DNA from: Bacteroidota bacterium
GTDB lineage: Bacteria > Bacteroidota > Bacteroidia > M30B66
NCBI GenBank assembly: GCA_947460255.1
Contig: CANHIS010000011.1
Span: forward strand, 1 to 64,000
Length of the DNA: 64,000 nt
Reading direction: 5' to 3'
The notes under the pieces were generated by a model that had not been told where the DNA came from, did no database searches, and saw nothing but the letters and a program-made list of their open reading frames with translations. Shown here piece by piece: positions 1-64,000 of this stretch (position 1 is the first letter of the stretch; each line of letters starts with the position of its first letter). The position numbers and the translations under genes were made by a program.

Positions 1-1335
1 CAAATAGTTGTTAAACAATGAGTTTTCAATGTTCATTAACCTTAATCTTTCTTTGAATACTTTGTTTTCCTCATTAAGCTCTGTTATTTTTTTCTGTGTT
101 ATGTCTTTCTCAGCATCACCATCAGCAAATAACTCCATATAGCGATCTATCCTTTTAGAGTTTTTCTCAATTTTTTCTATGACAGAACTGATATTGTTAG
201 ATAGACGATCTTTATATATTGACTTATTCTTGATAACCAAATTCTCAATGTCGGTAGGTAAGTTTATCAACGACTTCCAAATCAAGTTATCTAAGTAGTC
301 AATTCCAATTCCTTTATTCGAGCATACAGAGCCCTTAATTTTAACGGCACAAGCATAGTAATTATCATGTAAATTCGTCTTTTTACGACCATATATTGTA
401 CTTCCGCAGAAACCACACTTCATTAACCCTTTTAAAAGATAGAAATGTTTGTTATTTGTGTTTTTAAAATTATTTGCTTGTTTAAGCTTACTTTGGACCA
501 AGTCAAAAACTTCTGAATTAATGATTTGCGGACAGGGATATGTCTTGCCTTTGTAAGGTCTTTCACCCTTATAAACTGTATTTTTTAATATACTATAAAT
601 TACGGGTTGGCTCCATTTGAACTCCGTTTGTTTAACCTTAGAAGTTGCACCTCTCTTCTTATTCTTATTCTTAACATTTAAAGACCCATCTTTCATTCTC
701 ATTCTTTTTGTTGGGATCTGATCTTTATTTAATAAAACTGCTATGTTCTTTGTGCTCTCACCTTCTAAGTATGAGTTATATATGCGTTTAATTACTTCTG
801 CTTCATACTCGTCAATCACCATTTTTTTATTCTCATCTTTCTTGTAACCATAATTATATAGATAACCTCCTCCTACTTTCCCATCTATAACATTCCGTTC
901 AAGGGCTCTTTTTAATCGTGACACAAGTTTTTTAACCTCGTGAGCCGAGATAAGATTCTTTAACCCGACCAACAATTCCTGTGACTCATCTTTGAGGTCT
1001 ATTTGAACCCCATTCTCAATAAGAATAACACCGCTATTGATTAAGTCTTTCTTTATCAGAAAACCTAACTCAACATTACGTGATAATCTATCATAATCCG
1101 TTACGTAAATGGCATCTATCTCCTTAGGATCAGCATATACCAAATCCATAAGCGCGTCTAGTCTTGGACGTTTTGATAAATCAAGGGTGCCGGAGTATCC
1201 CGCATCTATAAACAACTCATAATCATACCCTTTTGATTCACAATATTCAATACCACGTTTCTCTTGATCGTGTATTGATATCCCTTTGGTCGCCTGTTCA
1301 TCAGAAGACACCCTACAATAGATTCCAACCTTCAT
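1..1335 (-). CDS. Large serine recombinase (site-specific integrase), 3' end cut by window edge
   Basis: 445 codons are visible and the frame is still open at base 1, so the C-terminus lies outside. The N-terminus is a resolvase-type catalytic domain: YCRVSS places the nucleophile at Ser10, and DRLSR lies at residues 82-86. A recombinase domain follows (about 150-290), then a zinc ribbon with Cys307, Cys310, Cys329 and Cys338, then a charged coiled-coil-like stretch (about 380-435). This is the architecture of phage and ICE large serine integrases, which join attP and attB without needing long homology. The gene is AT-rich compared with its right-hand neighbours. It starts 13 bases after the broken comM frame ends, on the same strand, so it sits at the very end of an integrated element. 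It should catalyse integration, and excision with a directionality factor not seen here. Confidence 0.93.
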   Translation of the reverse strand, partial: MKVGIYCRVSSDEQATKGISIHDQEKRGIEYCESKGYDYELFIDAGYSGTLDLSKRPRLDALMDLVYADPKEIDAIYVTDYDRLSRNVELGFLIKKDLINSGVILIENGVQIDLKDESQELLVGLKNLISAHEVKKLVSRLKRALERNVIDGKVGGGYLYNYGYKKDENKKMVIDEYEAEVIKRIYNSYLEGESTKNIAVLLNKDQIPTKRMRMKDGSLNVKNKNKKRGATSKVKQTEFKWSQPVIYSILKNTVYKGERPYKGKTYPCPQIINSEVFDLVQSKLKQANNFKNTNNKHFYLLKGLMKCGFCGSTIYGRKKTNLHDNYYACAVKIKGSVCSNKGIGIDYLDNLIWKSLINLPTDIENLVIKNKSIYKDRLSNNISSVIEKIEKNSKRIDRYMELFADGDAEKDITQKKITELNEENKVFKERLRLMNIENSLFNNYL

Positions 1336-1348
1336 ACTGCGAAATTTA

Positions 1349-2224
1349 TCAGCAATAATAAGCAATATACTTTAATAGAACAAGATCAGAAATCGTGTGG
1401 TGCGGCGCCCGAAAAGGCCTCTGCCTTAATATTGATGTGATTCTTCCCAGTTTGCCTGCCACTGAATGAATCTTTGTTGTTTCTAACGCTTCGTCGAGAC
1501 TTAAGGGTGGTAAAATTCCTGGCATCCTTCTCGCCAACATGGTTTTTCCCGCGCCTGGCGGACCAATCAATATAAGGTTATGTCCTCCCGCAGCTGCTAT
1601 TTCCATCGCCCGCTTGATGTTTTCCTGACCTTTCACATCTGAAAAATCCACTTCCGAAAAATCAGCCACTTTTGAGGAAACATCTGGCGTATCAGATTTT
1701 ATGGGTTGAATCTGAGTTTCCCCCGATAAAAATCTTGTAACTTCAACGAGCGAATTCGCTGGATACACATTAATTCCTTCCACAATGCAGGCCTCACGTG
1801 CATTTTGCTCAGGTATAATCAATCCCTCGAAACCTTCTAATTTGGCTTGAACTGCCATCGGCAAACTTCCACGAATGGGCATAATTCCTCCGTCAAGCGA
1901 TAGCTCTCCCATGATGAGAATTTTGCTGAGCATCTGTTCACTAATTTGACTTGAAGCCGCCAAGATTCCAATAGCAATGGGAAGATCATAGGCAGAACCT
2001 TCCTTTCGAATATCGGCAGGAGCCATATTGATCACAATTTTCTTTCCTGGCATCCGAAATCCATTGTGTAGCAATGCCGATTCTATGCGTTGTTGACTTT
2101 CCTTTACGGCGTTGTCGGGCAACCCAACAAGGAAGAACTTTATACCTTGAACAACAGTAACTTCAACGGTAATTGTTGTAGCAGAGATGCCATGAACGGC
2201 ACTGCCAAAAACTTTGGTTAACAT
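1349..2224 (-). pseudogene. comM: yifB/comM Mg-chelatase-like AAA ATPase, 5' fragment broken by element insertion
   Basis: Residues 1-280 read as a normal YifB/ComM protein: the N-terminal ChlI/Lon-like domain, then the AAA domain with Walker A GPPGAGKT at 221-228 and the motif FRAPHHTISD at 271-280. After Asp280 the sequence leaves the family and stops 11 codons later. Intact members are about 510 residues, so the Walker B region, the rest of the ATPase and the C-terminal domain are missing. ComM is a hexameric branch-migration helicase used in natural transformation in Proteobacteria; the role in Bacteroidota is inferred by homology. The missing 3' part is expected on the far side of the element, beyond the left edge. 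Unless the element excises, the cell should lack functional ComM. Type is given as pseudogene because the product can hardly be active. Confidence 0.88.
1375..1400. other. Element/chromosome junction (att site) inside comM
   Basis: Homology to comM ends at the Asp280 codon (1385-1387). To its left the sequence is AT-rich, contains no family motif, and leads into the recombinase start at 1335. The crossover of a serine integrase usually lies at a 2-bp core within a roughly 40-50 bp att site, so this interval should contain one hybrid att site. The exact core cannot be fixed without the other junction or an uninterrupted comM. Confidence 0.6.
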
Positions 2225-2330
2225 GAGATTTCATCATACAAAACAGCACTTCAAAACCTGAATGCTGATCAGGTACGAAACAGACGAAATCGGAACTGTG
2301 TGAAATTATAAAAAATCGAAGAATGGAAAA

Positions 2331-2900
2331 TTAATGTTGAAACATTTCGGCTTCAATAAATCCTATCAAGCTATGAATCACTTTAATATGAATTTCTTGA
2401 GCGCGATCAGCAAATGCGCTGTGTGGCGCACGAATCTCCACATCGGCAAGTTCGGCGAGTTTTCCTCCGTCTTTTCCGGTGAGGGCTACAACGAGGATGT
2501 TTCGGCGGCGAGCGGTTTCAACCGCTTGCAAGACGTTAGCAGAATTTCCACTGGTACTGATGGCAAGCAGCACATCTCCAGGTTTTCCCAAAGATTCAAG
2601 ATAACGAGAAAAGATGAAGTCGAATCCGTAATCGTTCCCTACACAACTAATATGCGAAGGATCTGAAATTGAAACTGCAGCAATAGCAGGTCGGTCGTTT
2701 CTGTACCGACCACTCAATTCTTCTGCAAAATGCATCGCATCGCACATAGAACCTCCGTTTCCACAGGAAATGATTTTGTTTCCATCACGAATGGCATCAA
2801 CCATCAAAGAACCTGCAGCATGTATTTTCTGCATATTATCAGGATTACCAATGAATTCAGCAAGGATGCGCTGCGCTTCTTCGAATTGTTGTTTAATCAT
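2331..2900 (-). CDS. gmhA: Phosphoheptose isomerase (sedoheptulose 7-phosphate isomerase)
   Basis: A 189-residue SIS-domain protein. It should convert sedoheptulose 7-phosphate to D-glycero-D-manno-heptose 7-phosphate, the first step of ADP-heptose synthesis for the LPS inner core. Visible signatures are the phosphate-binding SCGNGGS stretch, the STSGNS loop, and the C-terminal helix carrying QEIH (the metal/active-site Gln-Glu-x-His). Start ATG 2898-2900 is chosen because [10 protein letters not shown] matches the usual N-terminus; a longer in-frame start at 2987 would overlap the preceding gene by more than 80 bases. It lies 5 bases after a small unknown gene and downstream of a WaaE-like glycosyltransferase, so the three probably form one LPS-related operon. 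Confidence 0.93.
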
Positions 2901-2905
2901 TTGGC

Positions 2906-3265
2906 TTATTCGTAAGGTACATAAATGAAGCTCGCTGTGCCTTCGAGAATCGCAAAGATGCAGAAATAGACCTGCGGATCTTTCCAAGCCTTGCGGAAAT
3001 CGTTCAATTTGTCCTCTTTTACAATTCCACGACGCACAAACTCTTCAAGAGTAGAAGCATAAATCGACCATTCAAGTGCTAGCTCCTCCTTATCGATGAT
3101 CATTTTCCCGATGGCAACTTCATCCCTGCTGGCGAGAAAAATTGGGTACTTCGAAACTTTTGCCTCAAGAATTTCATCGGCAATTTCGCGAATCGACTCT
3201 TTGTAAATATTTAGATTTTGTTCGAGGTTCTTAAGCAAATCAGCTTGTGCAGAAAAATCGGTCAT
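2906..3265 (-). CDS. Conserved small protein of unknown function
   Basis: 119 residues. I do not recognise a named family. The first 60 residues are predicted mostly helical and charged, and the last 20 are hydrophobic/aromatic ([19 protein letters not shown]), ending the protein. There is no signal peptide or clear transmembrane helix. The gene lies 15 bases after the glycosyltransferase stop and 5 bases before gmhA on the same strand, so it is very likely cotranscribed with LPS-core genes. Any role in heptose or LPS metabolism is only inferred from position. Confidence 0.75.
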
Positions 3266-3280
3266 AAAGAGAATTAGGCT

Positions 3281-4054
3281 TCAGTTTTGTTTGGCTTGGG
3301 AATATAAAAAACGGAGCTTGGCGTACTTTTGAAGCGTATAAAAAGCCGTTAAACGGGCAATGAGCCAACCTGAATAACCATCCAAAAACCCCATTCTCAA
3401 AATGTAATCGCGAAAAAAGGCAAAAGATGGATTAATCAATAATTGAAAGAAGCCTGCCTTTTTCCCCTTTTTAAAGTAGGCTTCAGCGGCTAAAGTTGAA
3501 AAATAATCAAGCTTTCGGGTATGCTCATCAATTGTATAATAGGTATAGTGTAAAAGATCTCCTTTGAGATGCTTCACAGTTCCTGGAACAGTGAGTTCTG
3601 CCTTGTCATGGGGATTTATCCCCTGCCATCGAACCTTGTGGCGATTAAACAATCGAAGTTTTACATCTGGATACCAACTTCCGTGTCGAATCCAAGTTCC
3701 ACAGTAATTACTCAGTCTGTTAAATTGAAAAGCATCAAATTGAGCATTCATTTTAACCGCTAAAATTTGGTCTTTCAAGGAGTCTGAAAGTGCTTCATCA
3801 GCATCAAGCGACAACACAAAATCAAATTTCGCTTGGTCTAATGCAAAATTCTTTTGTTCAATGTGGCCGCTAAACCGATTGGTAATAAAACGAAGGTTGG
3901 GGAATTGTTGACAGATTTCCTCCGTTTTATCTTTCGAAAAAGAATCGACTACAACAATTTCATCCGCAATTTGAGCTACAGATTCTAAGCAGCGACGAAT
4001 ATTTCTCTCCTCGTTAAATGTGATGACTACGACTGAAATTTGTATTTGCTGCAT
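3281..4054 (-). CDS. Family 2 glycosyltransferase, WaaE/KdtX-like
   Basis: 257 residues from ATG 4052-4054. A GT-A fold is indicated by SVVVITFNEE at the N-terminus, the EIVVVDSFSKDKT nucleotide-binding stretch near residue 45, and the metal-binding DADEA motif near residue 90. The C-terminal third is aromatic and basic and likely contacts the membrane. WaaE-like enzymes add a glucose or similar sugar to inner-core heptose, which fits gmhA two genes downstream. A longer start at 4120 is rejected because it would run through the terminator hairpin at 4091-4113 and lacks family resemblance. Confidence 0.85.
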   Translation of the reverse strand: MQQIQISVVVITFNEERNIRRCLESVAQIADEIVVVDSFSKDKTEEICQQFPNLRFITNRFSGHIEQKNFALDQAKFDFVLSLDADEALSDSLKDQILAVKMNAQFDAFQFNRLSNYCGTWIRHGSWYPDVKLRLFNRHKVRWQGINPHDKAELTVPGTVKHLKGDLLHYTYYTIDEHTRKLDYFSTLAAEAYFKKGKKAGFFQLLINPSFAFFRDYILRMGFLDGYSGWLIARLTAFYTLQKYAKLRFLYSQAKQN

Positions 4055-4090
4055 TTCGAGGGCTAAAATACACAATCCATAAACTAAAAA

Positions 4091-4117
4091 GCCCAACAGG
4101 GTCTCTGTTGGGCTTTT
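4091..4117 (-). terminator. Rho-independent terminator after the XRE gene
   Basis: A perfect 9-bp stem (GCCCAACAG at 4091-4099 with CTGTTGGGC at 4105-4113) and a 5-base loop. T-runs lie on both sides, so it can work in either direction; it directly follows the XRE gene (stop at 4136) on the minus strand. Confidence 0.8.
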
Positions 4118-4135
4118 CAAAACGGCAATTTAAAA

Positions 4136-4651
4136 TTAACTGAGTAACTCAATTACCTTTTCAAGCCCTTTATTGTAATTGGTAATTTGATTGGCATCAA
4201 GTTTCTTTGAAGAAAGGTTTGTTGAACATTCTTTCAGAACTTCAATAAACGAAAGTACATTCACACTGTTGTTTTCTAGCATGTTGCGAACAACAGCTTT
4301 CGTATTCAACTCTTTACTTTCATCATAAAGATTGATGATTTTTCTCAACAATGCAACTTCAGCATCAGCGGTTTGTCCTCCGCCAAAGGTACTTCCTGTT
4401 GATCCAGCGCCAGGAATGTTTAATTTTTTATCGAGACTTTCTGATTCTCCATTTAAATAACGAATGAAGTCATTTAAATCTATATCAAAAATTTTAGCGA
4501 GGTCGCCCAAACGATTCAAACTCAATTTGGTAACACCTCTTTCGATTTTAGAATATGCGCCAACAGTAATGTCAAGTGCTTTTGCAACATTTTCTTGACT
4601 CATTCCTTTTGACACACGAATCAGTCGAAGTCTCTCTGCTTGCTTTTTCAT
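4136..4651 (-). CDS. XRE-family HTH transcriptional regulator
   Basis: 171 residues. The first 65 residues form a Cro/C1-type helix-turn-helix: LRLIRVSKGMSQENVAKAL, then ITVGAYSKIERGVTKLS, the recognition-helix pattern of the family. Residues about 80-95 are a Gly/Ser-rich linker, and the C-terminal 80 residues are helical, probably for oligomerisation. No ligand or protease domain is visible. The upstream region holds three tandem 9-bp repeats and two inverted repeats that could be its operators, suggesting autoregulation and perhaps control of divergent hemA. It is followed by a strong terminator, so it forms its own unit. Confidence 0.88.
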   Translation of the reverse strand: MKKQAERLRLIRVSKGMSQENVAKALDITVGAYSKIERGVTKLSLNRLGDLAKIFDIDLNDFIRYLNGESESLDKKLNIPGAGSTGSTFGGGQTADAEVALLRKIINLYDESKELNTKAVVRNMLENNSVNVLSFIEVLKECSTNLSSKKLDANQITNYNKGLEKVIELLS

Positions 4652-4690
4652 GAATGCTTAAAATCTAGGTTTGATTATTTTTCAAAAATA

Positions 4691-4717
4691 CAAACTTTCC
4701 AAACTATACAAACTATA
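4691..4717. repeat. Three tandem 9-bp repeats upstream of the XRE gene
   Basis: Three contiguous units, CAAACTTTC, CAAACTATA and CAAACTATA, ending about 40 bases upstream of the XRE start codon. The pattern and location suit an operator or UP-type element; function is inferred. Confidence 0.6.
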
Positions 4718-4746
4718 TTTTTTAATTCATTTTAAGATAGTTGGCA

Positions 4747-4816
4747 TTGAACCAAAGTTCAATCAAGGCTACTGAAAACTTCGCAATCAATTGACTTTCA
4801 AATATATAAGTCAATT
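4747..4816. promoter_or_regulatory. Inverted repeats in the XRE-hemA intergenic region
   Basis: The 397-base divergent gap (4652-5048) has no gene. It holds TTGAAC-CAAA-GTTCAA at 4747-4762 and AATTGACTT / AAGTCAATT arms at 4789-4797 and 4808-4816. Both are dyads of the size bound by HTH dimers. Nothing else in the gap is recognisable except a -7-like box near hemA. Confidence 0.45.
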
Positions 4817-5020
4817 ATAGGATTTCTATCCTTTTCTTCACTCTAAAAATACCCCTTTAGGGTTATGGCTTTTTTGATCGAAAACGCTTATGTGAAATCG
4901 CTATAAAAGAGCTTATTAGAAAATAAGGCGTGAATCATTAGCTCCTTATTTAAATTCATTCCAAATTCAAAGAAGAAAGTCCTTTTACACTTCAATGACA
5001 AATGAAGAAACACCCAACTG

Positions 5021-5028
5021 TACTTTTG
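5021..5028 (+). promoter_or_regulatory. Putative Bacteroidetes -7 box for hemA
   Basis: TACTTTTG matches TAnnTTTG, 20 bases upstream of the GTG start of hemA. No good TTG-type -33 element is seen at the usual distance, so confidence is moderate. Confidence 0.4.
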
Positions 5029-5048
5029 TTGAAAGAAATTAATGGCTC

Positions 5049-6281
5049 GTGAAGGAATTTAAAATCATCGCTTTTACTCACCGCAACACTCCGCTCGAGC
5101 AAGTTGGGAAGTATCACGTTGATCCACAAATTCGAGAAGAGGTGCTTCAATCTCTTCGCAAGTCATTAAATTTGAAAGAGCTAATGTATCTTTCAACTTG
5201 CAATCGCGTTGAATTTCTTTTCATTAGTAACGACATCGTCGACCATAGATTTCTCAACCACTTTTTTCAATCATTTAAGCCAGAATGGAACACAGCTGAT
5301 GTAGAAGAATCTGCCTCACGTGCAATTCTCTTCGAAGGCGAGGATGCTGTTCGACATTTTTTTCGTGTTGCTTCTTCTCTCGACTCGCTTGTTGTTGGTG
5401 AACGAGAAATTATTACCCAAGTTAGAACTGCCTTCGAAGAGTCATCCTCTTTTAAAATCACTGGCGACTTCATTCGGCTGATGATCAAATCGACCATCGA
5501 AACGGCCAAACGCATTTATACCGATACACCTGTTGCAAGAAACCCGGTTTCTGTGGTATCACTTGCCTACAGAAAGCTGAAAAACATGCACGTAAAGAAA
5601 GACTCAAGAATCCTTGTGATCGGTGCAGGCCAAACCAATACAAGCATGTGCAAATATTTGCGCAAACATGGATTTACCGACTTCAATATTTTTAACAGAA
5701 GCCTTGCAAATGCCGAGGTATTAGCACAAATGGTTGGTGGGAAAGCCCACACACTCGACAAACTACAGACTTTTGATGGCGGATTCGATGTGCTTATTAC
5801 TTGCACAGCATCATCAGGGCACATTTTAGACCCACAATCATACGAGCGCTTGCTCAATGGCGACAATGGCCGTAAAGTGGTCGTGGATCTTGCCATTCCC
5901 GCAGACATCGACCCGTCTGTTTACAAATTCTTCCCCGTTAGCGCGATTTTGGTTGAAACGCTTCGCCAAGCAGCAGAAGAAAACTTGGCACTCCGTCACA
6001 GTGCGCTTGACCAATGCGAAGAAATCCTTAACGAACAACTTCAAGAATTTAGAGGGCTTTACCGCCAACGCCAAGTTGAATTGGCAATGAAGGAAGTGCC
6101 TAAAATTGTTCGTGAAATTAGAGAACACGCAACAACCAACGTTTTTGCCCGTGAGTTGAATCAATTGGATGAGCAAAGTCGCGAAATCGTTGATAAAATG
6201 CTCATCTATCTCGAGAAGAAGTATATTTCCGTTCCCATGAAAATGGCTAGAGAAATACTACTCGATAACAAAGAAGCATGA
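5049..6281 (+). CDS. hemA: Glutamyl-tRNA reductase
   Basis: 410 residues, GTG start. It reduces glutamyl-tRNA(Glu) to glutamate-1-semialdehyde with NADPH, the first committed step of C5-pathway tetrapyrrole synthesis. YLSTCNRVE gives the catalytic Cys51. A Rossmann NADPH domain begins near residue 190 (VIGAGQT), and the C-terminal 100 residues form the helical dimerisation domain. The GTG start is used because the nearby ATG at 5042 is out of frame and stops after six codons. Its stop overlaps the start of hemCD (ATGA), implying translational coupling. Confidence 0.95.
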   Translation: MKEFKIIAFTHRNTPLEQVGKYHVDPQIREEVLQSLRKSLNLKELMYLSTCNRVEFLFISNDIVDHRFLNHFFQSFKPEWNTADVEESASRAILFEGEDAVRHFFRVASSLDSLVVGEREIITQVRTAFEESSSFKITGDFIRLMIKSTIETAKRIYTDTPVARNPVSVVSLAYRKLKNMHVKKDSRILVIGAGQTNTSMCKYLRKHGFTDFNIFNRSLANAEVLAQMVGGKAHTLDKLQTFDGGFDVLITCTASSGHILDPQSYERLLNGDNGRKVVVDLAIPADIDPSVYKFFPVSAILVETLRQAAEENLALRHSALDQCEEILNEQLQEFRGLYRQRQVELAMKEVPKIVREIREHATTNVFARELNQLDEQSREIVDKMLIYLEKKYISVPMKMAREILLDNKEA

Positions 6282-7834
6282 GCCGCAAAATTATCATTGG
6301 CTCCAGAGGTAGCGATCTCGCGCTCTGGCAAGCAAATTTTACCCGAAAGCAACTCGAAGATCTTGGTTACCAAATCGAGATTCATATTATCAAGACCAAA
6401 GGCGATCAAATTCAACACCTTTCATTCGACAAAATCGAAGGAAAAGGATTCTTTACCAAGGAACTTGAAGAAGCATTGTTAGAAAATCAAATTGATCTAG
6501 CGGTGCATTCTCACAAGGACTTGCCAACACAATCGCCTCCTGGTTTGTGCATTGCTGGCGTTTCCTACCGAGAAGATTCTTCGGAGTCTTTACTTATTCG
6601 CCCAGAATCGAAAGATCCACTGCTACCATTCCAGCTTAAACAAAGCGCGATAGTGGGCACCTCTTCGCACCGTCGTCGCTCGCAAATGCTGCACCATCGG
6701 CCCGATTTAGAGATCAAAGACCTACGAGGTAATGTGCCGACGAGAGTTCAAAAACTACTCGATGGAAACTACGATGCAATTTTACTCGCTTCAGCTGGAT
6801 TAAACCGACTCAACCTCGACCTTCAAGGCTTGGAGCGCATTATTCTTCCTGCACATAGATTTATTCCAGCTCCTGCTCAGGGCGTTTTAGCGTTTCAAAC
6901 CCGCGACAATGACATTGAAATGCTAGATATCGTTGCAAAACTGCATCACAAAGATGTGCAAGATTGCATTGGAGCGGAACGATTTATCCTCAATCAATTG
7001 GATGGAGGATGCCTTCTTCCGTTAGGCGTGTTTTGCGAAAAGCGAGAATTCGACTATCGGCTGTGGGCGTCTCTACAACCAATCGATGGAAGTCCATATC
7101 GACGAATGTTCCTCAAAGGGAAAAACCCTCAACAACTTGCAGAAAAAGCGCTCATGAATCTCAAGTCGGGCGCAAATGGCACAGTGTACATTTCGCGGAA
7201 TTCCGAAGAGGCAGAACTTTTTATCAAATCAGTCGAGTCTGTTGGATATAAGACCCTAGCAATCAACCCGGTTCGCTACCAAACTGTCGAAATTCCAGTT
7301 ATCCCATATGCTGATTGGTTCTTTTTCACCAGTATTAGAACTGTAGACCACTATTTCGAACAAGATTTGCAACTACCAGCTAACGTTCGAGTTGCAGCAA
7401 TGGGTTCTGGAACCGCAAATGCACTAAAACGGCATGGCATTCAACCTGATTTTACTGGTGCTGATGGCAACACGCGCGAAACAGCTTCAGCATTCGCCGA
7501 GTTATCAAAAGGAAAAGAAGTACTCTTCCCAATTGCCGCAGAAAGTTTACGAAGCATTCAAAGCCAAATCTCCGCGACCGCCGTGGTGAAAGAAGTGGTA
7601 GTTTACGAAACGAAACCAGCCGAATTCCCTAGCCGGATAGATGCAGATATATATGTATTTACAAGTCCGTCATGCGTAAATTCCTTCATTGATTCTCAAG
7701 GTTTGCCCGAAGGAAAAGTTGTTGCAATTGGTCGAACCACTGCCGAAGCCTTGCAAAATCGTGGCGTGGCACTTCCTATCCTTCCGCCCTACACCACCGA
7801 AGAATCCTTGGCTGATACTGTTTGCGGATTGTAA
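6278..7834 (+). CDS. hemCD: Fused porphobilinogen deaminase / uroporphyrinogen-III synthase
   Basis: 518 residues. Residues 1-300 are hydroxymethylbilane synthase: the GSRGSDLALWQA start, VHSHKDLPT, and DGGCLLPLG with Cys245 as the likely dipyrromethane-cofactor attachment site. Residues about 305-518 have the two-lobed HemD fold pattern (VYISRNSEEAE, FFTSIRTVDHYFE, VFTSPSCVNSF). One polypeptide would thus build hydroxymethylbilane from four porphobilinogens and cyclise it to uroporphyrinogen III. HemCD fusions occur in other Bacteroidota. It overlaps hemA by 4 bases. Its stop is one base from the stop of the convergent M20 gene, with no terminator hairpin between them. Confidence 0.93.
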   Translation: MSRKIIIGSRGSDLALWQANFTRKQLEDLGYQIEIHIIKTKGDQIQHLSFDKIEGKGFFTKELEEALLENQIDLAVHSHKDLPTQSPPGLCIAGVSYREDSSESLLIRPESKDPLLPFQLKQSAIVGTSSHRRRSQMLHHRPDLEIKDLRGNVPTRVQKLLDGNYDAILLASAGLNRLNLDLQGLERIILPAHRFIPAPAQGVLAFQTRDNDIEMLDIVAKLHHKDVQDCIGAERFILNQLDGGCLLPLGVFCEKREFDYRLWASLQPIDGSPYRRMFLKGKNPQQLAEKALMNLKSGANGTVYISRNSEEAELFIKSVESVGYKTLAINPVRYQTVEIPVIPYADWFFFTSIRTVDHYFEQDLQLPANVRVAAMGSGTANALKRHGIQPDFTGADGNTRETASAFAELSKGKEVLFPIAAESLRSIQSQISATAVVKEVVVYETKPAEFPSRIDADIYVFTSPSCVNSFIDSQGLPEGKVVAIGRTTAEALQNRGVALPILPPYTTEESLADTVCGL

Positions 7835-7835
7835 A

Positions 7836-9032
7836 CTAGCCATTCAAGTACCGGGCAGCAAGCCATGCCATTGATGCAGCGCCTGTTACAAGCGCTTCCT
7901 CATCAATATCAAATGTAGAAGTATGTACGCCCGATTTAAAATTTCCCTCCGGGGAATGGGTGCCTAAACGAAAGAAGCATGCTGGATATTTCTGCGCAAA
8001 CCAAGCAAAATCTTCAGCAGTCATGCGCATTTCCAACGGATGAATTTTTTCTTCACCCCACAATTCTACGGCTGCAGATCTAGCACCAGCAGTTAACTCT
8101 GGCTCGTTTGAAAGTACTGGATAACCTTTTCGAATGTCAACTTCGATAGAAACTCCATATGAACTCCCAACTTCAGAGGCTATTCTCGAAATATGTTGAT
8201 GGGCATCAGCTCTCCAAGGCTCGTCCATGGTTCTGAATGTGCCCTCCAACTTCACCACATCTGGAATAACATTGGTTGCCCCACCAAGGCTGTTAATTTT
8301 CCCAATCGACAAAACAGTCGGAATTGTTGGTGGAGCAATTCTACTTGCTATTTGCTGTAACGCCACCACAAAAGCAGATGCTGCTAAAATGGGATCATTC
8401 ACTTGGTGCGGCATTGCTGCGTGTCCGCCTTTTCCTTGAATGTTAAAATACAGCTCATCGGTGGATGCCATGTACATTCCCGATCTGAAGCCCAAATGAC
8501 CAGCCGGTAACTGTGGAAACACATGCAAGGCAAAGATGGCATCAGGCTCATTGTTTTCGAAAATTCCAGCTTCCATCATGAGTTTGGCTCCACCTGGGAG
8601 CACTTCCTCGCCTGGCTGAAAAACCAACAATACTTTGCCATTTAGCTCAGGTTTTATCCGCTGCAATATCAAGCCTGCGCCTAAAAGGCATGCACTGTGA
8701 ACATCGTGCCCGCAAGCATGCATTACCAGAGGAACGACTGATGTATAATCGGAATTGCTCTCCTCTTGAATTGGAAGAGCATCCATGTCGCCACGCAAAG
8801 CCACGGTTTTCCCAACTGTATTACCAGAAATTTCAGCAAGAATACCTGTTTTAACCCATCCATCGGTGAAGGAAATTCCCGATTCACTGAGTTTCTTTTT
8901 CAAAAAATTGCTAGTTTGAAACTCTTCGAACGACAATTCTGGATGTTGATGAATGTGCCTTCGAACTGCAATCAACTCCTCACGAAGTGATTGCGCTTCC
9001 AGCAAAATTTTATGTTTTAAATCATCACTCAT
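7836..9032 (-). CDS. M20 family amidohydrolase (N-acyl amino acid / peptide aminoacylase type)
   Basis: 398 residues. It has the IAVRRHIHQHPELSFEE N-terminus typical of the hippurate/IAA-amino-acid hydrolase branch, MHACGHDVH (metal ligands Cys107 and His109), GEEVLPGG (catalytic and metal Glu near 142), LHVFP and the MRMTAEDF segment. It should hydrolyse an N-acyl or N-aminoacyl amide with a dinuclear metal centre; the substrate cannot be read. There is no signal peptide, so it is cytoplasmic. Its start overlaps the stop of the TauE-like gene by 4 bases. A palindromic repeat (7943-7956) lies in a surface loop near the C-terminus. Confidence 0.9.
   Translation of the reverse strand: MSDDLKHKILLEAQSLREELIAVRRHIHQHPELSFEEFQTSNFLKKKLSESGISFTDGWVKTGILAEISGNTVGKTVALRGDMDALPIQEESNSDYTSVVPLVMHACGHDVHSACLLGAGLILQRIKPELNGKVLLVFQPGEEVLPGGAKLMMEAGIFENNEPDAIFALHVFPQLPAGHLGFRSGMYMASTDELYFNIQGKGGHAAMPHQVNDPILAASAFVVALQQIASRIAPPTIPTVLSIGKINSLGGATNVIPDVVKLEGTFRTMDEPWRADAHQHISRIASEVGSSYGVSIEVDIRKGYPVLSNEPELTAGARSAAVELWGEEKIHPLEMRMTAEDFAWFAQKYPACFFRLGTHSPEGNFKSGVHTSTFDIDEEALVTGAASMAWLAARYLNG
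7943..7956. repeat. Copy of a dispersed palindromic repeat, inside the M20 gene
   Basis: TTCCCTCCGGGGAA. A near-identical 22-base stretch (20 of 22 matching) recurs at 35117-35138, and shorter relatives occur at 35733, 54470 and 56640. Here it encodes a loop in the M20 enzyme. Confidence 0.5.
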
Positions 9033-9412
9033 TTCCCAAAGATCATTTTAAGTGAAATAAGCAAAATCACAACACCAAAGATTTTTTTCATTAATACTGG
9101 ATCCATCTTCAACGAAACCTTCGAACCCAAATATGCACCCAATACGAAGGTAACCCCAATAACTGCGCTGTAGGTAAAGTTCAAATTGCCTGCTTTGTAG
9201 TAATTATAGGCAGCCAAAAATCCAACGGGCATTAAAAGCATTCCGATACTAATGCCTTGTGCTTGATGTTGTGTCATCGAAAGAAAATACACCAAGGCTG
9301 GAACAATTATGATTCCGCCGCCTATACCGATCATGCCAGAAGCAAATCCGGCAGCAACGCCAATTAACAAAAGAAATATTAAAGTACTGATATCCATTTT
9401 CGGAGTTTTCAT
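9029..9412 (-). CDS. Half-size TauE/SafE family membrane permease
   Basis: 127 residues with four predicted membrane segments and the glycine-rich motif SGMIGIGGGIIIVPALV near residue 25, the hallmark of each TauE/SafE repeat. Full members are about 240-270 residues with two such halves, so this is a half-size protein that would need to dimerise. The family exports sulfite, sulfoacetate or other organic anions; the substrate here is unknown. Start ATG 9410-9412 lies 3 bases after the large TolB-like gene; an internal Met6 is a possible alternative. Its end overlaps the M20 gene by 4 bases. Confidence 0.85.
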   Translation of the reverse strand: MKTPKMDISTLIFLLLIGVAAGFASGMIGIGGGIIIVPALVYFLSMTQHQAQGISIGMLLMPVGFLAAYNYYKAGNLNFTYSAVIGVTFVLGAYLGSKVSLKMDPVLMKKIFGVVILLISLKMIFGK

Positions 9413-9415
9413 TGA

Positions 9416-12400
9416 TCAAAAATCGTTGCACAATGATAAGTAGAACAATGCGGGTAATCTACGCCCGTCGTTAATTCCCCAGCTTAAATCGGCACGCACA
9501 AAATAGCCCAAAATTCTGGTGCGTAAACCAGCGCCAAATCCAAATACAATGGGCTCTTCTTGATTTTTTAGCACCACCTTAATTGGACCACTTTGAATGG
9601 TTTTTTGATTAAAGATATTTTCATCCGAATACGGTGAACTTCCTGTAAACGCAGTTCCAGCATCGGCGAATCCTACCAATTGCATCGAGTTGAAAAAATC
9701 GGAGCGCAGTGGGTATTTCGAGAAATATTTAAGCACGTTCCATCTGAATTCTGTATTCATCACTCCGAAACTATTGCCGTTTCTCACATTCTGATAGAAA
9801 CCTCGCATGTTTGTGGCCAAAGTTTGAAACATGTAATTGGCATCCTGCCCTGGCAAAGCAGCATCGTCAAACCTTGGAATTAACCAATTATCAACTCCAC
9901 CGAGGTAAAATAAGAGTTTTGATGGGCCTACAGAAGTTCCTGCGGCGGCTCTAAGAGCAACAATCATTTCACGCCCAATCCGCTCATACCGGCGAAAATC
10001 TCCACCAATCACAGTAGTAGCTTGATCATTTTGTGTTGGATTTAGAAAGTATTCTACAGTAAGCTTCATTCGCGTACCCGTAAGCATATTCAACCCTGCA
10101 GGAAATGAATTATCGTATACATATTCACCTTTAGCTTGAACCCAGAACTGCGGTTGGTTTTCGCGATTAAGATTTGCCAAATCTGTTGATAAATAAACGG
10201 TTCTATCAAATCGACCACTTAAACTTCCAGAAACACGAGCCACTTCGTTAAATGGGTATGAAAGTTTCGAGATCAGAGAATGAGCCATAACGCGAGTGCC
10301 GTTTACCTGTGCCGTTTGAATACCTTGCCGGTGAAAAATCAGCGACTTATCGAAACGCTTTCTCAAATCCTGAAAAGCGAGTAAATATTCATTACCAGTT
10401 AGGTTTCCAGCTAAACGAACGCCTCCAGTAATTCGATAATTTTCAAACAAATCTGAAATTCCGATTCGGAACAAACCATTGACTGGAGGATTAAAAAAAC
10501 CGCTTGCAGAAAACGGCTGGTAAACTTGATTCAAAAATCCACGATCGATCCGGGTCACTAAATAGTCTGAATACCAAGATGTTTCATAAACGCGCTGTCT
10601 TGATATTTTAAAAGAATCTGGAGCGACTTCTGGTTTAGGAACTAGGCTTTCGGATCCATTTTTCTCTCCAAAAACGAATACTTTCTTCAGTTTCGACTTT
10701 TGAATTTTATCTGGGACTTTGGCTTTGCCTTTTTCTTGAGGAGTTTCTGAATCCACTAACAAAACCAATGGCAAGGCCTCATTCTCTAAAAAACCTACTT
10801 CAGAGTTGGCCAAATAAACATGTGGTCTTCCATTGTCAAATTTCACATCTACTGCACTTCCTTTTAAACCTACGCAATGTTCAACAATCGACCTATTGCT
10901 ATTGGTGATAGGCCGACTCACCATAAAATAACGATAGTGAATTGTAGTATCGATATAGGCAATTGTGCTATCGAAACGTCCTTGGTAGCGATTCTGCAAA
11001 CCGCTTGCATCACTCAACCATGAAATTCTTTGGTTGTCAATTGGAAACGCTTGACTTTCGTGCACATTTGGCGTTGAAGTAAGCCTACGTAAAACCTGTT
11101 GAGCGTTGTCGGGATCGTAAATAAATAAGTCGTGCGAAGCGGAAGGACTTAACGCAATGGCACTATTGCTTGTTAAAGTATCGTTGCTTCTGTTTGAACT
11201 GAAAAGAATCTTTTTTCCATCGGGCATCCAAACACAACCAGCCTCATCCCACCAATCGTTTGTGATGGCCTGAAATGAATTAGAAACATTGTTGAAAATA
11301 TACAGGTCTGTTTTACCGTCTTTTGAAGCCACCATGGCGAATTGCTTTCCATCGGGAGCTATGCTGAAACTTTGCACTTTGTTAATTCCATTAAGGAATT
11401 TTCGCTCTGTCTCGCCAGTTTTGATGTTGTAAAAGCTCAGCCTTAGTCGACCTTTTTCTTCATCGGTGTACACCAATAATTCTCCATTAGGATGCCATGC
11501 TAATACTGGGAAACTATAATCGGTAATTCCTGGAAGTCTTTGTCCTTTTCTAAACAATCGAATAGGTTTCGAGCCATCAGTTGCTGCAAGCCAAACAGTG
11601 TTTCTGCCATAATCATTTCTCACCCAAGCCACAAACTTCTCATCTAAACTGAGTTTCACTTGCCTATAAACGTACCCATTACGGTATTTTCCTGCAATCG
11701 ATTTTCTGGATTCTTTGGTGAGGAGTTTTTCGGAAGTATAGAATTGCTTATCTAAATAATTCAACCATTCCTGACTAATGCCCTTCATGTTTTGCGAAAG
11801 CGCTGAAACAAAACCTGATTCCACACTGCGATTTATCCGAGTCATTTCAACAACATCGGGCACAATCTTTTCACCATAGCTTCGTGCGATGTATGTCCAT
11901 AAAGAATGACCAGCATGAATAGCATCTTCACCTTCAAGTCGATTCAGATAAAGGTATCGATTTGAGACTAAACCATCGCGTACTTGGCTAGTATTTACAG
12001 CATTCCAAGGTTCTGCTAGCCATCTCACAAGGCCTTTTTCAAACCAAACAGGAATGTTCATCAAAGTAGAAGCCTTTAATCGGTCGCGAAAATCGCTTCC
12101 ATAAAGGAATTCCTGAATAAATGCATCTGCAATTCCAATCTTGAGTTGCTTGAGAAAAGAAACAGTTCCATCTTCATAACTCAACAAAATTTTGTTGCCT
12201 ATTTGGCGAGTCATTCCGCCAGGATTGTTTTCGGCATCAGGCATTGTGCCTAAATTGCTTTGTCGCAAATCCGACAACCGATTAAACAGAATCAGTTGAA
12301 GGCGGTTTTCCATTTCATAATTAAACCGCTCTTCGAGTTCATTCAGATAGGTTTGTGCAGCCTTGGCAGCAAGATGAGAAAGGTCTCTTCCGCCAGCGTA

Positions 12401-12568
12401 GAAAAACACGTCATACTTTTCGTATCGGTAAAAGCCCCAATCTACAGGAATATATTGAATGCGGTTTTTGCCAAAATCCATCTGCGATCCGTTGTAAAAC
12501 TGACCGTTAACTTGGAACATTGCTATGAATGAAGCAATCAGCAGGCGAAAACGAAAGGAGATGTGCAC
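9416..12568 (-). CDS. TolB-like beta-propeller protein with C-terminal outer-membrane beta-barrel
   Basis: 1050 residues with an N-terminal signal peptide (cleavage after about residue 22, ...FQVNGQ). Residues 30-280 form a helical peptidase-MA-like region seen in related Bacteroidetes proteins. Residues about 290-560 carry PD40/TolB-type blades (SPDGKQFAMV, MPDGKKILFSSNRS, HPNGELLVYTD). The last 350 residues look like a surface-antigen/Omp85-type barrel with alternating beta strands and a final strand ending in Phe. It is probably anchored in the outer membrane with the propeller periplasmic or exposed. Function is unknown; a role in envelope assembly or protein handling is inferred. It is first in a tight minus-strand run with the TauE-like and M20 genes. 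Confidence 0.82.
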   Translation of the reverse strand: MHISFRFRLLIASFIAMFQVNGQFYNGSQMDFGKNRIQYIPVDWGFYRYEKYDVFFYAGGRDLSHLAAKAAQTYLNELEERFNYEMENRLQLILFNRLSDLRQSNLGTMPDAENNPGGMTRQIGNKILLSYEDGTVSFLKQLKIGIADAFIQEFLYGSDFRDRLKASTLMNIPVWFEKGLVRWLAEPWNAVNTSQVRDGLVSNRYLYLNRLEGEDAIHAGHSLWTYIARSYGEKIVPDVVEMTRINRSVESGFVSALSQNMKGISQEWLNYLDKQFYTSEKLLTKESRKSIAGKYRNGYVYRQVKLSLDEKFVAWVRNDYGRNTVWLAATDGSKPIRLFRKGQRLPGITDYSFPVLAWHPNGELLVYTDEEKGRLRLSFYNIKTGETERKFLNGINKVQSFSIAPDGKQFAMVASKDGKTDLYIFNNVSNSFQAITNDWWDEAGCVWMPDGKKILFSSNRSNDTLTSNSAIALSPSASHDLFIYDPDNAQQVLRRLTSTPNVHESQAFPIDNQRISWLSDASGLQNRYQGRFDSTIAYIDTTIHYRYFMVSRPITNSNRSIVEHCVGLKGSAVDVKFDNGRPHVYLANSEVGFLENEALPLVLLVDSETPQEKGKAKVPDKIQKSKLKKVFVFGEKNGSESLVPKPEVAPDSFKISRQRVYETSWYSDYLVTRIDRGFLNQVYQPFSASGFFNPPVNGLFRIGISDLFENYRITGGVRLAGNLTGNEYLLAFQDLRKRFDKSLIFHRQGIQTAQVNGTRVMAHSLISKLSYPFNEVARVSGSLSGRFDRTVYLSTDLANLNRENQPQFWVQAKGEYVYDNSFPAGLNMLTGTRMKLTVEYFLNPTQNDQATTVIGGDFRRYERIGREMIVALRAAAGTSVGPSKLLFYLGGVDNWLIPRFDDAALPGQDANYMFQTLATNMRGFYQNVRNGNSFGVMNTEFRWNVLKYFSKYPLRSDFFNSMQLVGFADAGTAFTGSSPYSDENIFNQKTIQSGPIKVVLKNQEEPIVFGFGAGLRTRILGYFVRADLSWGINDGRRLPALFYLSLCNDF

Positions 12569-12653
12569 AGTTCCCGTAAAAGTACCAAAATATCTTCTGC
12601 CTAAAGGCTCACGCTTGAAGAGATTTAAGCATCAAACTTCATAGTTTTGCCGA

Positions 12654-13292
12654 ATGCTTCAAAAGACATTTTTCACGTTTGGCCCCTTTGCAGAAAACAC
12701 TTGGCTTTTTTGGAATGATGAAAAGCAATGCATGGTTGTTGATCCGGGCTGCTATGAAGCCCACGAACAAACTGAACTTGAATTGTTTATTACTCAAAAC
12801 GGACTCAAACCCGAGTTGCTTATTAACACACACGGGCACATCGATCACATTTTAGGGAACGCCTTTATTCACCGTCGTTATGGTTTAATCCCGCAGCTCA
12901 ACAAGTTAGATCAAGAAATATACGAAGGCGGTGAACGATATGGCGCAGTTTGGGGCATTCGGCTGGAAACACCGCCAGACCCGCAATTTGGATTAGAACA
13001 TGGCTCGAAAGTCGTTCTTGGAAACGATGAATTTGAGGTTCGATTTACACCTGGTCATACTCCAGGAGAAGTGTGCTTGATTCACCATGAGCAGCAGTTT
13101 GTGATTGCTGGTGACGTGCTTTTTAGAATGTCGATTGGAAGAACAGATTTACCCGGTGGCCATCATCCCACATTAATCCAATCGATTAAAGATCAACTAT
13201 TTACTTTGCCAGATTCGTTTGAGGTACTGTGTGGTCACGGACCAACAACGCATATTGGTTTCGAAAAGCAGAACAATCCATTTTTAGGATAG
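12654..13292 (+). CDS. Metallo-beta-lactamase fold hydrolase (glyoxalase II-like)
   Basis: 212 residues. The zinc motif THGHIDH lies near residue 62, followed by TPGHTPGEVC, a GDVLF aspartate segment and a C-terminal CGHGPTTHIG histidine. This is the pattern of small glyoxalase II-like thioesterases common in Bacteroidota. It probably hydrolyses a thioester such as S-lactoyl-thiol, but the substrate is not determined. The gene begins 85 bases from the divergent TolB-like gene and is followed one base later by an EamA transporter. Confidence 0.88.
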   Translation: MLQKTFFTFGPFAENTWLFWNDEKQCMVVDPGCYEAHEQTELELFITQNGLKPELLINTHGHIDHILGNAFIHRRYGLIPQLNKLDQEIYEGGERYGAVWGIRLETPPDPQFGLEHGSKVVLGNDEFEVRFTPGHTPGEVCLIHHEQQFVIAGDVLFRMSIGRTDLPGGHHPTLIQSIKDQLFTLPDSFEVLCGHGPTTHIGFEKQNNPFLG

Positions 13293-13293
13293 G

Positions 13294-14193
13294 ATGAGCA
13301 ATTCAAACTCTCGGAGTGCTTACCTTCAATTGCATACCGCAGTTTTTCTGTTCGGATTTACTGGTGTTTTAGGCGAAATAATTAGCCTCGATGCAACTAT
13401 GCTTGTGTGGCATCGCATGTGGATGACTGCCATCATGATGTTTGTTTATGTGTGGTTCATCAAAAAATGGAAAGTACTCGGAGCGGTCGAAACGCTCAAA
13501 ATTGCAGGTGTTTCTTTGGCGATCGTCATTCACTGGATTTTATTCTATGCTTCCATTAAACTTGCATCAGTTTCGGTGGCGATGATTTGTCTTTCATCGA
13601 TAACACTTTTCACAGCGTTGCTTGAACCGATCATTCTTAAGAAGCCCTTCTCGACAATCGAACTTCTTTTTTCTATCCTTGTGATTATTGGTGTCTACTT
13701 TATGGCCGACGACCAGAAACATCAAATCGTAGGAATTTTAGTAGGGTTAGCATCTGCATTTTTCAGCGCTTTGTTTACAGTACTAAATAAACAACTGGTT
13801 GATAAATATGACTCGAGATTGTTGTCGTTGTATGAATTGAGCGCTGGATTTTTACTGCTCACATTGTTACTGCCCGTAACTTCATTTTTTATTCCTGTAA
13901 CAAGCTATCTTCCAACGTCTAACGATTGGGTTTACTTGTTTTTACTTAGCTTTTTCTGCACTGTAGTAGCTTTCAACCTTTCTTTAAGTTCATTGCGATT
14001 CTTAAGTCCGTTTACAGTAAACCTGGCGATCAATCTTGAGCCGGTGTATGGGATTGCGCTTGCCTTTGTATTGCTTAAAGAGTACCGCGAGTTAGGGTCG
14101 GGATTCTATATTGGCGCTTTTTTCATTCTTTCGGCGGTACTTGCAGAAATCCTCTGGAAGAACCATCAAAAAAGAGCACTAAGAAATACTTAG
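13294..14193 (+). CDS. DMT-superfamily (EamA) transporter
   Basis: 299 residues with about ten predicted transmembrane helices in two EamA repeats (about 10-140 and 150-290). The FLFGFTGVLGEIISLDATMLVWHR opening and the YGIALAFVLLKEYRELG end are typical. The family exports amino acids or small metabolites; the substrate is unknown. ATG follows the upstream stop by one base, so the two genes are almost certainly cotranscribed. Confidence 0.88.
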   Translation: MSNSNSRSAYLQLHTAVFLFGFTGVLGEIISLDATMLVWHRMWMTAIMMFVYVWFIKKWKVLGAVETLKIAGVSLAIVIHWILFYASIKLASVSVAMICLSSITLFTALLEPIILKKPFSTIELLFSILVIIGVYFMADDQKHQIVGILVGLASAFFSALFTVLNKQLVDKYDSRLLSLYELSAGFLLLTLLLPVTSFFIPVTSYLPTSNDWVYLFLLSFFCTVVAFNLSLSSLRFLSPFTVNLAINLEPVYGIALAFVLLKEYRELGSGFYIGAFFILSAVLAEILWKNHQKRALRNT

Positions 14194-14264
14194 ATAAGGG
14201 AAATACATGGCACTAAAAACCTTTACTTTCAGTGCTGTTTTATCAACGATAAGCAACTAAAAAT

Positions 14265-15713
14265 CTATCCTACACTTCCTTCAAGGCTCACTGAAAGCAA
14301 CTTCTGTGCTTCAACCGCGAATTCCATTGGTAGTTTGTTCAATACTTCTTTGCAATAACCATTAACAATGAGCCCAATAGCTTTTTCGGTATCGATTCCA
14401 CGTTGCTTGCAATAAAAGATCTGGTCCTCTCCAATTTTCGAGGTAGTTGCCTCATGTTCAACAGTTCCTGTTGGATTATGGATTTCGATATATGGAAACG
14501 TGTGCGCTCCGCATCGGTCGCCCATCAAAAGTGAATCGCATTGCGAAAAGTTACGTGCGTTTTGAGCCTTTTTCGAAATTCTCACCAAACCGCGGTAACT
14601 GTTCTGACTTTTACCTGCAGATATCCCTTTAGAAATAATTGTTGAGCGTGTGTTTTTGCCCAAATGAATCATTTTGGTTCCAGTATCGGCTTGTTGCATG
14701 TTGTTGGTAACTGCTACCGAATAAAACTCACCAACCGAATCGTCGCCTTTTAAAATTACAGAAGGGTATTTCCAAGTAATGGCTGAACCGGTTTCAACTT
14801 GCGTCCAAGAAATTTTCGACTTTCTTCCTGCGCAAATGCCTCGCTTGGTTACGAAATTATAGATTCCACCTTTGCCATTTTTATCACCAGGATACCAATT
14901 TTGAACGGTAGAGTATTTTACTTCTGCATTTTCGTGGGCAACAATCTCGACAACTGCGGCGTGAAGCTGGTTTTCATCGCGCATCGGTGCAGTGCAGCCC
15001 TCAAGGTAACTAACATAAGAACCTTCATCTGCAACGATCAGTGTGCGTTCGAATTGCCCTGTTCCAGATGCATTGATTCGGAAATAGGTTGACAACTCCA
15101 TCGGACAGCGAACTCCTTTAGGAATGTAACAAAATGATCCATCTGAAAAAACGGCCGCATTAAGCGCTGCGTAGTAATTATCGGTGTATGGAACCACAGA
15201 ACCCATGAACTTTTTAATCAATTCAGGATGTTCGTGAACGGCTTCTGAGAATGAACTAAAAATAATTCCAAGTTCTGCCAATTTACCCTTGAAGGTAGTT
15301 TTTACAGATACTGAATCAATCACAGCATCAACAGCTACACCCGTTAAGCGTTTTTGCTCTTCAAGCGAAATTCCGAGTTTTTCGAAAGTCTTTCTTAATT
15401 CTGGATCAACTTCGTCGATGCTGTTAAGCAATTTCTGCTTCTTTGGAGCAGCGTAGTAAATGATCTCTTGGAAGTTGATTGGAGGATAATTTACATGCGC
15501 CCAATCAGGCTCTTCCATTTTTTGCCAGTAACGAAAAGCTTTCAAGCGATACTCGAGCATCCACTCTGGTTCCTTTTTCTTTGCGGATATAAACCGAACA
15601 ATGTCTTCACTGAGGCCTTTCGGCGCAGAATCCATTTCAATATCGGTAGTGAACCCGTATTTGTAGTCCGAGTTGATGTGTTCTTCGAGCAATTCGTTTC
15701 CTGTTCCTGCCAT
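14265..15713 (-). CDS. sufB: Fe-S cluster assembly scaffold protein SufB
   Basis: 482 residues. SufB is the beta-helical scaffold of the SufBCD complex on which new Fe-S clusters are built. Recognisable segments are the [10 protein letters not shown]-terminus, YFRINA with the CPMELSTYF lead, [24 protein letters not shown], and the C-terminal [10 protein letters not shown] shared with SufD. Start ATG 15711-15713 (MAGTGNEL) is chosen: the longer frame from 15752 overlaps sufA. It follows sufA by 14 bases. Unusually, sufC and sufD are not adjacent but lie about 11 kb to the right. Confidence 0.95.
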
Positions 15714-15727
15714 TTTAATTTGCTTAA

Positions 15728-16054
15728 TTAAACCGCGAAACTTTCTCCGCAACCACAGGTTCTGGTAGCATTTGGATTATTAAACGCAAACCCTTTACCG
15801 TTTAATCCGCCTGAATATTCTAATTCAGTTCCGATAAGATAAAGGAAACTTTTTTTGTCAACGAGAATCTTTACGCCTTTGTCTTCGAAAAGTTGATCAC
15901 CTTCTTTCATTTGGGCATCAAAATCCATTTTATATGATAATCCAGAGCATCCGCCACCTTCAACGCCGACGCGAAGGAAGCTGTCTGTTTTGATATTGCT
16001 TTCTGCCATCAGGCTTTCAAGCTTACTTTTTGCAGATTCAGAAACTGTGATCAT
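15728..16054 (-). CDS. sufA: A-type Fe-S carrier SufA/IscA (HesB family)
   Basis: 108 residues. It has GCSGLSYKM and the C-terminal CGCG, giving the three conserved cysteines that bind Fe or a cluster. A-type carriers accept clusters from the SUF scaffold and pass them to apo-proteins. It lies directly upstream of sufB and is first in this block; a promoter and an operator-like palindrome lie at 16115-16170. Confidence 0.93.
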
Positions 16055-16115
16055 AATTGAGTATCTCCTTTCTTAAACACCAAGGCCAAAGGAATGTTTC
16101 ACCGCAGCCTTTTTA

Positions 16116-16170
16116 TTTAGATTGATTCTAAACTTTCCACAAAAGTAATTCACTCAATTCGATTTATCAA
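16116..16170 (-). promoter_or_regulatory. Promoter and palindrome upstream of sufAB
   Basis: Read on the minus strand, TACTTTTG (16140-16147) matches the Bacteroidetes -7 box and TTG lies 20 bases upstream (16168-16170). A 17-bp dyad at 16116-16132 pairs 7 of 8 positions around a central base and overlaps the expected transcription start. It would suit repression by a dimeric regulator sensing iron or cluster status; the regulator is not identified. Confidence 0.55.
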
Positions 16171-16223
16171 CACTTTATTGAACAAGTCCATATAATTATC
16201 GATTTCAAACCGAATTGGATGGC

Positions 16224-16231
16224 TAAATTTG
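16224..16231 (+). promoter_or_regulatory. Putative -7 box for the LuxR-type gene
   Basis: TAAATTTG matches TAnnTTTG and lies 25 bases before the ATG. A matching -33 element is weak. Confidence 0.4.
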
Positions 16232-16256
16232 TAGAGAAGAAAACAGCTTAGGAAAT

Positions 16257-17015
16257 ATGGAAGACTTGGAATTCAAAGCAGACTTGGAAATTAAAAATTG
16301 GTTCTCTATTTTAAGAAATGCCAAGCTCAACCGCAATGTCGACCATATGATTGCTGAAATGAGCCCAGGATTAAACCAACTTGCAGATGCTAAGATTGCC
16401 ACATTTGTTTATGATTTCCGGCAATCCAACTATCGGTACTTTAATTCCTATTTCCCACAAATCTTTCAAGTAAACGAAGAGAAGATTCGGCAAGAAGGGT
16501 TTCAATTCATGCAATCGGTAACGCATCCTGAAGATTTTCTGAAGTGTTTGTATGTTACAAAGCAAGCAGTGATCGAGTTTTCTAGAATGAAAGATATCGA
16601 GCAGCAGTCGTCGCTTTTTCGCTTATTTTTCCGCATACGCCGACCTAATGATTCATGGGTTTGGGTAATGCAAAGCAATCGCACTTATACCGACGACGAC
16701 CAACAACTTGCTTTCAATGTTGGATTTCTTGTTGAACTCTTTGGAAACCAACATCCTTTCAAAGTGATCGGCGTTTTAGAAACCAACGGCCGAACGATCG
16801 ATATAATTCCTGATTTAGGTACCGAAAAACTCAGCTTGTTAAGTTATCGGGAAATGGAAATACTTCAACTGATAAAATCAGGATTGTCCTCAAAAGAGGT
16901 TGGTCAAAAACTCAATATCACCGAGAACACCGTGAAGGCGCATCGTAAAAACATGTTGAAAAAACTTGAGGTGAGAAACATGTTTCTAGCTACTTCGATG
17001 CTCGATAACTTATAG
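16257..17015 (+). CDS. PAS-like / LuxR-type transcriptional regulator
   Basis: 252 residues. The C-terminus (about 190-250) is a LuxR/FixJ HTH: LSYREMEILQLIKSGLSSKE, then ITENTVKAHRKNMLKKL. Residues about 30-165 resemble a PAS-type sensor fold (the FRIRRPNDSWVWVMQSNR strand pair) but lack an obvious cofactor ligand. There is no receiver domain and no membrane segment, so it probably senses a cytoplasmic signal. A TAAATTTG -7-like box lies at 16224-16231. It ends directly against the stop of the convergent GDSL gene. Its proximity to sufAB makes it a candidate regulator, but nothing more supports this. Confidence 0.82.
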   Translation: MEDLEFKADLEIKNWFSILRNAKLNRNVDHMIAEMSPGLNQLADAKIATFVYDFRQSNYRYFNSYFPQIFQVNEEKIRQEGFQFMQSVTHPEDFLKCLYVTKQAVIEFSRMKDIEQQSSLFRLFFRIRRPNDSWVWVMQSNRTYTDDDQQLAFNVGFLVELFGNQHPFKVIGVLETNGRTIDIIPDLGTEKLSLLSYREMEILQLIKSGLSSKEVGQKLNITENTVKAHRKNMLKKLEVRNMFLATSMLDNL

Positions 17016-17678
17016 CTACTGATATTGATCTTTCATTGCATCAAAAACACGATTGCTCCAATAGGTATACATTTTTCCTGAAGGATGAAGATTATCTGTT
17101 GTCACCATTTCTGGATCTTCAGCGGCGGTGCGAGAATGAGCAGTAATGTCAACATAGGTAACTCCATTTGCGGCAGCTACCTCGCGACTAATTGAATTGA
17201 AGTGGTCTATTTCTGAAGCAATTTTATTGAGGTCTCGTCCTTCTGCAAATGGTGTCACGCCCCAGTCAGGTATAGAAACCACAACAACATGCTTTGGATT
17301 GTTTCCAGCAAAAGCCAATGCCTGATCAAGCAATTCGATAAATTCTTTTTTATAAACCTCCGAACTATTTCCTCGATATTGGTTGTTCACACCGATGAGT
17401 AACGAAACCAAATCGTAAGGCCCTTTAGGACTTTTCTCTGCAATTGCAGCCTGAAGCTCATCGGTAGTCCAACCAGTTTTGGCAATTATTTCGGGCGTAC
17501 CAAACAACTTCCCTGCAGCATTCATTTGCTGAACAAACTGTGAAGGCCAACGCTCATTTTCGTTTACAGCTTCACCAATTGTGTATGAATCTCCGAGTGC
17601 TAAAAAGGTGCGCTTGTTTTCCATTGGCTGATGCACTAGCAGTGTTAAAAGAAGTTGAATTGTTAGTAAAATCGGCAT
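17016..17678 (-). CDS. SGNH/GDSL-family hydrolase (esterase/lipase)
   Basis: 220 residues with an N-terminal hydrophobic signal-like segment. Block I is LALGDSYTIGE (nucleophile Ser), block III is LIGVNNQ (oxyanion Asn), and block V is DNLHPSG (catalytic Asp and His). It is probably exported to the periplasm and cleaves an ester such as an acetyl group or lipid; the substrate is unknown. Its ATG overlaps the rpoN stop by one base (TAATG), so it is cotranslated with the sigma factor. Confidence 0.87.
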   Translation of the reverse strand: MPILLTIQLLLTLLVHQPMENKRTFLALGDSYTIGEAVNENERWPSQFVQQMNAAGKLFGTPEIIAKTGWTTDELQAAIAEKSPKGPYDLVSLLIGVNNQYRGNSSEVYKKEFIELLDQALAFAGNNPKHVVVVSIPDWGVTPFAEGRDLNKIASEIDHFNSISREVAAANGVTYVDITAHSRTAAEDPEMVTTDNLHPSGKMYTYWSNRVFDAMKDQYQ

Positions 17679-19159
17679 TAGATCTCTTTTCTCAACCTTG
17701 CAACTGGAATATTCAATTGCTCACGGTATTTGGCAACGGTTCGGCGGGCTATGTTATATCCTTTGTCCTTTAAGATTTTCGCCAACTTGTCGTCGGTAAC
17801 CGGTTTGCGTTTGTCTTCGGCGGCAATTGCATCTTCTAGAATCTTTTTTACTTCCCTAGTGGAAACTTCTTCACCGGTATCGGTGGAAAGAGATTCAGAA
17901 AAGAAAGACTTTAACAACAGGGTTCCGAAAGATGTTTGAACGTATTTGCTGTTTGCTACACGTGAGATTGTGGAAATATCTAAACCAACCCGTTCTGCAA
18001 TGTCTTTTAAAATCATTGGACGCATTTTGGTTTCATCGCCCGATTGAAAATACTCAAGTTGATAATCTAAAATAGCTTGCATGGTGAGCATCAACGTGGT
18101 TTGTCGTTGGCGAATGGCATCAATAAACCAACGTGCAGAATCTATTTTCTGTTTCACAAACATCACCGCTTCTTTCTGCTCTTTATCATTTACTTTCTTC
18201 GATTTGCTGTAATGCTCGAGCATTTCTTGGTACGTGCGGCTGATTCGTAAATCAGGGGCATTTCGAGAGTTTAGCGAAAGTTCTAGAACTCCATCGTTGT
18301 TGTTCAGAATAAAATCGGGAATGATATGCTGGGTACTCTTAGGAGAATCGCTTAAAGAATTACCTGGCCGAGGATTCAATCTTAGAATCTCCTTTATGGC
18401 ATCGCGGAGTTCATTGTCGGTGAGCTCTAGCTTTTTAGCCACTTTATCATAGTGCTTTTTCGAAAACTCTTCCATACAATCCCGAAGAATCAATGCAGCG
18501 GTTTTAAGCTCTACAGTTTGGTATTCTTTGCGCTTTAGTTGAATAAGTAAGCACTCTTGCAGGTCTCTCGCTCCCACTCCTGGTGGATCTAACTGCTGAA
18601 TTTCTAGCAACAAATCCTCCAACTCTTTTTCATCGGCCATTATGTTCTGTGAGAAAGCCATATCATCCGAAATCGCAAACAATTCGCGACGTAAATAGCC
18701 GTCTTCATCGAGGTTTCCGACTAAATATTCAGCAATTTGATATTGTCTTGCATCAAGGTCACGTAACTGCAACTGATCGATGAGTTGTTCTTGAAAAGTG
18801 CTTCCTCCGGCAAAAGGGATTTCTTTTCTTTCATCATCGGGACCATAATTGTTTGCTTGGAGCTTGTATGCCGGCGTTTCGTCATCATCCAAATAGGCAT
18901 CCAAGTTAAAATCTTCGCGATTTTGATCTTCGTGTGCTTCGCCATCGCCATCGTCGGACGACGCAAATGGATCTTCCGAAATTGGCTCATCGGCGTCGTC
19001 GGCCGAATCTGAACCTTCTTCTAAGGCAGGGTTTACCTCCAGTTCTTCTTTAATTCGCTGCTCCAACGCGACGGTTGGAACCTGCAATAATTTCATCAGC
19101 TGGATTTGCTGAGGCGATAATTTTTGCAGGAGTTTCTGCTGTAGGCCTTGCTTTAACAT
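17678..19159 (-). CDS. rpoN: RNA polymerase sigma-54 factor
   Basis: 493 residues. Region I is the Gln/Leu-rich N-terminus (LQQKLLQKLSPQQIQLMKLLQ) that contacts activators. An acidic linker (about 45-110) is followed by the core-binding region, an HTH (IAERVGLDISTISRVANSKY), and the RpoN box ARRTVAKYRE near residue 470, which reads the -24 element. It directs transcription that depends on AAA+ activators; none is encoded in this window. It is followed by the GDSL gene with one base of overlap. Confidence 0.96.
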   Translation of the reverse strand: MLKQGLQQKLLQKLSPQQIQLMKLLQVPTVALEQRIKEELEVNPALEEGSDSADDADEPISEDPFASSDDGDGEAHEDQNREDFNLDAYLDDDETPAYKLQANNYGPDDERKEIPFAGGSTFQEQLIDQLQLRDLDARQYQIAEYLVGNLDEDGYLRRELFAISDDMAFSQNIMADEKELEDLLLEIQQLDPPGVGARDLQECLLIQLKRKEYQTVELKTAALILRDCMEEFSKKHYDKVAKKLELTDNELRDAIKEILRLNPRPGNSLSDSPKSTQHIIPDFILNNNDGVLELSLNSRNAPDLRISRTYQEMLEHYSKSKKVNDKEQKEAVMFVKQKIDSARWFIDAIRQRQTTLMLTMQAILDYQLEYFQSGDETKMRPMILKDIAERVGLDISTISRVANSKYVQTSFGTLLLKSFFSESLSTDTGEEVSTREVKKILEDAIAAEDKRKPVTDDKLAKILKDKGYNIARRTVAKYREQLNIPVARLRKEI

Positions 19160-19312
19160 AACGATGCAATTTTACCAAAAATCAATCAAAAGCCTTGCAT
19201 CCTTTAACAATTAAAGGAAATGAAGGAACAGTTCGAGAATTGTTGCGTATTATTACAACTCTACTCAATAAAAAAACTTCATTTATGTAGGGGTGTTTCC
19301 TTTTACAACTGT

Positions 19313-19924
19313 TTGAAGAACAAAGCCATCGTGAAAACCATCATCTCAATAAGTCTGCTTCTTTTATTAATGCACCTCAATGCAGATGCAAATGTTCGGC
19401 GACTCGAATATTCAGTTTTTGTTTCTGGCAACAACGTCGGCACGCTTCAAGCTGTTTGCACGCAGACTTCCGACAGTGTTCGGATTATTTCTTTGCAAAC
19501 CCGTTTAAGCTTCCCCTTTAGAAAGGTTTTTTCCAATATTCAAGTCCGCTATCACCACAATACATTGGTTTATGCGAGTTCCGAAAAACACTTAAATGAA
19601 GAATTGAAAGAGTGGATTACCGTTTCAAAACAACAAGAACGCTATAGAATCGAGAGCCACGACTCAGAACCAAAGTACTTTAACTCTGCAATTTCTTTTA
19701 GTGTTGGCTTGTTGTATCATTATGAACCTCAAAACAAATCCAGCATTTTTTCGGAACGTTTAGGAGCCTATGTGCCTATTAAACCAACTGGGGCAAGTGT
19801 TTATGAAATGCGGCAGCCTGACGGCAAAACCAATACATTCATTTACCGCGACGGAATTTGCACAGAAATGCAAACCGAAATGATGGCATCTCGGGTAAAA
19901 TTCAAGCTCAACGAAAAGAAATAG
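19313..19924 (+). CDS. Secreted protein of unknown function
   Basis: 203 residues from a TTG start at 19313; a GTG at 19331 is equally possible. The stretch IISISLLLLLMHLNADA makes a clean signal peptide only if translation begins at one of these; the upstream ATG at 19220 would put about 30 polar and Cys-containing residues before it. The mature part is rich in beta strands (RRLEYSVFVSGNNVGTLQ, SVRIISLQTRLSF) and resembles Bacteroidetes DUF6134-type periplasmic proteins, a match I hold loosely. It is monocistronic and ends 1 base from asnS, which is convergent. Confidence 0.7.
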   Translation: MKNKAIVKTIISISLLLLLMHLNADANVRRLEYSVFVSGNNVGTLQAVCTQTSDSVRIISLQTRLSFPFRKVFSNIQVRYHHNTLVYASSEKHLNEELKEWITVSKQQERYRIESHDSEPKYFNSAISFSVGLLYHYEPQNKSSIFSERLGAYVPIKPTGASVYEMRQPDGKTNTFIYRDGICTEMQTEMMASRVKFKLNEKK

Positions 19925-19925
19925 T

Positions 19926-21362
19926 TTAGAATTCGAGGTTTTTCGGTGTTCTTGGAAATGGAATGACGTCGCGGATATTGCCCATTCCTGTAACGAAAAG
20001 CACCAACCGTTCGAAGCCTAAACCGAAGCCACTGTGTGGAACTGTTCCAAATTTTCGGGTTTCCAAATACCACCACAAACTTTCTGCATGAATGCCCATT
20101 TCTTGAATGCGGGTATTCAGCTTCTCGTAATTTTCTTCCCTTTGTGAACCTCCAATGATTTCGCCAATTCCAGGGAAAAGCACATCCATTGCACGAACGG
20201 TTTGCCCATCGTCATCCTGCTTCATATAAAAAGCCTTGATTCCTTTCGGGTAATTTGTGAGTATAACCGGTTTTTTGAAATGCTTCTCAACCAAATAACG
20301 TTCATGCTCGCTTTGAAGATCGATTCCCCATTTGACTGGAAACTCGAACTTTTTCCCCGATTTTTCGAGGATGGAAATTGCTTCAGTATAGGTGATGCGC
20401 TCAAATGGGTTTTCGGTAACGAACTTCAATTTCTCGAGCAATGGAAGTGGATTCCGATTTTCCTTAGGAAGCAGATTCTCTTCATCCAATAGGCGCTTTT
20501 CAAGAAATGCCAAATCGTCTGCGTGATGCTCCATCGCATAGCGGATTAAATACTTCAAGAAGTCTTCTGCCAAATCCATGTTGTCATCCAACTCAAAGAA
20601 GGCCATTTCTGGTTCAATCATCCAAAACTCAGCTAAGTGACGCGCTGTGTTTGAGTTTTCGGCACGAAAGGTTGGGCCAAAAGTGTACACTCTCGATAGA
20701 GCCATGGCGGCCAATTCTCCTTCGAGTTGCCCCGAAACAGTAAGATTCGACTCCTTGCCGAAAAAATCCTGCGTGTAATCTACACTTCCATCTTCATTAC
20801 GTGGAGGATTTGCAGGATCTAAAGTGCTTACACGAAACATTTCTCCCGCGCCTTCGGCATCTGAACCAGTAATGATTGGCGCATGGATATAATAAAAATG
20901 ATGGTCGTTGAAGTACTTGTGAATAGCAAAAGCCAAAGAGTGGCGTATGCGTAATATGGCGCCAAAGGTATTTGTACGAGGGCGCAAATGAGCAATTTCT
21001 CTGAGGAATTCTAACGTATGTTTTTTCTTTTGAAGTGGATACGTATCAGCATCGGCCTCACCGAGTAATACGATGCTTTCAGCCACCATTTCTACGGTTT
21101 GTCCCACTCCTTGCGAAGCAACCAGCTTTCCTGTTGCACGAATTGATGCCCCAGTTTGGATCTTCTTCATCAGTTCTTCATCGAACTTTGCTAGTTCTGC
21201 AACAATTTGCAGATTGTTGATTGTAGAACCATCACTCAATGCGATGAAGGCAATTTCTTTGTTGCCTCGCTTGGTTCTCACCCAACCAGAAACTTCAATG
21301 TCTTGGTTTGTTGGAGCTGTTAAAAGCCAATCTGCAATACGTTTACGATGAAGAGCACCCAT
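19926..21362 (-). CDS. asnS: Asparaginyl-tRNA synthetase
   Basis: 478 residues. An N-terminal OB-fold anticodon-binding domain (about 15-110, [17 protein letters not shown]) is followed by the class II catalytic core. Motif 2 is in [22 protein letters not shown]-type sequence, and motif 3 is GFGLGFERL near the C-terminus. The AsnRS-specific length and the C-terminal [14 protein letters not shown] support AsnRS over AspRS. A CAAAAATA sequence at 21396-21403 reads as a -7 box (TATTTTTG) on the minus strand. Confidence 0.95.
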
Positions 21363-21435
21363 AATGAATTCAATAAATGTTGGTTAATGCGGGTGCAAAA
21401 ATAGTGTATCCGTTCGAAACGGACGATTGTAAAAA

Positions 21436-21960
21436 TCAGGACTTTTTTAGAAGCTTTAGGTGCCCCACATGGTGATTCCCGTGCCAAGCATACAAGGCAA
21501 CCAAATAAGAAATATCACGCTGATATTGATATTGAGGATGCACATAGGTTCTTCGCAAGTCTTCATCATGCAAACTCTTCAACACATTGCTGAGTTTGAA
21601 ATGTGTAGCTCTAATGAGGTCAATAGCACTGTCCAATGGCAACGAGTAATCTGATAATTCTGCCCATCGCTCCTCCAAATAAGGCTTAATCGTTGGGTTA
21701 TCCTCCGTGAGTGTGAGCTTTAATCGAATCAGACAATTGAGATGCGAATCGGCAATATGATGAACAACTTGATTACCAGTCCATCCGCCTTGACGGTATG
21801 GTTGTGCCAATTCATCTTCGCTCAATTGCTCCAATACCTTTAACAAATGGTGCGGAAGCGCTTCGATTTGCTCAATGTTCTTTCTAGTTTCCGAAGTTTC
21901 GTAAGACTCCAAGTTAGAAAACCGACCAATTGGAAAGCGAAGATGTTCGTCGTTTGTCAT
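21436..21960 (-). CDS. DinB-fold metal-dependent hydrolase / thiol transferase, YfiT type
   Basis: 174 residues. LRFPIGRF near the N-terminus, WTGNQVVHHIADSH in the middle and WHGNHHVGHL near the C-terminus give the three-histidine metal site of the YfiT branch of the DinB four-helix fold. In Firmicutes, members act as bacillithiol transferases or metal-dependent hydrolases; the Bacteroidota substrate is not established. Its start overlaps the upstream lipoprotein gene by 4 bases, so the two are coupled. Confidence 0.85.
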   Translation of the reverse strand: MTNDEHLRFPIGRFSNLESYETSETRKNIEQIEALPHHLLKVLEQLSEDELAQPYRQGGWTGNQVVHHIADSHLNCLIRLKLTLTEDNPTIKPYLEERWAELSDYSLPLDSAIDLIRATHFKLSNVLKSLHDEDLRRTYVHPQYQYQRDISYLVALYAWHGNHHVGHLKLLKKS

Positions 21961-22469
21961 TTTTTAGGCTCTGTGAAATTAATGCGATTTTCTTTGGCGA
22001 ATTCGTTTTGCGCTAGCCTGTATTTTTCGGTGGCTTGTGCTGTTTTTTTGTCGATTTCTTTGTACAAAATCTCAACCCTTGCTTCGTCGGTTTTAGAGTA
22101 CAAACTATCTGATTTTGAAAGCAAAGAAAGAGCTTCCTTGTACTCGTTTTCGGTAAGTTGTTGATAAGCACTAATGAATTCTAGTGTTGCTTCTTTGAAA
22201 TTTTTGTTGTCGTTGAAATCTCCAAATCCCTCTGTTTTAGCTTTAGAAAGGTTGATTTGTCCGCGTAAGCGACCATAAATCGTTTCCATATCTTGTTTCA
22301 CATAAGTATCGAGTACCTCTTGCAGTTTTTCGGCGGCTTCAACCACTTTAATTTGCTGAGTTACTAAGCTGTCGTTGTAGGCAATTGGCGTTAACTTGGA
22401 TGAATTGCCGCATGACACTAAAATAAGTGCCGTTGAAAGGATGGTGTAGTATTGGAGTTTCAAAAACAT
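21957..22469 (-). CDS. Hypothetical lipoprotein
   Basis: 170 residues. A signal peptide ends in the lipobox LVSCG (Cys20), so it should be lipid-anchored in the cell envelope. The rest is predicted almost entirely helical (EAAEKLQEVLDTY, YQQLTENEYKEALSLLSKS), compatible with a helical bundle or coiled coil. I do not recognise a specific family. It precedes the YfiT-like gene with a 4-base overlap. Confidence 0.78.
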   Translation of the reverse strand: MFLKLQYYTILSTALILVSCGNSSKLTPIAYNDSLVTQQIKVVEAAEKLQEVLDTYVKQDMETIYGRLRGQINLSKAKTEGFGDFNDNKNFKEATLEFISAYQQLTENEYKEALSLLSKSDSLYSKTDEARVEILYKEIDKKTAQATEKYRLAQNEFAKENRINFTEPKK

Positions 22470-22509
22470 GGCACTAAAGTAAAAACACTTTTAGCAACTA
22501 TAGATTTCT

Positions 22510-23928
22510 TCAAGGAGATATTTTCATCAACTTCAGAGTAAACTTTGCGCCATTCTTTTGCTGAAGTGTGATGTAGTAAATACCAACTGACAAATGGTCA
22601 ACTTGGAACATATTGGCCTCAAGCGCTTCTTGACTTGCGGCATAAACCAACCGGCCTTCAAGATTAAAAACATGCAAAGAAACAGGTGTATCTGGACTCA
22701 AAACTGAAAACCTATTGGTTGTCGGATTTGGCTGAATTGAGAAACTTTGCTTCACGTTATTTACTCCTGTTGTAAAACAAGACGAATCTTCTGTTATCAG
22801 CGGAGCAAAGAACGTAGCTGCATTTTTAGCTCGTTGATAAATAGAAAGCAGCGAATGCCCTGGAGGATCTGCCAGGCAATTGGGTCCGCCATTTTGAACA
22901 ATATCGGCTGTAAATTGGATTGGATAATTGTTGTTCTCGATCAAAGTCTGGATTCCACAACTACCATAAGCGCGTGGCGTATTCCAGATTTGCTGACAGC
23001 CGAGAAAACCCAGCGGAGCTAAACATCCAAAGCTGAATTCTCCCAGCAAACGCGTGTAATTGCAGGCTACAACTACATCGTTGGTTTGATGAAAAAGGTA
23101 CAATGCGGGCAATGTACCATTAGAAAGTTCGAGCAGATTTTCCATCATGCCACCATAATAATTTGCAATGCCTTTTACTCGACTGTTAAAGCCATTGAGC
23201 GCAATTTCGCCATCAATACTTCCTAAATCGGGACGGCTGAGGCTTATATTCGATCCTTGAGGATTAAAATAGTTGTGACAATAATCTAGCGTAGTTGCTG
23301 GGCCCGGTGCCAGGGAAAGGCTTCCGGCTAAATTCGGCTTTTCGGAATCGACGTCGAGCATCGCGGCTGCAAGAGCATTAAAACCTCCTGCACTAACTCC
23401 TGCAAGGAAAACATTTGATATACATACTGAATCCTCTGCAGCACGGCCTTTTAAAAAACGAACGGCTCCCTTCACATCTTGCATTGCACGGTAAAGTGCC
23501 CGAACCATTTCGGCCGAATCGGCTGGATAAACACAATTGCTTTCAACTGTAACCAACGGACAGGTTAGGGTATTGCTTCCATTTCCGATTGAAGGATGAA
23601 AACCCAATCGATAACTTACCGATGCCACCACATAACCAAACTTAGCATACCATTTCGCTAAAAGCTGAATCTCTTGTTCGTTGCGGCTTCCAGCGACCCA
23701 TGCGCCTCCATGAACCAACACCAAAAGCGGTCTATTGAGATTGTTGTCGCCAATTGGTTTGTACAAATCAAGAAACATTTGCTCCTCGTTACCGGCATAA
23801 TTTGTAGCTGTTCCGTAGAGTACATCGTTTTCTCTCCGAAATTGATAAATGGTATCGGAAAATGTTACTTGTGAATATAGGGTGTGTATCGAAACAAGCC
23901 AACAAAGCACCAATAGAAATCGTTTCAT
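22510..23928 (-). CDS. Secreted alpha/beta-hydrolase esterase with T9SS sorting domain
   Basis: 472 residues with a signal peptide. The oxyanion motif HGGAW and the nucleophile elbow AGVSAGG (Ser near residue 178) mark a hormone-sensitive-lipase/carboxylesterase type fold; a later LFHQTNDVVV segment is the likely Asp region. Residues about 385-472 (SIQPNPTTNRFSV ... GIYYITLQ ... KLMKI) are a T9SS type A sorting domain, so the enzyme should be exported by the Por machinery and attached to or released from the surface. Many cysteines suggest disulfides. The substrate is unknown. Confidence 0.88.
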   Translation of the reverse strand: MKRFLLVLCWLVSIHTLYSQVTFSDTIYQFRRENDVLYGTATNYAGNEEQMFLDLYKPIGDNNLNRPLLVLVHGGAWVAGSRNEQEIQLLAKWYAKFGYVVASVSYRLGFHPSIGNGSNTLTCPLVTVESNCVYPADSAEMVRALYRAMQDVKGAVRFLKGRAAEDSVCISNVFLAGVSAGGFNALAAAMLDVDSEKPNLAGSLSLAPGPATTLDYCHNYFNPQGSNISLSRPDLGSIDGEIALNGFNSRVKGIANYYGGMMENLLELSNGTLPALYLFHQTNDVVVACNYTRLLGEFSFGCLAPLGFLGCQQIWNTPRAYGSCGIQTLIENNNYPIQFTADIVQNGGPNCLADPPGHSLLSIYQRAKNAATFFAPLITEDSSCFTTGVNNVKQSFSIQPNPTTNRFSVLSPDTPVSLHVFNLEGRLVYAASQEALEANMFQVDHLSVGIYYITLQQKNGAKFTLKLMKISP

Positions 23929-23999
23929 CTGAGCAAGTTAGCCAAAACTCTGTTAAAGAATTTAAAACTTGTCGTGAACGGTTCTAAGCTCTATTGTAA

Positions 24000-24509
24000 T
24001 TAATTACTTCGCTTGTAAATCGGCACTGTTGAACAAGCTTCACCATACATGATACTTTTCGCAATTGGTTGAAGCTTACGCGTGAGCATCAAAAATGCAG
24101 CACGTGGCACCGGAAGATTTCCGCAGCCTTTGATAATTAATCTTTGGTCTTCGAATTCTTCGACTTTAAGTGTATCGATCACTTCTTTATAAAGTTCAGT
24201 TTCAAGAGCTTCTAAGTCTCCGAAAACCACACGTTTAGCGAATGACTCTAAGGATGCAGCAACAAGCATATAAGCCCAAACTGGAATGATTGCATCTTCC
24301 GAACAATGCACTGCCACGAAGTTGTCTTGGTATTGTGACCAGTTGTTGGTCTTGATCCACTCACGAAAATCCTTTTCTTTCAAGATCATTCCCATAAAAA
24401 GCTGGTCTTTGATATCGATAAGCTTTCTTGGACCTTTCACGTAGTAGTCTTCTAGATCAATATTGATTAATCCACTATTGGCTACTTTGTTAATGATTTC
24501 GTTCTCCAT
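24000..24509 (-). CDS. DUF2480 family protein
   Basis: 169 residues. The N-terminus VANSGLINIDLEDYY and the C-terminus SIMYGEACSTVPIYKR match the DUF2480 family of Bacteroidota, which often lies in or beside suf operons. No catalytic motif is evident; the conserved Cys in GEACSTVP and in KGCGNLP could bind metal or a cluster. It is last in the sufC-D-S-E-sufT-like run, 35 bases after its neighbour, so a role in Fe-S biogenesis is inferred. Confidence 0.85.
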   Translation of the reverse strand: MENEIINKVANSGLINIDLEDYYVKGPRKLIDIKDQLFMGMILKEKDFREWIKTNNWSQYQDNFVAVHCSEDAIIPVWAYMLVAASLESFAKRVVFGDLEALETELYKEVIDTLKVEEFEDQRLIIKGCGNLPVPRAAFLMLTRKLQPIAKSIMYGEACSTVPIYKRSN

Positions 24510-24544
24510 TTTGAGTAAGTGAATAGAATTTACTTTCGTGAATT

Positions 24545-24862
24545 TTACAAAAAGCCCAATTCTAATTTGGCTTCTTCACTCATCATGCTTTGGTCCCAAG
24601 GTGGATCGAAAGTAATCTCTACTTTAGCGGATGTTACTCCTTCAACGCCTGCAATTTTCGATTCAACATCTGGCGGTAAGGTTTCTGCCACCGGACAAGA
24701 AGGGCTTGTTAACGTCATCATTACATGCACGTTGCGCTCTTCGTTAATGTTGATTTCATAGATTAATCCAAGTTCATGGATGTTTACAGGAATTTCGGGA
24801 TCGTAACAGGTTTGAATTACCTCAATCACATCTTTTTCAAGCTGTTCAATGGTCTTCTCCAT
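24545..24862 (-). CDS. sufT: MIP18/DUF59 Fe-S assembly protein (SufT-like)
   Basis: 105 residues. IQTCYDPEIPVNIHELGLIY and TSPSCPVAETLP with its conserved Cys, then FDPPW, are the signature of the DUF59/PaaD/MIP18 family. Members act in late Fe-S cluster maturation. It sits 2 bases after sufE in the suf block. The symbol sufT is used for this position in many genomes, but the short single-domain form is also just called DUF59. Confidence 0.85.
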   Translation of the reverse strand: MEKTIEQLEKDVIEVIQTCYDPEIPVNIHELGLIYEININEERNVHVMMTLTSPSCPVAETLPPDVESKIAGVEGVTSAKVEITFDPPWDQSMMSEEAKLELGFL

Positions 24863-24864
24863 GG

Positions 24865-25281
24865 TTAGTTTTTCACATATTTTGCAGCCTCAAGCTTAAC
24901 ACGCTTGATCATCGATTCAAGACCGACTGCTCGTTGCATCGATAAATTGTCTTTTATTCCAGCCTTTTCGAAAACATCTAAACTTGCTTGCACAATGTCT
25001 TCCGGCTTTTCTCCTTCTACCAATCGAATGAGTAAAGTGAGAAGCCCACGTGGAATTTGAGCTTCCGAATGTCCATAAAAATGCAGCCCGTCTCCTATTA
25101 GGTCAGAAGATAAATACACGCGATTCTGGCATCCATGAATGATATTTTGTTCCACTTTCCGCTCCTCTGGCATCGGTGGAAGCGATTCGCCTGTGTCGAT
25201 TACAATTTGGAAGCGATCTTGCCAATTGTCGAGCATTTCGAACTCTTCAATAATTTCGGCTTCTTTGGCTGCTATGCTCAT
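24865..25281 (-). CDS. sufE: Cysteine desulfuration protein SufE
   Basis: 138 residues. HGCQNRVYL carries the acceptor Cys51, which takes the persulfide sulfur from SufS and passes it to SufB. The DNWQDRFQ N-terminal region and the C-terminal SMQRAVGLESMIKRV helix fit the family. It overlaps sufS by 4 bases. Confidence 0.93.
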   Translation of the reverse strand: MSIAAKEAEIIEEFEMLDNWQDRFQIVIDTGESLPPMPEERKVEQNIIHGCQNRVYLSSDLIGDGLHFYGHSEAQIPRGLLTLLIRLVEGEKPEDIVQASLDVFEKAGIKDNLSMQRAVGLESMIKRVKLEAAKYVKN

Positions 25282-26504
25282 GCTAACATGCGTTTTGCCA
25301 CCGCAAGCGCGTCCATCATTTTATCGATTTCTGCATGGGTGTTGTAAAAAGAAAAGGATGCTCTGATAGTTCCAGGAATATCAAAAAATTGCATGATTGG
25401 TTCTGCGCAATGATGCCCTGTTCGAACAGCAACACCATGTTTATCGAGAATAAATCCAACATCATATGGATGTGCACCATTAAGCAAGAAAGACACAACC
25501 GAAACTTTGTTTTGGGCTTCTCCGATAATCCGAAAATCTCCAGTTGATATAAGTCTTTCAGTTGCATATTTCAGCAAGTCTTGCTCATGAACGGCAACTT
25601 GTGCATGATCGAGGGAGTTCCAATAACGGATTCCTTCTGCCATGCTAATCGCTCCTTCAATATTTGGGGTGCCTGCTTCAAACTTTAATGGAGGATCGTT
25701 GTAAGTTGTTTTTGCAAAACTTACCGAACGAATCATGTCTCCACCACCTTGATAGGGAGGAATTTGCTCGAGGTTTGAAAGTTTTCCATATAACACGCCC
25801 ATCCCTGTAGGGCCAAGTAATTTGTGTGCAGAAAAAACGTAGAAGTCGCAGTCTAGCTTCTTCACATCCACTTTAAAATGTGGCACAGCTTGCGCGCCAT
25901 CGATCAAGGTCATGGCGCCAACTTTTTGTGCCATAGCAATGAGCTCTTCCACTGGATTTATAGTTCCAAGCGCATTTGAAACGTGGATTGCAGCAACCAT
26001 TCTGGTGCGAGGACCAATTAGCTTTTGGGCCTCTTCGAGGATTAATTCGCCTTTCTGATCCATTGGAATCACTTTCAACACTGCACCAGTTTCTTCACAG
26101 ATCATCTGCCAAGGAACAATATTGGCGTGATGCTCCATGGCTGTTACTACGATTTCATCTCCAGCCTTGAGATAATTTCTTCCCCAGGTTTGGGCGATAA
26201 GATTGATGCCTTCTGTAGTGCCTTTGGTGAAAACAATTTCCTCGGCACTACGAGCATTAAGAAACGTCTTTACTTCCTCACGTGCTTCTTCATAAGCAGA
26301 AGTTGCCCGCTGACTTAACGTATGAACACCACGATGAATATTGGCATTATAACCTGAATAATAGGCGGTTATAGCTTCAATTACCTGGCGTGGTTTCTGA
26401 GATGTTGCTCCATTGTCGAAATATACCAACGGGTGTCCATTCACTTCTTGGTGAAGAATAGGAAAATCCTCTCGGACTTTCAATACGTCAAATTTTTCGG
26501 ACAT
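25278..26504 (-). CDS. sufS: Cysteine desulfurase SufS
   Basis: 408 residues. A class V, PLP-dependent group II desulfurase: the PLP lysine is in FSAHKLLGPTG and the catalytic cysteine in RTGHHCAEP. It converts cysteine to alanine and hands a persulfide to SufE. Start ATG 26502-26504 (MSEKFDVLKV) matches the family; a Met four residues earlier (26516) is also possible. It lies 23 bases after sufD and overlaps sufE by 4 bases. Confidence 0.94.
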   Translation of the reverse strand: MSEKFDVLKVREDFPILHQEVNGHPLVYFDNGATSQKPRQVIEAITAYYSGYNANIHRGVHTLSQRATSAYEEAREEVKTFLNARSAEEIVFTKGTTEGINLIAQTWGRNYLKAGDEIVVTAMEHHANIVPWQMICEETGAVLKVIPMDQKGELILEEAQKLIGPRTRMVAAIHVSNALGTINPVEELIAMAQKVGAMTLIDGAQAVPHFKVDVKKLDCDFYVFSAHKLLGPTGMGVLYGKLSNLEQIPPYQGGGDMIRSVSFAKTTYNDPPLKFEAGTPNIEGAISMAEGIRYWNSLDHAQVAVHEQDLLKYATERLISTGDFRIIGEAQNKVSVVSFLLNGAHPYDVGFILDKHGVAVRTGHHCAEPIMQFFDIPGTIRASFSFYNTHAEIDKMMDALAVAKRMLA

Positions 26505-26527
26505 TGTAGTAAGCATACTTTCTAATC

Positions 26528-27847
26528 TCAGGCACTGTATCTTTCTTGGAGCAGTTCAGCCAATGCATTGCGCAATTTTTCAGATGGAAGTTTCTCCAGA
26601 ATCTCGCCTGCGTAGGCATTCAATAAAAGTGCTCTTGCTTTTGGCGTGGAAATTCCGCGTGATCTTAAATAAAACATCTGTTCAGAATCTAATACGCCTG
26701 TTGAAGAGCCATGCGAACACTTCACATCATCGGCATAAATCTCCAACTGTGGTTTTGTATTTACTGTTGCATCCTCGCTCAACAAGATGTTTTTGTTGCT
26801 TTGGTAGGCATTTGTTTTTTGTGCGTCCTGGCGGACGAATACCTTCCCATTAAAAATGGCAGTTCCGTTTCCATCCACTACACCTTTGTACATTTCGTTG
26901 CTTTCGCAATTTGGCATTCGGTGATCTACCAAAGTATGGCTATCAAAAACCTGGTCGTTGGTAGGATGATAATAGCCGTATAAATGCGCCTCGCAATGAG
27001 CATCTGCCAGTGCAATGATGAGGTTGTTGCGAATCAGCTTACCATTAAGATGCATTGCGTAATGACTAAAGTTTCCGTGTGTATGCACGTGAGCTTCAGT
27101 GTGATGAACAGCCGATAACTGAGTATTGTCGTAAATCTGCGCTAAACGCACAAAAGCATTCTTTCCGCAGTGAACCTCAGTTACTGTATTTACAAAAACG
27201 TCGAACTTTTCTGGTGATTCCGGAGTAATGCCAATCAACGTAACGTTTGCTCCATCTTCTGCGACAATTAATACACGCGGGAGCACAAAAATTGGCTCGT
27301 CAGCAGCTGTTAACTGAATGATTTGGATGGCTTTATCGAGGTGAACATTCTTTTCAAGGTGAATGAAAATACCATCAGCAAACATGGCTGAATTCAGCGC
27401 TAAGAAGGGATCATTTTCAGAATTCGAAATTGTTCCGATATGAGTGAGTGCGGTAACATTTTTATTCCGAATTGCATCCGCCAATGAACATGCTGTGAAG
27501 CCTTTGATGTTAGAAGGCAGGTTTGATAGTTCACTATCGAAATAACCGTTCACCAGCACCAAGCTATAAGCATCTTGATCAATTAAGTTAGATGCAGGAA
27601 TTTGGACAATCGAATGTGCAGGAGGCGAAAGTGGATGATTAAAATCCTTGCGAAGAAACTTTTCTGTCGCTATATATCTGTATTCTTCGTGCTTTTTACT
27701 TGGAAAGCCTTGTTTACGAAAAGCATTGGCAGCATTTTCTCGAAATCCTGCAATCATAGGATTGTCTAGAAGCAATGCTGATTTCTGCAAACTGTAATCT
27801 GCAAGAAGCTTTTCTTTGAGGTCGATGCCTGTAAGTGTTTCTGACAT
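26528..27847 (-). CDS. sufD: Fe-S cluster assembly protein SufD
   Basis: 439 residues. The paralogue of SufB that completes the SufB-SufC2-SufD complex. Typical segments are KHEEYRYIATEKFL near the N-terminus, the beta-helix core, and the C-terminal CSHGSSTGVLDSEQMFYLRSRGI, which mirrors the SufB end. It starts 16 bases after sufC on the same strand. Confidence 0.94.
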   Translation of the reverse strand: MSETLTGIDLKEKLLADYSLQKSALLLDNPMIAGFRENAANAFRKQGFPSKKHEEYRYIATEKFLRKDFNHPLSPPAHSIVQIPASNLIDQDAYSLVLVNGYFDSELSNLPSNIKGFTACSLADAIRNKNVTALTHIGTISNSENDPFLALNSAMFADGIFIHLEKNVHLDKAIQIIQLTAADEPIFVLPRVLIVAEDGANVTLIGITPESPEKFDVFVNTVTEVHCGKNAFVRLAQIYDNTQLSAVHHTEAHVHTHGNFSHYAMHLNGKLIRNNLIIALADAHCEAHLYGYYHPTNDQVFDSHTLVDHRMPNCESNEMYKGVVDGNGTAIFNGKVFVRQDAQKTNAYQSNKNILLSEDATVNTKPQLEIYADDVKCSHGSSTGVLDSEQMFYLRSRGISTPKARALLLNAYAGEILEKLPSEKLRNALAELLQERYSA

Positions 27848-27863
27848 ATTTTCGTTTGCTGAA

Positions 27864-28619
27864 TCAGTGTGCTGCTACTTCTTTACGAATCCAATCGTAA
27901 CCTTTTTCTTCAAGTTCGAGCGCCAATTCCTTGGTACCTGATTTCACGATTCTTCCTTCGAAAAGCACGTGTACAAAATCCGGAACGATATAATCGAGCA
28001 AACGCTGATAATGGGTAATTACGATACAGGCATTGTCGGGACGCTTCAAGCGAGTTACACCAGTGGCAACTATGCGAAGCGCATCGATGTCAAGCCCAGA
28101 ATCTGTTTCATCTAAAATGGCCAATTTCGGATCGAGCATTGCCATTTGGAAGATTTCGTTACGCTTCTTTTCACCACCTGAAAAACCTTCATTAACTGAA
28201 CGATTCGTAAGATTGGTGTCTATTTCTACAAGTGCTTTTTTCTCTTTCATCATTTGCAGAAATTCCTTCGGCTCCATTGGTGGAAGCCCGCGGTAAATTC
28301 TCTGCTCACTCATCGCTGTTTTAAGGAAATTGGTGATACTAACACCTGGAATTTCCACTGGGTATTGGAAAGCAAGAAAAATTCCTTCACGAGCTCGGTC
28401 TTCAGGTGCCATTTCGAGAAGATCTTTGCCTTCGAATAATATCTCACCAGAGGTAACTTCGTAATCTTCTCTCCCTGCTAAAACAGATGCAAGGGTAGAT
28501 TTTCCAGAACCATTCGGCCCCATTATCGCATGTACTTCGCCAGGCTTAACCTCAAGATTGAATCCTTTTAGGATTTCTTTTTCGGCAACTCTGGCGTGAA
28601 GATTTTTGATGCTCAGCAT
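27864..28619 (-). CDS. sufC: SufC ABC-type ATPase
   Basis: 251 residues. Walker A is GPNGSGKST, the signature region is [13 protein letters not shown] and Walker B is [14 protein letters not shown]. SufC ATP hydrolysis drives shape change of the SufBCD scaffold. It is first in the second suf block, with a promoter-like sequence upstream at 28674-28707. In most relatives sufB precedes it directly; here sufB is at 14.3-15.7 kb. Confidence 0.95.
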
Positions 28620-28638
28620 GTTAAGTCTATTTTGGACA

Positions 28639-28707
28639 GAACCATTTTGTTTATAACGGTTCTAAATAATCCGCAAAATTAACACTTATAAGGGCTTCTT
28701 GTTCAAA
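28639..28707 (-). promoter_or_regulatory. Promoter and inverted repeat upstream of sufC
   Basis: On the minus strand, TAATTTTG (28674-28681) is a -7 box with TTTG (28704-28707) 22 bases upstream. Between the expected start site and sufC lies the dyad AGAACC (28639-28644) / GGTTCT (28658-28663), either an operator or a 5' leader hairpin. It does not resemble the palindrome at sufA. Confidence 0.45.
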
Positions 28708-28762
28708 ACTTGCTTGAAAAATTTAGACTTGCCTGGATGAGGAGAACTTAGGAACAAATGAA

Positions 28763-29947
28763 TTACTGCCTGATTTCCATAAGTATCAAATTGCGGTCTT
28801 GTGCAAATACCGTCTGGCCATTGTTGGATCCTAGAATACTTTGGTACACCAAACGATAATGGTAGGTGCCTGCTGGTAAGTTTAAGTCTGGATAAATGAT
28901 TGATGTACAAGCGATACCCGAACCTAGTGTAACGGGGTCAACTAGGTTATTCACACCTCCCGACAAACCATCTTCAACCCGATAAACATTGGTAACGTTG
29001 GATTGAAATGTTGCATCTGTAGAGCGTTGCACCCAAATACTGAAGCGGTTGCTGTTGCCTAGGCTACTCGCATTGTTTGTTGATTTGATTGTTACATTAG
29101 CCATCACCAAAACACCTCGGTTGCCAACGCCTTCACTAGAAACAGTAATACTTTGTAGTGGAATATCGAGCAACTCAGCTTGCCCAGAAAATACGGGCAA
29201 CGATTGAGCGTATGGTTGTGTGCAAACAGCACATTGATTTGTATTGTTTTCGATCCAAAGTGAAGCCGCACTAGCCGTTCCCGCTCCACCCAATGAAACG
29301 GATGATGGATCTGTAATTGCTTGAGCTCCCCAAGAGACAACACCAGATTCGACCATTGGAATTCCCGATCCGCTGATGCCTGCAGGGCCAGTTTCGCCTT
29401 GTGGGCCTTGTGGGCCAGCAGGACCAGTTTCTCCTTGGATGCCTTGTGGACCGATTTCCCCCTGTGGCCCTACATTGCCCTGCGGACCTGGAGGCCCTTG
29501 TTCTCCTGAACCTCCACCGCCATTTCCTGCAGTTTGAGCATAGAAAGCATAAGGAACGCTAAGTAATTCATTGGTTCCAATGTCAGTGTAGTTGCTTCCG
29601 CCTGCGATATCAACTTCAACTTTTACAAATTGATTTGCGCTCGACCAAGGGATGTTATCAAAGTTTCCAGTAATCGCTGTTCCTCGCCCAATAGCCAAAT
29701 TAAACAACCCATACACATTGGTTTGAGCAGTGTGGCTCTCGCTGTAAAGCAAAATTCCTTGGGCGCTCCCAGATAAAATTGAAATGCGAACATTCACATT
29801 TTGATTCACATACACACTTCCATTCTGATTTCTTGCAATTGCTTGGTAATTGATGCCGTTTGGTACGTTAGTTTGTGCAACAAGAACCGTGGAACAAGCG
29901 AGCAACATTCCGATAACTATATGTTTATATTGTGCAAACTTCTTCAT
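28763..29947 (-). CDS. Secreted collagen-like (Gly-X-Y repeat) protein
   Basis: 394 residues. A signal peptide (cleavage after ...LVAQ) is followed by a beta-rich N-terminal domain (about 25-145), the type that precedes collagen repeats in many Bacteroidota. About 16 Gly-X-Y triplets follow (about 147-193), rich in GPQ, GET and GPA, then a 200-residue C-terminal domain. The repeats could form a triple helix, making a trimeric stalk on the surface or in the matrix. No T9SS tail is seen. CAAAAATA at 29968-29975 reads as a -7 box on its strand. The 192-base gap to the TonB receptor (29948-30139) holds no gene. Confidence 0.85.
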
Positions 29948-30139
29948 CCTGATTTATTAACTGTTTCCCCAAAAATAGGGGCAAAACACATCCATTTAAC
30001 TCTTGGTTAACAAATGAAAATCAGCTAACTCATTTTTCAATTCTTAACACTTGCTTAACTATGAATAATAACTATGTTAACATATGCTTAACGATTGCCT
30101 ATTGTGCCAGAGGTAGTTTCGCGACGTAAAATCTGCACA

Positions 30140-32986
30140 ATGAACTCATTTTGGAAATTCGGAGCTTTAACAATTATGTTATCTCTGATTGTTGTAAGCC
30201 TCAATGCACAAAACGGTAAAATCTCTGGAAAGGTAACAGATGCAAAATCGGGAGAAACTTTAATCGGCGTTGCAGTTTATTTAGAAGGAACAACGGTTGG
30301 AGCTAGCACCGATCTCGACGGGAAGTATCTCTTAAGCAATCTTAAACCAGGGTCTTATTCCGTTGTGGCAAGATACGTTTCCTATAAAACCAAAACGGTA
30401 GGAGGGGTTGAGGTAAAAGCCGGGGAGGTTGCCACAGTTAATTTTTCGCTTGAGGAAAACACCAATGATTTAAAAGAATTCGAAGTTCAAGCATCTTATA
30501 ACCGTGAAAATGCGAATGTTCAATTGCTTGAACAAAAAAATGCAGCAGTAGTTTCTGATGGAATTTCAGCAGACATCATCCGAAAAACTCCCGACAATGC
30601 TGCTTCAGACGTAATGAAGCGAATTTCAGGTGCTAGTATCCAAGACAATAAGTTCGCTGTTATCCGCGGGCTAAACGATCGATACAATCTTGCTTACATA
30701 AATGGAGCGCCATTGCCAAGTACAGAGTCTGATCGTCGCGCTTTTTCTTTCGATCTTTTTCCTTCGAACATGTTAGATAATCTGGTGATCTACAAAACAG
30801 CGTCTCCGGATCTTCCAGCTGAATTTGCTGGTGGTGTTATTCAAATCAATACCAAAGAAATTCCTGACGAAGGTTTTGTTTCAATATCAACTTCTGCCGG
30901 ATACAACAGTATTACAACCTTTAAAGATCGACTTGATTACGATGGCAGTAAAACAGATTGGCTAGGTTACGACAATGGTGAACGCGGAATTCCTTCTGAT
31001 TTTCCAGAACAAGAAGTGTTCAAACCTCTTCTCACTTCCGATTCAATGAAGATAGCATATGGAAGTATGTTTAAGAATAATTGGAAAGTGAACAGAGTTA
31101 ATACACCATTAAATACAAATGGGCAATTGTCTGCTGGATTTCCTTTCAAGATCTTTAAAGCACAAGCAGGTGTGTTAGCTTCAGTTTCTAGAAGTGAGAG
31201 TTTTAGATTTTCGAGTGTTGAGCGTAATTTTTACGATGTTCAAGACAACAATACGCTTCTTTACAATTACAACGACAGTCTATTCAAGCAAGAAGTTTTA
31301 ACGGGTGCGATGTTCAATTTCGCGGTGAAACCAGGTCCGAAATCAAAGATCTTCTTCAAAAATACGCTCACCTTAAGTGGAGAAGATCAAACTGTTCGCC
31401 GCCGTGGATTAACCAGCATGAACCTCGTTGGGAGTGAAATCCAAGTTCAAAATACGGCATTGTGGTACACTGAAAATCGCTTGATAACTTCTCAACTTGG
31501 CGGCGAGCACGTTTTTAGTGCTTGGAATATTAAGCTCAAATGGACTGGAGGCTTGTCGAACATTCAACGTGAAATTCCCGATTTTAGAAGAGTTTCATAC
31601 AGTCGTTTACTTGCCGATTCAACAGGACCATACCGGGTCCAAATGGGAAATCAGGCGCAACTTGAGCAGGCAGGTCGTTTCTTTTCAAACCTCAACGAGG
31701 ATATTCGCAGCGCAGGTATTGATCTCGCGATTCCTCTTGAGTTTATCAATGGCAAAAAACTCAATTCAACCTTCAAAACTGGATATTACTATCAAGAGCG
31801 TGTTCGTCAATTCGATGCACGTCAGTTTGGATACATTTTCCGCCCTGGTCCTGGAGTTCCTCAAAGCATTCGTCAGTTAGGACTCGATTCTGTGTTCGAT
31901 CCTGCAAACTTTATCTTTAAAAACGGCCGATACTTCCTATTGGAAGAAGCAACAAATCCGAACGATAGTTACAGTGCCGATTCACGTTTGAATGCTGCAT
32001 ATTTTATGTTAGATCAAAAGATCTTCAACAAACTTCGTTTGGTTTACGGGGTTCGATATGAAGAATTTTTACAAAGGCTATACTCTCTCGATTCTAATGG
32101 AGACTCTATCAATGTTCGAACGCTAAAGCCCGACTTTCTTCCATCAATCAACGCTACATACGAGCTAACATCGAAGTCGAACCTCCGTTTCTCTGCATCG
32201 AGAACACTATCACGTCCTGAGTTTAGAGAGATTGCCCCATTTGCGTTCTTCGATTTCAATATCGATTATGTGATTGCTGGAAATCCTAATTTAGAAAGAG
32301 CATCCATCGAAAATCTTGACCTCCGTTATGAATTCTTCCCTGGTGGTGGTGAAGTTATATCTGCATCTGTTTTTTCGAAACGTTTCACCAATGCTATCGA
32401 ATTTATTAACGACATAGATGTTGGAGCAGGGAGTCGCCGCTTTGGATTTGCAAACGTGCCCGAAGCTTCTAATTATGGCGTTGAACTCGAACTAAGAAAA
32501 AACTTCGCATTTCTTGATTCTTCCTTCAAAACCAAGTTTTTTGGTAACCTGATCTTTATCGGAAATTTCTCTTACATCGTTTCCGAAATTGACCTAACAC
32601 AATTTGGCTTAGCAAGTACAGGTGTTCGACCGCTACAAGGTCAATCACCATACTTAATCAACACAGGACTGCAATACAATGATGTTGACAAAGGTTTTGG
32701 GATGAGCTTTATGGTAAACCGAGTAGGTCGTCGAATCGCCTTTGTTGGAAATGCCGCCGTTCCTGATATTTACGAAAATCCTAGAACGATCATGGATTTT
32801 CAAGTGAGCAAAAAGTTATTCAAAAAACTGGATGTTAAAATCACACTCGGCGATCTGCTTGCACAAGATCAAGCATTTTACATGGACTTGAACGACAACA
32901 AGAAGTACGACATCGATTCCGATAATACGGTATTCAATTACACCTTCGGAAGAAATATATCGTTGGGCTTGTCATTAAAATTTTAA
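30140..32986 (+). CDS. TonB-dependent outer-membrane receptor
   Basis: 948 residues from ATG 30140 (MNSFWKFGALTI), which gives a good signal peptide; a longer frame from 30095 does not. A carboxypeptidase-regulatory-like beta-sandwich (about 25-110, GKISGKVTDAKSGETLIGVAV) precedes the plug (about 120-240, ISGASIQDNKFAVIRGLNDRY) and a 22-strand-type barrel ending in ISLGLSLKF. It is not of the SusC subtype. It is followed by a strong terminator and then a T9SS-exported beta-helix protein, a pairing that may act in one uptake process. The ligand is unknown. Confidence 0.92.
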   Translation: MNSFWKFGALTIMLSLIVVSLNAQNGKISGKVTDAKSGETLIGVAVYLEGTTVGASTDLDGKYLLSNLKPGSYSVVARYVSYKTKTVGGVEVKAGEVATVNFSLEENTNDLKEFEVQASYNRENANVQLLEQKNAAVVSDGISADIIRKTPDNAASDVMKRISGASIQDNKFAVIRGLNDRYNLAYINGAPLPSTESDRRAFSFDLFPSNMLDNLVIYKTASPDLPAEFAGGVIQINTKEIPDEGFVSISTSAGYNSITTFKDRLDYDGSKTDWLGYDNGERGIPSDFPEQEVFKPLLTSDSMKIAYGSMFKNNWKVNRVNTPLNTNGQLSAGFPFKIFKAQAGVLASVSRSESFRFSSVERNFYDVQDNNTLLYNYNDSLFKQEVLTGAMFNFAVKPGPKSKIFFKNTLTLSGEDQTVRRRGLTSMNLVGSEIQVQNTALWYTENRLITSQLGGEHVFSAWNIKLKWTGGLSNIQREIPDFRRVSYSRLLADSTGPYRVQMGNQAQLEQAGRFFSNLNEDIRSAGIDLAIPLEFINGKKLNSTFKTGYYYQERVRQFDARQFGYIFRPGPGVPQSIRQLGLDSVFDPANFIFKNGRYFLLEEATNPNDSYSADSRLNAAYFMLDQKIFNKLRLVYGVRYEEFLQRLYSLDSNGDSINVRTLKPDFLPSINATYELTSKSNLRFSASRTLSRPEFREIAPFAFFDFNIDYVIAGNPNLERASIENLDLRYEFFPGGGEVISASVFSKRFTNAIEFINDIDVGAGSRRFGFANVPEASNYGVELELRKNFAFLDSSFKTKFFGNLIFIGNFSYIVSEIDLTQFGLASTGVRPLQGQSPYLINTGLQYNDVDKGFGMSFMVNRVGRRIAFVGNAAVPDIYENPRTIMDFQVSKKLFKKLDVKITLGDLLAQDQAFYMDLNDNKKYDIDSDNTVFNYTFGRNISLGLSLKF

Positions 32987-33006
32987 ACATTTCTTATTAA
33001 GAAATT

Positions 33007-33043
33007 ATGAAGCCCAGGCGAACTTTGTTTACCTGGGCTTCAT
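33007..33043 (+). terminator. Hairpin terminator after the TonB receptor
   Basis: A perfect 12-bp stem (33007-33018 with 33032-33043) and a 13-base loop, 20 bases after the receptor stop. The T-tract is short, so strength is uncertain. Confidence 0.65.
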
Positions 33044-33143
33044 ATTCTTAACACTAATTAACAATAGGCTTAAAGGAAGATTAATAATCTCTTAATCGAC
33101 AGGTTGTGCCCAGCCAAGACTTTTGCGGCAAACAAAAACAACT

Positions 33144-35045
33144 ATGAAAAATCTTTACGCTCTACTTCTGCTGGTATTGCCGTTTGCTGGAATTGCGCAA
33201 GCTCCAACAAAGACAATTACAGGAAACATTACTTCAGATTACACATTCAGCAACGACACTATCTATATTTTAGATGGTTTCGTATTTGTGAAAAATGGTG
33301 CAACATTAACTGTTGAACCAGGAACAATTGTTAAAGCTGTTAAAGCAACCCGATCAACTTTGATCATTACCATGGGTTCAAAAATTAATGCAAACGGCAC
33401 CAAGGCTCAGCCAATCGTTTTCACTTCTAATGAAGCTGTTGGTAACCGTGCCCCAGGAGATTGGGGTGGAATCGTAGTTCTAGGAAGAAATGTAATCAAT
33501 CGTGCTGCCGATTGTTCTACTTGCCCTGGAGCTAACGTAGCTGGCACTTTACCAGGCAACCAAAATGCAATCGAAGGAGATATCGACAATGCAAACGGTG
33601 ATGGACTTTATGGAGGAACATTAACAGATGATAATTCTGGAGTTATCCGTTATGTACGAATTGAGTTTGCTGGTGTGTTGATCACATCTGGAAATGAGAT
33701 CAATTCCCTCACCATGGGTGGTGTTGGTAGTGGAACAACTTTAGAATATGTTCAGGTTTTCCAAGGTAACGACGACTCTTTTGAGTGGTTCGGTGGAAAT
33801 GTAAACGGTAAATACTTGATTTCAACAGGTGCAATCGATGATGACTTCGATACTGACTTCGGTTTCAGCGGAAACATCCAATATGCAATCGCACAACGCG
33901 ACAGCTTCAATTTTGACACAGGTTCTGGTCCAACCACAAACTCATTCGAAAGCGATAACGATGGTGGTCCAACTTTCAATGATCCACGCACTTCTGCAGT
34001 GTTCTCAAACGTAACGTTGATCGGACCAAATGCTAACGGACCTCTTGAAGATCAGGGTTCATTCCAAAATGGACTACGTATTCGTCGTAATTCTGTTATT
34101 TCTTTGTTTAACTCAGTAGTTATGGGTTACCCAACGGGAATGCTAATCGATGGGGCTGGATCTACGAATGCTTATTTGAACGACACTTTATTAGTGAAAA
34201 ACAACCACATCGCCGCTTCCTTAGGCAGAAATATCACCACCAACCAAGCTGATTCTTATGCTGCAGTTGTTGCAAAATTCGTTTCAGAGGGCAACGATAC
34301 TTCAACAACTTTCAACGGTTTGTTCAACAATCCATTTGACTACCTAAATCCTGATTTCGCTCCAGCAACAGGTTCACCCGTATTGAGCGGGGCATCTTTC
34401 ACTGGACCAAAAATCAGCGATAGCTTCTTCACTCCAACTACCTTTAGAGGTGCTTTGGGTGGCGAAAACTGGACTGAGTGCTGGACTGAGTTCAACGCTT
34501 TCGATGAGCCATATACAAACACTATCAACTTTGGTCCATCAGCAGCTTTTGGAACTTCAGTGAACGATGCAACATTCACAGTTGCTTTCACTAATAACTC
34601 AACAACTGCAACTACTTACAGCTGGAGTTTTGGTGATGGTCAAACATCAACCGACGCTTCTCCAAGTCATGCTTACAGCACATTTGGAACTTACACAGTT
34701 ACCTTGATCGCTAACAACAACTGCGGAGCTGATACAACAATCTCAGAAGTTACGATTATTGAAGTAGGTATCGAAGAATTGGCAAACACGAACAACGTGA
34801 GCTTGGTGCCAAATCCTGCAAACGAATTCACACAGGTTGTGTTCAACCAAAAAGCAACTGCTTTAACCAGCATAGATGTTCTTGATATCACAGGTAAATC
34901 AGTGATGAACGCATTCAACGGTCAGCTTGCTGCTGGTCAAAACAACATCGCAGTAAACACTTCTACTTTGGCTCCAGGAGTTTACTTGGTTCGCATATCA
35001 TCAGAAGGCATTTCACTTACTTACAGATTGGCAGTAAGCAAGTAA
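33144..35045 (+). CDS. Secreted beta-helix/PKD protein with T9SS sorting domain
   Basis: 633 residues from ATG 33144 (MKNLYALLLLVLPFAGIAQA, a clean signal peptide). Residues 20-440 are beta-strand rich with Asn/Gly/Thr and the motif GDWGGIVVLGRN, seen in Bacteroidota proteins encoded beside TonB receptors. A PKD domain follows (about 465-545, TYSWSFGDGQTSTDASPSH), then the T9SS type A tail (about 555-633, SLVPNPANEF ... GVYLVRISSEG). It is probably surface-attached and helps the adjacent receptor capture its ligand; this is inferred from pairing only. Confidence 0.87.
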   Translation: MKNLYALLLLVLPFAGIAQAPTKTITGNITSDYTFSNDTIYILDGFVFVKNGATLTVEPGTIVKAVKATRSTLIITMGSKINANGTKAQPIVFTSNEAVGNRAPGDWGGIVVLGRNVINRAADCSTCPGANVAGTLPGNQNAIEGDIDNANGDGLYGGTLTDDNSGVIRYVRIEFAGVLITSGNEINSLTMGGVGSGTTLEYVQVFQGNDDSFEWFGGNVNGKYLISTGAIDDDFDTDFGFSGNIQYAIAQRDSFNFDTGSGPTTNSFESDNDGGPTFNDPRTSAVFSNVTLIGPNANGPLEDQGSFQNGLRIRRNSVISLFNSVVMGYPTGMLIDGAGSTNAYLNDTLLVKNNHIAASLGRNITTNQADSYAAVVAKFVSEGNDTSTTFNGLFNNPFDYLNPDFAPATGSPVLSGASFTGPKISDSFFTPTTFRGALGGENWTECWTEFNAFDEPYTNTINFGPSAAFGTSVNDATFTVAFTNNSTTATTYSWSFGDGQTSTDASPSHAYSTFGTYTVTLIANNNCGADTTISEVTIIEVGIEELANTNNVSLVPNPANEFTQVVFNQKATALTSIDVLDITGKSVMNAFNGQLAAGQNNIAVNTSTLAPGVYLVRISSEGISLTYRLAVSK

Positions 35046-35067
35046 GACGGAATTATTAATCGCCAAC

Positions 35068-35117
35068 AACCGCCCCGGTCGAATCAAGCAATTGGTTTGG
35101 TCGGGGCGGTTTTATTT
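35068..35117 (+). terminator. Terminator after the T9SS beta-helix gene
   Basis: A 10-bp GC-rich stem (AACCGCCCCG 35068-35077 with CGGGGCGGTT 35102-35111) followed by TTATTTT. A copy of the dispersed palindrome follows directly at 35117-35130. Confidence 0.75.
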
Positions 35118-35138
35118 TCCCTCCGGGGAAGGGATGCC
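35117..35138. repeat. Intergenic copy of the dispersed palindromic repeat
   Basis: TTCCCTCCGGGGAA plus 8 more bases match 20 of 22 positions of the stretch starting at 7943 in the M20 gene. Confidence 0.5.
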
Positions 35139-35164
35139 GATTCGCACGGCAATTCGTCGCTCAA

Positions 35165-35698
35165 TTATTTATTGAGAACAATCTCGGGTGTCGTAATCTG
35201 GTTGCTCCGATTTAATGCACGATCACAAATAGTGACCTCGTAGCGGATGGTATCAAAAGGCGAAAACGGATTGTTGGTGAACAATTGCATCTCAAGGTCT
35301 CCTTCGAGCGTTTTGTTTTGACCAGTTGGTGTTAAATTCGGAATTCTCGAATTGTTAGATAATGTGTCTGCACCAGGAAAAGGAGGCGGCAACGTGATTT
35401 TTTGCCAGCTTCCATTCTGCTTTTCGTAATAACTAATGAAGAAGTTGTAATAGTAAACAGATCCTGGATTGAAGGGTGAAAGGGTATCACCAGATGCTAG
35501 GCCTAAATCGCCATCTCCATCGGTGAAATAAAACTTCAGGATACCTAGAGAATCTTTGCCCGAAACATCTTTAATTTGCTCGAATGCAGTATATCTGATG
35601 AAAGGCGTGTCGGGAAACTGATTGTCTTTCTTGCAGGAATTTGCAAACAATCCTGTGAGAATTAAGCCACCAGCCAATAACTTTGAAGCGCGTTTCAT
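35165..35698 (-). CDS. Hypothetical lipoprotein
   Basis: 177 residues from ATG 35696-35698 (MKRASKLLAGGLILTGLF). A lipobox-type signal ends at ANSCKKD, so it should be envelope-anchored. The body has an acidic, calcium-loop-like FTDGDGDLGL motif and a beta-rich fold. A longer start at 35719 lacks the signal arrangement. Its start codon overlaps the start codon of the divergent LuxE-like gene. Function is unknown. Confidence 0.8.
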   Translation of the reverse strand: MKRASKLLAGGLILTGLFANSCKKDNQFPDTPFIRYTAFEQIKDVSGKDSLGILKFYFTDGDGDLGLASGDTLSPFNPGSVYYYNFFISYYEKQNGSWQKITLPPPFPGADTLSNNSRIPNLTPTGQNKTLEGDLEMQLFTNNPFSPFDTIRYEVTICDRALNRSNQITTPEIVLNK

Positions 35699-36728
35699 GA
35701 TGAACAAAGATAGGCTCAAACATCCGCCAATTTTCCCTCCGGAGAGAAGTTCGCTAGCAGAGAAAATTTTCGATGTTTCGAACGAGTGGCAATTTAACGA
35801 ATTGGCTCTTGAGATATTTCATTTTCAATTCTCCAACAATCCAATTTATAGAAGCTGGTGTGAAAACCTAAATCGAACCCCGCGAAGTGTTACTTCATTA
35901 AAAGAGATTCCATTCCTGCCTGTGGAATTTTTCAAGAATTTCCCAATAAAAACTTGGCAAGGCGACCCAATCACTACTTTTTCAAGTTCAGGAACCACTG
36001 GACAAATCACTTCTCAACATCACGTTGCCGATACATATATATACGAACAAAGCTTGAAGAATGGTTTCCAGCTGGAATACGGCGACCCTTCCGATTGGAT
36101 TATTATTGGACTATTGCCTGCCTATTTAGAACGCCCTGGCTCATCGCTGGTATATATGACCGATATTCTTATCCGCCAAAGCGGGCAAAAGGAAAGCGGC
36201 TTCTATCTAAACAATTACGAGGAACTTATTGAGCTGCTCACGCGATTAAAAGAGGATAACAGAAAAGTTTGGTTGATCGGCGTGAGCTTTGCGCTTCTCG
36301 ATATGGCCGAAAAGATGCCCAATGCTTGGGAAAATCTGGTGGTTGTAGAAACTGGTGGGATGAAAGGTCGCCGACGAGAAATGATTCGCGCAGATCTTCA
36401 TGAAACGATTCGAAAAAATTGGAACATCAATCGATTGCATTCGGAATACGGAATGACGGAATTGTTTTCGCAAGCTTGGATGAACGACAGTGGAAGGTTT
36501 CATACACCACCTTGGATGAAAGTGATGATTAGGGAAACAGATGACCCTTTTTCTTACGCAGAAAACGGTAAAACAGGAGGGATAAATGTGGTTGATTTGG
36601 CAAATTTGGACAGTTGTGCCTTCATTTCAACCTCAGATTTGGGAAAAAAATTCGCTGATGAAACTTTTGATGTGCTTGGAAGGTTTGACCATTCTGACGT
36701 ACGAGGTTGCAATCTAATGGTCGGCTGA
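35697..36728 (+). CDS. LuxE-like acyl-protein synthetase / acyl-transfer enzyme
   Basis: 343 residues. The family activates fatty acids and passes acyl groups; Vibrio LuxE supplies luciferase, but relatives without lux genes occur in Bacteroidota, where the role is unclear. Visible are the AMP-binding-like loop FSSSGTTGQITSQH (about 97-110), the EYGMTELFSQAW segment, and the C-terminal RGCNLMV, where LuxE carries its acyl-accepting Cys. Start is uncertain: ATG 35697 or 35700; conserved sequence begins about 18 residues later, and the first codons include the dispersed repeat. No lux genes are present. Confidence 0.83.
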   Translation: MMNKDRLKHPPIFPPERSSLAEKIFDVSNEWQFNELALEIFHFQFSNNPIYRSWCENLNRTPRSVTSLKEIPFLPVEFFKNFPIKTWQGDPITTFSSSGTTGQITSQHHVADTYIYEQSLKNGFQLEYGDPSDWIIIGLLPAYLERPGSSLVYMTDILIRQSGQKESGFYLNNYEELIELLTRLKEDNRKVWLIGVSFALLDMAEKMPNAWENLVVVETGGMKGRRREMIRADLHETIRKNWNINRLHSEYGMTELFSQAWMNDSGRFHTPPWMKVMIRETDDPFSYAENGKTGGINVVDLANLDSCAFISTSDLGKKFADETFDVLGRFDHSDVRGCNLMVG

Positions 36729-36828
36729 GCCTTTATGGACGGGCATTCCAGAAGGCTATGATGAAATTAAAAAACTTTTTTTTCAACACGCTGAGCCTCA
36801 TATAGCTAAGATTGTAGCAAATCGTTGA
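36718..36828 (+). pseudogene. Possible 36-codon gene remnant after the LuxE-like gene
   Basis: In the frame +1 to the LuxE-like gene, 36 codons are open from 36718 to the stop at 36826-36828 and read as plausible protein (GIPEGYDEIKKLFF, then AEPHIAKIVANR). There is no start codon. It could be the tail of a lost gene or chance; I do not recognise the family. Confidence 0.3.
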
Positions 36829-36847
36829 AAATTTGCTGTTGACAAAA

Positions 36848-36878
36848 TTTGGACATAAAGAATTCATTACTATCTTTG
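36848..36878 (+). promoter_or_regulatory. Promoter of the rplM ribosomal-protein operon
   Basis: TTTG at 36848-36851, a 19-base spacer, then TATCTTTG at 36871-36878: an exact match to the Bacteroidetes sigma consensus TTTG-N19-TAnnTTTG. The expected start site lies near 36885, leaving a leader of about 35 bases before rplM. Confidence 0.75.
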
Positions 36879-36919
36879 CAGCCCGTTTAAAAAATCGTAT
36901 TTCAAATCCGTCTGATAAA

Positions 36920-37375
36920 GTGGATACACTGAGTTATAAAACCGTTTCGGCAAACAAGGCAACTGTACACAAAGAATGGGTACTAGTTGACGCCGAGAAC
37001 ATGGTACTGGGTCGCCTCAGTTCCAAAGTTGCCATGCTAATTCGTGGCAAGTACAAGCCATCTTACACGCCTCACGTAGACTGTGGTGATAATGTTATCA
37101 TTATCAATGCAGACAAGGTGATCTTATCTGGTAATAAAACCGAAGATAAGGTTTACGTGCACTACACCGGTTACCCGGGAGGTCAACGTTTCGCAACACC
37201 ACGCGAGTTGTTTGCGAAGAAACCAGAAGCTGTAATTGAAAAAGCAGTTCGTGGTATGCTTCCAAAAACGCGTTTGGGCCGTGCGCTATTCGGTAATATG
37301 TTTGTATATGCTGGACCTAACCATCCGCATGCTGCACAACAGCCAAAATCCATCAACCTTAACGATCTGAGATAA
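36920..37375 (+). CDS. rplM: 50S ribosomal protein L13
   Basis: 151 residues from GTG 36920 (MDTLSYKTVSANKATV), the N-terminus usual in Bacteroidota. An upstream ATG at 36833 is rejected because it lies before the promoter and adds 29 atypical residues. Conserved are VLGRLSSKVA, GKYKPSYTPHVDCGD and VRGMLPKTRLGR. It assembles early into the large subunit. The stop overlaps the rpsI start by one base. Confidence 0.96.
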   Translation: MDTLSYKTVSANKATVHKEWVLVDAENMVLGRLSSKVAMLIRGKYKPSYTPHVDCGDNVIIINADKVILSGNKTEDKVYVHYTGYPGGQRFATPRELFAKKPEAVIEKAVRGMLPKTRLGRALFGNMFVYAGPNHPHAAQQPKSINLNDLR

Positions 37376-37761
37376 TGGAAATCATCAACACCAGCGGAAG
37401 AAGAAAAACTTCGGTAGCACGCGTTTACCTGAAAGCAGGTAGCGGCGTAATTACTGTTAACAACCGCGACTACAAAGAATACTTCTCTGTTCCAATGCTT
37501 CAGGGAGCTGTTCAGCAGCCATTCCAGATCACACAGCAAGAAGGTAAATTCGACGTTACTGCTAATATCAATGGCGGCGGAATTACCGGTCAAGCACAAG
37601 CACTTCGTTTGGCTATTTCTAAAGCATTAGTTGAATTAGATGCAGCGCAAAAATCGGCACTTCGTGCAGCAGGTTTAGTTACCCGCGATCCACGTATGGT
37701 TGAGCGTAAGAAGCCAGGTCAGAAGAAAGCGCGTAAACGCTTCCAGTTCAGTAAACGTTAA
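37375..37761 (+). CDS. rpsI: 30S ribosomal protein S9
   Basis: 128 residues. The N-terminal GRRKTSVARVYLKAGSG and the C-terminal basic tail ending FQFSKR, which reaches the P-site tRNA, are diagnostic. It is coupled to rplM through TAATG, the standard rplM-rpsI pair. Confidence 0.97.
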   Translation: MEIINTSGRRKTSVARVYLKAGSGVITVNNRDYKEYFSVPMLQGAVQQPFQITQQEGKFDVTANINGGGITGQAQALRLAISKALVELDAAQKSALRAAGLVTRDPRMVERKKPGQKKARKRFQFSKR

Positions 37762-37785
37762 TCCATTCCAGATTTCATACAAGAT

Positions 37786-38553
37786 ATGTCAAGAATTACA
37801 ACCGATCAGCTTCTGGAGGCAGGTGTTCATTTTGGTCACCTCAAGAGTAAGTGGAATCCAAATATGGCTCCGTACATTTTTATGGAGCGTAACGGAATTC
37901 ACGTTATCGACCTCAACAAAACTGTAGCGAAACTCGATGAGGCGTCTGCAGCATTGAAGCAAATTGCTAAATCTGGAAAGAAAATCCTTTTCGTAGCCAC
38001 AAAAAAACAAGCCAAAGAAATCGTAGCTGAAGCAGTTCGCAAAGTGAACATGCCTTTCGTTACTGAACGTTGGCCAGGTGGTATGTTAACCAATTTCACT
38101 ACAATCCGCAAGGCTGTAAAGAAAATGGCTACCATCGACAAAATGGCTACGGATGGAACATTCGAAACCATTTCGAAGAAAGAAAAACTTACCATCTCTC
38201 GTGAGCGTGAAAAACTAGAAACACAGTTTGGATCAATCTCCGATATGAGTCGTCTTCCAGCTGCACTTTTCATCGTTGATATCTCTAAAGAGCATATCGC
38301 TGTTGCAGAAGCACGCAGACTGAACATCCCAACTTTCGCAGTTGTTGATACCAACTCGAATCCAAACTTGGTTGATTACCCTATTCCTGCAAATGATGAT
38401 GCTGCAAAATCAATTGCACTTATCATGGAAGTTGTAGTTGGAGCAATTCAAGAAGGTCTTTCAGAAAGAAAATCTGAGAAAGACAAGGGAGATGACGACA
38501 ACAAAAAAGAAAAAACAGAAGTAGCTTCTGAAGAAACAACTGGTAAAGAATAA
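37786..38553 (+). CDS. rpsB: 30S ribosomal protein S2
   Basis: 255 residues. LLEAGVHFGHLKSKWNPNM at the N-terminus, RWPGGMLTNF, and PTFAVVDTNSNPNLVDYPIPANDDA are typical. The last 30 residues are a highly charged Lys/Glu tail, longer than in E. coli. It is 24 bases after rpsI and 29 bases before tsf, in the common rpsB-tsf order. Confidence 0.97.
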   Translation: MSRITTDQLLEAGVHFGHLKSKWNPNMAPYIFMERNGIHVIDLNKTVAKLDEASAALKQIAKSGKKILFVATKKQAKEIVAEAVRKVNMPFVTERWPGGMLTNFTTIRKAVKKMATIDKMATDGTFETISKKEKLTISREREKLETQFGSISDMSRLPAALFIVDISKEHIAVAEARRLNIPTFAVVDTNSNPNLVDYPIPANDDAAKSIALIMEVVVGAIQEGLSERKSEKDKGDDDNKKEKTEVASEETTGKE

Positions 38554-38582
38554 TTTCACTTTAATAATAGGAGAACTTAACC

Positions 38583-39422
38583 ATGTCAACTGTTGCAATT
38601 ACTGCTGCTGACGTAAACAAATTGCGCCAAGTTACCGGAGCCGGTATGATGGATTGCAAGAAAGCACTCACTGAAGCCAATGGAGACTTCGAGGGAGCAA
38701 TCGATTTTCTTCGTAAAAAAGGTCAGAAAGTAGCGGGTAACCGTGCTGACCGCGAAGCAAATGAAGGTGTTGTTTTTGCTAAAGTTACTGCCGACAATAA
38801 AAGAGGTGTATTGGTAGCCTTAAACTGCGAAACAGATTTCGTAGCTAAAAATCAAGAATATATCGATTTCGTTTCAACCGTTACAGATATCGCTATCAAC
38901 GGCGGCGCTGCTGATGCTGAAGCACTTCTTGCAACTCAGCTTGACGGCCTTCCAATTAGCGATCGTATCACTGACTTAATCGGAAAAATTGGGGAGAAGA
39001 TGGAACTTCAGTATCACCAAACATTTGGTGAATTTGTAGTTGCCTACAACCACCCAGGGAATCGTTTGGCGACTATCGTTGCATTCAACAAAAGCGAATC
39101 TGCTGACTTAGCTACAATTGCCAAAGATGTAGCAATGCAAGCAGCAGCAATGTCTCCAGTAGCATTAGATAAAGACGATGTTGACACCCGCACTTTGGAG
39201 CGCGAACTAGAGATCGCACGCGAACAAATTCGTGCTGAAGGCAAGCCTGATGAAATGGTGGAGAAAATTGCTCAAGGTAAATTGAATAAATTTTACAAAG
39301 ACAATACACTTCTTAACCAAGAATTTATAAAAGACAATAAATTCACTGTTCGTCAGTACATTGCTTCTAACGACAAAGAATTGATGGCCACTGGATTCAA
39401 GAGAATCGCTATTGGTAGCTAA
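38583..39422 (+). CDS. tsf: Translation elongation factor Ts
   Basis: 279 residues. The N-terminal UBA-like domain (VNKLRQVTGAGMMDCKKALTEA) and the core motif NCETDFVAKN, which exchanges GDP for GTP on EF-Tu, are present. A GGAG-like site lies about 10 bases before the ATG, unusually clear for this genome. Followed by two hairpin terminators. Confidence 0.97.
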   Translation: MSTVAITAADVNKLRQVTGAGMMDCKKALTEANGDFEGAIDFLRKKGQKVAGNRADREANEGVVFAKVTADNKRGVLVALNCETDFVAKNQEYIDFVSTVTDIAINGGAADAEALLATQLDGLPISDRITDLIGKIGEKMELQYHQTFGEFVVAYNHPGNRLATIVAFNKSESADLATIAKDVAMQAAAMSPVALDKDDVDTRTLERELEIAREQIRAEGKPDEMVEKIAQGKLNKFYKDNTLLNQEFIKDNKFTVRQYIASNDKELMATGFKRIAIGS

Positions 39423-39433
39423 ATAATAATTTC

Positions 39434-39462
39434 AAGGAGAGTTTTTTACTCTCCTTTTTTTT
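39434..39462 (+). terminator. Terminator after tsf
   Basis: An 8-bp stem (39434-39441 with 39449-39456) followed by a run of T, 12 bases after the tsf stop. Confidence 0.8.
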
Positions 39463-39477
39463 GACTTTTTTTGATCT

Positions 39478-39503
39478 AAATCCCGTTCTAGGACGGGATT
39501 TTT
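39478..39503 (+). terminator. Second hairpin between tsf and pyrH
   Basis: AAATCCCGT (39478-39486) pairs with ACGGGATTT (39493-39501), then T residues. It lies 28 bases before pyrH, so it is a backup terminator or a leader attenuator. Confidence 0.65.
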
Positions 39504-39530
39504 CATGCCTGAATCCCAAAATAACTCCTC

Positions 39531-40238
39531 ATGAAATACAAAAGAATCCTGCTCAAACTCAGTGGAGAATCGTTAATGGGTGAGAAAAACTTCGGAATTG
39601 ATCCTGAAAGACTCGCCATTTACGCCCAAGAAATAAAAGATGCTTCTGCTGCCGGAATTGAAGTGGCTGTGGTTATTGGAGGCGGAAATATATTTAGAGG
39701 AATACAAGCGGCTGAGGGGGGAATGGATCGTGTTCAAGGCGATTACATGGGAATGCTTGCTACTGTGATTAATAGTATGGCATTACAGTCGGCCCTTGAA
39801 GGCATGGGTGTTCAAACACGTTTACAGAGTGCAATTAAAATGGAGCAAATCTGTGAGCCCTTTATCCGACGTCGCGCAGTGCGACATCTAGAAAAAGGAC
39901 GGGTTGTAATTTTCGGAGCAGGAACAGGTAATCCTTACTTCACAACCGATACAGCAGCAACACTTCGCGCAATCGAAATAGAGGCCGATGTGATCCTTAA
40001 AGGCACTCGTGTAGATGGTATTTATACTGCAGATCCTGAAAAAGTGCCTGATGCTGTTAAGTACGATACCATCACATTTACAGAAGTTTACGAGAAAGGA
40101 CTTAATGTTATGGATATGACAGCTTTCACATTGTGTAACGACAATAAGCTTCCTATCATTGTATTTGATATGAATAAGTCGGGCAATTTGAAACGTCTTT
40201 TGTCTGGTGAAAAAATCGGAACCTTGGTGAGCTTCTAA
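39531..40238 (+). CDS. pyrH: UMP kinase
   Basis: 235 residues. Amino-acid-kinase fold: [14 protein letters not shown] at the N-terminus, [10 protein letters not shown], and [13 protein letters not shown]. It phosphorylates UMP to UDP. It is in the frequent tsf-pyrH-frr order. Confidence 0.97.
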
Positions 40239-40291
40239 TTCAAAAAGATTCCAAAAAATCCCCTTTATTTGCAGTCATTCAACCGATAACT

Positions 40292-40855
40292 ATGAACGAA
40301 GCAGTAAAACCACAAATCGATTCAGCAACCGCATTAATGGAAAAAGCCATTTCACATCTTGAAAGTGAATTGGGAAAAATTCGTGCAGGAAAAGCAAGCG
40401 CACAGATGCTTGATGGAATTTTTGTAGATTATTACGGAAGCAATACTGCATTAGCACAAGTAGCAAATATCAATACACCTGATGCAAGAACTCTGGTTGT
40501 TCAACCTTGGGAAAAGCAAATGCTCGGGCCTATAGAAAAAGCCATTTTCGGGTCAAATATTGGTCTTACACCAATGAACGATGGCGTAATCATCCGAATT
40601 AATATTCCACCGCTTACAGAGGAACGTCGTGTAAACCTTGTAAAGCTCTCAAAATCTGAGGCAGAAAACTGTAAAGTGAGTGTACGTAACATTCGTCGTG
40701 ATGCTAACGAGGCAATCAAAAAGCTTGTCAAAGACGGTTTGGCAGAGGACTTGGCCAAAGATGCAGAAGCAAAAATTCAACAGCTTACAGATTCATATAT
40801 CGTAAAGGCTGACAAGCATCTTGAAATAAAGGAAAAAGAAATCATGACCGTTTGA
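40292..40855 (+). CDS. frr: Ribosome recycling factor
   Basis: 187 residues. The three-helix bundle protein that, with EF-G, splits post-termination ribosomes. The helical N-terminus (MEKAISHLESELGKIRAGKA), the central beta domain (NTPDARTLVVQPWEK) and RRDANEAIKKLVKDG are diagnostic. It is 54 bases after pyrH. Confidence 0.97.
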   Translation: MNEAVKPQIDSATALMEKAISHLESELGKIRAGKASAQMLDGIFVDYYGSNTALAQVANINTPDARTLVVQPWEKQMLGPIEKAIFGSNIGLTPMNDGVIIRINIPPLTEERRVNLVKLSKSEAENCKVSVRNIRRDANEAIKKLVKDGLAEDLAKDAEAKIQQLTDSYIVKADKHLEIKEKEIMTV

Positions 40856-40935
40856 TTGAATTCTTGCAGAGCCTCATTAACCTATTGGAATTGCATATTT
40901 CAACGGGATATTCTGATCAGCCGAGCATCTTAAAT

Positions 40936-41000
40936 AGTGTTTTAGAAATAAAAAAGCTCTGATGAAACTATCACCAGAGCTTTTTTATTTCTAAAACACT
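40936..41000. terminator. Bidirectional terminator with a perfect 26-bp stem
   Basis: Arms 40936-40961 and 40975-41000 are perfectly complementary over 26 bases around a 13-base loop. It contains A and T runs on each side of a GC-containing core, so it can end transcripts from frr (plus) and from the decayed gene at 41007 (minus). Confidence 0.85.
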
Positions 41001-41006
41001 TCCTTT

Positions 41007-41184
41007 TTACTTGAAGATCAACTGGCTGGTTGAAACTATTCCTTCGTTTTCTACCTGTAAAATATAGATTTATGAGTTATTGATTTAGATTGATTAACAT
41101 CTAGATTCAAATATTTCAGACCTGTAAAGCTTTTAACAAAGAATTAATTTTCACCCTCTACTTGTTAATGATTATCAATGAAAG
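41007..41184 (-). pseudogene. Decayed T9SS C-terminal sorting domain
   Basis: On the minus strand, the 20 codons before the stop at 41007 read IYILQVENEGIVSTSQLIFK, a typical T9SS tail end. Just upstream, in another frame, KSFTGLKYLNLDVNQ follows, the expected preceding strand. A frameshift, a TAA at the join and a TAG further up interrupt the reading. This is the remnant of a secreted protein gene whose body is gone; about 180 bases upstream to the amylase gene show nothing recognisable. Confidence 0.6.
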
Positions 41185-41368
41185 CTTTAAGGCAAAAGTT
41201 TCACGGCTAAGCACCTCATTATTAACATTTTTTAAGCCTGATCTGAATTTTATATACTTGATATTGTTACGATTATGTAATGGTATTGGTTTTGTCCTGA
41301 ACTGTATAGTGTAGAAATAACACTTTAGTTTTTACCTTCGGATCTTTAAACGTTGATCCGTGCGCACT

Positions 41369-44242
41369 ATGACACTATTTATCCAAAGAATTTTACTAGG
41401 CCTTTTCATCTCATTACCATTATCGGTTATTAGTCAGGCAGTAGTTACCCTTAATCCTCCTTTCCCATCTGGTAACAATCCGGTAACAATCACTTTCGAC
41501 GCCAGCCAAGGAAATGCTGGATTGGTAGATTTGCCTGTTGGACAAATTGTTTACGCACACATGGGCCTAACAATCAACAATTCCAATTGGCAATACGTTG
41601 TTGGAAATTGGGGAACAGTAGACGCTCGTGTTGCAATGACGCGAATTGGAACTTCGAACATTTATTCTCTTACATTACAACCTAGTATCCGTGAATGGTT
41701 CAGCGAAAATTCAAACAACAATGCTACAGTTCCTGCTGCGGCAGTGATAAGCAAACTTTGCTTGGTTTTTAGAAACGCCAATGGCACGCTTCAAGGAAAA
41801 ACATCCTCTGGTTCGGATATTTTCATTGACCTTCCAACCACCTCATTCTCGGCTGCAATAACTTCCCACGACCAGTCAAGCTTATTACTACCTGCTGGAG
41901 AAACAGTAAACTTCGTTGGACAAACATCTTCAAATGCCATCTTGGAATTTAACCTTGATGGCGTTTCTGTTTTAAGCGATGCTGGTACAACGATTCTCAA
42001 TTATTCGATCAATACGAGTGATCTTAGTGATGGCATTCACACACTTGAATTTGTTGCTAACAACGGCGCTCAGATTATTCGTGACACTGTACTTATCACT
42101 CGTCACTCCGCAGCAACAGTAAGTGCAACGCCAACCTATGGCTTTGAAGGAATTTTCTACCCGAACGATTCAACAGTCTATTTGCAACTTCGAGCACCAG
42201 GGAAAGAATTTATTTATGTATTGGGCGATTTCAACAATTGGAATTTCGATCCAGCATACAGCATGAAACGCACACCTGATGGACAACATTATTGGATCGA
42301 AATCTCTGGGCTTACGCCTGGAAACGAATACCGCTTTCAGTACCATATCGGATGGGAAGGTTTGAGAGTAACAGATCCATATGCTAGAAAGGTACTTGAT
42401 CCTTGGAATGATCAATTTATATCAAATGAAGTTTTTCCTGATCTGCTTCCTTATCCAACAGGCAAAGCAGAAGGAATTGTTGGTGTTTTAAATACGACAG
42501 AGGAGAATTATCAGTGGGACAATAGCTACACATACACCAAGCCACTCAAAGAAGATTTGATTGTTTACGAATTGTTGGTTCGCGATTTTAGTACAGAAAG
42601 ATCATTTCAGGAAGTGCTTAATCGCTTGCCTTATCTAGCATCACTTGGAGTAAATGCCATTCAGTTTATGCCGTTGGCTGAATTTGAAGGAAACGACAGC
42701 TGGGGATACAATCCTTCGTTCTTCATGGCACTTGATAAAGCTTATGGAACCAAACATAAACTGAAAGAGCTCATCGATTCGTGTCATAGAAGAGGAATTG
42801 CAGTAATTCTGGATGTCGTTTTCAATCATTCTTTCGGCCAAAATCCAATGGTTCAAATGTACTTTGACCAATCTGCTGGTGAATTTGGCCAACCTTTGCC
42901 TGAAAGCCCTTGGTTTAATCCAGTGGCTCGACATCCATTTAATGTTGGTTATGATTTTAACCATGAAAGTCAAGCAACGCGTTACTTCGTTAAAAAAGTA
43001 GGTCAACATTGGCTTCAAGAATATCGTTTCGATGGTTTCCGTTTCGACTTAAGCAAGGGCTTTACGCAAACCAATTCTGGAAGTAACGTAGGGCAATGGG
43101 GCAATTTCGACCAAAGTCGCATCGATATCATTTACGATTATGTGAACCATTATCGATCCATCGCTGATGACCCATATATGATTCTTGAACATTTCGGGGC
43201 GTGGAATGAAGAACTTGCTTATGCCAACGGAGGAATGATGATGTGGGCAAAAGGCCACAGCCAATACACAGAAGCTGCAATGGGTTGGTTAAACGGCAAC
43301 AGTCAAAACATTTATTCAAACACTCCACAAGCGCGTGGTTGGTCGAACTATGGATTGATGCAATATGCTGAAAGTCACGATGAAGAAAGATTGATGTACT
43401 CAAATATCAATTTTGGAAATCAAGTAGACGGTTACTCTACAAGGAACTTAGCTACAGCACTCAACAGAATGTCGTTAGCAGCATGTTTCTTAATTCCACT
43501 CCCTGGCCCGAAAATGATTTGGCAATTTGGGGAATTGGGGTACGAATTTTCCATCAATCGATGCCCGAACGGTTCTATTTCTGAAGACTGCAGAACGGCA
43601 GCAAAACCAGTAGTTTGGAATTATTACGACAATACAAATCGTCGTGGAGTGTTCGATACCTACAGAAAACTGAATTATCTCAAAACTACCTATCCAGTTT
43701 TCCGCGATTTGAATGTTGGGATGGAGCTTGGGCCATACATGAAGTCGCTGCGTTTCGACAGCAATGATTTAGATGCCATCATTGTTGGGAATTTCGACGT
43801 TGTTGGAGGCACAATTAATGTAAACTTCACCCAAACAGGCAAATGGTACGATTACTTAGAAGGCGACAGTATTAATGTTTCGAACACCAACACAACGCTC
43901 AATTTAGCGGCTGGAGAATACCATGTATATCTAAATCAACGCGTTACACCGCCAACTAATACATATGGTGGAGAACCAAACAGTATCAGCAATCTTGAAG
44001 ACGATGCAGAGATCTTTGTATTCCCTAACCCTTTTAACGATCAGCTTACCATTATTCTTCCTTTGGGAGCGAAGAAAGCTAACGTAGAAATTTTCGATAT
44101 TGCAGGCCGATCTGTGTGGAATAAACAAGTGAATGGAGACGAAATCGTTCAAATGGAAAACAACGAACTTCCTAGCGGCCTCTATTTCTGCAGAATCCAA
44201 CAGTCAGGAAAAGTCTTTTCAACCAAAATCATCAAACAATAA
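41369..44242 (+). CDS. GH13 alpha-amylase family enzyme with T9SS sorting domain
   Basis: 957 residues from ATG 41369, with a signal peptide to about residue 22. N-terminal beta domains are followed by a CBM48-like module (about 265-370, YVLGDFNNWNF). The GH13 barrel has all four conserved regions: DVVFNH (Asp482), GFRFDLSK (nucleophile Asp560), ILEHFG (acid Glu607) and ESHDEE (Asp671). The last 80 residues (VFPNPFNDQLTI ... GLYFCRIQ) are a T9SS tail. It should cleave alpha-1,4- and/or alpha-1,6-glucan bonds at the cell surface. SusC and SusD genes follow. An earlier GTG at 41360 is in frame but adds only three residues. Confidence 0.92.
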   Translation: MTLFIQRILLGLFISLPLSVISQAVVTLNPPFPSGNNPVTITFDASQGNAGLVDLPVGQIVYAHMGLTINNSNWQYVVGNWGTVDARVAMTRIGTSNIYSLTLQPSIREWFSENSNNNATVPAAAVISKLCLVFRNANGTLQGKTSSGSDIFIDLPTTSFSAAITSHDQSSLLLPAGETVNFVGQTSSNAILEFNLDGVSVLSDAGTTILNYSINTSDLSDGIHTLEFVANNGAQIIRDTVLITRHSAATVSATPTYGFEGIFYPNDSTVYLQLRAPGKEFIYVLGDFNNWNFDPAYSMKRTPDGQHYWIEISGLTPGNEYRFQYHIGWEGLRVTDPYARKVLDPWNDQFISNEVFPDLLPYPTGKAEGIVGVLNTTEENYQWDNSYTYTKPLKEDLIVYELLVRDFSTERSFQEVLNRLPYLASLGVNAIQFMPLAEFEGNDSWGYNPSFFMALDKAYGTKHKLKELIDSCHRRGIAVILDVVFNHSFGQNPMVQMYFDQSAGEFGQPLPESPWFNPVARHPFNVGYDFNHESQATRYFVKKVGQHWLQEYRFDGFRFDLSKGFTQTNSGSNVGQWGNFDQSRIDIIYDYVNHYRSIADDPYMILEHFGAWNEELAYANGGMMMWAKGHSQYTEAAMGWLNGNSQNIYSNTPQARGWSNYGLMQYAESHDEERLMYSNINFGNQVDGYSTRNLATALNRMSLAACFLIPLPGPKMIWQFGELGYEFSINRCPNGSISEDCRTAAKPVVWNYYDNTNRRGVFDTYRKLNYLKTTYPVFRDLNVGMELGPYMKSLRFDSNDLDAIIVGNFDVVGGTINVNFTQTGKWYDYLEGDSINVSNTNTTLNLAAGEYHVYLNQRVTPPTNTYGGEPNSISNLEDDAEIFVFPNPFNDQLTIILPLGAKKANVEIFDIAGRSVWNKQVNGDEIVQMENNELPSGLYFCRIQQSGKVFSTKIIKQ

Positions 44243-44261
44243 CAACCACTAAAACAGGCCT

Positions 44262-47200
44262 ATGAGTCAATTGCTACGTGCCGCTTTGGTTATTTTACTG
44301 CTTTTGCCAGCAGCGATCAAAGCCCAAACAATTTCGGGGACTGTGCTCGATGAGAAAAACGAAGCCATCATTGGTGTCGCTGTTCGAATAAAGGGTACAT
44401 CCATTGGTTCCACCACGAATCTTGATGGGAAATACTCCATTAAAGCGACCACTGAAGGCGCAACAACCCTCGAAGTTTCATTACTTGGTTATGAACGACA
44501 GGAGAAAATAGTTACAGTGGTGAAAGGCCAAAATGTAGAAGCCAATTTTAAAATGAAGCCTTCTATCAACGACCTTACCGAGCTTGTAGTTGTTGGTTAC
44601 GGATCAACCGAAAAGAAAGACCTCACTGGAGCAATCACGTCTATCAATTCAAAAGACTTTAACAAAGGGTCTGTAAACACCCCTGAACAACTCATCATGG
44701 GTAAAGCTGCAGGTGTCCAAGTAACTCAAAATGGAGGATCACCAGGTTCTGGAAGTACAATCAGAATTCGTGGAGGTTCTTCCTTGAATGCCTCAAACGA
44801 TCCACTTATTGTAATTGATGGTGTACCTGTGGCTAACGATGCCATTGCAGGTTCACCGAACCCATTGAGTTTAATCAACCCGAATGATATCGAAAATATC
44901 ACCGTGTTGAAAGATGCATCAGCTACTGCAATCTACGGTTCGCGTGCATCAAACGGTGTAATTATCGTGACAACCAAAAAAGGGAAAGAAGGCGACAAGT
45001 TCAAAGTAGAATTCAATACCGTAAACTCTGTTTCTACGATTGCAAAGTATGCCGACATTTTTACTGCTGATGAGCTGCGTGAATACATCAATACAGTTGA
45101 TCCTGCTTTAGCGGGTTTTCTAGGAAATGCCAACACCGATTGGCAAAAAGAAATTTATCGTACGGCTGCATCCTCCGACAATGTCATCAGTTTTACTGGA
45201 GGCATCAAAAAACTACCATACAGGTTATCGCTTGGTTACTTAAATCAGAATGGTATCCTTATCAAAGACAACCTTCAAAGAAATACAGTGAATTTAAATC
45301 TTTCACCTAAGTTCTTTAAAGACCACTTAAAACTTGAAATAAATCAAAAATCAACCTTGAGCAATAGCTTTTTCGCTAATCAAGGAGCCATCGGTGCTGC
45401 AGTTGCTTTTGATCCAACACAACCAGTGAGAACCGACAATAACCGTTATGGTGGATTCTTTGAATGGGAAGCTGGCCCAATTCCAAACGTACTTTCAGTG
45501 AGAAATCCTGTAGGTCTTATCGAGCAACAAGAAGACATATCTAATGTTGTTCGCCACATTGGTAACTTTCAAGCTGATTACAAATTTCACTTTCTGCCCG
45601 AATTGCGCGCAAACCTTAATGTTGGGTACGATATCAGCAATGGTTCAGGTACAAATACAATTGCCGATTCAGCAGCGGCAGTTTACACCATCGAAAACAA
45701 AGGCCGATTTAGGGAGTACGAAGAAAAGCGTCAAAATAAGCTCCTAGAGTTTTTCTTAAATTACAAGAAGGAATTCAAGAAAATCAAGAGTACTGTTGAT
45801 GTAATTGCTGGTTATTCTTACCAAGACTGGTATTTTGAGTCTCCAAATATTCGCCAGCTCGATGGACAAGGAGACACTATCGTTGGAACACAAGCTCCGG
45901 TTTTCCCCTTCAACAAGGCGCAAAACACATTGATCTCTACTTATGGTCGTTTGAACTACACCTTCAACCAGAAGTACTTGTTCACTTTCACCTTGCGTAA
46001 TGACGGATCTTCTCGTTTCGCGAAGGATGTTCGTTGGGGTCTTTTCCCGTCTGCAGCTTTCGCTTGGAGAATATCAGACGAGAAGCTGTTTAAGAAATTC
46101 AAGAACCTTTCTGATTTCAAACTTCGTTTGGGATATGGTGTAACTGGGCAGCAGGATGTTGGAAACAACTTCAACTATCTTCCATTGTATGTGCAAGGAG
46201 AAAACACAGCACAGTACCAGTTTGGAAACAACTTCTACTATACACTTCGTCCAAATGTGTACGATCCTGATTTCCGTTGGGAGTCAACTACTACCTACAA
46301 TGGAGGTTTCGATTTCGGATTTTTCAATGGTCGTATCAGCGGTAGCATTGATGCTTACTTGAAGCAAACCACCGATTTGATTGCAGAAATCAATATCCCC
46401 GCAGGGATTAACTTCGGAACCCGCGTTTTGACCAATGTTGGCGAAATCGAAAACAAAGGGATTGAGTTCATTATCAACACAGTGCCAATTGTGAAAAAGG
46501 ATTTTGAATGGCAGTTTGGGTTCAACATCACAGCCAACAGAAACAAGATTATTGCACTCGACCGTTTCCCTAATCCAAACGATTTGGGTACAGAAACAGG
46601 CGGAATTGCTGGTAACGTAGGAAGCTTCATCCAAATAAACTCTGTAGGCTTCCCTATCAACACCTTCTTCGTTTACGAACAGAAGTATGATGCAGCAGGA
46701 AAGCCCATCGAAGCCAATCAAATTGGACCTGATGGAAACCAATACACTTTGCTTGATGCTTATGTAGACCGTAATGCCGACGGAATCATCAACGACCAAG
46801 ACCGTTACCGCGCCGAAACATCTCAGCCGCAAATGTTACTGGGTGTAAATACTTCATTTACCTACAAGAAATGGACGCTTAGTCTTGCTGCCCGTGGAAG
46901 CTTTGGAAACTACGTATACAACAACTTCCATTCAAACACAGGTGTTCAGGAAAACATCGTTACTGCACAAAACAACATCAACAATGGTTCTACCGATGTG
47001 TTAAACTCTGGGTTCACAAGCCGTCAACTTCAGTCGGATTATTACCTTGAGAAAGCAACATTCTTCAGAATGGACAACATCAACCTTGGTTATAATTTTG
47101 GCGGTATTGGTAAACGAATTTCGAACCTTCGTGTATTCATGACTGTTCAAAATGCATTCGTGATCACGAAGTACAGCGGTATCGATCCTGAAATCTTCAG

Positions 47201-47267
47201 TGGCGTCGACAACAACATTTATCCACGTCCGAGAATTTTCTCTTTAGGTGCTAACATTCAACTCTAA
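44262..47267 (+). CDS. susC: SusC/RagA-type TonB-linked outer-membrane transporter
   Basis: 1001 residues. Signal peptide, carboxypeptidase-like domain (about 22-105, ISGTVLDEKNEAIIGVAV), then the plug with the SusC hallmarks VVVGYGSTEKKDLTGAI, GKAAGVQVTQNGGSPG and TAIYGSRASNGVIIVTTKKG, and a large barrel to the C-terminus. It imports oligosaccharides across the outer membrane with SusD as lid. Here the upstream amylase implies maltodextrin-type glucans. It is 19 bases after the amylase stop. Confidence 0.95.
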   Translation: MSQLLRAALVILLLLPAAIKAQTISGTVLDEKNEAIIGVAVRIKGTSIGSTTNLDGKYSIKATTEGATTLEVSLLGYERQEKIVTVVKGQNVEANFKMKPSINDLTELVVVGYGSTEKKDLTGAITSINSKDFNKGSVNTPEQLIMGKAAGVQVTQNGGSPGSGSTIRIRGGSSLNASNDPLIVIDGVPVANDAIAGSPNPLSLINPNDIENITVLKDASATAIYGSRASNGVIIVTTKKGKEGDKFKVEFNTVNSVSTIAKYADIFTADELREYINTVDPALAGFLGNANTDWQKEIYRTAASSDNVISFTGGIKKLPYRLSLGYLNQNGILIKDNLQRNTVNLNLSPKFFKDHLKLEINQKSTLSNSFFANQGAIGAAVAFDPTQPVRTDNNRYGGFFEWEAGPIPNVLSVRNPVGLIEQQEDISNVVRHIGNFQADYKFHFLPELRANLNVGYDISNGSGTNTIADSAAAVYTIENKGRFREYEEKRQNKLLEFFLNYKKEFKKIKSTVDVIAGYSYQDWYFESPNIRQLDGQGDTIVGTQAPVFPFNKAQNTLISTYGRLNYTFNQKYLFTFTLRNDGSSRFAKDVRWGLFPSAAFAWRISDEKLFKKFKNLSDFKLRLGYGVTGQQDVGNNFNYLPLYVQGENTAQYQFGNNFYYTLRPNVYDPDFRWESTTTYNGGFDFGFFNGRISGSIDAYLKQTTDLIAEINIPAGINFGTRVLTNVGEIENKGIEFIINTVPIVKKDFEWQFGFNITANRNKIIALDRFPNPNDLGTETGGIAGNVGSFIQINSVGFPINTFFVYEQKYDAAGKPIEANQIGPDGNQYTLLDAYVDRNADGIINDQDRYRAETSQPQMLLGVNTSFTYKKWTLSLAARGSFGNYVYNNFHSNTGVQENIVTAQNNINNGSTDVLNSGFTSRQLQSDYYLEKATFFRMDNINLGYNFGGIGKRISNLRVFMTVQNAFVITKYSGIDPEIFSGVDNNIYPRPRIFSLGANIQL

Positions 47268-47277
47268 TCGAAGAAAC

Positions 47278-48930
47278 ATGAAACGTTCAATATTCCTTTT
47301 ATCACTCACGTTTGTTTTTCTGCTTTCTTCTTGTTTGAAGGATCTCGACAGAGAACCATTTTATGAGCAAACGTCAATTACAATCTACAAAGATCCAAAC
47401 AACTACATCCACGTTTTAGCTAAGCTTTATGCTGGCTTGGCAGTAACAGGCCAAGCAGGTCCAGCGGGCAATGCCGACATTTCGACAGCCATTGTGGATG
47501 AAGGCTTTTCGCAGTACCTGCGGATGTTGTGGAAACTTCAGGAGCTTCCAACCGATGAGGCAAAATGCCGCTGGAATGACACCGGGATTCCTGATCTTGG
47601 AAAATGGACTTGGTCTGATGGAAATCAGTGGGTTCGTGGAGGTTATCTCCGCTTCCTTTACCAAATCACTTCATGCAATGAGTTCATCAAACAATCCTCA
47701 GATGAACTTTTGGATGACCGTGGATTTAGCGAAGATGACAAAAATAAAATTCGCACCTATCGTGCGGAGGCGAGATTCCTCAAGTCTTTAAGTTTGTTCC
47801 ATGCGATGGATATTTTCGGAAACATTCCAGATATCACCGATGAGAACAAATTCCCAGGAACTGAATTCCCAACTCAAGCCAATCGTCAATTTCTATTCGA
47901 CTATATAGAAACCGAACTTCTTGCTATCGAAAATACGTTATCACCAGCAAGTTCTCAGGAATACGGCAGAGCCAGTCGCGAAGCAGCACAAACATTGTTA
48001 GCTAAAATATACCTCAACGCCAATGTTTACATTGGATCGAATCGTTTTGCTGATGCCATTACATACTGCGAGAAAGTAATTAATTCTGGTTCGTTCAGTC
48101 TTTCAACACGTTACACAGATATTTTCAGAGCCGACAATCAGAACTCTCCAGAAGTTATTTTCCCAGTCACCAGCGATGGAACTAGAACTTTGTCGTATGG
48201 TGCTACCACATTCTTAATCAATGCATCAGGCTTCCCAACCGATACATTTACCACAGGAGTAAATGCAGGTCTTATCAAAACTTATGGATCAGCTTATCCT
48301 GCTTTTAGTTTAAGAGATACTACAGGCAGTACTGCATCTTGGCAAGGATTGTTAGCCTGTAAAGAGTTAGTAAATCAATTTCCTGACTCAACAGCTGATT
48401 CACGTTTCCAGTTTGTTGTTGGTGGAAGAACTCCAGATATTACAGTACTTCCAGGGTCATCACTTACATTGAACGAAGGCTATGTTGTGAAGAAATTCAG
48501 AAACTTGACTTCTACAAATACTTTTGGTTCTAATTCAAGCTTTGCCGACACAGATTTCCCATTGTTCCGTTTGGCTGATGTGTACTTAATGTACATTGAA
48601 GCACATCTTCGTGGTGGTGGAGGATCATTAGGAGAAGCAACAACTTATTTCAATGCACTTCGTGAGCGCGCTTATGGAAACAGCAGCCAAAATGTAGCTT
48701 CAATTTCTTTAGATGATGTTCTTAACGAGCGTTCAAGAGAATTATACTGGGAAGCACACAGAAGAACCGACTTGATCCGTTTTGGGAAATTTACCGGAGG
48801 AAGCTACAATTGGACTTGGAAAGGCAACAATGCTCTAGGTGCATCTGCATCTGAGCATTTGAATTTGTTTCCACTTCCAGCAACAGAATTAACCGCCAAT
48901 CCTAACTTGAAACAAAATCCAGGATACTAA
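47278..48930 (+). CDS. susD: SusD/RagB-family glycan-binding lipoprotein
   Basis: 550 residues from ATG 47278; a longer frame would overlap susC. The lipobox LLSSCLKDLD gives a lipid anchor. The family's TPR core (YRAEARFLKSLSLFHAMDIFGNIPD) and the C-terminal LNERSRELYWEAHRRTDLIRFGKF ... FPLPATELTANPNLKQNPGY are classic. It binds the glycan and closes over the SusC channel. It is 10 bases after susC. Confidence 0.95.
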   Translation: MKRSIFLLSLTFVFLLSSCLKDLDREPFYEQTSITIYKDPNNYIHVLAKLYAGLAVTGQAGPAGNADISTAIVDEGFSQYLRMLWKLQELPTDEAKCRWNDTGIPDLGKWTWSDGNQWVRGGYLRFLYQITSCNEFIKQSSDELLDDRGFSEDDKNKIRTYRAEARFLKSLSLFHAMDIFGNIPDITDENKFPGTEFPTQANRQFLFDYIETELLAIENTLSPASSQEYGRASREAAQTLLAKIYLNANVYIGSNRFADAITYCEKVINSGSFSLSTRYTDIFRADNQNSPEVIFPVTSDGTRTLSYGATTFLINASGFPTDTFTTGVNAGLIKTYGSAYPAFSLRDTTGSTASWQGLLACKELVNQFPDSTADSRFQFVVGGRTPDITVLPGSSLTLNEGYVVKKFRNLTSTNTFGSNSSFADTDFPLFRLADVYLMYIEAHLRGGGGSLGEATTYFNALRERAYGNSSQNVASISLDDVLNERSRELYWEAHRRTDLIRFGKFTGGSYNWTWKGNNALGASASEHLNLFPLPATELTANPNLKQNPGY

Positions 48931-48935
48931 TATTT

Positions 48936-48972
48936 CAGCCTGAGGCTTCCGAACTCTGGTCGTCTCAGGCTG
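48936..48972 (+). terminator. Hairpin after susD
   Basis: CAGCCTGAG (48936-48944) pairs with CTCAGGCTG (48964-48972), directly after the stop. A T-tract is lacking, so it may be a partial terminator or an RNA-stabilising hairpin at an operon joint. Confidence 0.5.
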
Positions 48973-49064
48973 GCAAATGTTAAAAATGCGCTTAAATTGA
49001 ACTTTTCGATAGCAGATTGTTAATTTTACACTTTCTCTTGCTTTCAATTTCCATTTGAGCTACG

Positions 49065-49072
49065 TAACTTTG
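49065..49072 (+). promoter_or_regulatory. Putative -7 box before the small T9SS protein
   Basis: TAACTTTG fits TAnnTTTG, 33 bases before the ATG at 49105. CTTG lies 24 bases upstream as a weak -33. This gene may be expressed separately from susCD. Confidence 0.5.
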
Positions 49073-49104
49073 AATTCAATAACCACAAATAAAACAACTA
49101 AACA

Positions 49105-49851
49105 ATGAGAAAACTCTACACAATGGCTGCTGCCCTTTTGATGGCATCAGCATCTTTTGCTCAAGTGAATGTTACTTTTAAAGTTGACATCACTGATTAT
49201 CTTGCTGCTGGAAACACCCTCGGTGCTAACGGTGTTCGTATTGGAGGTAATTTTACCGCAAACGGAGCAACTAATCCAGATTGGACTCCTTCTGATGCGG
49301 CTAACGCAATGACACAAGAAGGTGCAACCAACGTTTGGGCAATTACGATTGCTTACCCTACAGCTTCAGTTGGTCAAACTCAACAGTACAAATTTGTTAA
49401 CAACGATTGGGGCACTAACGAAGGAACTGATGCTGCTAACACAATTGGTGCTGATGGATGTGGTACTGATGATGGAGCTGGTAACGTAAACCGTACTTTG
49501 GTTATTCCTGATGCTGACATTACACTTCAGTTCTGCTGGGATCGTTGCCTTCAGTGTGATGGTTCACCTGCAGGTTTCGAAGCAGTTGGTTCAACTGTTA
49601 ACTTCTCGGTTTTCCCTAACCCAACTGCAGATGTTGCTAATGTAGAATTCAAAGTTGCTACTCCATCTGAAGTGAGCATCGAAGTTTACAATGCACTTGG
49701 TCAGCGTGTTGCTGTAAACAACCTTGGAGAAATGCGTCCAGGTTCTTACAAGCAAACTTTGAACATGGAAACTGCTGTTGCAGGTATCTACTTCGTTAAA
49801 ATGAATGTAGGTGGAAAATCTTCAACAAGCCGTTTGAGCATCGCGAAGTAA
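49105..49851 (+). CDS. Small secreted T9SS protein, possible starch-binding module
   Basis: 248 residues with a signal peptide (MRKLYTMAAALLMASASFA). The middle (about 22-150) is a beta-sandwich-like domain with VNVTFKVDITDYLAAGN, an IGGNF turn and a WAITIAYP strand, reminiscent of CBM20/48-type starch-binding modules. A cysteine cluster (CGTDD, then CWDRCLQC) could form disulfides or bind metal. Residues about 165-248 (FSVFPNPTADV ... GIYFVKMNVGG) are a T9SS tail. Lying after susD, it may act in place of SusE/F as a surface glucan binder; this is inferred. Confidence 0.82.
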   Translation: MRKLYTMAAALLMASASFAQVNVTFKVDITDYLAAGNTLGANGVRIGGNFTANGATNPDWTPSDAANAMTQEGATNVWAITIAYPTASVGQTQQYKFVNNDWGTNEGTDAANTIGADGCGTDDGAGNVNRTLVIPDADITLQFCWDRCLQCDGSPAGFEAVGSTVNFSVFPNPTADVANVEFKVATPSEVSIEVYNALGQRVAVNNLGEMRPGSYKQTLNMETAVAGIYFVKMNVGGKSSTSRLSIAK

Positions 49852-49867
49852 TCCATTCCAAAATTTT

Positions 49868-49908
49868 AAAGAAGCCGCTTCGATTTTTTCGGAGCGGCTT
49901 CTTTGTTT
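49868..49908 (+). terminator. Terminator closing the glucan locus
   Basis: A perfect 12-bp stem (49868-49879 with 49893-49904) followed by GTTTT. A-run on the other side lets it also serve the convergent gene ending at 49914. Confidence 0.8.
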
Positions 49909-49913
49909 TAAAC

Positions 49914-50483
49914 TTATTGCTTCTTTACTCCGAAGTTCAAGCCCAACCCAACCAACAATTGCCATTCATCCATGTTGCGGTTCTCATTAAAAGCTTCGAG
50001 TGAAGTACCTGAGTTAAATCTCACATGGCCGAAAAAGTGAAAGATGGAACCCACATAATAGTTCATTCCAATGGTAGGACTCATCAAAGGCACCACTTCA
50101 TTCAGTCGTTTCACATTGATTAACTGCAAACTTTGTCCACCAACTAAGCCAACACCCATTTGCATCCCAATAAATGGATCGAAACGTTTCTCTGTATTGA
50201 AATGGTAATTGAAGCCTCCTAGCAATTTGTGATTTGCAGTGATAGTGCTCGGAGTTTTTAAGCTGCTCATAAAGTAGCTTCCCTCGCCAACTAAAGAAAT
50301 ATGTTCGTTGAAATAATAATTCCAGTGCCCTGTTAAATAATAAACCGGCTCTCCAACGGCAGTAAGGATTCCGGGAGAGAAGGTTCCCATCATTCTAATG
50401 CCTTTGGCTTTCTTGATTTTGTCTTGGGCCGTTGCCGAAATTGCCACGCCAACAAGGGCAATTACCAAAATGAACTTTTTCAT
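49914..50483 (-). CDS. Outer-membrane beta-barrel protein
   Basis: 189 residues with a signal peptide (MKKFILVIALVGVAISATAQ). Alternating hydrophobic strands (HISLVGEGSYFM, HKLLGGFNYHF, LLVGLGLNFGV) point to an 8-strand OmpA/OprF-type barrel. Function is unknown. It overlaps the preceding beta-barrel gene by 4 bases, so both are translated together. Confidence 0.78.
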   Translation of the reverse strand: MKKFILVIALVGVAISATAQDKIKKAKGIRMMGTFSPGILTAVGEPVYYLTGHWNYYFNEHISLVGEGSYFMSSLKTPSTITANHKLLGGFNYHFNTEKRFDPFIGMQMGVGLVGGQSLQLINVKRLNEVVPLMSPTIGMNYYVGSIFHFFGHVRFNSGTSLEAFNENRNMDEWQLLVGLGLNFGVKKQ

Positions 50484-51097
50484 CTGCTTCCGAATTTGTA
50501 GTTCATGCTTAAGGTCGCCAACAAATGGCCTTCAATTCCACCATGGTCTTCGCGGTAAATGGTAATTTCGTTACCAGATTCTTCCAAGTGTAAATGCTTC
50601 CCGAAGTGCATCATATATTGCGCAGAAAGCGATATGTCGAAACGCTGAGTGATATTGTAATGGGTGCCCAATCCTGCTTGAATAGCAGATGTCCATCGAA
50701 AGTTGGGATCTTGATATGCCACATTCAAGTTTACATCATTTCGCACGTTGATTCTTGTGTAATCGAAACAATGTCCCGCCAACACGTAAGGCAGGAATGA
50801 TTTTTTAAAGTGGTCGTGGTCTTTCAGATAGTACATCACCGACCAACCGATGTGGTAATCTCTGCGGTTCGCATTTGCTGATAAGGTGCCGGGAAGGTAA
50901 TCTGCAAACCATTCAGTATTGAGTCGCTCTAAAAGTTGAACTCTAAATTGGCCACCAATACCTCGACCAACTGTATTTTCGCCATGGTTGAACATGCTGA
51001 TGGTGGATCTCAGCCCTAAAGAAACTCGGCCAGGATTGTTTTGTGCTTGAAGCAGCAGATGACTCAAAAGCAGCGTTGCTAGAATGTAGATTCGCAT
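50480..51097 (-). CDS. Outer-membrane beta-barrel protein
   Basis: 205 residues with a signal peptide (MRIYILATLLLSHLLLQAQ). The body resembles a porin-like barrel (RVSLGLRSTISMF, FRVQLLERLNTEWF, FDISLSAQYMMHF) with the final strand LATLSMNYKFGS. Function is unknown. It is the first of a two-gene pair with the barrel at 49914; their difference in sequence suggests distinct partners rather than a recent duplication. Confidence 0.78.
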   Translation of the reverse strand: MRIYILATLLLSHLLLQAQNNPGRVSLGLRSTISMFNHGENTVGRGIGGQFRVQLLERLNTEWFADYLPGTLSANANRRDYHIGWSVMYYLKDHDHFKKSFLPYVLAGHCFDYTRINVRNDVNLNVAYQDPNFRWTSAIQAGLGTHYNITQRFDISLSAQYMMHFGKHLHLEESGNEITIYREDHGGIEGHLLATLSMNYKFGSR

Positions 51098-51145
51098 GAC
51101 TCTAGGTTTTTTGTATAACTGTTTCTTGAAGCAAATATTATAAAT

Positions 51146-51178
51146 AAAAAACGGGCTGAAATCAATGTTCCAGCCCGT
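51146..51178 (-). terminator. Terminator after the S46 peptidase gene
   Basis: ACGGGCTG (51151-51158) pairs with CAGCCCGT (51171-51178); on the minus strand a TTTTTTATTT run follows. It lies 25 bases after the peptidase stop. Confidence 0.8.
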
Positions 51179-51202
51179 GTTCTTATAAGGTTCGCTAATT
51201 GA

Positions 51203-53386
51203 TTAGCTACGTTTCACTTCTTTTCCTTTGCGGAGAAGTTTCATCTCGTCAACGATGTGACCAGCGCCACCCAATTTGTCGATCAAGAAAAGCACATAAC
51301 GGATATCAACAGAAATGGTGCGTTGAACTTGATCTTCGAAGAAAATGTCTCCACTCATGGCTTCCCAGTTACCGTCGAAAGCACAGCCTATCAAGTGTCC
51401 TTTTCCGTTTACAACCATACTTCCAGAGTTTCCTCCAGTGATGTCGTTGGTTGAAATGAAACAAGTAACCAATTCTCCATCAACTCCATAAATACCGAAA
51501 TCTTTAGAGTTGTACAATTGCTTCAATTTGCCCGGCACTACGAATTCAGGATTGGTAGGATCTTCTTTCTCGATTACACCTTTTAAAGTAGTGTATTCTT
51601 CGTACTCAACAGCATCTCTTGGATCGTACTCTTTGATTTGCCCGTATGTTAAGCGCATCGTAGAGTTCGCATTCGGATAGAATTTCTTGTCTGGCATCAT
51701 TTCACGAAGACCAGCTACAAATGCACGATTTCCACGTTCAATTCGACTTTGGATTTCACCAATTTGTGGTCGGAAATTCGCCATGTAGTTGTCCAATACA
51801 CTTCCGCTGAAAACAACTGCAGGATCGTTTTCCAATACACTAGCCGATGGATTGTCGAGGAATTTATTGAATGCTTCTACGGACGAAAATACCGAACGGC
51901 TGTACATATCAGCAACATAAGCTTTGTAGTTGTTGTTCCACTTCGTTCTGATGGTATCGAAGATTGGCGCTTGTTGATCGCGAGGGATATCTGCAGCATA
52001 CATAGCGATCATCGCTTCCATCAACTTCATATCGGTTGGCTGGTTGTAATCTTTGTACATCGTGGCCACTTCCGCTCTGATTTCTGCAATCGCACCAGCA
52101 ATTTCTGCTGGGTTAGAGGAATCTGCAAGCATTTCCTTCATTTGGCTCATTTGGAAAGCAATAGATCCAACAGAGGCACCTTGAAGAATCGCTTCATTTA
52201 AATAGGTACGGTTTAGGGTTACCTTTCTCAATTCATTGTATGCCTTTTCAATTTCAGAAAGCGCATTTCCATATTTCGCTTGGCGCTCAGGATTTTCGCC
52301 AGCCCAAACTTTAAATCTGCTTTCTAGATCTGTTTTCTTCTGTACCACATTGTTGTTTTTCAACTGCTGCGATTGACCGATGAAATACTTCCAATAGTTC
52401 GCTGTTTGAGCATAGGTTGCAGCATACTTGATACGAATATCGGTGCTTGCATCCATGTCTTCTTTCATCAGCTTTAGCTTCTTGTCGCGGATTTTTACCA
52501 CTGCAGGATTGCTAATGTCTAGTGCCATTTGAACCCCATAAGAAGTTAAATAACGATCGGTTGAACCTGGATAACCCATCACCATCGTGAAATCGCCTTC
52601 CTTCACACCATCCAATGAAATTGGAAGAAAGTGTTTGGGTTTGTATGGAACGTTTTCAGGAGAAGGCGCCGCTGGCTTGTTTTCTTTGTTGGAGTATACG
52701 CGAAGCAACGAAAAGTCGCCGGTATGACGAGGCCACATCCAGTTGTCGGTATCTCCACCGTATTTCCCAACCGATTCTGGTGGCGCACCAACCAAACGAA
52801 CATCAGTAAAAGTTTCGTAAACAAACAGATAGTATTCGTTCCCGTTAAAAAACGTCTTTACTGAAGCGTTGTATCCGTTTCCATTGGTAGCTTCTCCTTC
52901 GATGGTTTTGAACATCTGACGCACTTTTGCTGTACGTTCAGTTTCACTCATGTTTGGATTAAGTTCGTTGAGAATACGTGCAGAAACATCTTCGATTCTT
53001 ACCAAAAATGAAGCAGTAATTCCACCTGTTGGAAGCTCATCACTTTTTGATTTTGCATAAAAACCATCGGTGAGGTAGTCGTGTTCAACTGATGAATTGG
53101 TTTGAATTGCTTCGTAACCACAGTGGTGATTGGTAAGCAACAAACCTTCTTGCGAAATAGCTTCAGCAGAGCATGAACCGCCGCTAAGCATTACCACCGC
53201 ATCTTTTAGGGATGAATTGTTGATGCTGTATATTTCTTCAGCAGTGAGCTTACAACCCATTTTTTTCATTTGGTCGTAATTGAGGCGCTTCACCAGCAAT
53301 GGAAGCCACATCCCTTCATCTGCACGAAGTGGAAGTTGAATGAGCATGCCCAATAGAACAAGCCCGGTTATGAGGATTTTTTTCAT
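51203..53386 (-). CDS. S46 family dipeptidyl-peptidase, DPP7 type
   Basis: 727 residues with a signal peptide (cleavage near residue 22, LRADEG). The S46 triad region is visible: TNHHCGYEA (His at 87-88), the DNWMWPRHTGDF aspartate segment, and GGNSGSM with nucleophile Ser654. In S46 enzymes the residue 18 positions after the Ser sets specificity: Gly for DPP7 (hydrophobic P1), Arg for DPP11 (acidic P1). Here it is Gly672 (FDGNWE), so DPP7-type cleavage is expected. It releases dipeptides in the periplasm from oligopeptides. The usual Pro after NSGS is Met here. It is monocistronic with its own terminator. Confidence 0.93.
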   Translation of the reverse strand: MKKILITGLVLLGMLIQLPLRADEGMWLPLLVKRLNYDQMKKMGCKLTAEEIYSINNSSLKDAVVMLSGGSCSAEAISQEGLLLTNHHCGYEAIQTNSSVEHDYLTDGFYAKSKSDELPTGGITASFLVRIEDVSARILNELNPNMSETERTAKVRQMFKTIEGEATNGNGYNASVKTFFNGNEYYLFVYETFTDVRLVGAPPESVGKYGGDTDNWMWPRHTGDFSLLRVYSNKENKPAAPSPENVPYKPKHFLPISLDGVKEGDFTMVMGYPGSTDRYLTSYGVQMALDISNPAVVKIRDKKLKLMKEDMDASTDIRIKYAATYAQTANYWKYFIGQSQQLKNNNVVQKKTDLESRFKVWAGENPERQAKYGNALSEIEKAYNELRKVTLNRTYLNEAILQGASVGSIAFQMSQMKEMLADSSNPAEIAGAIAEIRAEVATMYKDYNQPTDMKLMEAMIAMYAADIPRDQQAPIFDTIRTKWNNNYKAYVADMYSRSVFSSVEAFNKFLDNPSASVLENDPAVVFSGSVLDNYMANFRPQIGEIQSRIERGNRAFVAGLREMMPDKKFYPNANSTMRLTYGQIKEYDPRDAVEYEEYTTLKGVIEKEDPTNPEFVVPGKLKQLYNSKDFGIYGVDGELVTCFISTNDITGGNSGSMVVNGKGHLIGCAFDGNWEAMSGDIFFEDQVQRTISVDIRYVLFLIDKLGGAGHIVDEMKLLRKGKEVKRS

Positions 53387-53466
53387 CTTAAAGGATGGTT
53401 AAACAATACGGCAAATAAACTCAGAAATGAGCCAACTGCCAAAGCTTACGGGAGAAAAAGAATGAG

Positions 53467-54984
53467 TTATTTCTCCAACCTGAATTCACCTGCGTCGGTG
53501 TATTGGAAAACCAAGCGTTTATCAGCCGATTTGTCCAAGCCTTTCACCGTCACCAAGAATCTTTTGCCCGGTTCTAACCAAGAATATTCCACGTCTTTTA
53601 CGCGCTCCGCGGATAGCTGATCTTTTTCGCCAAATGTAGCAGTGTGCACCATTTCAAGCCTTTGTCCACCAGAAAAAATCGTTTTGGGCTTAGCGCCCAC
53701 TTGTTGGATGTATACAAATTCATCGGCCATCTTGCCATATTCACCCCAACCTTGCGGATCGGCAGGTTCGAAATCGTACAAAACAAACGCAATTTCGCCA
53801 TTGGGAAGCTCTACTGGACGGTTCACGAAATCAGATTTCTTGTCCGTTAGATAACTGTAACCGCGCGAAATCACCACCTCGTTGTTGTATAGAAAATACA
53901 AATCTTGCTGACGGAAAGGAGACAAATCCTTGTAGTTAATGGCCATGCAAAACACTGGTTTGCCTTTCAAATCTGGATATTTCAATTCAATTACCTGCAA
54001 CGGATAATAGGTGCTTTCGATCAAATTACTTTCAGAAACCACGCCTTCTGCATAAATGATTGCGCCATTTCCGAATCCCATCCCATTCCATTTTCCTCCG
54101 CTGTAAAACAGGTGCAAATTGATTCCCGTTTTTTCGATGATTTCATTGTTTACGCCAGCAATCTTAATGTTCAAAGGGTTTTTCAATGAAGCCTTATTGA
54201 AATAAAATGGTCGGGCGTAAAATCTGTTAGGTGTTGAGGAAAGCATTTTCTCTGTCTTGCCTTCCTCGTCACGATCATAAACGTCTACACAGAACTTAAA
54301 ATTCTTAGTGAGTTGTTCCGCAAAAGCCAAGCAACTGTTGTGCATCGAAATGCGCAATTCATATCCAGCAGCATTTACAGTTGTTTGGCAGCGAATTGCT
54401 GAAGAAAGGTCATCAGGAATGCCACCGAGTTGCCCTTCCAAGGCATTGTATTTATCTCTGTCGAGATGCTTCCCTGCCGGGGAATTGGGAGTAAAGGCAA
54501 AGTGACTCATCCCAAAAAACACGCGATCTTCTCGTAGATTCTTTCGATCGGGCACGGTCGACTTGAGCGTTTTTCCATCATACTGCACTTTTCCATCTAC
54601 CGGATAATCGCCATTTTTAAGGAAATTGGTGAGATTGGCGTTATCGCCAGCTTCGTTGGAATTCCTGAATATTCTAGCACTTTTGCCACTACCAGCAAGA
54701 ATATAATCGCTGTAGTTCACCTCGTTCATGGCAAACCAAATTTCCACACGGTCGGTTTGTAAAGGATCTTTGCCAACGAACAATCGATCATCTGTAACCG
54801 AAACCGTGAAGTAAATGGAATCTTGGTCGGCTTCTACTTTCACACTGGCCGAAAGGTCTTTGGGCGCAGGGATTTCCTTGGCAGGGAAAGGATAAAATGC
54901 TGGCAAATTGAGCACTTCTTCTTTTTGTGCAAAAACGGTGGCAAACCAGAAACAGCCTACAGCAAGGAGATAATTTCGTAACAT
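53467..54984 (-). CDS. Secreted protein with CBM9/DOMON-like domain
   Basis: 505 residues from ATG 54982-54984, giving the signal peptide MLRNYLLAVGCFWFATVFAQ; a longer frame to 55077 overlaps the tag gene. Residues about 35-230 look like a CBM9-type beta-sandwich (DSIYFTVSVTDDRLFVGKD, then DRVEIWFAMNE), which in other proteins binds sugars or haem. The remainder is beta-rich without a recognisable catalytic motif and has no T9SS tail. Function is unknown. A short relative of the dispersed palindrome lies within it at 54470-54484. Confidence 0.75.
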   Translation of the reverse strand: MLRNYLLAVGCFWFATVFAQKEEVLNLPAFYPFPAKEIPAPKDLSASVKVEADQDSIYFTVSVTDDRLFVGKDPLQTDRVEIWFAMNEVNYSDYILAGSGKSARIFRNSNEAGDNANLTNFLKNGDYPVDGKVQYDGKTLKSTVPDRKNLREDRVFFGMSHFAFTPNSPAGKHLDRDKYNALEGQLGGIPDDLSSAIRCQTTVNAAGYELRISMHNSCLAFAEQLTKNFKFCVDVYDRDEEGKTEKMLSSTPNRFYARPFYFNKASLKNPLNIKIAGVNNEIIEKTGINLHLFYSGGKWNGMGFGNGAIIYAEGVVSESNLIESTYYPLQVIELKYPDLKGKPVFCMAINYKDLSPFRQQDLYFLYNNEVVISRGYSYLTDKKSDFVNRPVELPNGEIAFVLYDFEPADPQGWGEYGKMADEFVYIQQVGAKPKTIFSGGQRLEMVHTATFGEKDQLSAERVKDVEYSWLEPGKRFLVTVKGLDKSADKRLVFQYTDAGEFRLEK

Positions 54985-55040
54985 AGCGTACGGCAAAGAT
55001 AGGTAGAAACACTTGCTTGCCGTCGAAGGCTTTAGAACCA

Positions 55041-55604
55041 ATGGAAACAGAAAAAGAAAGGTGTGCTTGGTGCACAAAAACGGAGAACTTGCGCCATTAC
55101 CATGACACAGAATGGGGCTTTCCGGTGCACGACGATCGAAAGCATTTTGAATTCATTGTGCTCGATAGTTTCCAAGCAGGCTTAAGCTGGCAAACCATCC
55201 TTAACCGCCGGGATGGCTTTAGAAAAGCATTCGCAGATTTCGATCCAGTGGCTGTTGCAAAATTCAGCAAGGAGCAAATGGAACAACTCATGCACAATGA
55301 AGGGATTATCCGAAACCGCTTGAAAATTGCTGGCACCGTGAAAAATGCCATTGCCTTTCTAAAGATCCAAGCTGAATTCGGCAGTTTCGATGCGTACATC
55401 TGGCAGTTTACTGGTCATGCTGTTCTCGACAAAAAGCCTCAATCGATGAGCGACATTCCCGCTTCATCCACAGAAAGCGATGCTATGAGTAAGGCCTTGA
55501 AAAATCGCGGTTTTACGTTTGTTGGCACGACCATTTGCTATGCTTACATGCAAGCAGCAGGTATGGTTAACGACCACGTGAAAGATTGTTGGAGAAGGGG
55601 ATAA
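55041..55604 (+). CDS. tag: DNA-3-methyladenine glycosylase I
   Basis: 187 residues. CAWCTKTENLRHYHDTEWGFP holds the N-terminal Cys and His of the structural zinc site, followed by FEFIVLDSFQAGLSWQTIL. The C-terminal GFTFVGTTICYAYMQAAGMVNDH completes the family pattern. It removes 3-methyladenine from alkylated DNA. ATG 55041 fits the usual N-terminus; the frame from 55017 adds eight residues. It is divergent from the CBM9-like gene with 56 bases between starts. Confidence 0.94.
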   Translation: METEKERCAWCTKTENLRHYHDTEWGFPVHDDRKHFEFIVLDSFQAGLSWQTILNRRDGFRKAFADFDPVAVAKFSKEQMEQLMHNEGIIRNRLKIAGTVKNAIAFLKIQAEFGSFDAYIWQFTGHAVLDKKPQSMSDIPASSTESDAMSKALKNRGFTFVGTTICYAYMQAAGMVNDHVKDCWRRG

Positions 55605-55609
55605 GACCT

Positions 55610-56341
55610 TTATTTGCCTCGATTTTGTGCTACCGATTCAGCGCTGATTCTTCTGGATTGCACTTTGGTAAGCTGATAAATGGTGGCATACAAAACCCAC
55701 ATCAACAAAGTGTAACAGATTGTCATTCCCCACACATTGGGATAGTCGGAGGGATGAATGATAAAGTTGGCGATATCGCTAAAGAGACGAAATGGATGTT
55801 GTAGAATGTCCCAACTATTCCATCGCTCGAAACGGCCTAAATAAATTCCAAAGCTTCCCAAGGCCAGTGTGAAGCCTGTAAACAACCAACCACGGAGCCA
55901 TCCCAAACGCGATTTTACCAATTCATGCATGTCGAACAACGATGCACAACCGAGCATGAGTCCGTTCCAAGCAAACGATAAAATCAAGATTAAATCATAC
56001 CATTGAGGAATGCCCACTCTTGGATACAAATGAAATAGGTCGGTTAAAATGTATGGGGCATTCGGGAAAAACAGCAACCAAGTTCCAGCCAAGGCTAGTG
56101 ATCGGATTCTGTTTTTGTTGTGCAGGCGGTACAAAACCAAGAGTGTAGATAACCCTAAAGGGATGATGGCGAGAAACAGGTTCCACACCAAAAACAAATA
56201 GGTGATTTCGCCTGTATGCCAAATTCTACCTGCTAGCAAAACCAAGCTCAACAGAATGGAAGCTGAAAAACTTAGTGCAACGCCGAGACGGTTGTTCGAT
56301 TTGAAATAAACATGTAAACGTTTCAGGAAAAAACCAGCCAT
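55610..56341 (-). CDS. DUF1361 family membrane protein
   Basis: 243 residues with about seven predicted membrane helices. The NAPYILTDLFHLYPR motif after helix 3 and GIYLGRFERWNSWD are characteristic of DUF1361. Function is unknown. Its start overlaps the diacylglycerol kinase gene by 19 bases. Its end is 5 bases from the convergent tag gene. Confidence 0.87.
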   Translation of the reverse strand: MAGFFLKRLHVYFKSNNRLGVALSFSASILLSLVLLAGRIWHTGEITYLFLVWNLFLAIIPLGLSTLLVLYRLHNKNRIRSLALAGTWLLFFPNAPYILTDLFHLYPRVGIPQWYDLILILSFAWNGLMLGCASLFDMHELVKSRLGWLRGWLFTGFTLALGSFGIYLGRFERWNSWDILQHPFRLFSDIANFIIHPSDYPNVWGMTICYTLLMWVLYATIYQLTKVQSRRISAESVAQNRGK

Positions 56342-56682
56342 AGTTTGGGCACGAAAATGATCATGCCCAGCACTAACGCAACCATCGATACAATTAGTAC
56401 TGCACCAGCAGCTAAATCTTTTGCTTGTCCGATGAATGGGTCATGTTCTTTCGTGATTCTGTCGGCCAATCGCTCGATCGCAGCATTCATAAGTTCGGCG
56501 CTAATTACAATTCCGATGTTGAGCAAAACCACGCACCATTCCCAAAGGTTAATTTGAAGAAAGATGCCTAACAAGATAGCCACAGCCGCCATCAATGCAT
56601 GAATGCGAAGATGCACTTCACGTTTCCACCCGTGCTTTATTCCCCGGAGGGCGAATGAAAATGCAAGAATGCGTTTGTGCAT
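56323..56682 (-). CDS. dgkA: Diacylglycerol kinase / undecaprenol kinase family
   Basis: 119 residues with three membrane helices. EVHLRIHALMA, ISAELMNAAIERLADRIT (catalytic Glu and Asn) and the C-terminal AKDLAAGAVLIVSM are diagnostic for DgkA. In Bacteroidota the substrate may be diacylglycerol or undecaprenol. It recycles lipid carriers for envelope synthesis. The codons near 56640-56655 include a copy of the dispersed palindrome. Confidence 0.92.
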   Translation of the reverse strand: MHKRILAFSFALRGIKHGWKREVHLRIHALMAAVAILLGIFLQINLWEWCVVLLNIGIVISAELMNAAIERLADRITKEHDPFIGQAKDLAAGAVLIVSMVALVLGMIIFVPKLWLVFS

Positions 56683-57026
56683 GATGAAAAGATTTGACTT
56701 TGATGTTTTTGTGAAGATTTAAAAGAATGCTCGTTGATGATATTCCATCTAATTGATGGTTAAGGTATGAATTTGAAAATTGGAATAAATCTCAAGGGCT
56801 GTGAATGAACGAAACCATTCATGTTTTGGTTTGTGTAATTGTTTTAAATATCGCTTAAGAATTCTTGATATATAGTTTTTCTGCTAGATAGCCCTTCTGA
56901 ATATGTTCAAATTTATTTGGGGGAATGCGTATAAAAAGAATTTTAAGATTGTGAGAGTTGGGGCATTGTGATTAAATCCATCCGCAGTTTACCTCTCACT
57001 AGCCACTCTGGTTAACCTCTCCCTAA

Positions 57027-57133
57027 CCCTCTCCACAGGAGAGGGAACTGCATCTGGGTAGAATTTAGCATGCAGGAATGTTTAAAGTTTAAACAATCAT
57101 CATTTGCCCTCTCCACATGAGAGGGAATTGCAT
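57027..57133. repeat. Two copies of an intergenic stem-loop repeat
   Basis: The 484-base gap 56683-57166 has no gene. It holds two copies of a 27-base unit (57027-57053 and 57107-57133, 25 of 27 matching). Each has a CCCTCTCC / GAGAGGG stem with a short loop and then AAYTGCAT. The rest of the gap is AT-rich with nothing recognisable. Confidence 0.7.
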
Positions 57134-57166
57134 TAGGAAACGCTATATTCTAAAGTTAAAAATGCA

Positions 57167-58768
57167 TCAATCCTTCCAATACTGCCTTTTGTTGCGGTCA
57201 GTGTAACCAATAACGTTTCCATTTGAATCGGTGAGTCGCATCAACAAAAAATGTGGAAGGCTTGAAGTCGGCGGCTCTGGCATGGTGAATAAGCCATATG
57301 GCAAATAAGGGGTGAAAGGCTCAACCGAATATGCTGGCACTAAGTTGTTTTTATAAGTATTGAAGTACATCCAACCGTAAAGATCGCCGGTCTTGAAAAT
57401 AGAAGTTCGGTATTGATAATTTAGCTTTACAGGCTCAAGAACTGCATCGTATTGAATTGGCAGCACTACCGAATTGTTGGCGAAGATGATGCCTGCCTTG
57501 CCCGCTTTGCGTACTTCGAGCCAAAGTGAAGAATGACTATTAACATTGCCTGCACCTTGCAATAATTTACGGTTGTAGGTTAAGCGTTCGTATTCCATTG
57601 GTACTGTGAACTTACCCGAATCGCTTACGATTCCATATCGCATTTCGCCTTCTTGGTTTCTATTGCCGACGAGAAAAAAGCCTGTGTTTTGTCGGTCGTT
57701 TATAAATTTCTCCAAGCTATCGAACATCATAGGAGGCAACTGATTGAAGCAAAGAATACCCGTTTTGTTGTTGTGCTTAAACTGAACATAGTTTCTGAAT
57801 TGCCTTAAGGTATCTCCGGCGTATTGATAGTTGGTGGCTAGATAATGATTCACTTTCACTTGGGTAGAACCCGCGGGAAGTTGGATAGCCGTTATCTTAT
57901 TTTGACCTTTCCCACCAGTTCGCTTGTTCATGAGTGTTTCATGAAACTGTAAGGTGTCGTTTTTATAAGTGTAGGAGCAGTAAACAATTTCTTTCGCTGG
58001 TCTTTCATTGGGATATGCCTCCATATCCATCGGAGGAACTGCAACATCATCATATTCTCCTACTTGCCGCAACATGACTCCTTCAGAATCATATCCATAA
58101 GAATTAGATTGCTTGGGTCTTTTGGGATTTGATGGAATAATGGAACCTATAGAGGCATCAACATCGAAGGTGAGCTTTTCTTCGTAAGGCTTGCCGGAAA
58201 ATTCTACGAGAAAGGATGCTTGAAGATTGCTATTGTCGACCACTTTAACCGATTCGATCTGCTTTGCTAGAACGATAGGTTTACCTGGCTTCTTGGGTGA
58301 AAATGCAACAAGTGATCGTGTTTTGTCGGGGTTCGAAATGATGAAGTACAGAAAAAAACCAGCCTCCAAATAATGCGCACCTAGATCTTTCACTATTTCC
58401 ACTTTGGTATTAAACAGTGGCTTCCCATTGGTTTGGAAGTATTCACGCTGGTCGTTTTTCTTGATACCGATGCATTGAAAGTCATCGAAGTAGAAACGAT
58501 CAAATGCAGGCGCGATCATTTCCGACGTGTTAAACAAACCACGCAATCCGCCTTTTTCTACTACATAACAATCTTGCGGGAGGTTGTGAATGTTCATGGC
58601 AGAAGCTTCAGTAGGAAAATAAATCCGATCGTACTTTGGTGCTTGGATGATCTTGCCTAAAGTATCGGCGAAACCCCACAATGAACCGATTCGATAAGGA
58701 ACAACGCCTTTTTGCGCGTGTAGAAAAGTGCCGAAACACACAAGCAGTAAAGTACACAGGTTTCTCAT
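57167..58768 (-). CDS. Secreted WG-repeat protein (paralogue 1)
   Basis: 533 residues with a signal peptide (cleavage near residue 18, FLHAQ). WG/KWG-type repeats open the protein (YRIGSLWGFADTLGKIIQAPKYDRI) and recur near the C-terminus (RYGIVSDSGKFTVPMEYERL, KAGIIFANNSVVLPIQYDAV). A central region of about 200 residues is unlike known repeats. It is a clear paralogue of the next gene upstream (same start pattern, FADTLGK versus FTDTTGK, a shared QLPAG/ALPQGAS segment and the same tail region ending in YW/FWKD-NDs). WG repeats form beta-propeller-like structures of poorly known function. It is probably cotranscribed with its paralogue and the TPR-LuxR regulator. Confidence 0.82.
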   Translation of the reverse strand: MRNLCTLLLVCFGTFLHAQKGVVPYRIGSLWGFADTLGKIIQAPKYDRIYFPTEASAMNIHNLPQDCYVVEKGGLRGLFNTSEMIAPAFDRFYFDDFQCIGIKKNDQREYFQTNGKPLFNTKVEIVKDLGAHYLEAGFFLYFIISNPDKTRSLVAFSPKKPGKPIVLAKQIESVKVVDNSNLQASFLVEFSGKPYEEKLTFDVDASIGSIIPSNPKRPKQSNSYGYDSEGVMLRQVGEYDDVAVPPMDMEAYPNERPAKEIVYCSYTYKNDTLQFHETLMNKRTGGKGQNKITAIQLPAGSTQVKVNHYLATNYQYAGDTLRQFRNYVQFKHNNKTGILCFNQLPPMMFDSLEKFINDRQNTGFFLVGNRNQEGEMRYGIVSDSGKFTVPMEYERLTYNRKLLQGAGNVNSHSSLWLEVRKAGKAGIIFANNSVVLPIQYDAVLEPVKLNYQYRTSIFKTGDLYGWMYFNTYKNNLVPAYSVEPFTPYLPYGLFTMPEPPTSSLPHFLLMRLTDSNGNVIGYTDRNKRQYWKD

Positions 58769-58839
58769 GCCCGAAAGGTAAGCCGAAAAATGATTTCCAT
58801 AATTGTAAGAAGGTTTGGAAACGAAATGCCGCTTTTTAC

Positions 58840-58941
58840 AATGCTGCCGCGAAAGGGATAGGAGCCGATAGGCGGATAGCCCGGTGCCGCTTTCGGGATG
58901 ACGATAGAAAACGATTAATTGAGCGGCATTCGCCCAATTAA
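58840..58941. repeat. GC-rich palindromic intergenic element between the WG genes
   Basis: The 189-base gap 58769-58957 contains a GC-rich segment (58846-58897) bounded by near-complementary ends (GCGAAAG and CTTTCGG), and a hairpin at 58915-58941 (TTAATTG-A-GCG / CGC-C-CAATTAA) that could terminate the minus-strand gene. The GCGGATAGCCCG core resembles repeat-like intergenic sequences I recall from other Bacteroidota; not verified. Confidence 0.5.
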
Positions 58942-58957
58942 TTTAAAAAAAACACGA

Positions 58958-60610
58958 CTAATCGTTCCAGAATTCCAAGCCTTTGGGATGGTAAAAACCG
59001 ATCAATCGACCGTCGTTGCTGGAAATTTGCAATAGCGGAAAAACCTTTCGGTACTCGGAAGCATTTTCGTCAACATCGAGAAAACGTATTGCTTTGATGC
59101 GATGCTCGGTGAATGGCTCGATCAAGGCAGTCGACACGGGAGGCTTTGCGTTGCGGGGTTTGTATTGGTAAAATGCGCCAGACAAATCGTTGTTTCGGAG
59201 CTCGAAAAGCTGGACATCGTCTTTGCTTTTGGCTGTTGGTAGAATTTCGCTGTAACGACACGCCAAAATTTGACGGTTTTTAAGCGTGAGCAAGCCTTTG
59301 AGATTGTTCTGACCAACAACAAAAATGTAATTTCGGTAATCGATATTTTGGTACTTATTTTCGGGCAAGCCGGATAGTAGATCGTAAACTGGAGGAATGA
59401 TTACTTCGTTAGAATCGTTCACCATGCCGAATTTTAGCGAATTGTTTGACTGTCGAACGCCGATCAAGAAATGGTGGTTGATATTGTTGTCGGGATACAC
59501 CACCGAAACAGAGTCGTAACAGATGGGCGGCTGTCGGTCGAAAGCAAGCACGCAGGTTTTTTGGTCAATTTTATAGTGTACGAAATTCCTGTAAAACAGC
59601 ACTGAATCGCCAATAATTTGCTTGTTCGAAGTTCCTGAGTAGGGCACAACTTGCACGTTAGATGCGCCTTGCGGAAGCGCGATTGAGGTTCGAAAATTCG
59701 AATCAGCAGTTCTGGTTCTAGAGCGCATAGGCAGCAACTCTAAATGCAGAATGGAGGTTGCTGTATCGAAAACAAACTGAGCCATTTTGTTGGGATTCTG
59801 CTGTTCGGGTTGTCTATCGGGATAGTCATCAGGATCTCCAGCATTGCCTGTGCCAGAGCCGGAACCAGAACCAGAACCGCTCAATCCAAAAGGGTCGGAA
59901 GTGGGTATTGGAACCGGCGAAACCTCGAAACGATCAGTTTTAGATTCGTATGCAAATGTGATTATTTCGAAATCAGATTGACGATCTTTTTGCACTTTGA
60001 AAGCTACACGATCAACTTCAAATTGGTTTGTTTTAAGGATTGAAGCGCAATCTTCAATGATGAAATGTGATTTCTGTAATTCGTTCGGATAATACGCATA
60101 CAAAGAAAGCAATCTTCCAGGCTGAACGATTTTCAATAGATGGATTGGCGAGCGAGCGAGCTTTCCTTTCTTTCGAAAATAAGAGAATTCTAATCGTTCG
60201 ATGCGCTGAGCATCATTTAAAATTCGAACGCCCTTTTTGGAATAGAAATGCGTTTGGAAATTCGAAAAGGGTTGGGCTACATAGATTTCTGATGAAAGGC
60301 CTTGGATAAATCTGTATTGATTTGGGATGAACAAATCGGGACCTACCAAACCAAACATTGAATCAACTTTAGTGAGATAATGCTGCTTTGGAATTTTAGC
60401 CTCATAATACAGAGGATGCGATCTGTCGAAAAGGATGGCATCGAACTGAGGTTTAACAAGCAACTTTCCTGTAGTGTCGGTAAAGCCCCATTGAGACTTG
60501 ATCCGATAAGGAACCAGGATTTGACTTTGTGCAGAAAGTTTGGTTGCGAGAAAAAGGAAGACAGCAACGCATCTTGCGAGATTCGAAAATCTGAATTTGA
60601 TACTTATCAT
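58958..60610 (-). CDS. Secreted WG-repeat protein (paralogue 2)
   Basis: 550 residues from ATG 60608-60610, overlapping the stop of the TPR-LuxR gene by 4 bases (ATGA), so translation is coupled. A signal peptide ends near residue 28 (TKLSAQ). The first WG repeat is YRIKSQWGFTDTTGKLLVKP; later repeats are KFGMVNDSNEVIIPPVYDLL and LKGLLTLKNRQILACRYSEI. A low-complexity Gly/Ser linker (about 244-254, from a hexamer-like repeat at 59850-59882) is unique to this copy. It ends ...GLEFWND, against ...KRQYWKD in its paralogue. Function is unknown; probably periplasmic or surface-exposed. Confidence 0.82.
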   Translation of the reverse strand: MISIKFRFSNLARCVAVFLFLATKLSAQSQILVPYRIKSQWGFTDTTGKLLVKPQFDAILFDRSHPLYYEAKIPKQHYLTKVDSMFGLVGPDLFIPNQYRFIQGLSSEIYVAQPFSNFQTHFYSKKGVRILNDAQRIERLEFSYFRKKGKLARSPIHLLKIVQPGRLLSLYAYYPNELQKSHFIIEDCASILKTNQFEVDRVAFKVQKDRQSDFEIITFAYESKTDRFEVSPVPIPTSDPFGLSGSGSGSGSGTGNAGDPDDYPDRQPEQQNPNKMAQFVFDTATSILHLELLPMRSRTRTADSNFRTSIALPQGASNVQVVPYSGTSNKQIIGDSVLFYRNFVHYKIDQKTCVLAFDRQPPICYDSVSVVYPDNNINHHFLIGVRQSNNSLKFGMVNDSNEVIIPPVYDLLSGLPENKYQNIDYRNYIFVVGQNNLKGLLTLKNRQILACRYSEILPTAKSKDDVQLFELRNNDLSGAFYQYKPRNAKPPVSTALIEPFTEHRIKAIRFLDVDENASEYRKVFPLLQISSNDGRLIGFYHPKGLEFWND

Positions 60611-62619
60611 ACCAATTGAAGCCATTCGCCAAGATCAGTTTCGTTGGGCAGTTCGAGCTTTTTGCGCAGGCGATATCGGTTCATATCGACACTCTTAGGA
60701 CTAATATTTAGCACACCTGCAATTTCTTTGGAGGACAAACCTAGGCGAATCATCGCACAAAGTTTACGTTCGTTTTCGGTTAAAGGCGGAAACTTTTGTT
60801 GCAGGCGTTGGTAAAAATCGGCGTTGATCAGTTCTACATTGAGATCGAAATTTTCGCGTTGCTTGGAGATGTTGAGTTTCTGTTCAAGATCTCGTTCAAA
60901 GGTTCGTAACTCGTCTGTGTTTGCCGATTTGATCTCAGATCGGATACTTTCCAAAAACTCCGACTGCTGACTAATATACAACGCCAACTGTGTGATTTCC
61001 TTTCGCTTAAATTCGAGTTCGTTGCGCATTTGAATGGCTTCGAGATTGGCCAATAACAAAGCCGACTCAGCAGATTCTTTGCGAGATTCTGCCAATGCTC
61101 GGTCCTGTTCAGCTAAAACTCTTTTCTGATCAGAAATAGATCGCTCTTGGTCGGCGATCGACAAGTCTTGTTCTGCAATTGCTTTCTGCTTCTGTGCAAT
61201 TTCGAGCTTTTGTTTTTCAATGATTTGCTTTCGATTGGTGTTGTTTCGGTACCAAAATGCTGAAACAGCAAAAACGAGGAGAATAGCAATTCCTGCAATT
61301 GAGTAGATCAAGCGGTTACGTTGCAAAATTTTGATTTCGCTGTCTTTAACCAAGATTTCCTTTTCTTTTTTCTCGGTTTCATAAATGGCTTGCATCTCTG
61401 CAATCGAACGAATGCGCTCGCTGTTGTATAGCGAATCTTTGAGATTGGTGTACAATTTCATGTCGTCGAGCGCCCGGGAAAATCTCCCTTCTTCTTCGAA
61501 ATAAGTTGAGCGCGCAAGGTAGAATTCGGCCAAAAGGTAATCTGTACCCAACTGATTCACGACTACTTCAGAAGAATCGAACAAAGTTTCTGCCCGCTTG
61601 CTTTCTCCAATTGCAGCGCAGGCTTTTGCCATGTTAAACAGCGTGAGCGCAATTCCATAAGTTTCGTTGCTGGCGGTGCGGATTTCGAGTGCTTGTTCGA
61701 ACTTCGCAAGGGCTCTTTCATTTTCCCCTTGAACAAGTAAGGCTTCTGCAGAATTGTGAAGCGCTTGTGCCATGCCGAGTTCATCGCCAGTCTCGATAAA
61801 AATCGCCATCGATCGGTCGTAATAAACTTGGGCGGTGTCGAGGTTGCCAAAATTGAAATAAGCAACTCCTAGACCCATTAAGGAGCGACTTTCTCCGCGT
61901 TTATCGCCCAATTGATTGTATGATTTTCGGGCTCGGTGGAGATAAACAATGGCACTTGGATATTCCTTTTGACTTGTAAATGCCATTCCGAGATTCGACT
62001 GGCATTCGGCTTTCAAAATAGGATCGTTCACCTCTTCGGCGATTCGTAGGGCTTTTAAGTAATTCTTTACACTCTTTGCATATTGCGTTTGATAATGAGC
62101 AACCACACCTAAATTGCTAATGCACTTGGCCTCGCCAAAGCGATCTCCAGCTGATATGTAAAGCGCCAATGCTTCCGAAAAACGACGATCGGCTTCGATG
62201 TATTTTCCTTGGTGCATCAGGCAAAGTCCGAGCGTATTGAATGCTCCAGCCTTTTCTCCATAACTACCAATTTCGTTGAGTAAAAAGATCGCTTCACGTG
62301 CAAGTGTCTCGGCGGTATCGAGGCGACTTTTCATGTAGAAAGCAGTGGCTAATGCCTTACGCGACAATGCAATGCCGCGATCGAATTCTTGCTTTTTCGA
62401 TAAACTGTCTGCACTAGATGCAAAACGTAAGCATCGATCTGCATCAACCCGGCGATATTCAAACGACAAGTCGAGAAGTAACTTGATCTTGGTCGTATCT
62501 GAAGCCGTTTTTAAACGATACTCTAGGTTTCGAATACTTTCGGAAAGCTGTGAATACCCGAGAAAGGGAAGACAAAGAATAGATAGAAAAATGATTGTTC
62601 GTTGTCTGAAAAATAGCAT
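60607..62619 (-). CDS. Membrane TPR protein with C-terminal LuxR-type HTH
   Basis: 670 residues. A signal/anchor N-terminus is followed by about eight TPR repeats (about 40-400, such as GAFNTLGLCLMHQGKYIEAD). A transmembrane helix at about 434-455 leads to a long Gln/Glu-rich coiled coil (about 460-560), then a LuxR HTH (about 613-660, LTENERKLCAMIRLGLSSKE, ISPKSVDMNRYRLRKKL). TPRs should lie in the periplasm and the HTH in the cytoplasm, making a one-protein membrane sensor-regulator. This design is common in Bacteroidota. It overlaps the first WG gene and likely controls the cluster. Confidence 0.9.
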   Translation of the reverse strand: MLFFRQRTIIFLSILCLPFLGYSQLSESIRNLEYRLKTASDTTKIKLLLDLSFEYRRVDADRCLRFASSADSLSKKQEFDRGIALSRKALATAFYMKSRLDTAETLAREAIFLLNEIGSYGEKAGAFNTLGLCLMHQGKYIEADRRFSEALALYISAGDRFGEAKCISNLGVVAHYQTQYAKSVKNYLKALRIAEEVNDPILKAECQSNLGMAFTSQKEYPSAIVYLHRARKSYNQLGDKRGESRSLMGLGVAYFNFGNLDTAQVYYDRSMAIFIETGDELGMAQALHNSAEALLVQGENERALAKFEQALEIRTASNETYGIALTLFNMAKACAAIGESKRAETLFDSSEVVVNQLGTDYLLAEFYLARSTYFEEEGRFSRALDDMKLYTNLKDSLYNSERIRSIAEMQAIYETEKKEKEILVKDSEIKILQRNRLIYSIAGIAILLVFAVSAFWYRNNTNRKQIIEKQKLEIAQKQKAIAEQDLSIADQERSISDQKRVLAEQDRALAESRKESAESALLLANLEAIQMRNELEFKRKEITQLALYISQQSEFLESIRSEIKSANTDELRTFERDLEQKLNISKQRENFDLNVELINADFYQRLQQKFPPLTENERKLCAMIRLGLSSKEIAGVLNISPKSVDMNRYRLRKKLELPNETDLGEWLQLV

Positions 62620-62677
62620 GCCGCAGTGTAATCTAATGGATTGCTTAAAATAATGAATTGTAGAGGTAAATTACAGA

Positions 62678-63088
62678 TCAGATAGTAGCAATCACCTTAA
62701 GTTCGATGGCGATTGGCGTAGGTAAACAATTGATTTCCAATGTTGTTCTACATGGAAGATTGTCTTTGAAAAACTCGGCATAAACACGATTGTAGATAGG
62801 GAAATCGTCTTTCATGTTGGTTAGAAACACGGTAACATCCACGATATTATCCCATGAAGAACCACAGTCTTCGAGGATGTAACGGATGTTATTGAACACT
62901 GAGCGACATTGAGTTTCTATGTCGTAACTGACGATGTTACCTTGTGGATCTAGTTCTACACCAGGAATTATTTTGGTTCCTCTCTCGCGGGGACCAACAC
63001 CACTGAGGAATAATAGGTTGCCAACACGGCGAGCATGCGGGTATAAACCAACTGGTTCGGGAGCACGGGAAGAATTGAGCTTGTCCAT
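62678..63088 (-). CDS. RidA-family deaminase, 2-aminomuconate deaminase-like
   Basis: 136 residues. SRAPEPVGLYPHARRVG, LFLSGVGPRERG, NIVSYDIETQCRSVFNN and CRTTLEINCLPTPIAIELK follow the AmnD branch of the RidA/YjgF family more closely than general imine-hydrolysing RidA. AmnD deaminates 2-aminomuconate in the kynurenine (tryptophan) degradation pathway. No other pathway gene is in the window, so the assignment stays tentative. The conserved Arg of RRT/CRTT that contacts the substrate is present. Confidence 0.83.
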   Translation of the reverse strand: MDKLNSSRAPEPVGLYPHARRVGNLLFLSGVGPRERGTKIIPGVELDPQGNIVSYDIETQCRSVFNNIRYILEDCGSSWDNIVDVTVFLTNMKDDFPIYNRVYAEFFKDNLPCRTTLEINCLPTPIAIELKVIATI

Positions 63089-63213
63089 CGGAAAAATTGT
63101 TTTCGCGAAAGTAGCTTAATTCCAGTGTGTAGAGATGATATGAATGAAATTTCCTCTACGTAACATTAAGTTAATCTACTATCTTATTGAAGATGTATTA
63201 ATTACGTAAATAA

Positions 63214-63663
63214 TCAACTTCTATTGAAAAAAATCTTGTAGATCTTCGTTCTATTCGAAAAGGTCCTATACAGTTGTGGGTACACCAAGAAATCTGGAAT
63301 AGGAAATTTGGCCTTATAATGAATATCATCCACGATTAACACATCATTTCCGTGTTGTTCGACAATGTGGTCGTGTTGCCAAGCACTTAAAAAAAACGGC
63401 AATATAACACCTTCGTCTCGAAAGAAATGGCGCACTTGACCTTCACTCGCATGCTGGGTAATTTTGCTAGTCCAGTATTGCTTTCCAATTATAGGAAGCT
63501 GCATTTCGATCTCTACAATGTCGCCTGTTTTGCAACCGTCGAAGCGCAGTAGTTTTGAAGGTGGGAATTTTGGTGCAAGCGCTAAAAACAGTTCTTCATT
63601 GAAACGCGAAAAAACATCATCTGCCGAGATGTTGTGCAGAGTTGATTCGATGCGGATGTGCAT
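63214..63663 (-). CDS. SRPBCC-fold ligand-binding protein
   Basis: 149 residues. The MHIRIESTLHNISADDVFSRF opening, a FDGCKTGDIVEIEM strand, a HDHIVEQ segment and the C-terminal long helix (VYPQLYRTFSNRTKIYKIFF) fit the START/SRPBCC cyclase-dehydrase-like fold. A hydrophobic pocket is expected; the ligand is unknown. Its ATG overlaps the ispH stop (TGATG), so it is coupled to ispH. An AT-rich 125-base gap separates it from the RidA gene. Confidence 0.82.
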   Translation of the reverse strand: MHIRIESTLHNISADDVFSRFNEELFLALAPKFPPSKLLRFDGCKTGDIVEIEMQLPIIGKQYWTSKITQHASEGQVRHFFRDEGVILPFFLSAWQHDHIVEQHGNDVLIVDDIHYKAKFPIPDFLVYPQLYRTFSNRTKIYKIFFNRS

Positions 63664-64000
63664 CAGAGTATTTCAAGCGATTTCTTAACGTCTTCCATCA
63701 ACCACATTGGCGTAGAAGTGGCGCCACAAATGCCTACACGCTCGTTGTTCCCGAACCAATCGAAGTTGATTTCATCCACCCGAGAAATGAAGTAGGTTCT
63801 TGGATTTTGGTCTTTGCACACATTGTAAAGAACCTTTCCATTGGATGATTTAGTTCCACTCACGAACAAAATTACATCGTAAGAAACAGCGAAGCTGCGT
63901 AATTCAGAATCACGGTCGCTTACCTGAGAACAGATGGTATCGTGAGCGTTAACTTTGATGCCTTTTGCTTCGAGTGCTTCGCGAGTTTCTTTGAATTTTT
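63663..64000 (-). CDS. ispH: 4-hydroxy-3-methylbut-2-enyl diphosphate reductase, 5' end cut by window edge
   Basis: The last 112 codons. AHDTICSQVSDRDSEL carries one of the three cluster-binding cysteines, LFVSGTKSSNGK is the substrate-phosphate loop, and GICGATSTPMWLMEDV carries the last cluster Cys and the Ser/Thr loop near the C-terminus. IspH uses a 4Fe-4S cluster to make IPP and DMAPP, the last step of the MEP isoprenoid pathway. The N-terminal part lies beyond the right edge. It depends on the Fe-S genes found earlier in this window. Confidence 0.93.
   Translation of the reverse strand, partial: KFKETREALEAKGIKVNAHDTICSQVSDRDSELRSFAVSYDVILFVSGTKSSNGKVLYNVCKDQNPRTYFISRVDEINFDWFGNNERVGICGATSTPMWLMEDVKKSLEIL

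Follow-up and report, generated by a model that had tools for sequence, protein, structure and literature searches.

The membrane regulator and the two WG-repeat genes that lie behind it in the window (the whole stretch of 64,000 nucleotides that was analysed) are more likely to be ordinary neighbours than a new dedicated system, because close relatives keep the regulator and secreted WG proteins apart. The locus is best explained, with a probability of roughly two in three, by an autonomous membrane-anchored one-component regulator of a common type, behind which the gene WG1 has become coupled in one small clade. The locus comprises the following features:

62678..63088, minus strand: RidA/YjgF-type protein of 136 aa (Pfam Ribonuc_L-PSP, E=2e-25)
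60607..62619, minus strand: membrane regulator of 670 aa with TPR, transmembrane (TM) helix, linker and LuxR helix-turn-helix (HTH) in that order (Pfam TPR_12 and GerE; hydropathy)
60607..60610, minus strand: ATGA start/stop overlap of the regulator and WG1 (from the sequence; also in G001)
58958..60610, minus strand: WG1, a secreted WG-repeat protein of 550 aa counted from the coupled ATG (Pfam WG_beta_rep)
57167..58768, minus strand: WG2, a secreted WG-repeat protein of 533 aa (Pfam WG_beta_rep; paralogue of WG1)

The open reading frames confirm the three genes and the 4-base overlap that the earlier note had described. The listed reading frame of WG1 begins at 60625 and overlaps the regulator by 19 bases, whereas a start at the alternative ATG of 60610 reduces this overlap to the 4 bases ATGA. 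An identical overlap is found in the sister species G001 (L034 4586-4589). No other close relative retains the arrangement, and dN/dS was calculated against G001. The low values obtained (0.09 for the regulator, 0.19 for WG1, 0.14 for WG2 and 0.03 for RidA) indicate that all four genes are real and that purifying selection acts on them. The synteny of G000 and G001 ends directly after WG2, and the next genes of G001 (L034 8029 onward) match window positions 17678-22469.

The regulator itself can be divided into five parts:

62539..62619, minus strand: N-terminal signal-like hydrophobic segment, residues 1-27 (hydropathy)
61450..62502, minus strand: TPR array, about residues 40-390, predicted periplasmic (Pfam TPR families)
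61252..61314, minus strand: single transmembrane helix, about residues 436-456 (hydropathy maximum 2.49)
60820..61242, minus strand: cytoplasmic linker rich in K/E/Q, about residues 460-600 (read from the sequence)
60631..60786, minus strand: LuxR/GerE helix-turn-helix, residues 612-663 (Pfam GerE, E=2.3e-9)

The TPR array occupies the N-terminal half of the protein (TPR_12, E=3.2e-31) and the GerE domain its C-terminus (37.2 bits against a cut-off of 23.5). By hydropathy alone, there is one TM helix between the two in addition to the N-terminal signal, which makes TPR outside the cytoplasm and HTH inside the natural topology, as the earlier note had proposed. The second half of the linker is conserved together with the HTH, and from its composition the linker is likely a coiled coil. 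Several known systems resemble this protein in part. The TPR region and TM stretch of a FimS-type TPR sensor histidine kinase (NF053520) align to residues 119-470; however, the output of that protein is a histidine kinase instead of a LuxR HTH, and Pfam found no histidine kinase or ATPase domain in the regulator. Nor does the regulator fit a MalT-type STAND LuxR protein: Pfam placed no cytoplasmic NTPase domain between sensor and HTH, and TPR_MalT scored below its cut-off. A further likeness is to the family of BT_3442, a TPR protein of Bacteroides thetaiotaomicron (NF053779), the model of which aligns to residues 146-666 (E=7e-15), spanning the TPR, TM and HTH parts and most of the model. The score of 54.7 bits against a curated cut-off of 940 nevertheless excludes the regulator as an equivalog of BT_3442. 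A putative operon that begins with BT_3442 encodes duplicated, lipoprotein-rich secreted proteins (PMC2954219). That cluster contains MACPF and pore-like proteins, whereas a WG pair is not described there.

The regulator is of a type that is common in the class. Its HTH-linker module was matched in 54 of 149 class genomes, spread over 44 of 98 genera. When ten proteins bearing the module were scanned with Pfam, eight had TPR repeats, in five cases together with GerE at E<1e-4, while one combined Y_Y_Y with GerE and one was without a Pfam match at the threshold used. In most of them, a single TM helix was predicted to precede the HTH module. The Y_Y_Y-sensor LuxR membrane regulators (L097) share the TM, linker and LuxR output module with the window regulator, but carry a Y_Y_Y sensor domain where the latter has TPR, so that different sensors are joined to the same HTH output. 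There is accordingly nothing unusual about the regulator, the architecture of which is abundant and widespread. Elsewhere in the window, positions 16257-17015 encode a PAS-LuxR regulator without TPR, and positions 41360-48930 hold in a row an alpha-amylase with a secretion tail, a TonB-dependent receptor and a SusD-family protein, which is an ordinary starch-utilisation-like cluster.

Whether the regulator and the WG genes belong together was judged from their linkage in other genomes. The C-terminal 140 residues of the regulator were compared with 395 class genomes, and close orthologues, defined by at least 60% identity over this region, were present in eight. Seven of the eight loci have readable downstream sequence; that of G076 was left out of the count because its contig stops just behind the regulator. 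WG genes stand behind the regulator in only two of the seven, those of the sister species G000 and G001, both with the order RidA, regulator, WG1, WG2. In G003 and G004, RidA and the regulator are followed by an opposite-strand gene of 460 aa, by eye presumably RadA-like, and WG genes are missing from the vicinity; each of these genomes has its single WG gene elsewhere, adjoining genes that we take from sequence reading to be fabI- and recN-like. In G007, RidA again precedes the regulator and the WG relative lies on another contig, so that in G003, G004 and G007 alike both partners are present and unlinked. Neither RidA nor WG is found beside the regulator in G088 and G316. The search for conserved TPR-LuxR/WG neighbourhoods was the earlier note's own test, and linkage confined to two sister species is largely the outcome that it had named as speaking against its proposal.

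The same picture emerges from the WG side. When 149 relatives were scanned with WG2, four genomes of the genus (G000, G001, G003 and G004) were the only ones to yield full-length homologues, and a WG profile search reached more distant ones, for example in G007, G069, G130 and G189. In other genomes and families, relatives of WG1 and WG2 adjoin uvrB, thiC, msrA or genes for secreted proteins. No regulator homologue was found near WG relatives in 14 regions read outside this genome, with flanks mostly of about 5 kb (shorter at contig ends) and a regulator-profile positive control that worked. As weaker evidence, none of the matches listed placed a WG gene and the HTH module on a shared contig.

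These data bear directly on the proposal of a dedicated envelope-sensing system, in which WG1 and WG2 would act on the TPR domain as periplasmic ligands or as negative regulators, the regulator would control them, and the whole would be recent in the clade. The ATGA overlap, the gene order, the retention of both paralogues in G000 and G001 and the purifying selection on WG1 and WG2 are all as expected from such a system. However, linkage at two of seven testable loci, WG homologues unlinked in G003, G004 and G007 as well as in genomes without a close orthologue, and a terminator-like hairpin that sets WG2 apart make it unlikely. A dedicated WG-ligand circuit in the G000/G001 clade has no support beyond adjacency. 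What stands of the linked system that had been envisaged is a membrane-spanning regulator and the coupling of WG1 to it, and not a dedicated, undescribed TPR-LuxR/WG system. The autonomous regulator is supported by G003, G004, G007, G088 and G316, where the orthologue has no WG genes linked to it, and by the unlinked WG homologues in G003, G004, G007 and other families. Counted against it were that regulators normally control something nearby and that the 4-base overlap, together with both WG copies being kept in two species, may point to a young functional link.

Within the family, the gene that constantly accompanies the regulator is RidA, not WG. A RidA gene, about 88% identical or more across the family, lies directly upstream on the same strand in all five family genomes with an orthologue (G000, G001, G003, G004 and G007). 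The regulator could on this ground be thought to control, or report on, the RidA gene and its metabolism, the WG genes being bystanders. Yet RidA is present without an adjacent regulator in G002, G005, G006 and G009, the spacing between the two varies from 58 to about 370 bases, no RidA lies near the orthologues of G076, G088 and G316, and the RidA enzyme has no evident envelope signal. A RidA-linked function is therefore improbable.

The region between WG1 and WG2 (189 bases, 58769-58957) is unusually well conserved with G001 when set against the flanking genes, the synonymous divergence of which is 0.4-0.5. It contains two features:

58914..58942, minus strand: terminator-like hairpin of 12 pairs with a T-rich tail, after WG1 (the longest stem among such sites)
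58841..58890, plus strand: Flavo-1-like RNA element (GGGATAG-n-CGGATAGCCC core; gap conserved in G001)

As the number of terminator-like hairpins in the region is not above chance, the one behind WG1 is suggestive only. The RNA-like element recurs in 24 copies in 11 of 149 genomes, against one match for a reversed control, and its apical stem changes yet stays paired in most copies. Flavo-1 RNA (RF01705) has a GGGAUAG / GGAUAGCCC core, which likewise reads on the plus strand of the gap; the window element differs in its shortened apical hairpin and in its score of 13.6 bits, below the Rfam gathering score of 42. Of 20 copies checked, three were recognised as Flavo-1 RNA, also below its threshold. 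That only some copies approach the threshold suggests that the Rfam family model may be too narrow. A riboswitch of WG2 was considered and rejected, since it is the opposite strand that matches the family and that folds better (z=-2.9 versus -1.0). Together, the terminator-like hairpin and the conserved opposite-strand RNA-like element indicate that WG2 is probably a transcription unit separate from WG1.

WG1 and WG2 are full-length paralogues with 24% identity over 557 columns (E=1e-34), which bears out the earlier view of WG2 as a diverged copy. Their N-termini are signal-peptide-like stretches ending in ..SAQ and ..HAQ. With WG_beta_rep (PF14903) scores of 35.6 bits for WG1 and 25.9 bits for WG2, both lie above the gathering cut-off of 25.6. 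They share with other PF14903 proteins their secretion and repeats of the form W-G-[FL]-x-D-x-x-G-K; they differ in that only one or two repeats can be recognised and that the middle part is of low complexity and poorly predicted. Pfam finds two significant repeats in WG1 and one in WG2 compared with eight in other WG proteins of the same genome, so an array of many recognisable repeats, which is typical of the family though not strictly defining, is absent from both and they are weak WG members. WG repeats as such are present in 121 of 149 class genomes. AlphaFold runs with 6 and 10 sequences gave all-beta models with a low-confidence middle (pTM 0.44 and 0.59, the latter a moderate confidence overall). 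The Foldseek matches were beta-propeller-like, but with TM-scores of at most 0.25 and an rmsd of about 19 A or more no fold is claimed. A sequence search of the PDB with the WG profile gave nothing meaningful, and a literature search on WG repeats returned no functional study among the papers searched. The single WG gene of G003 and G004 may be the orthologue of either WG1 or WG2, the support for its grouping being 50.

Restriction of the arrangement to one clade would also be expected had the WG genes simply landed behind the regulator in the ancestor of G000 and G001, a pure chance juxtaposition without co-expression. Start/stop overlaps such as ATGA, however, generally imply translation from a shared transcript, so WG1 is very likely translated from that of the regulator, and chance alone is a very unlikely explanation.

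With an autonomous regulator as the preferred explanation, the periplasmic TPR solenoid would sense the protein or peptide state of the envelope, the TM helix and the cytoplasmic linker would pass the change inward, and the C-terminal HTH would bind DNA, probably as a dimer. A duplicated, secreted WG pair, predicted to be all-beta, sits directly behind this regulator in the G000/G001 clade. WG1, as judged from its translational coupling, would be co-transcribed and co-expressed with the regulator, and WG2, past the hairpin and the conserved non-coding stretch, would have its own transcript. The WG products may be periplasmic or cell-surface binding or scaffold proteins that do not require the regulator.

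As it stands, the locus offers little beyond a tidy example of an abundant regulator type. A bolder reading, which we regard as highly improbable, is that in the G000/G001 clade a TPR-LuxR receptor has recently acquired, behind it, a once free-standing WG pair that now serves as its periplasmic ligand or brake; if true, a newly wired envelope-to-DNA circuit would have been caught soon after its origin. Our literature search on TPR-LuxR regulators of Bacteroidetes or Flavobacterium found no functional study and no characterised member among the papers searched. As membrane regulators of this kind are abundant in the class, any system for which both ligand and target can be named would be useful, and the WG proteins, if they were the ligand, would provide a first handle on what such TPR sensors read.
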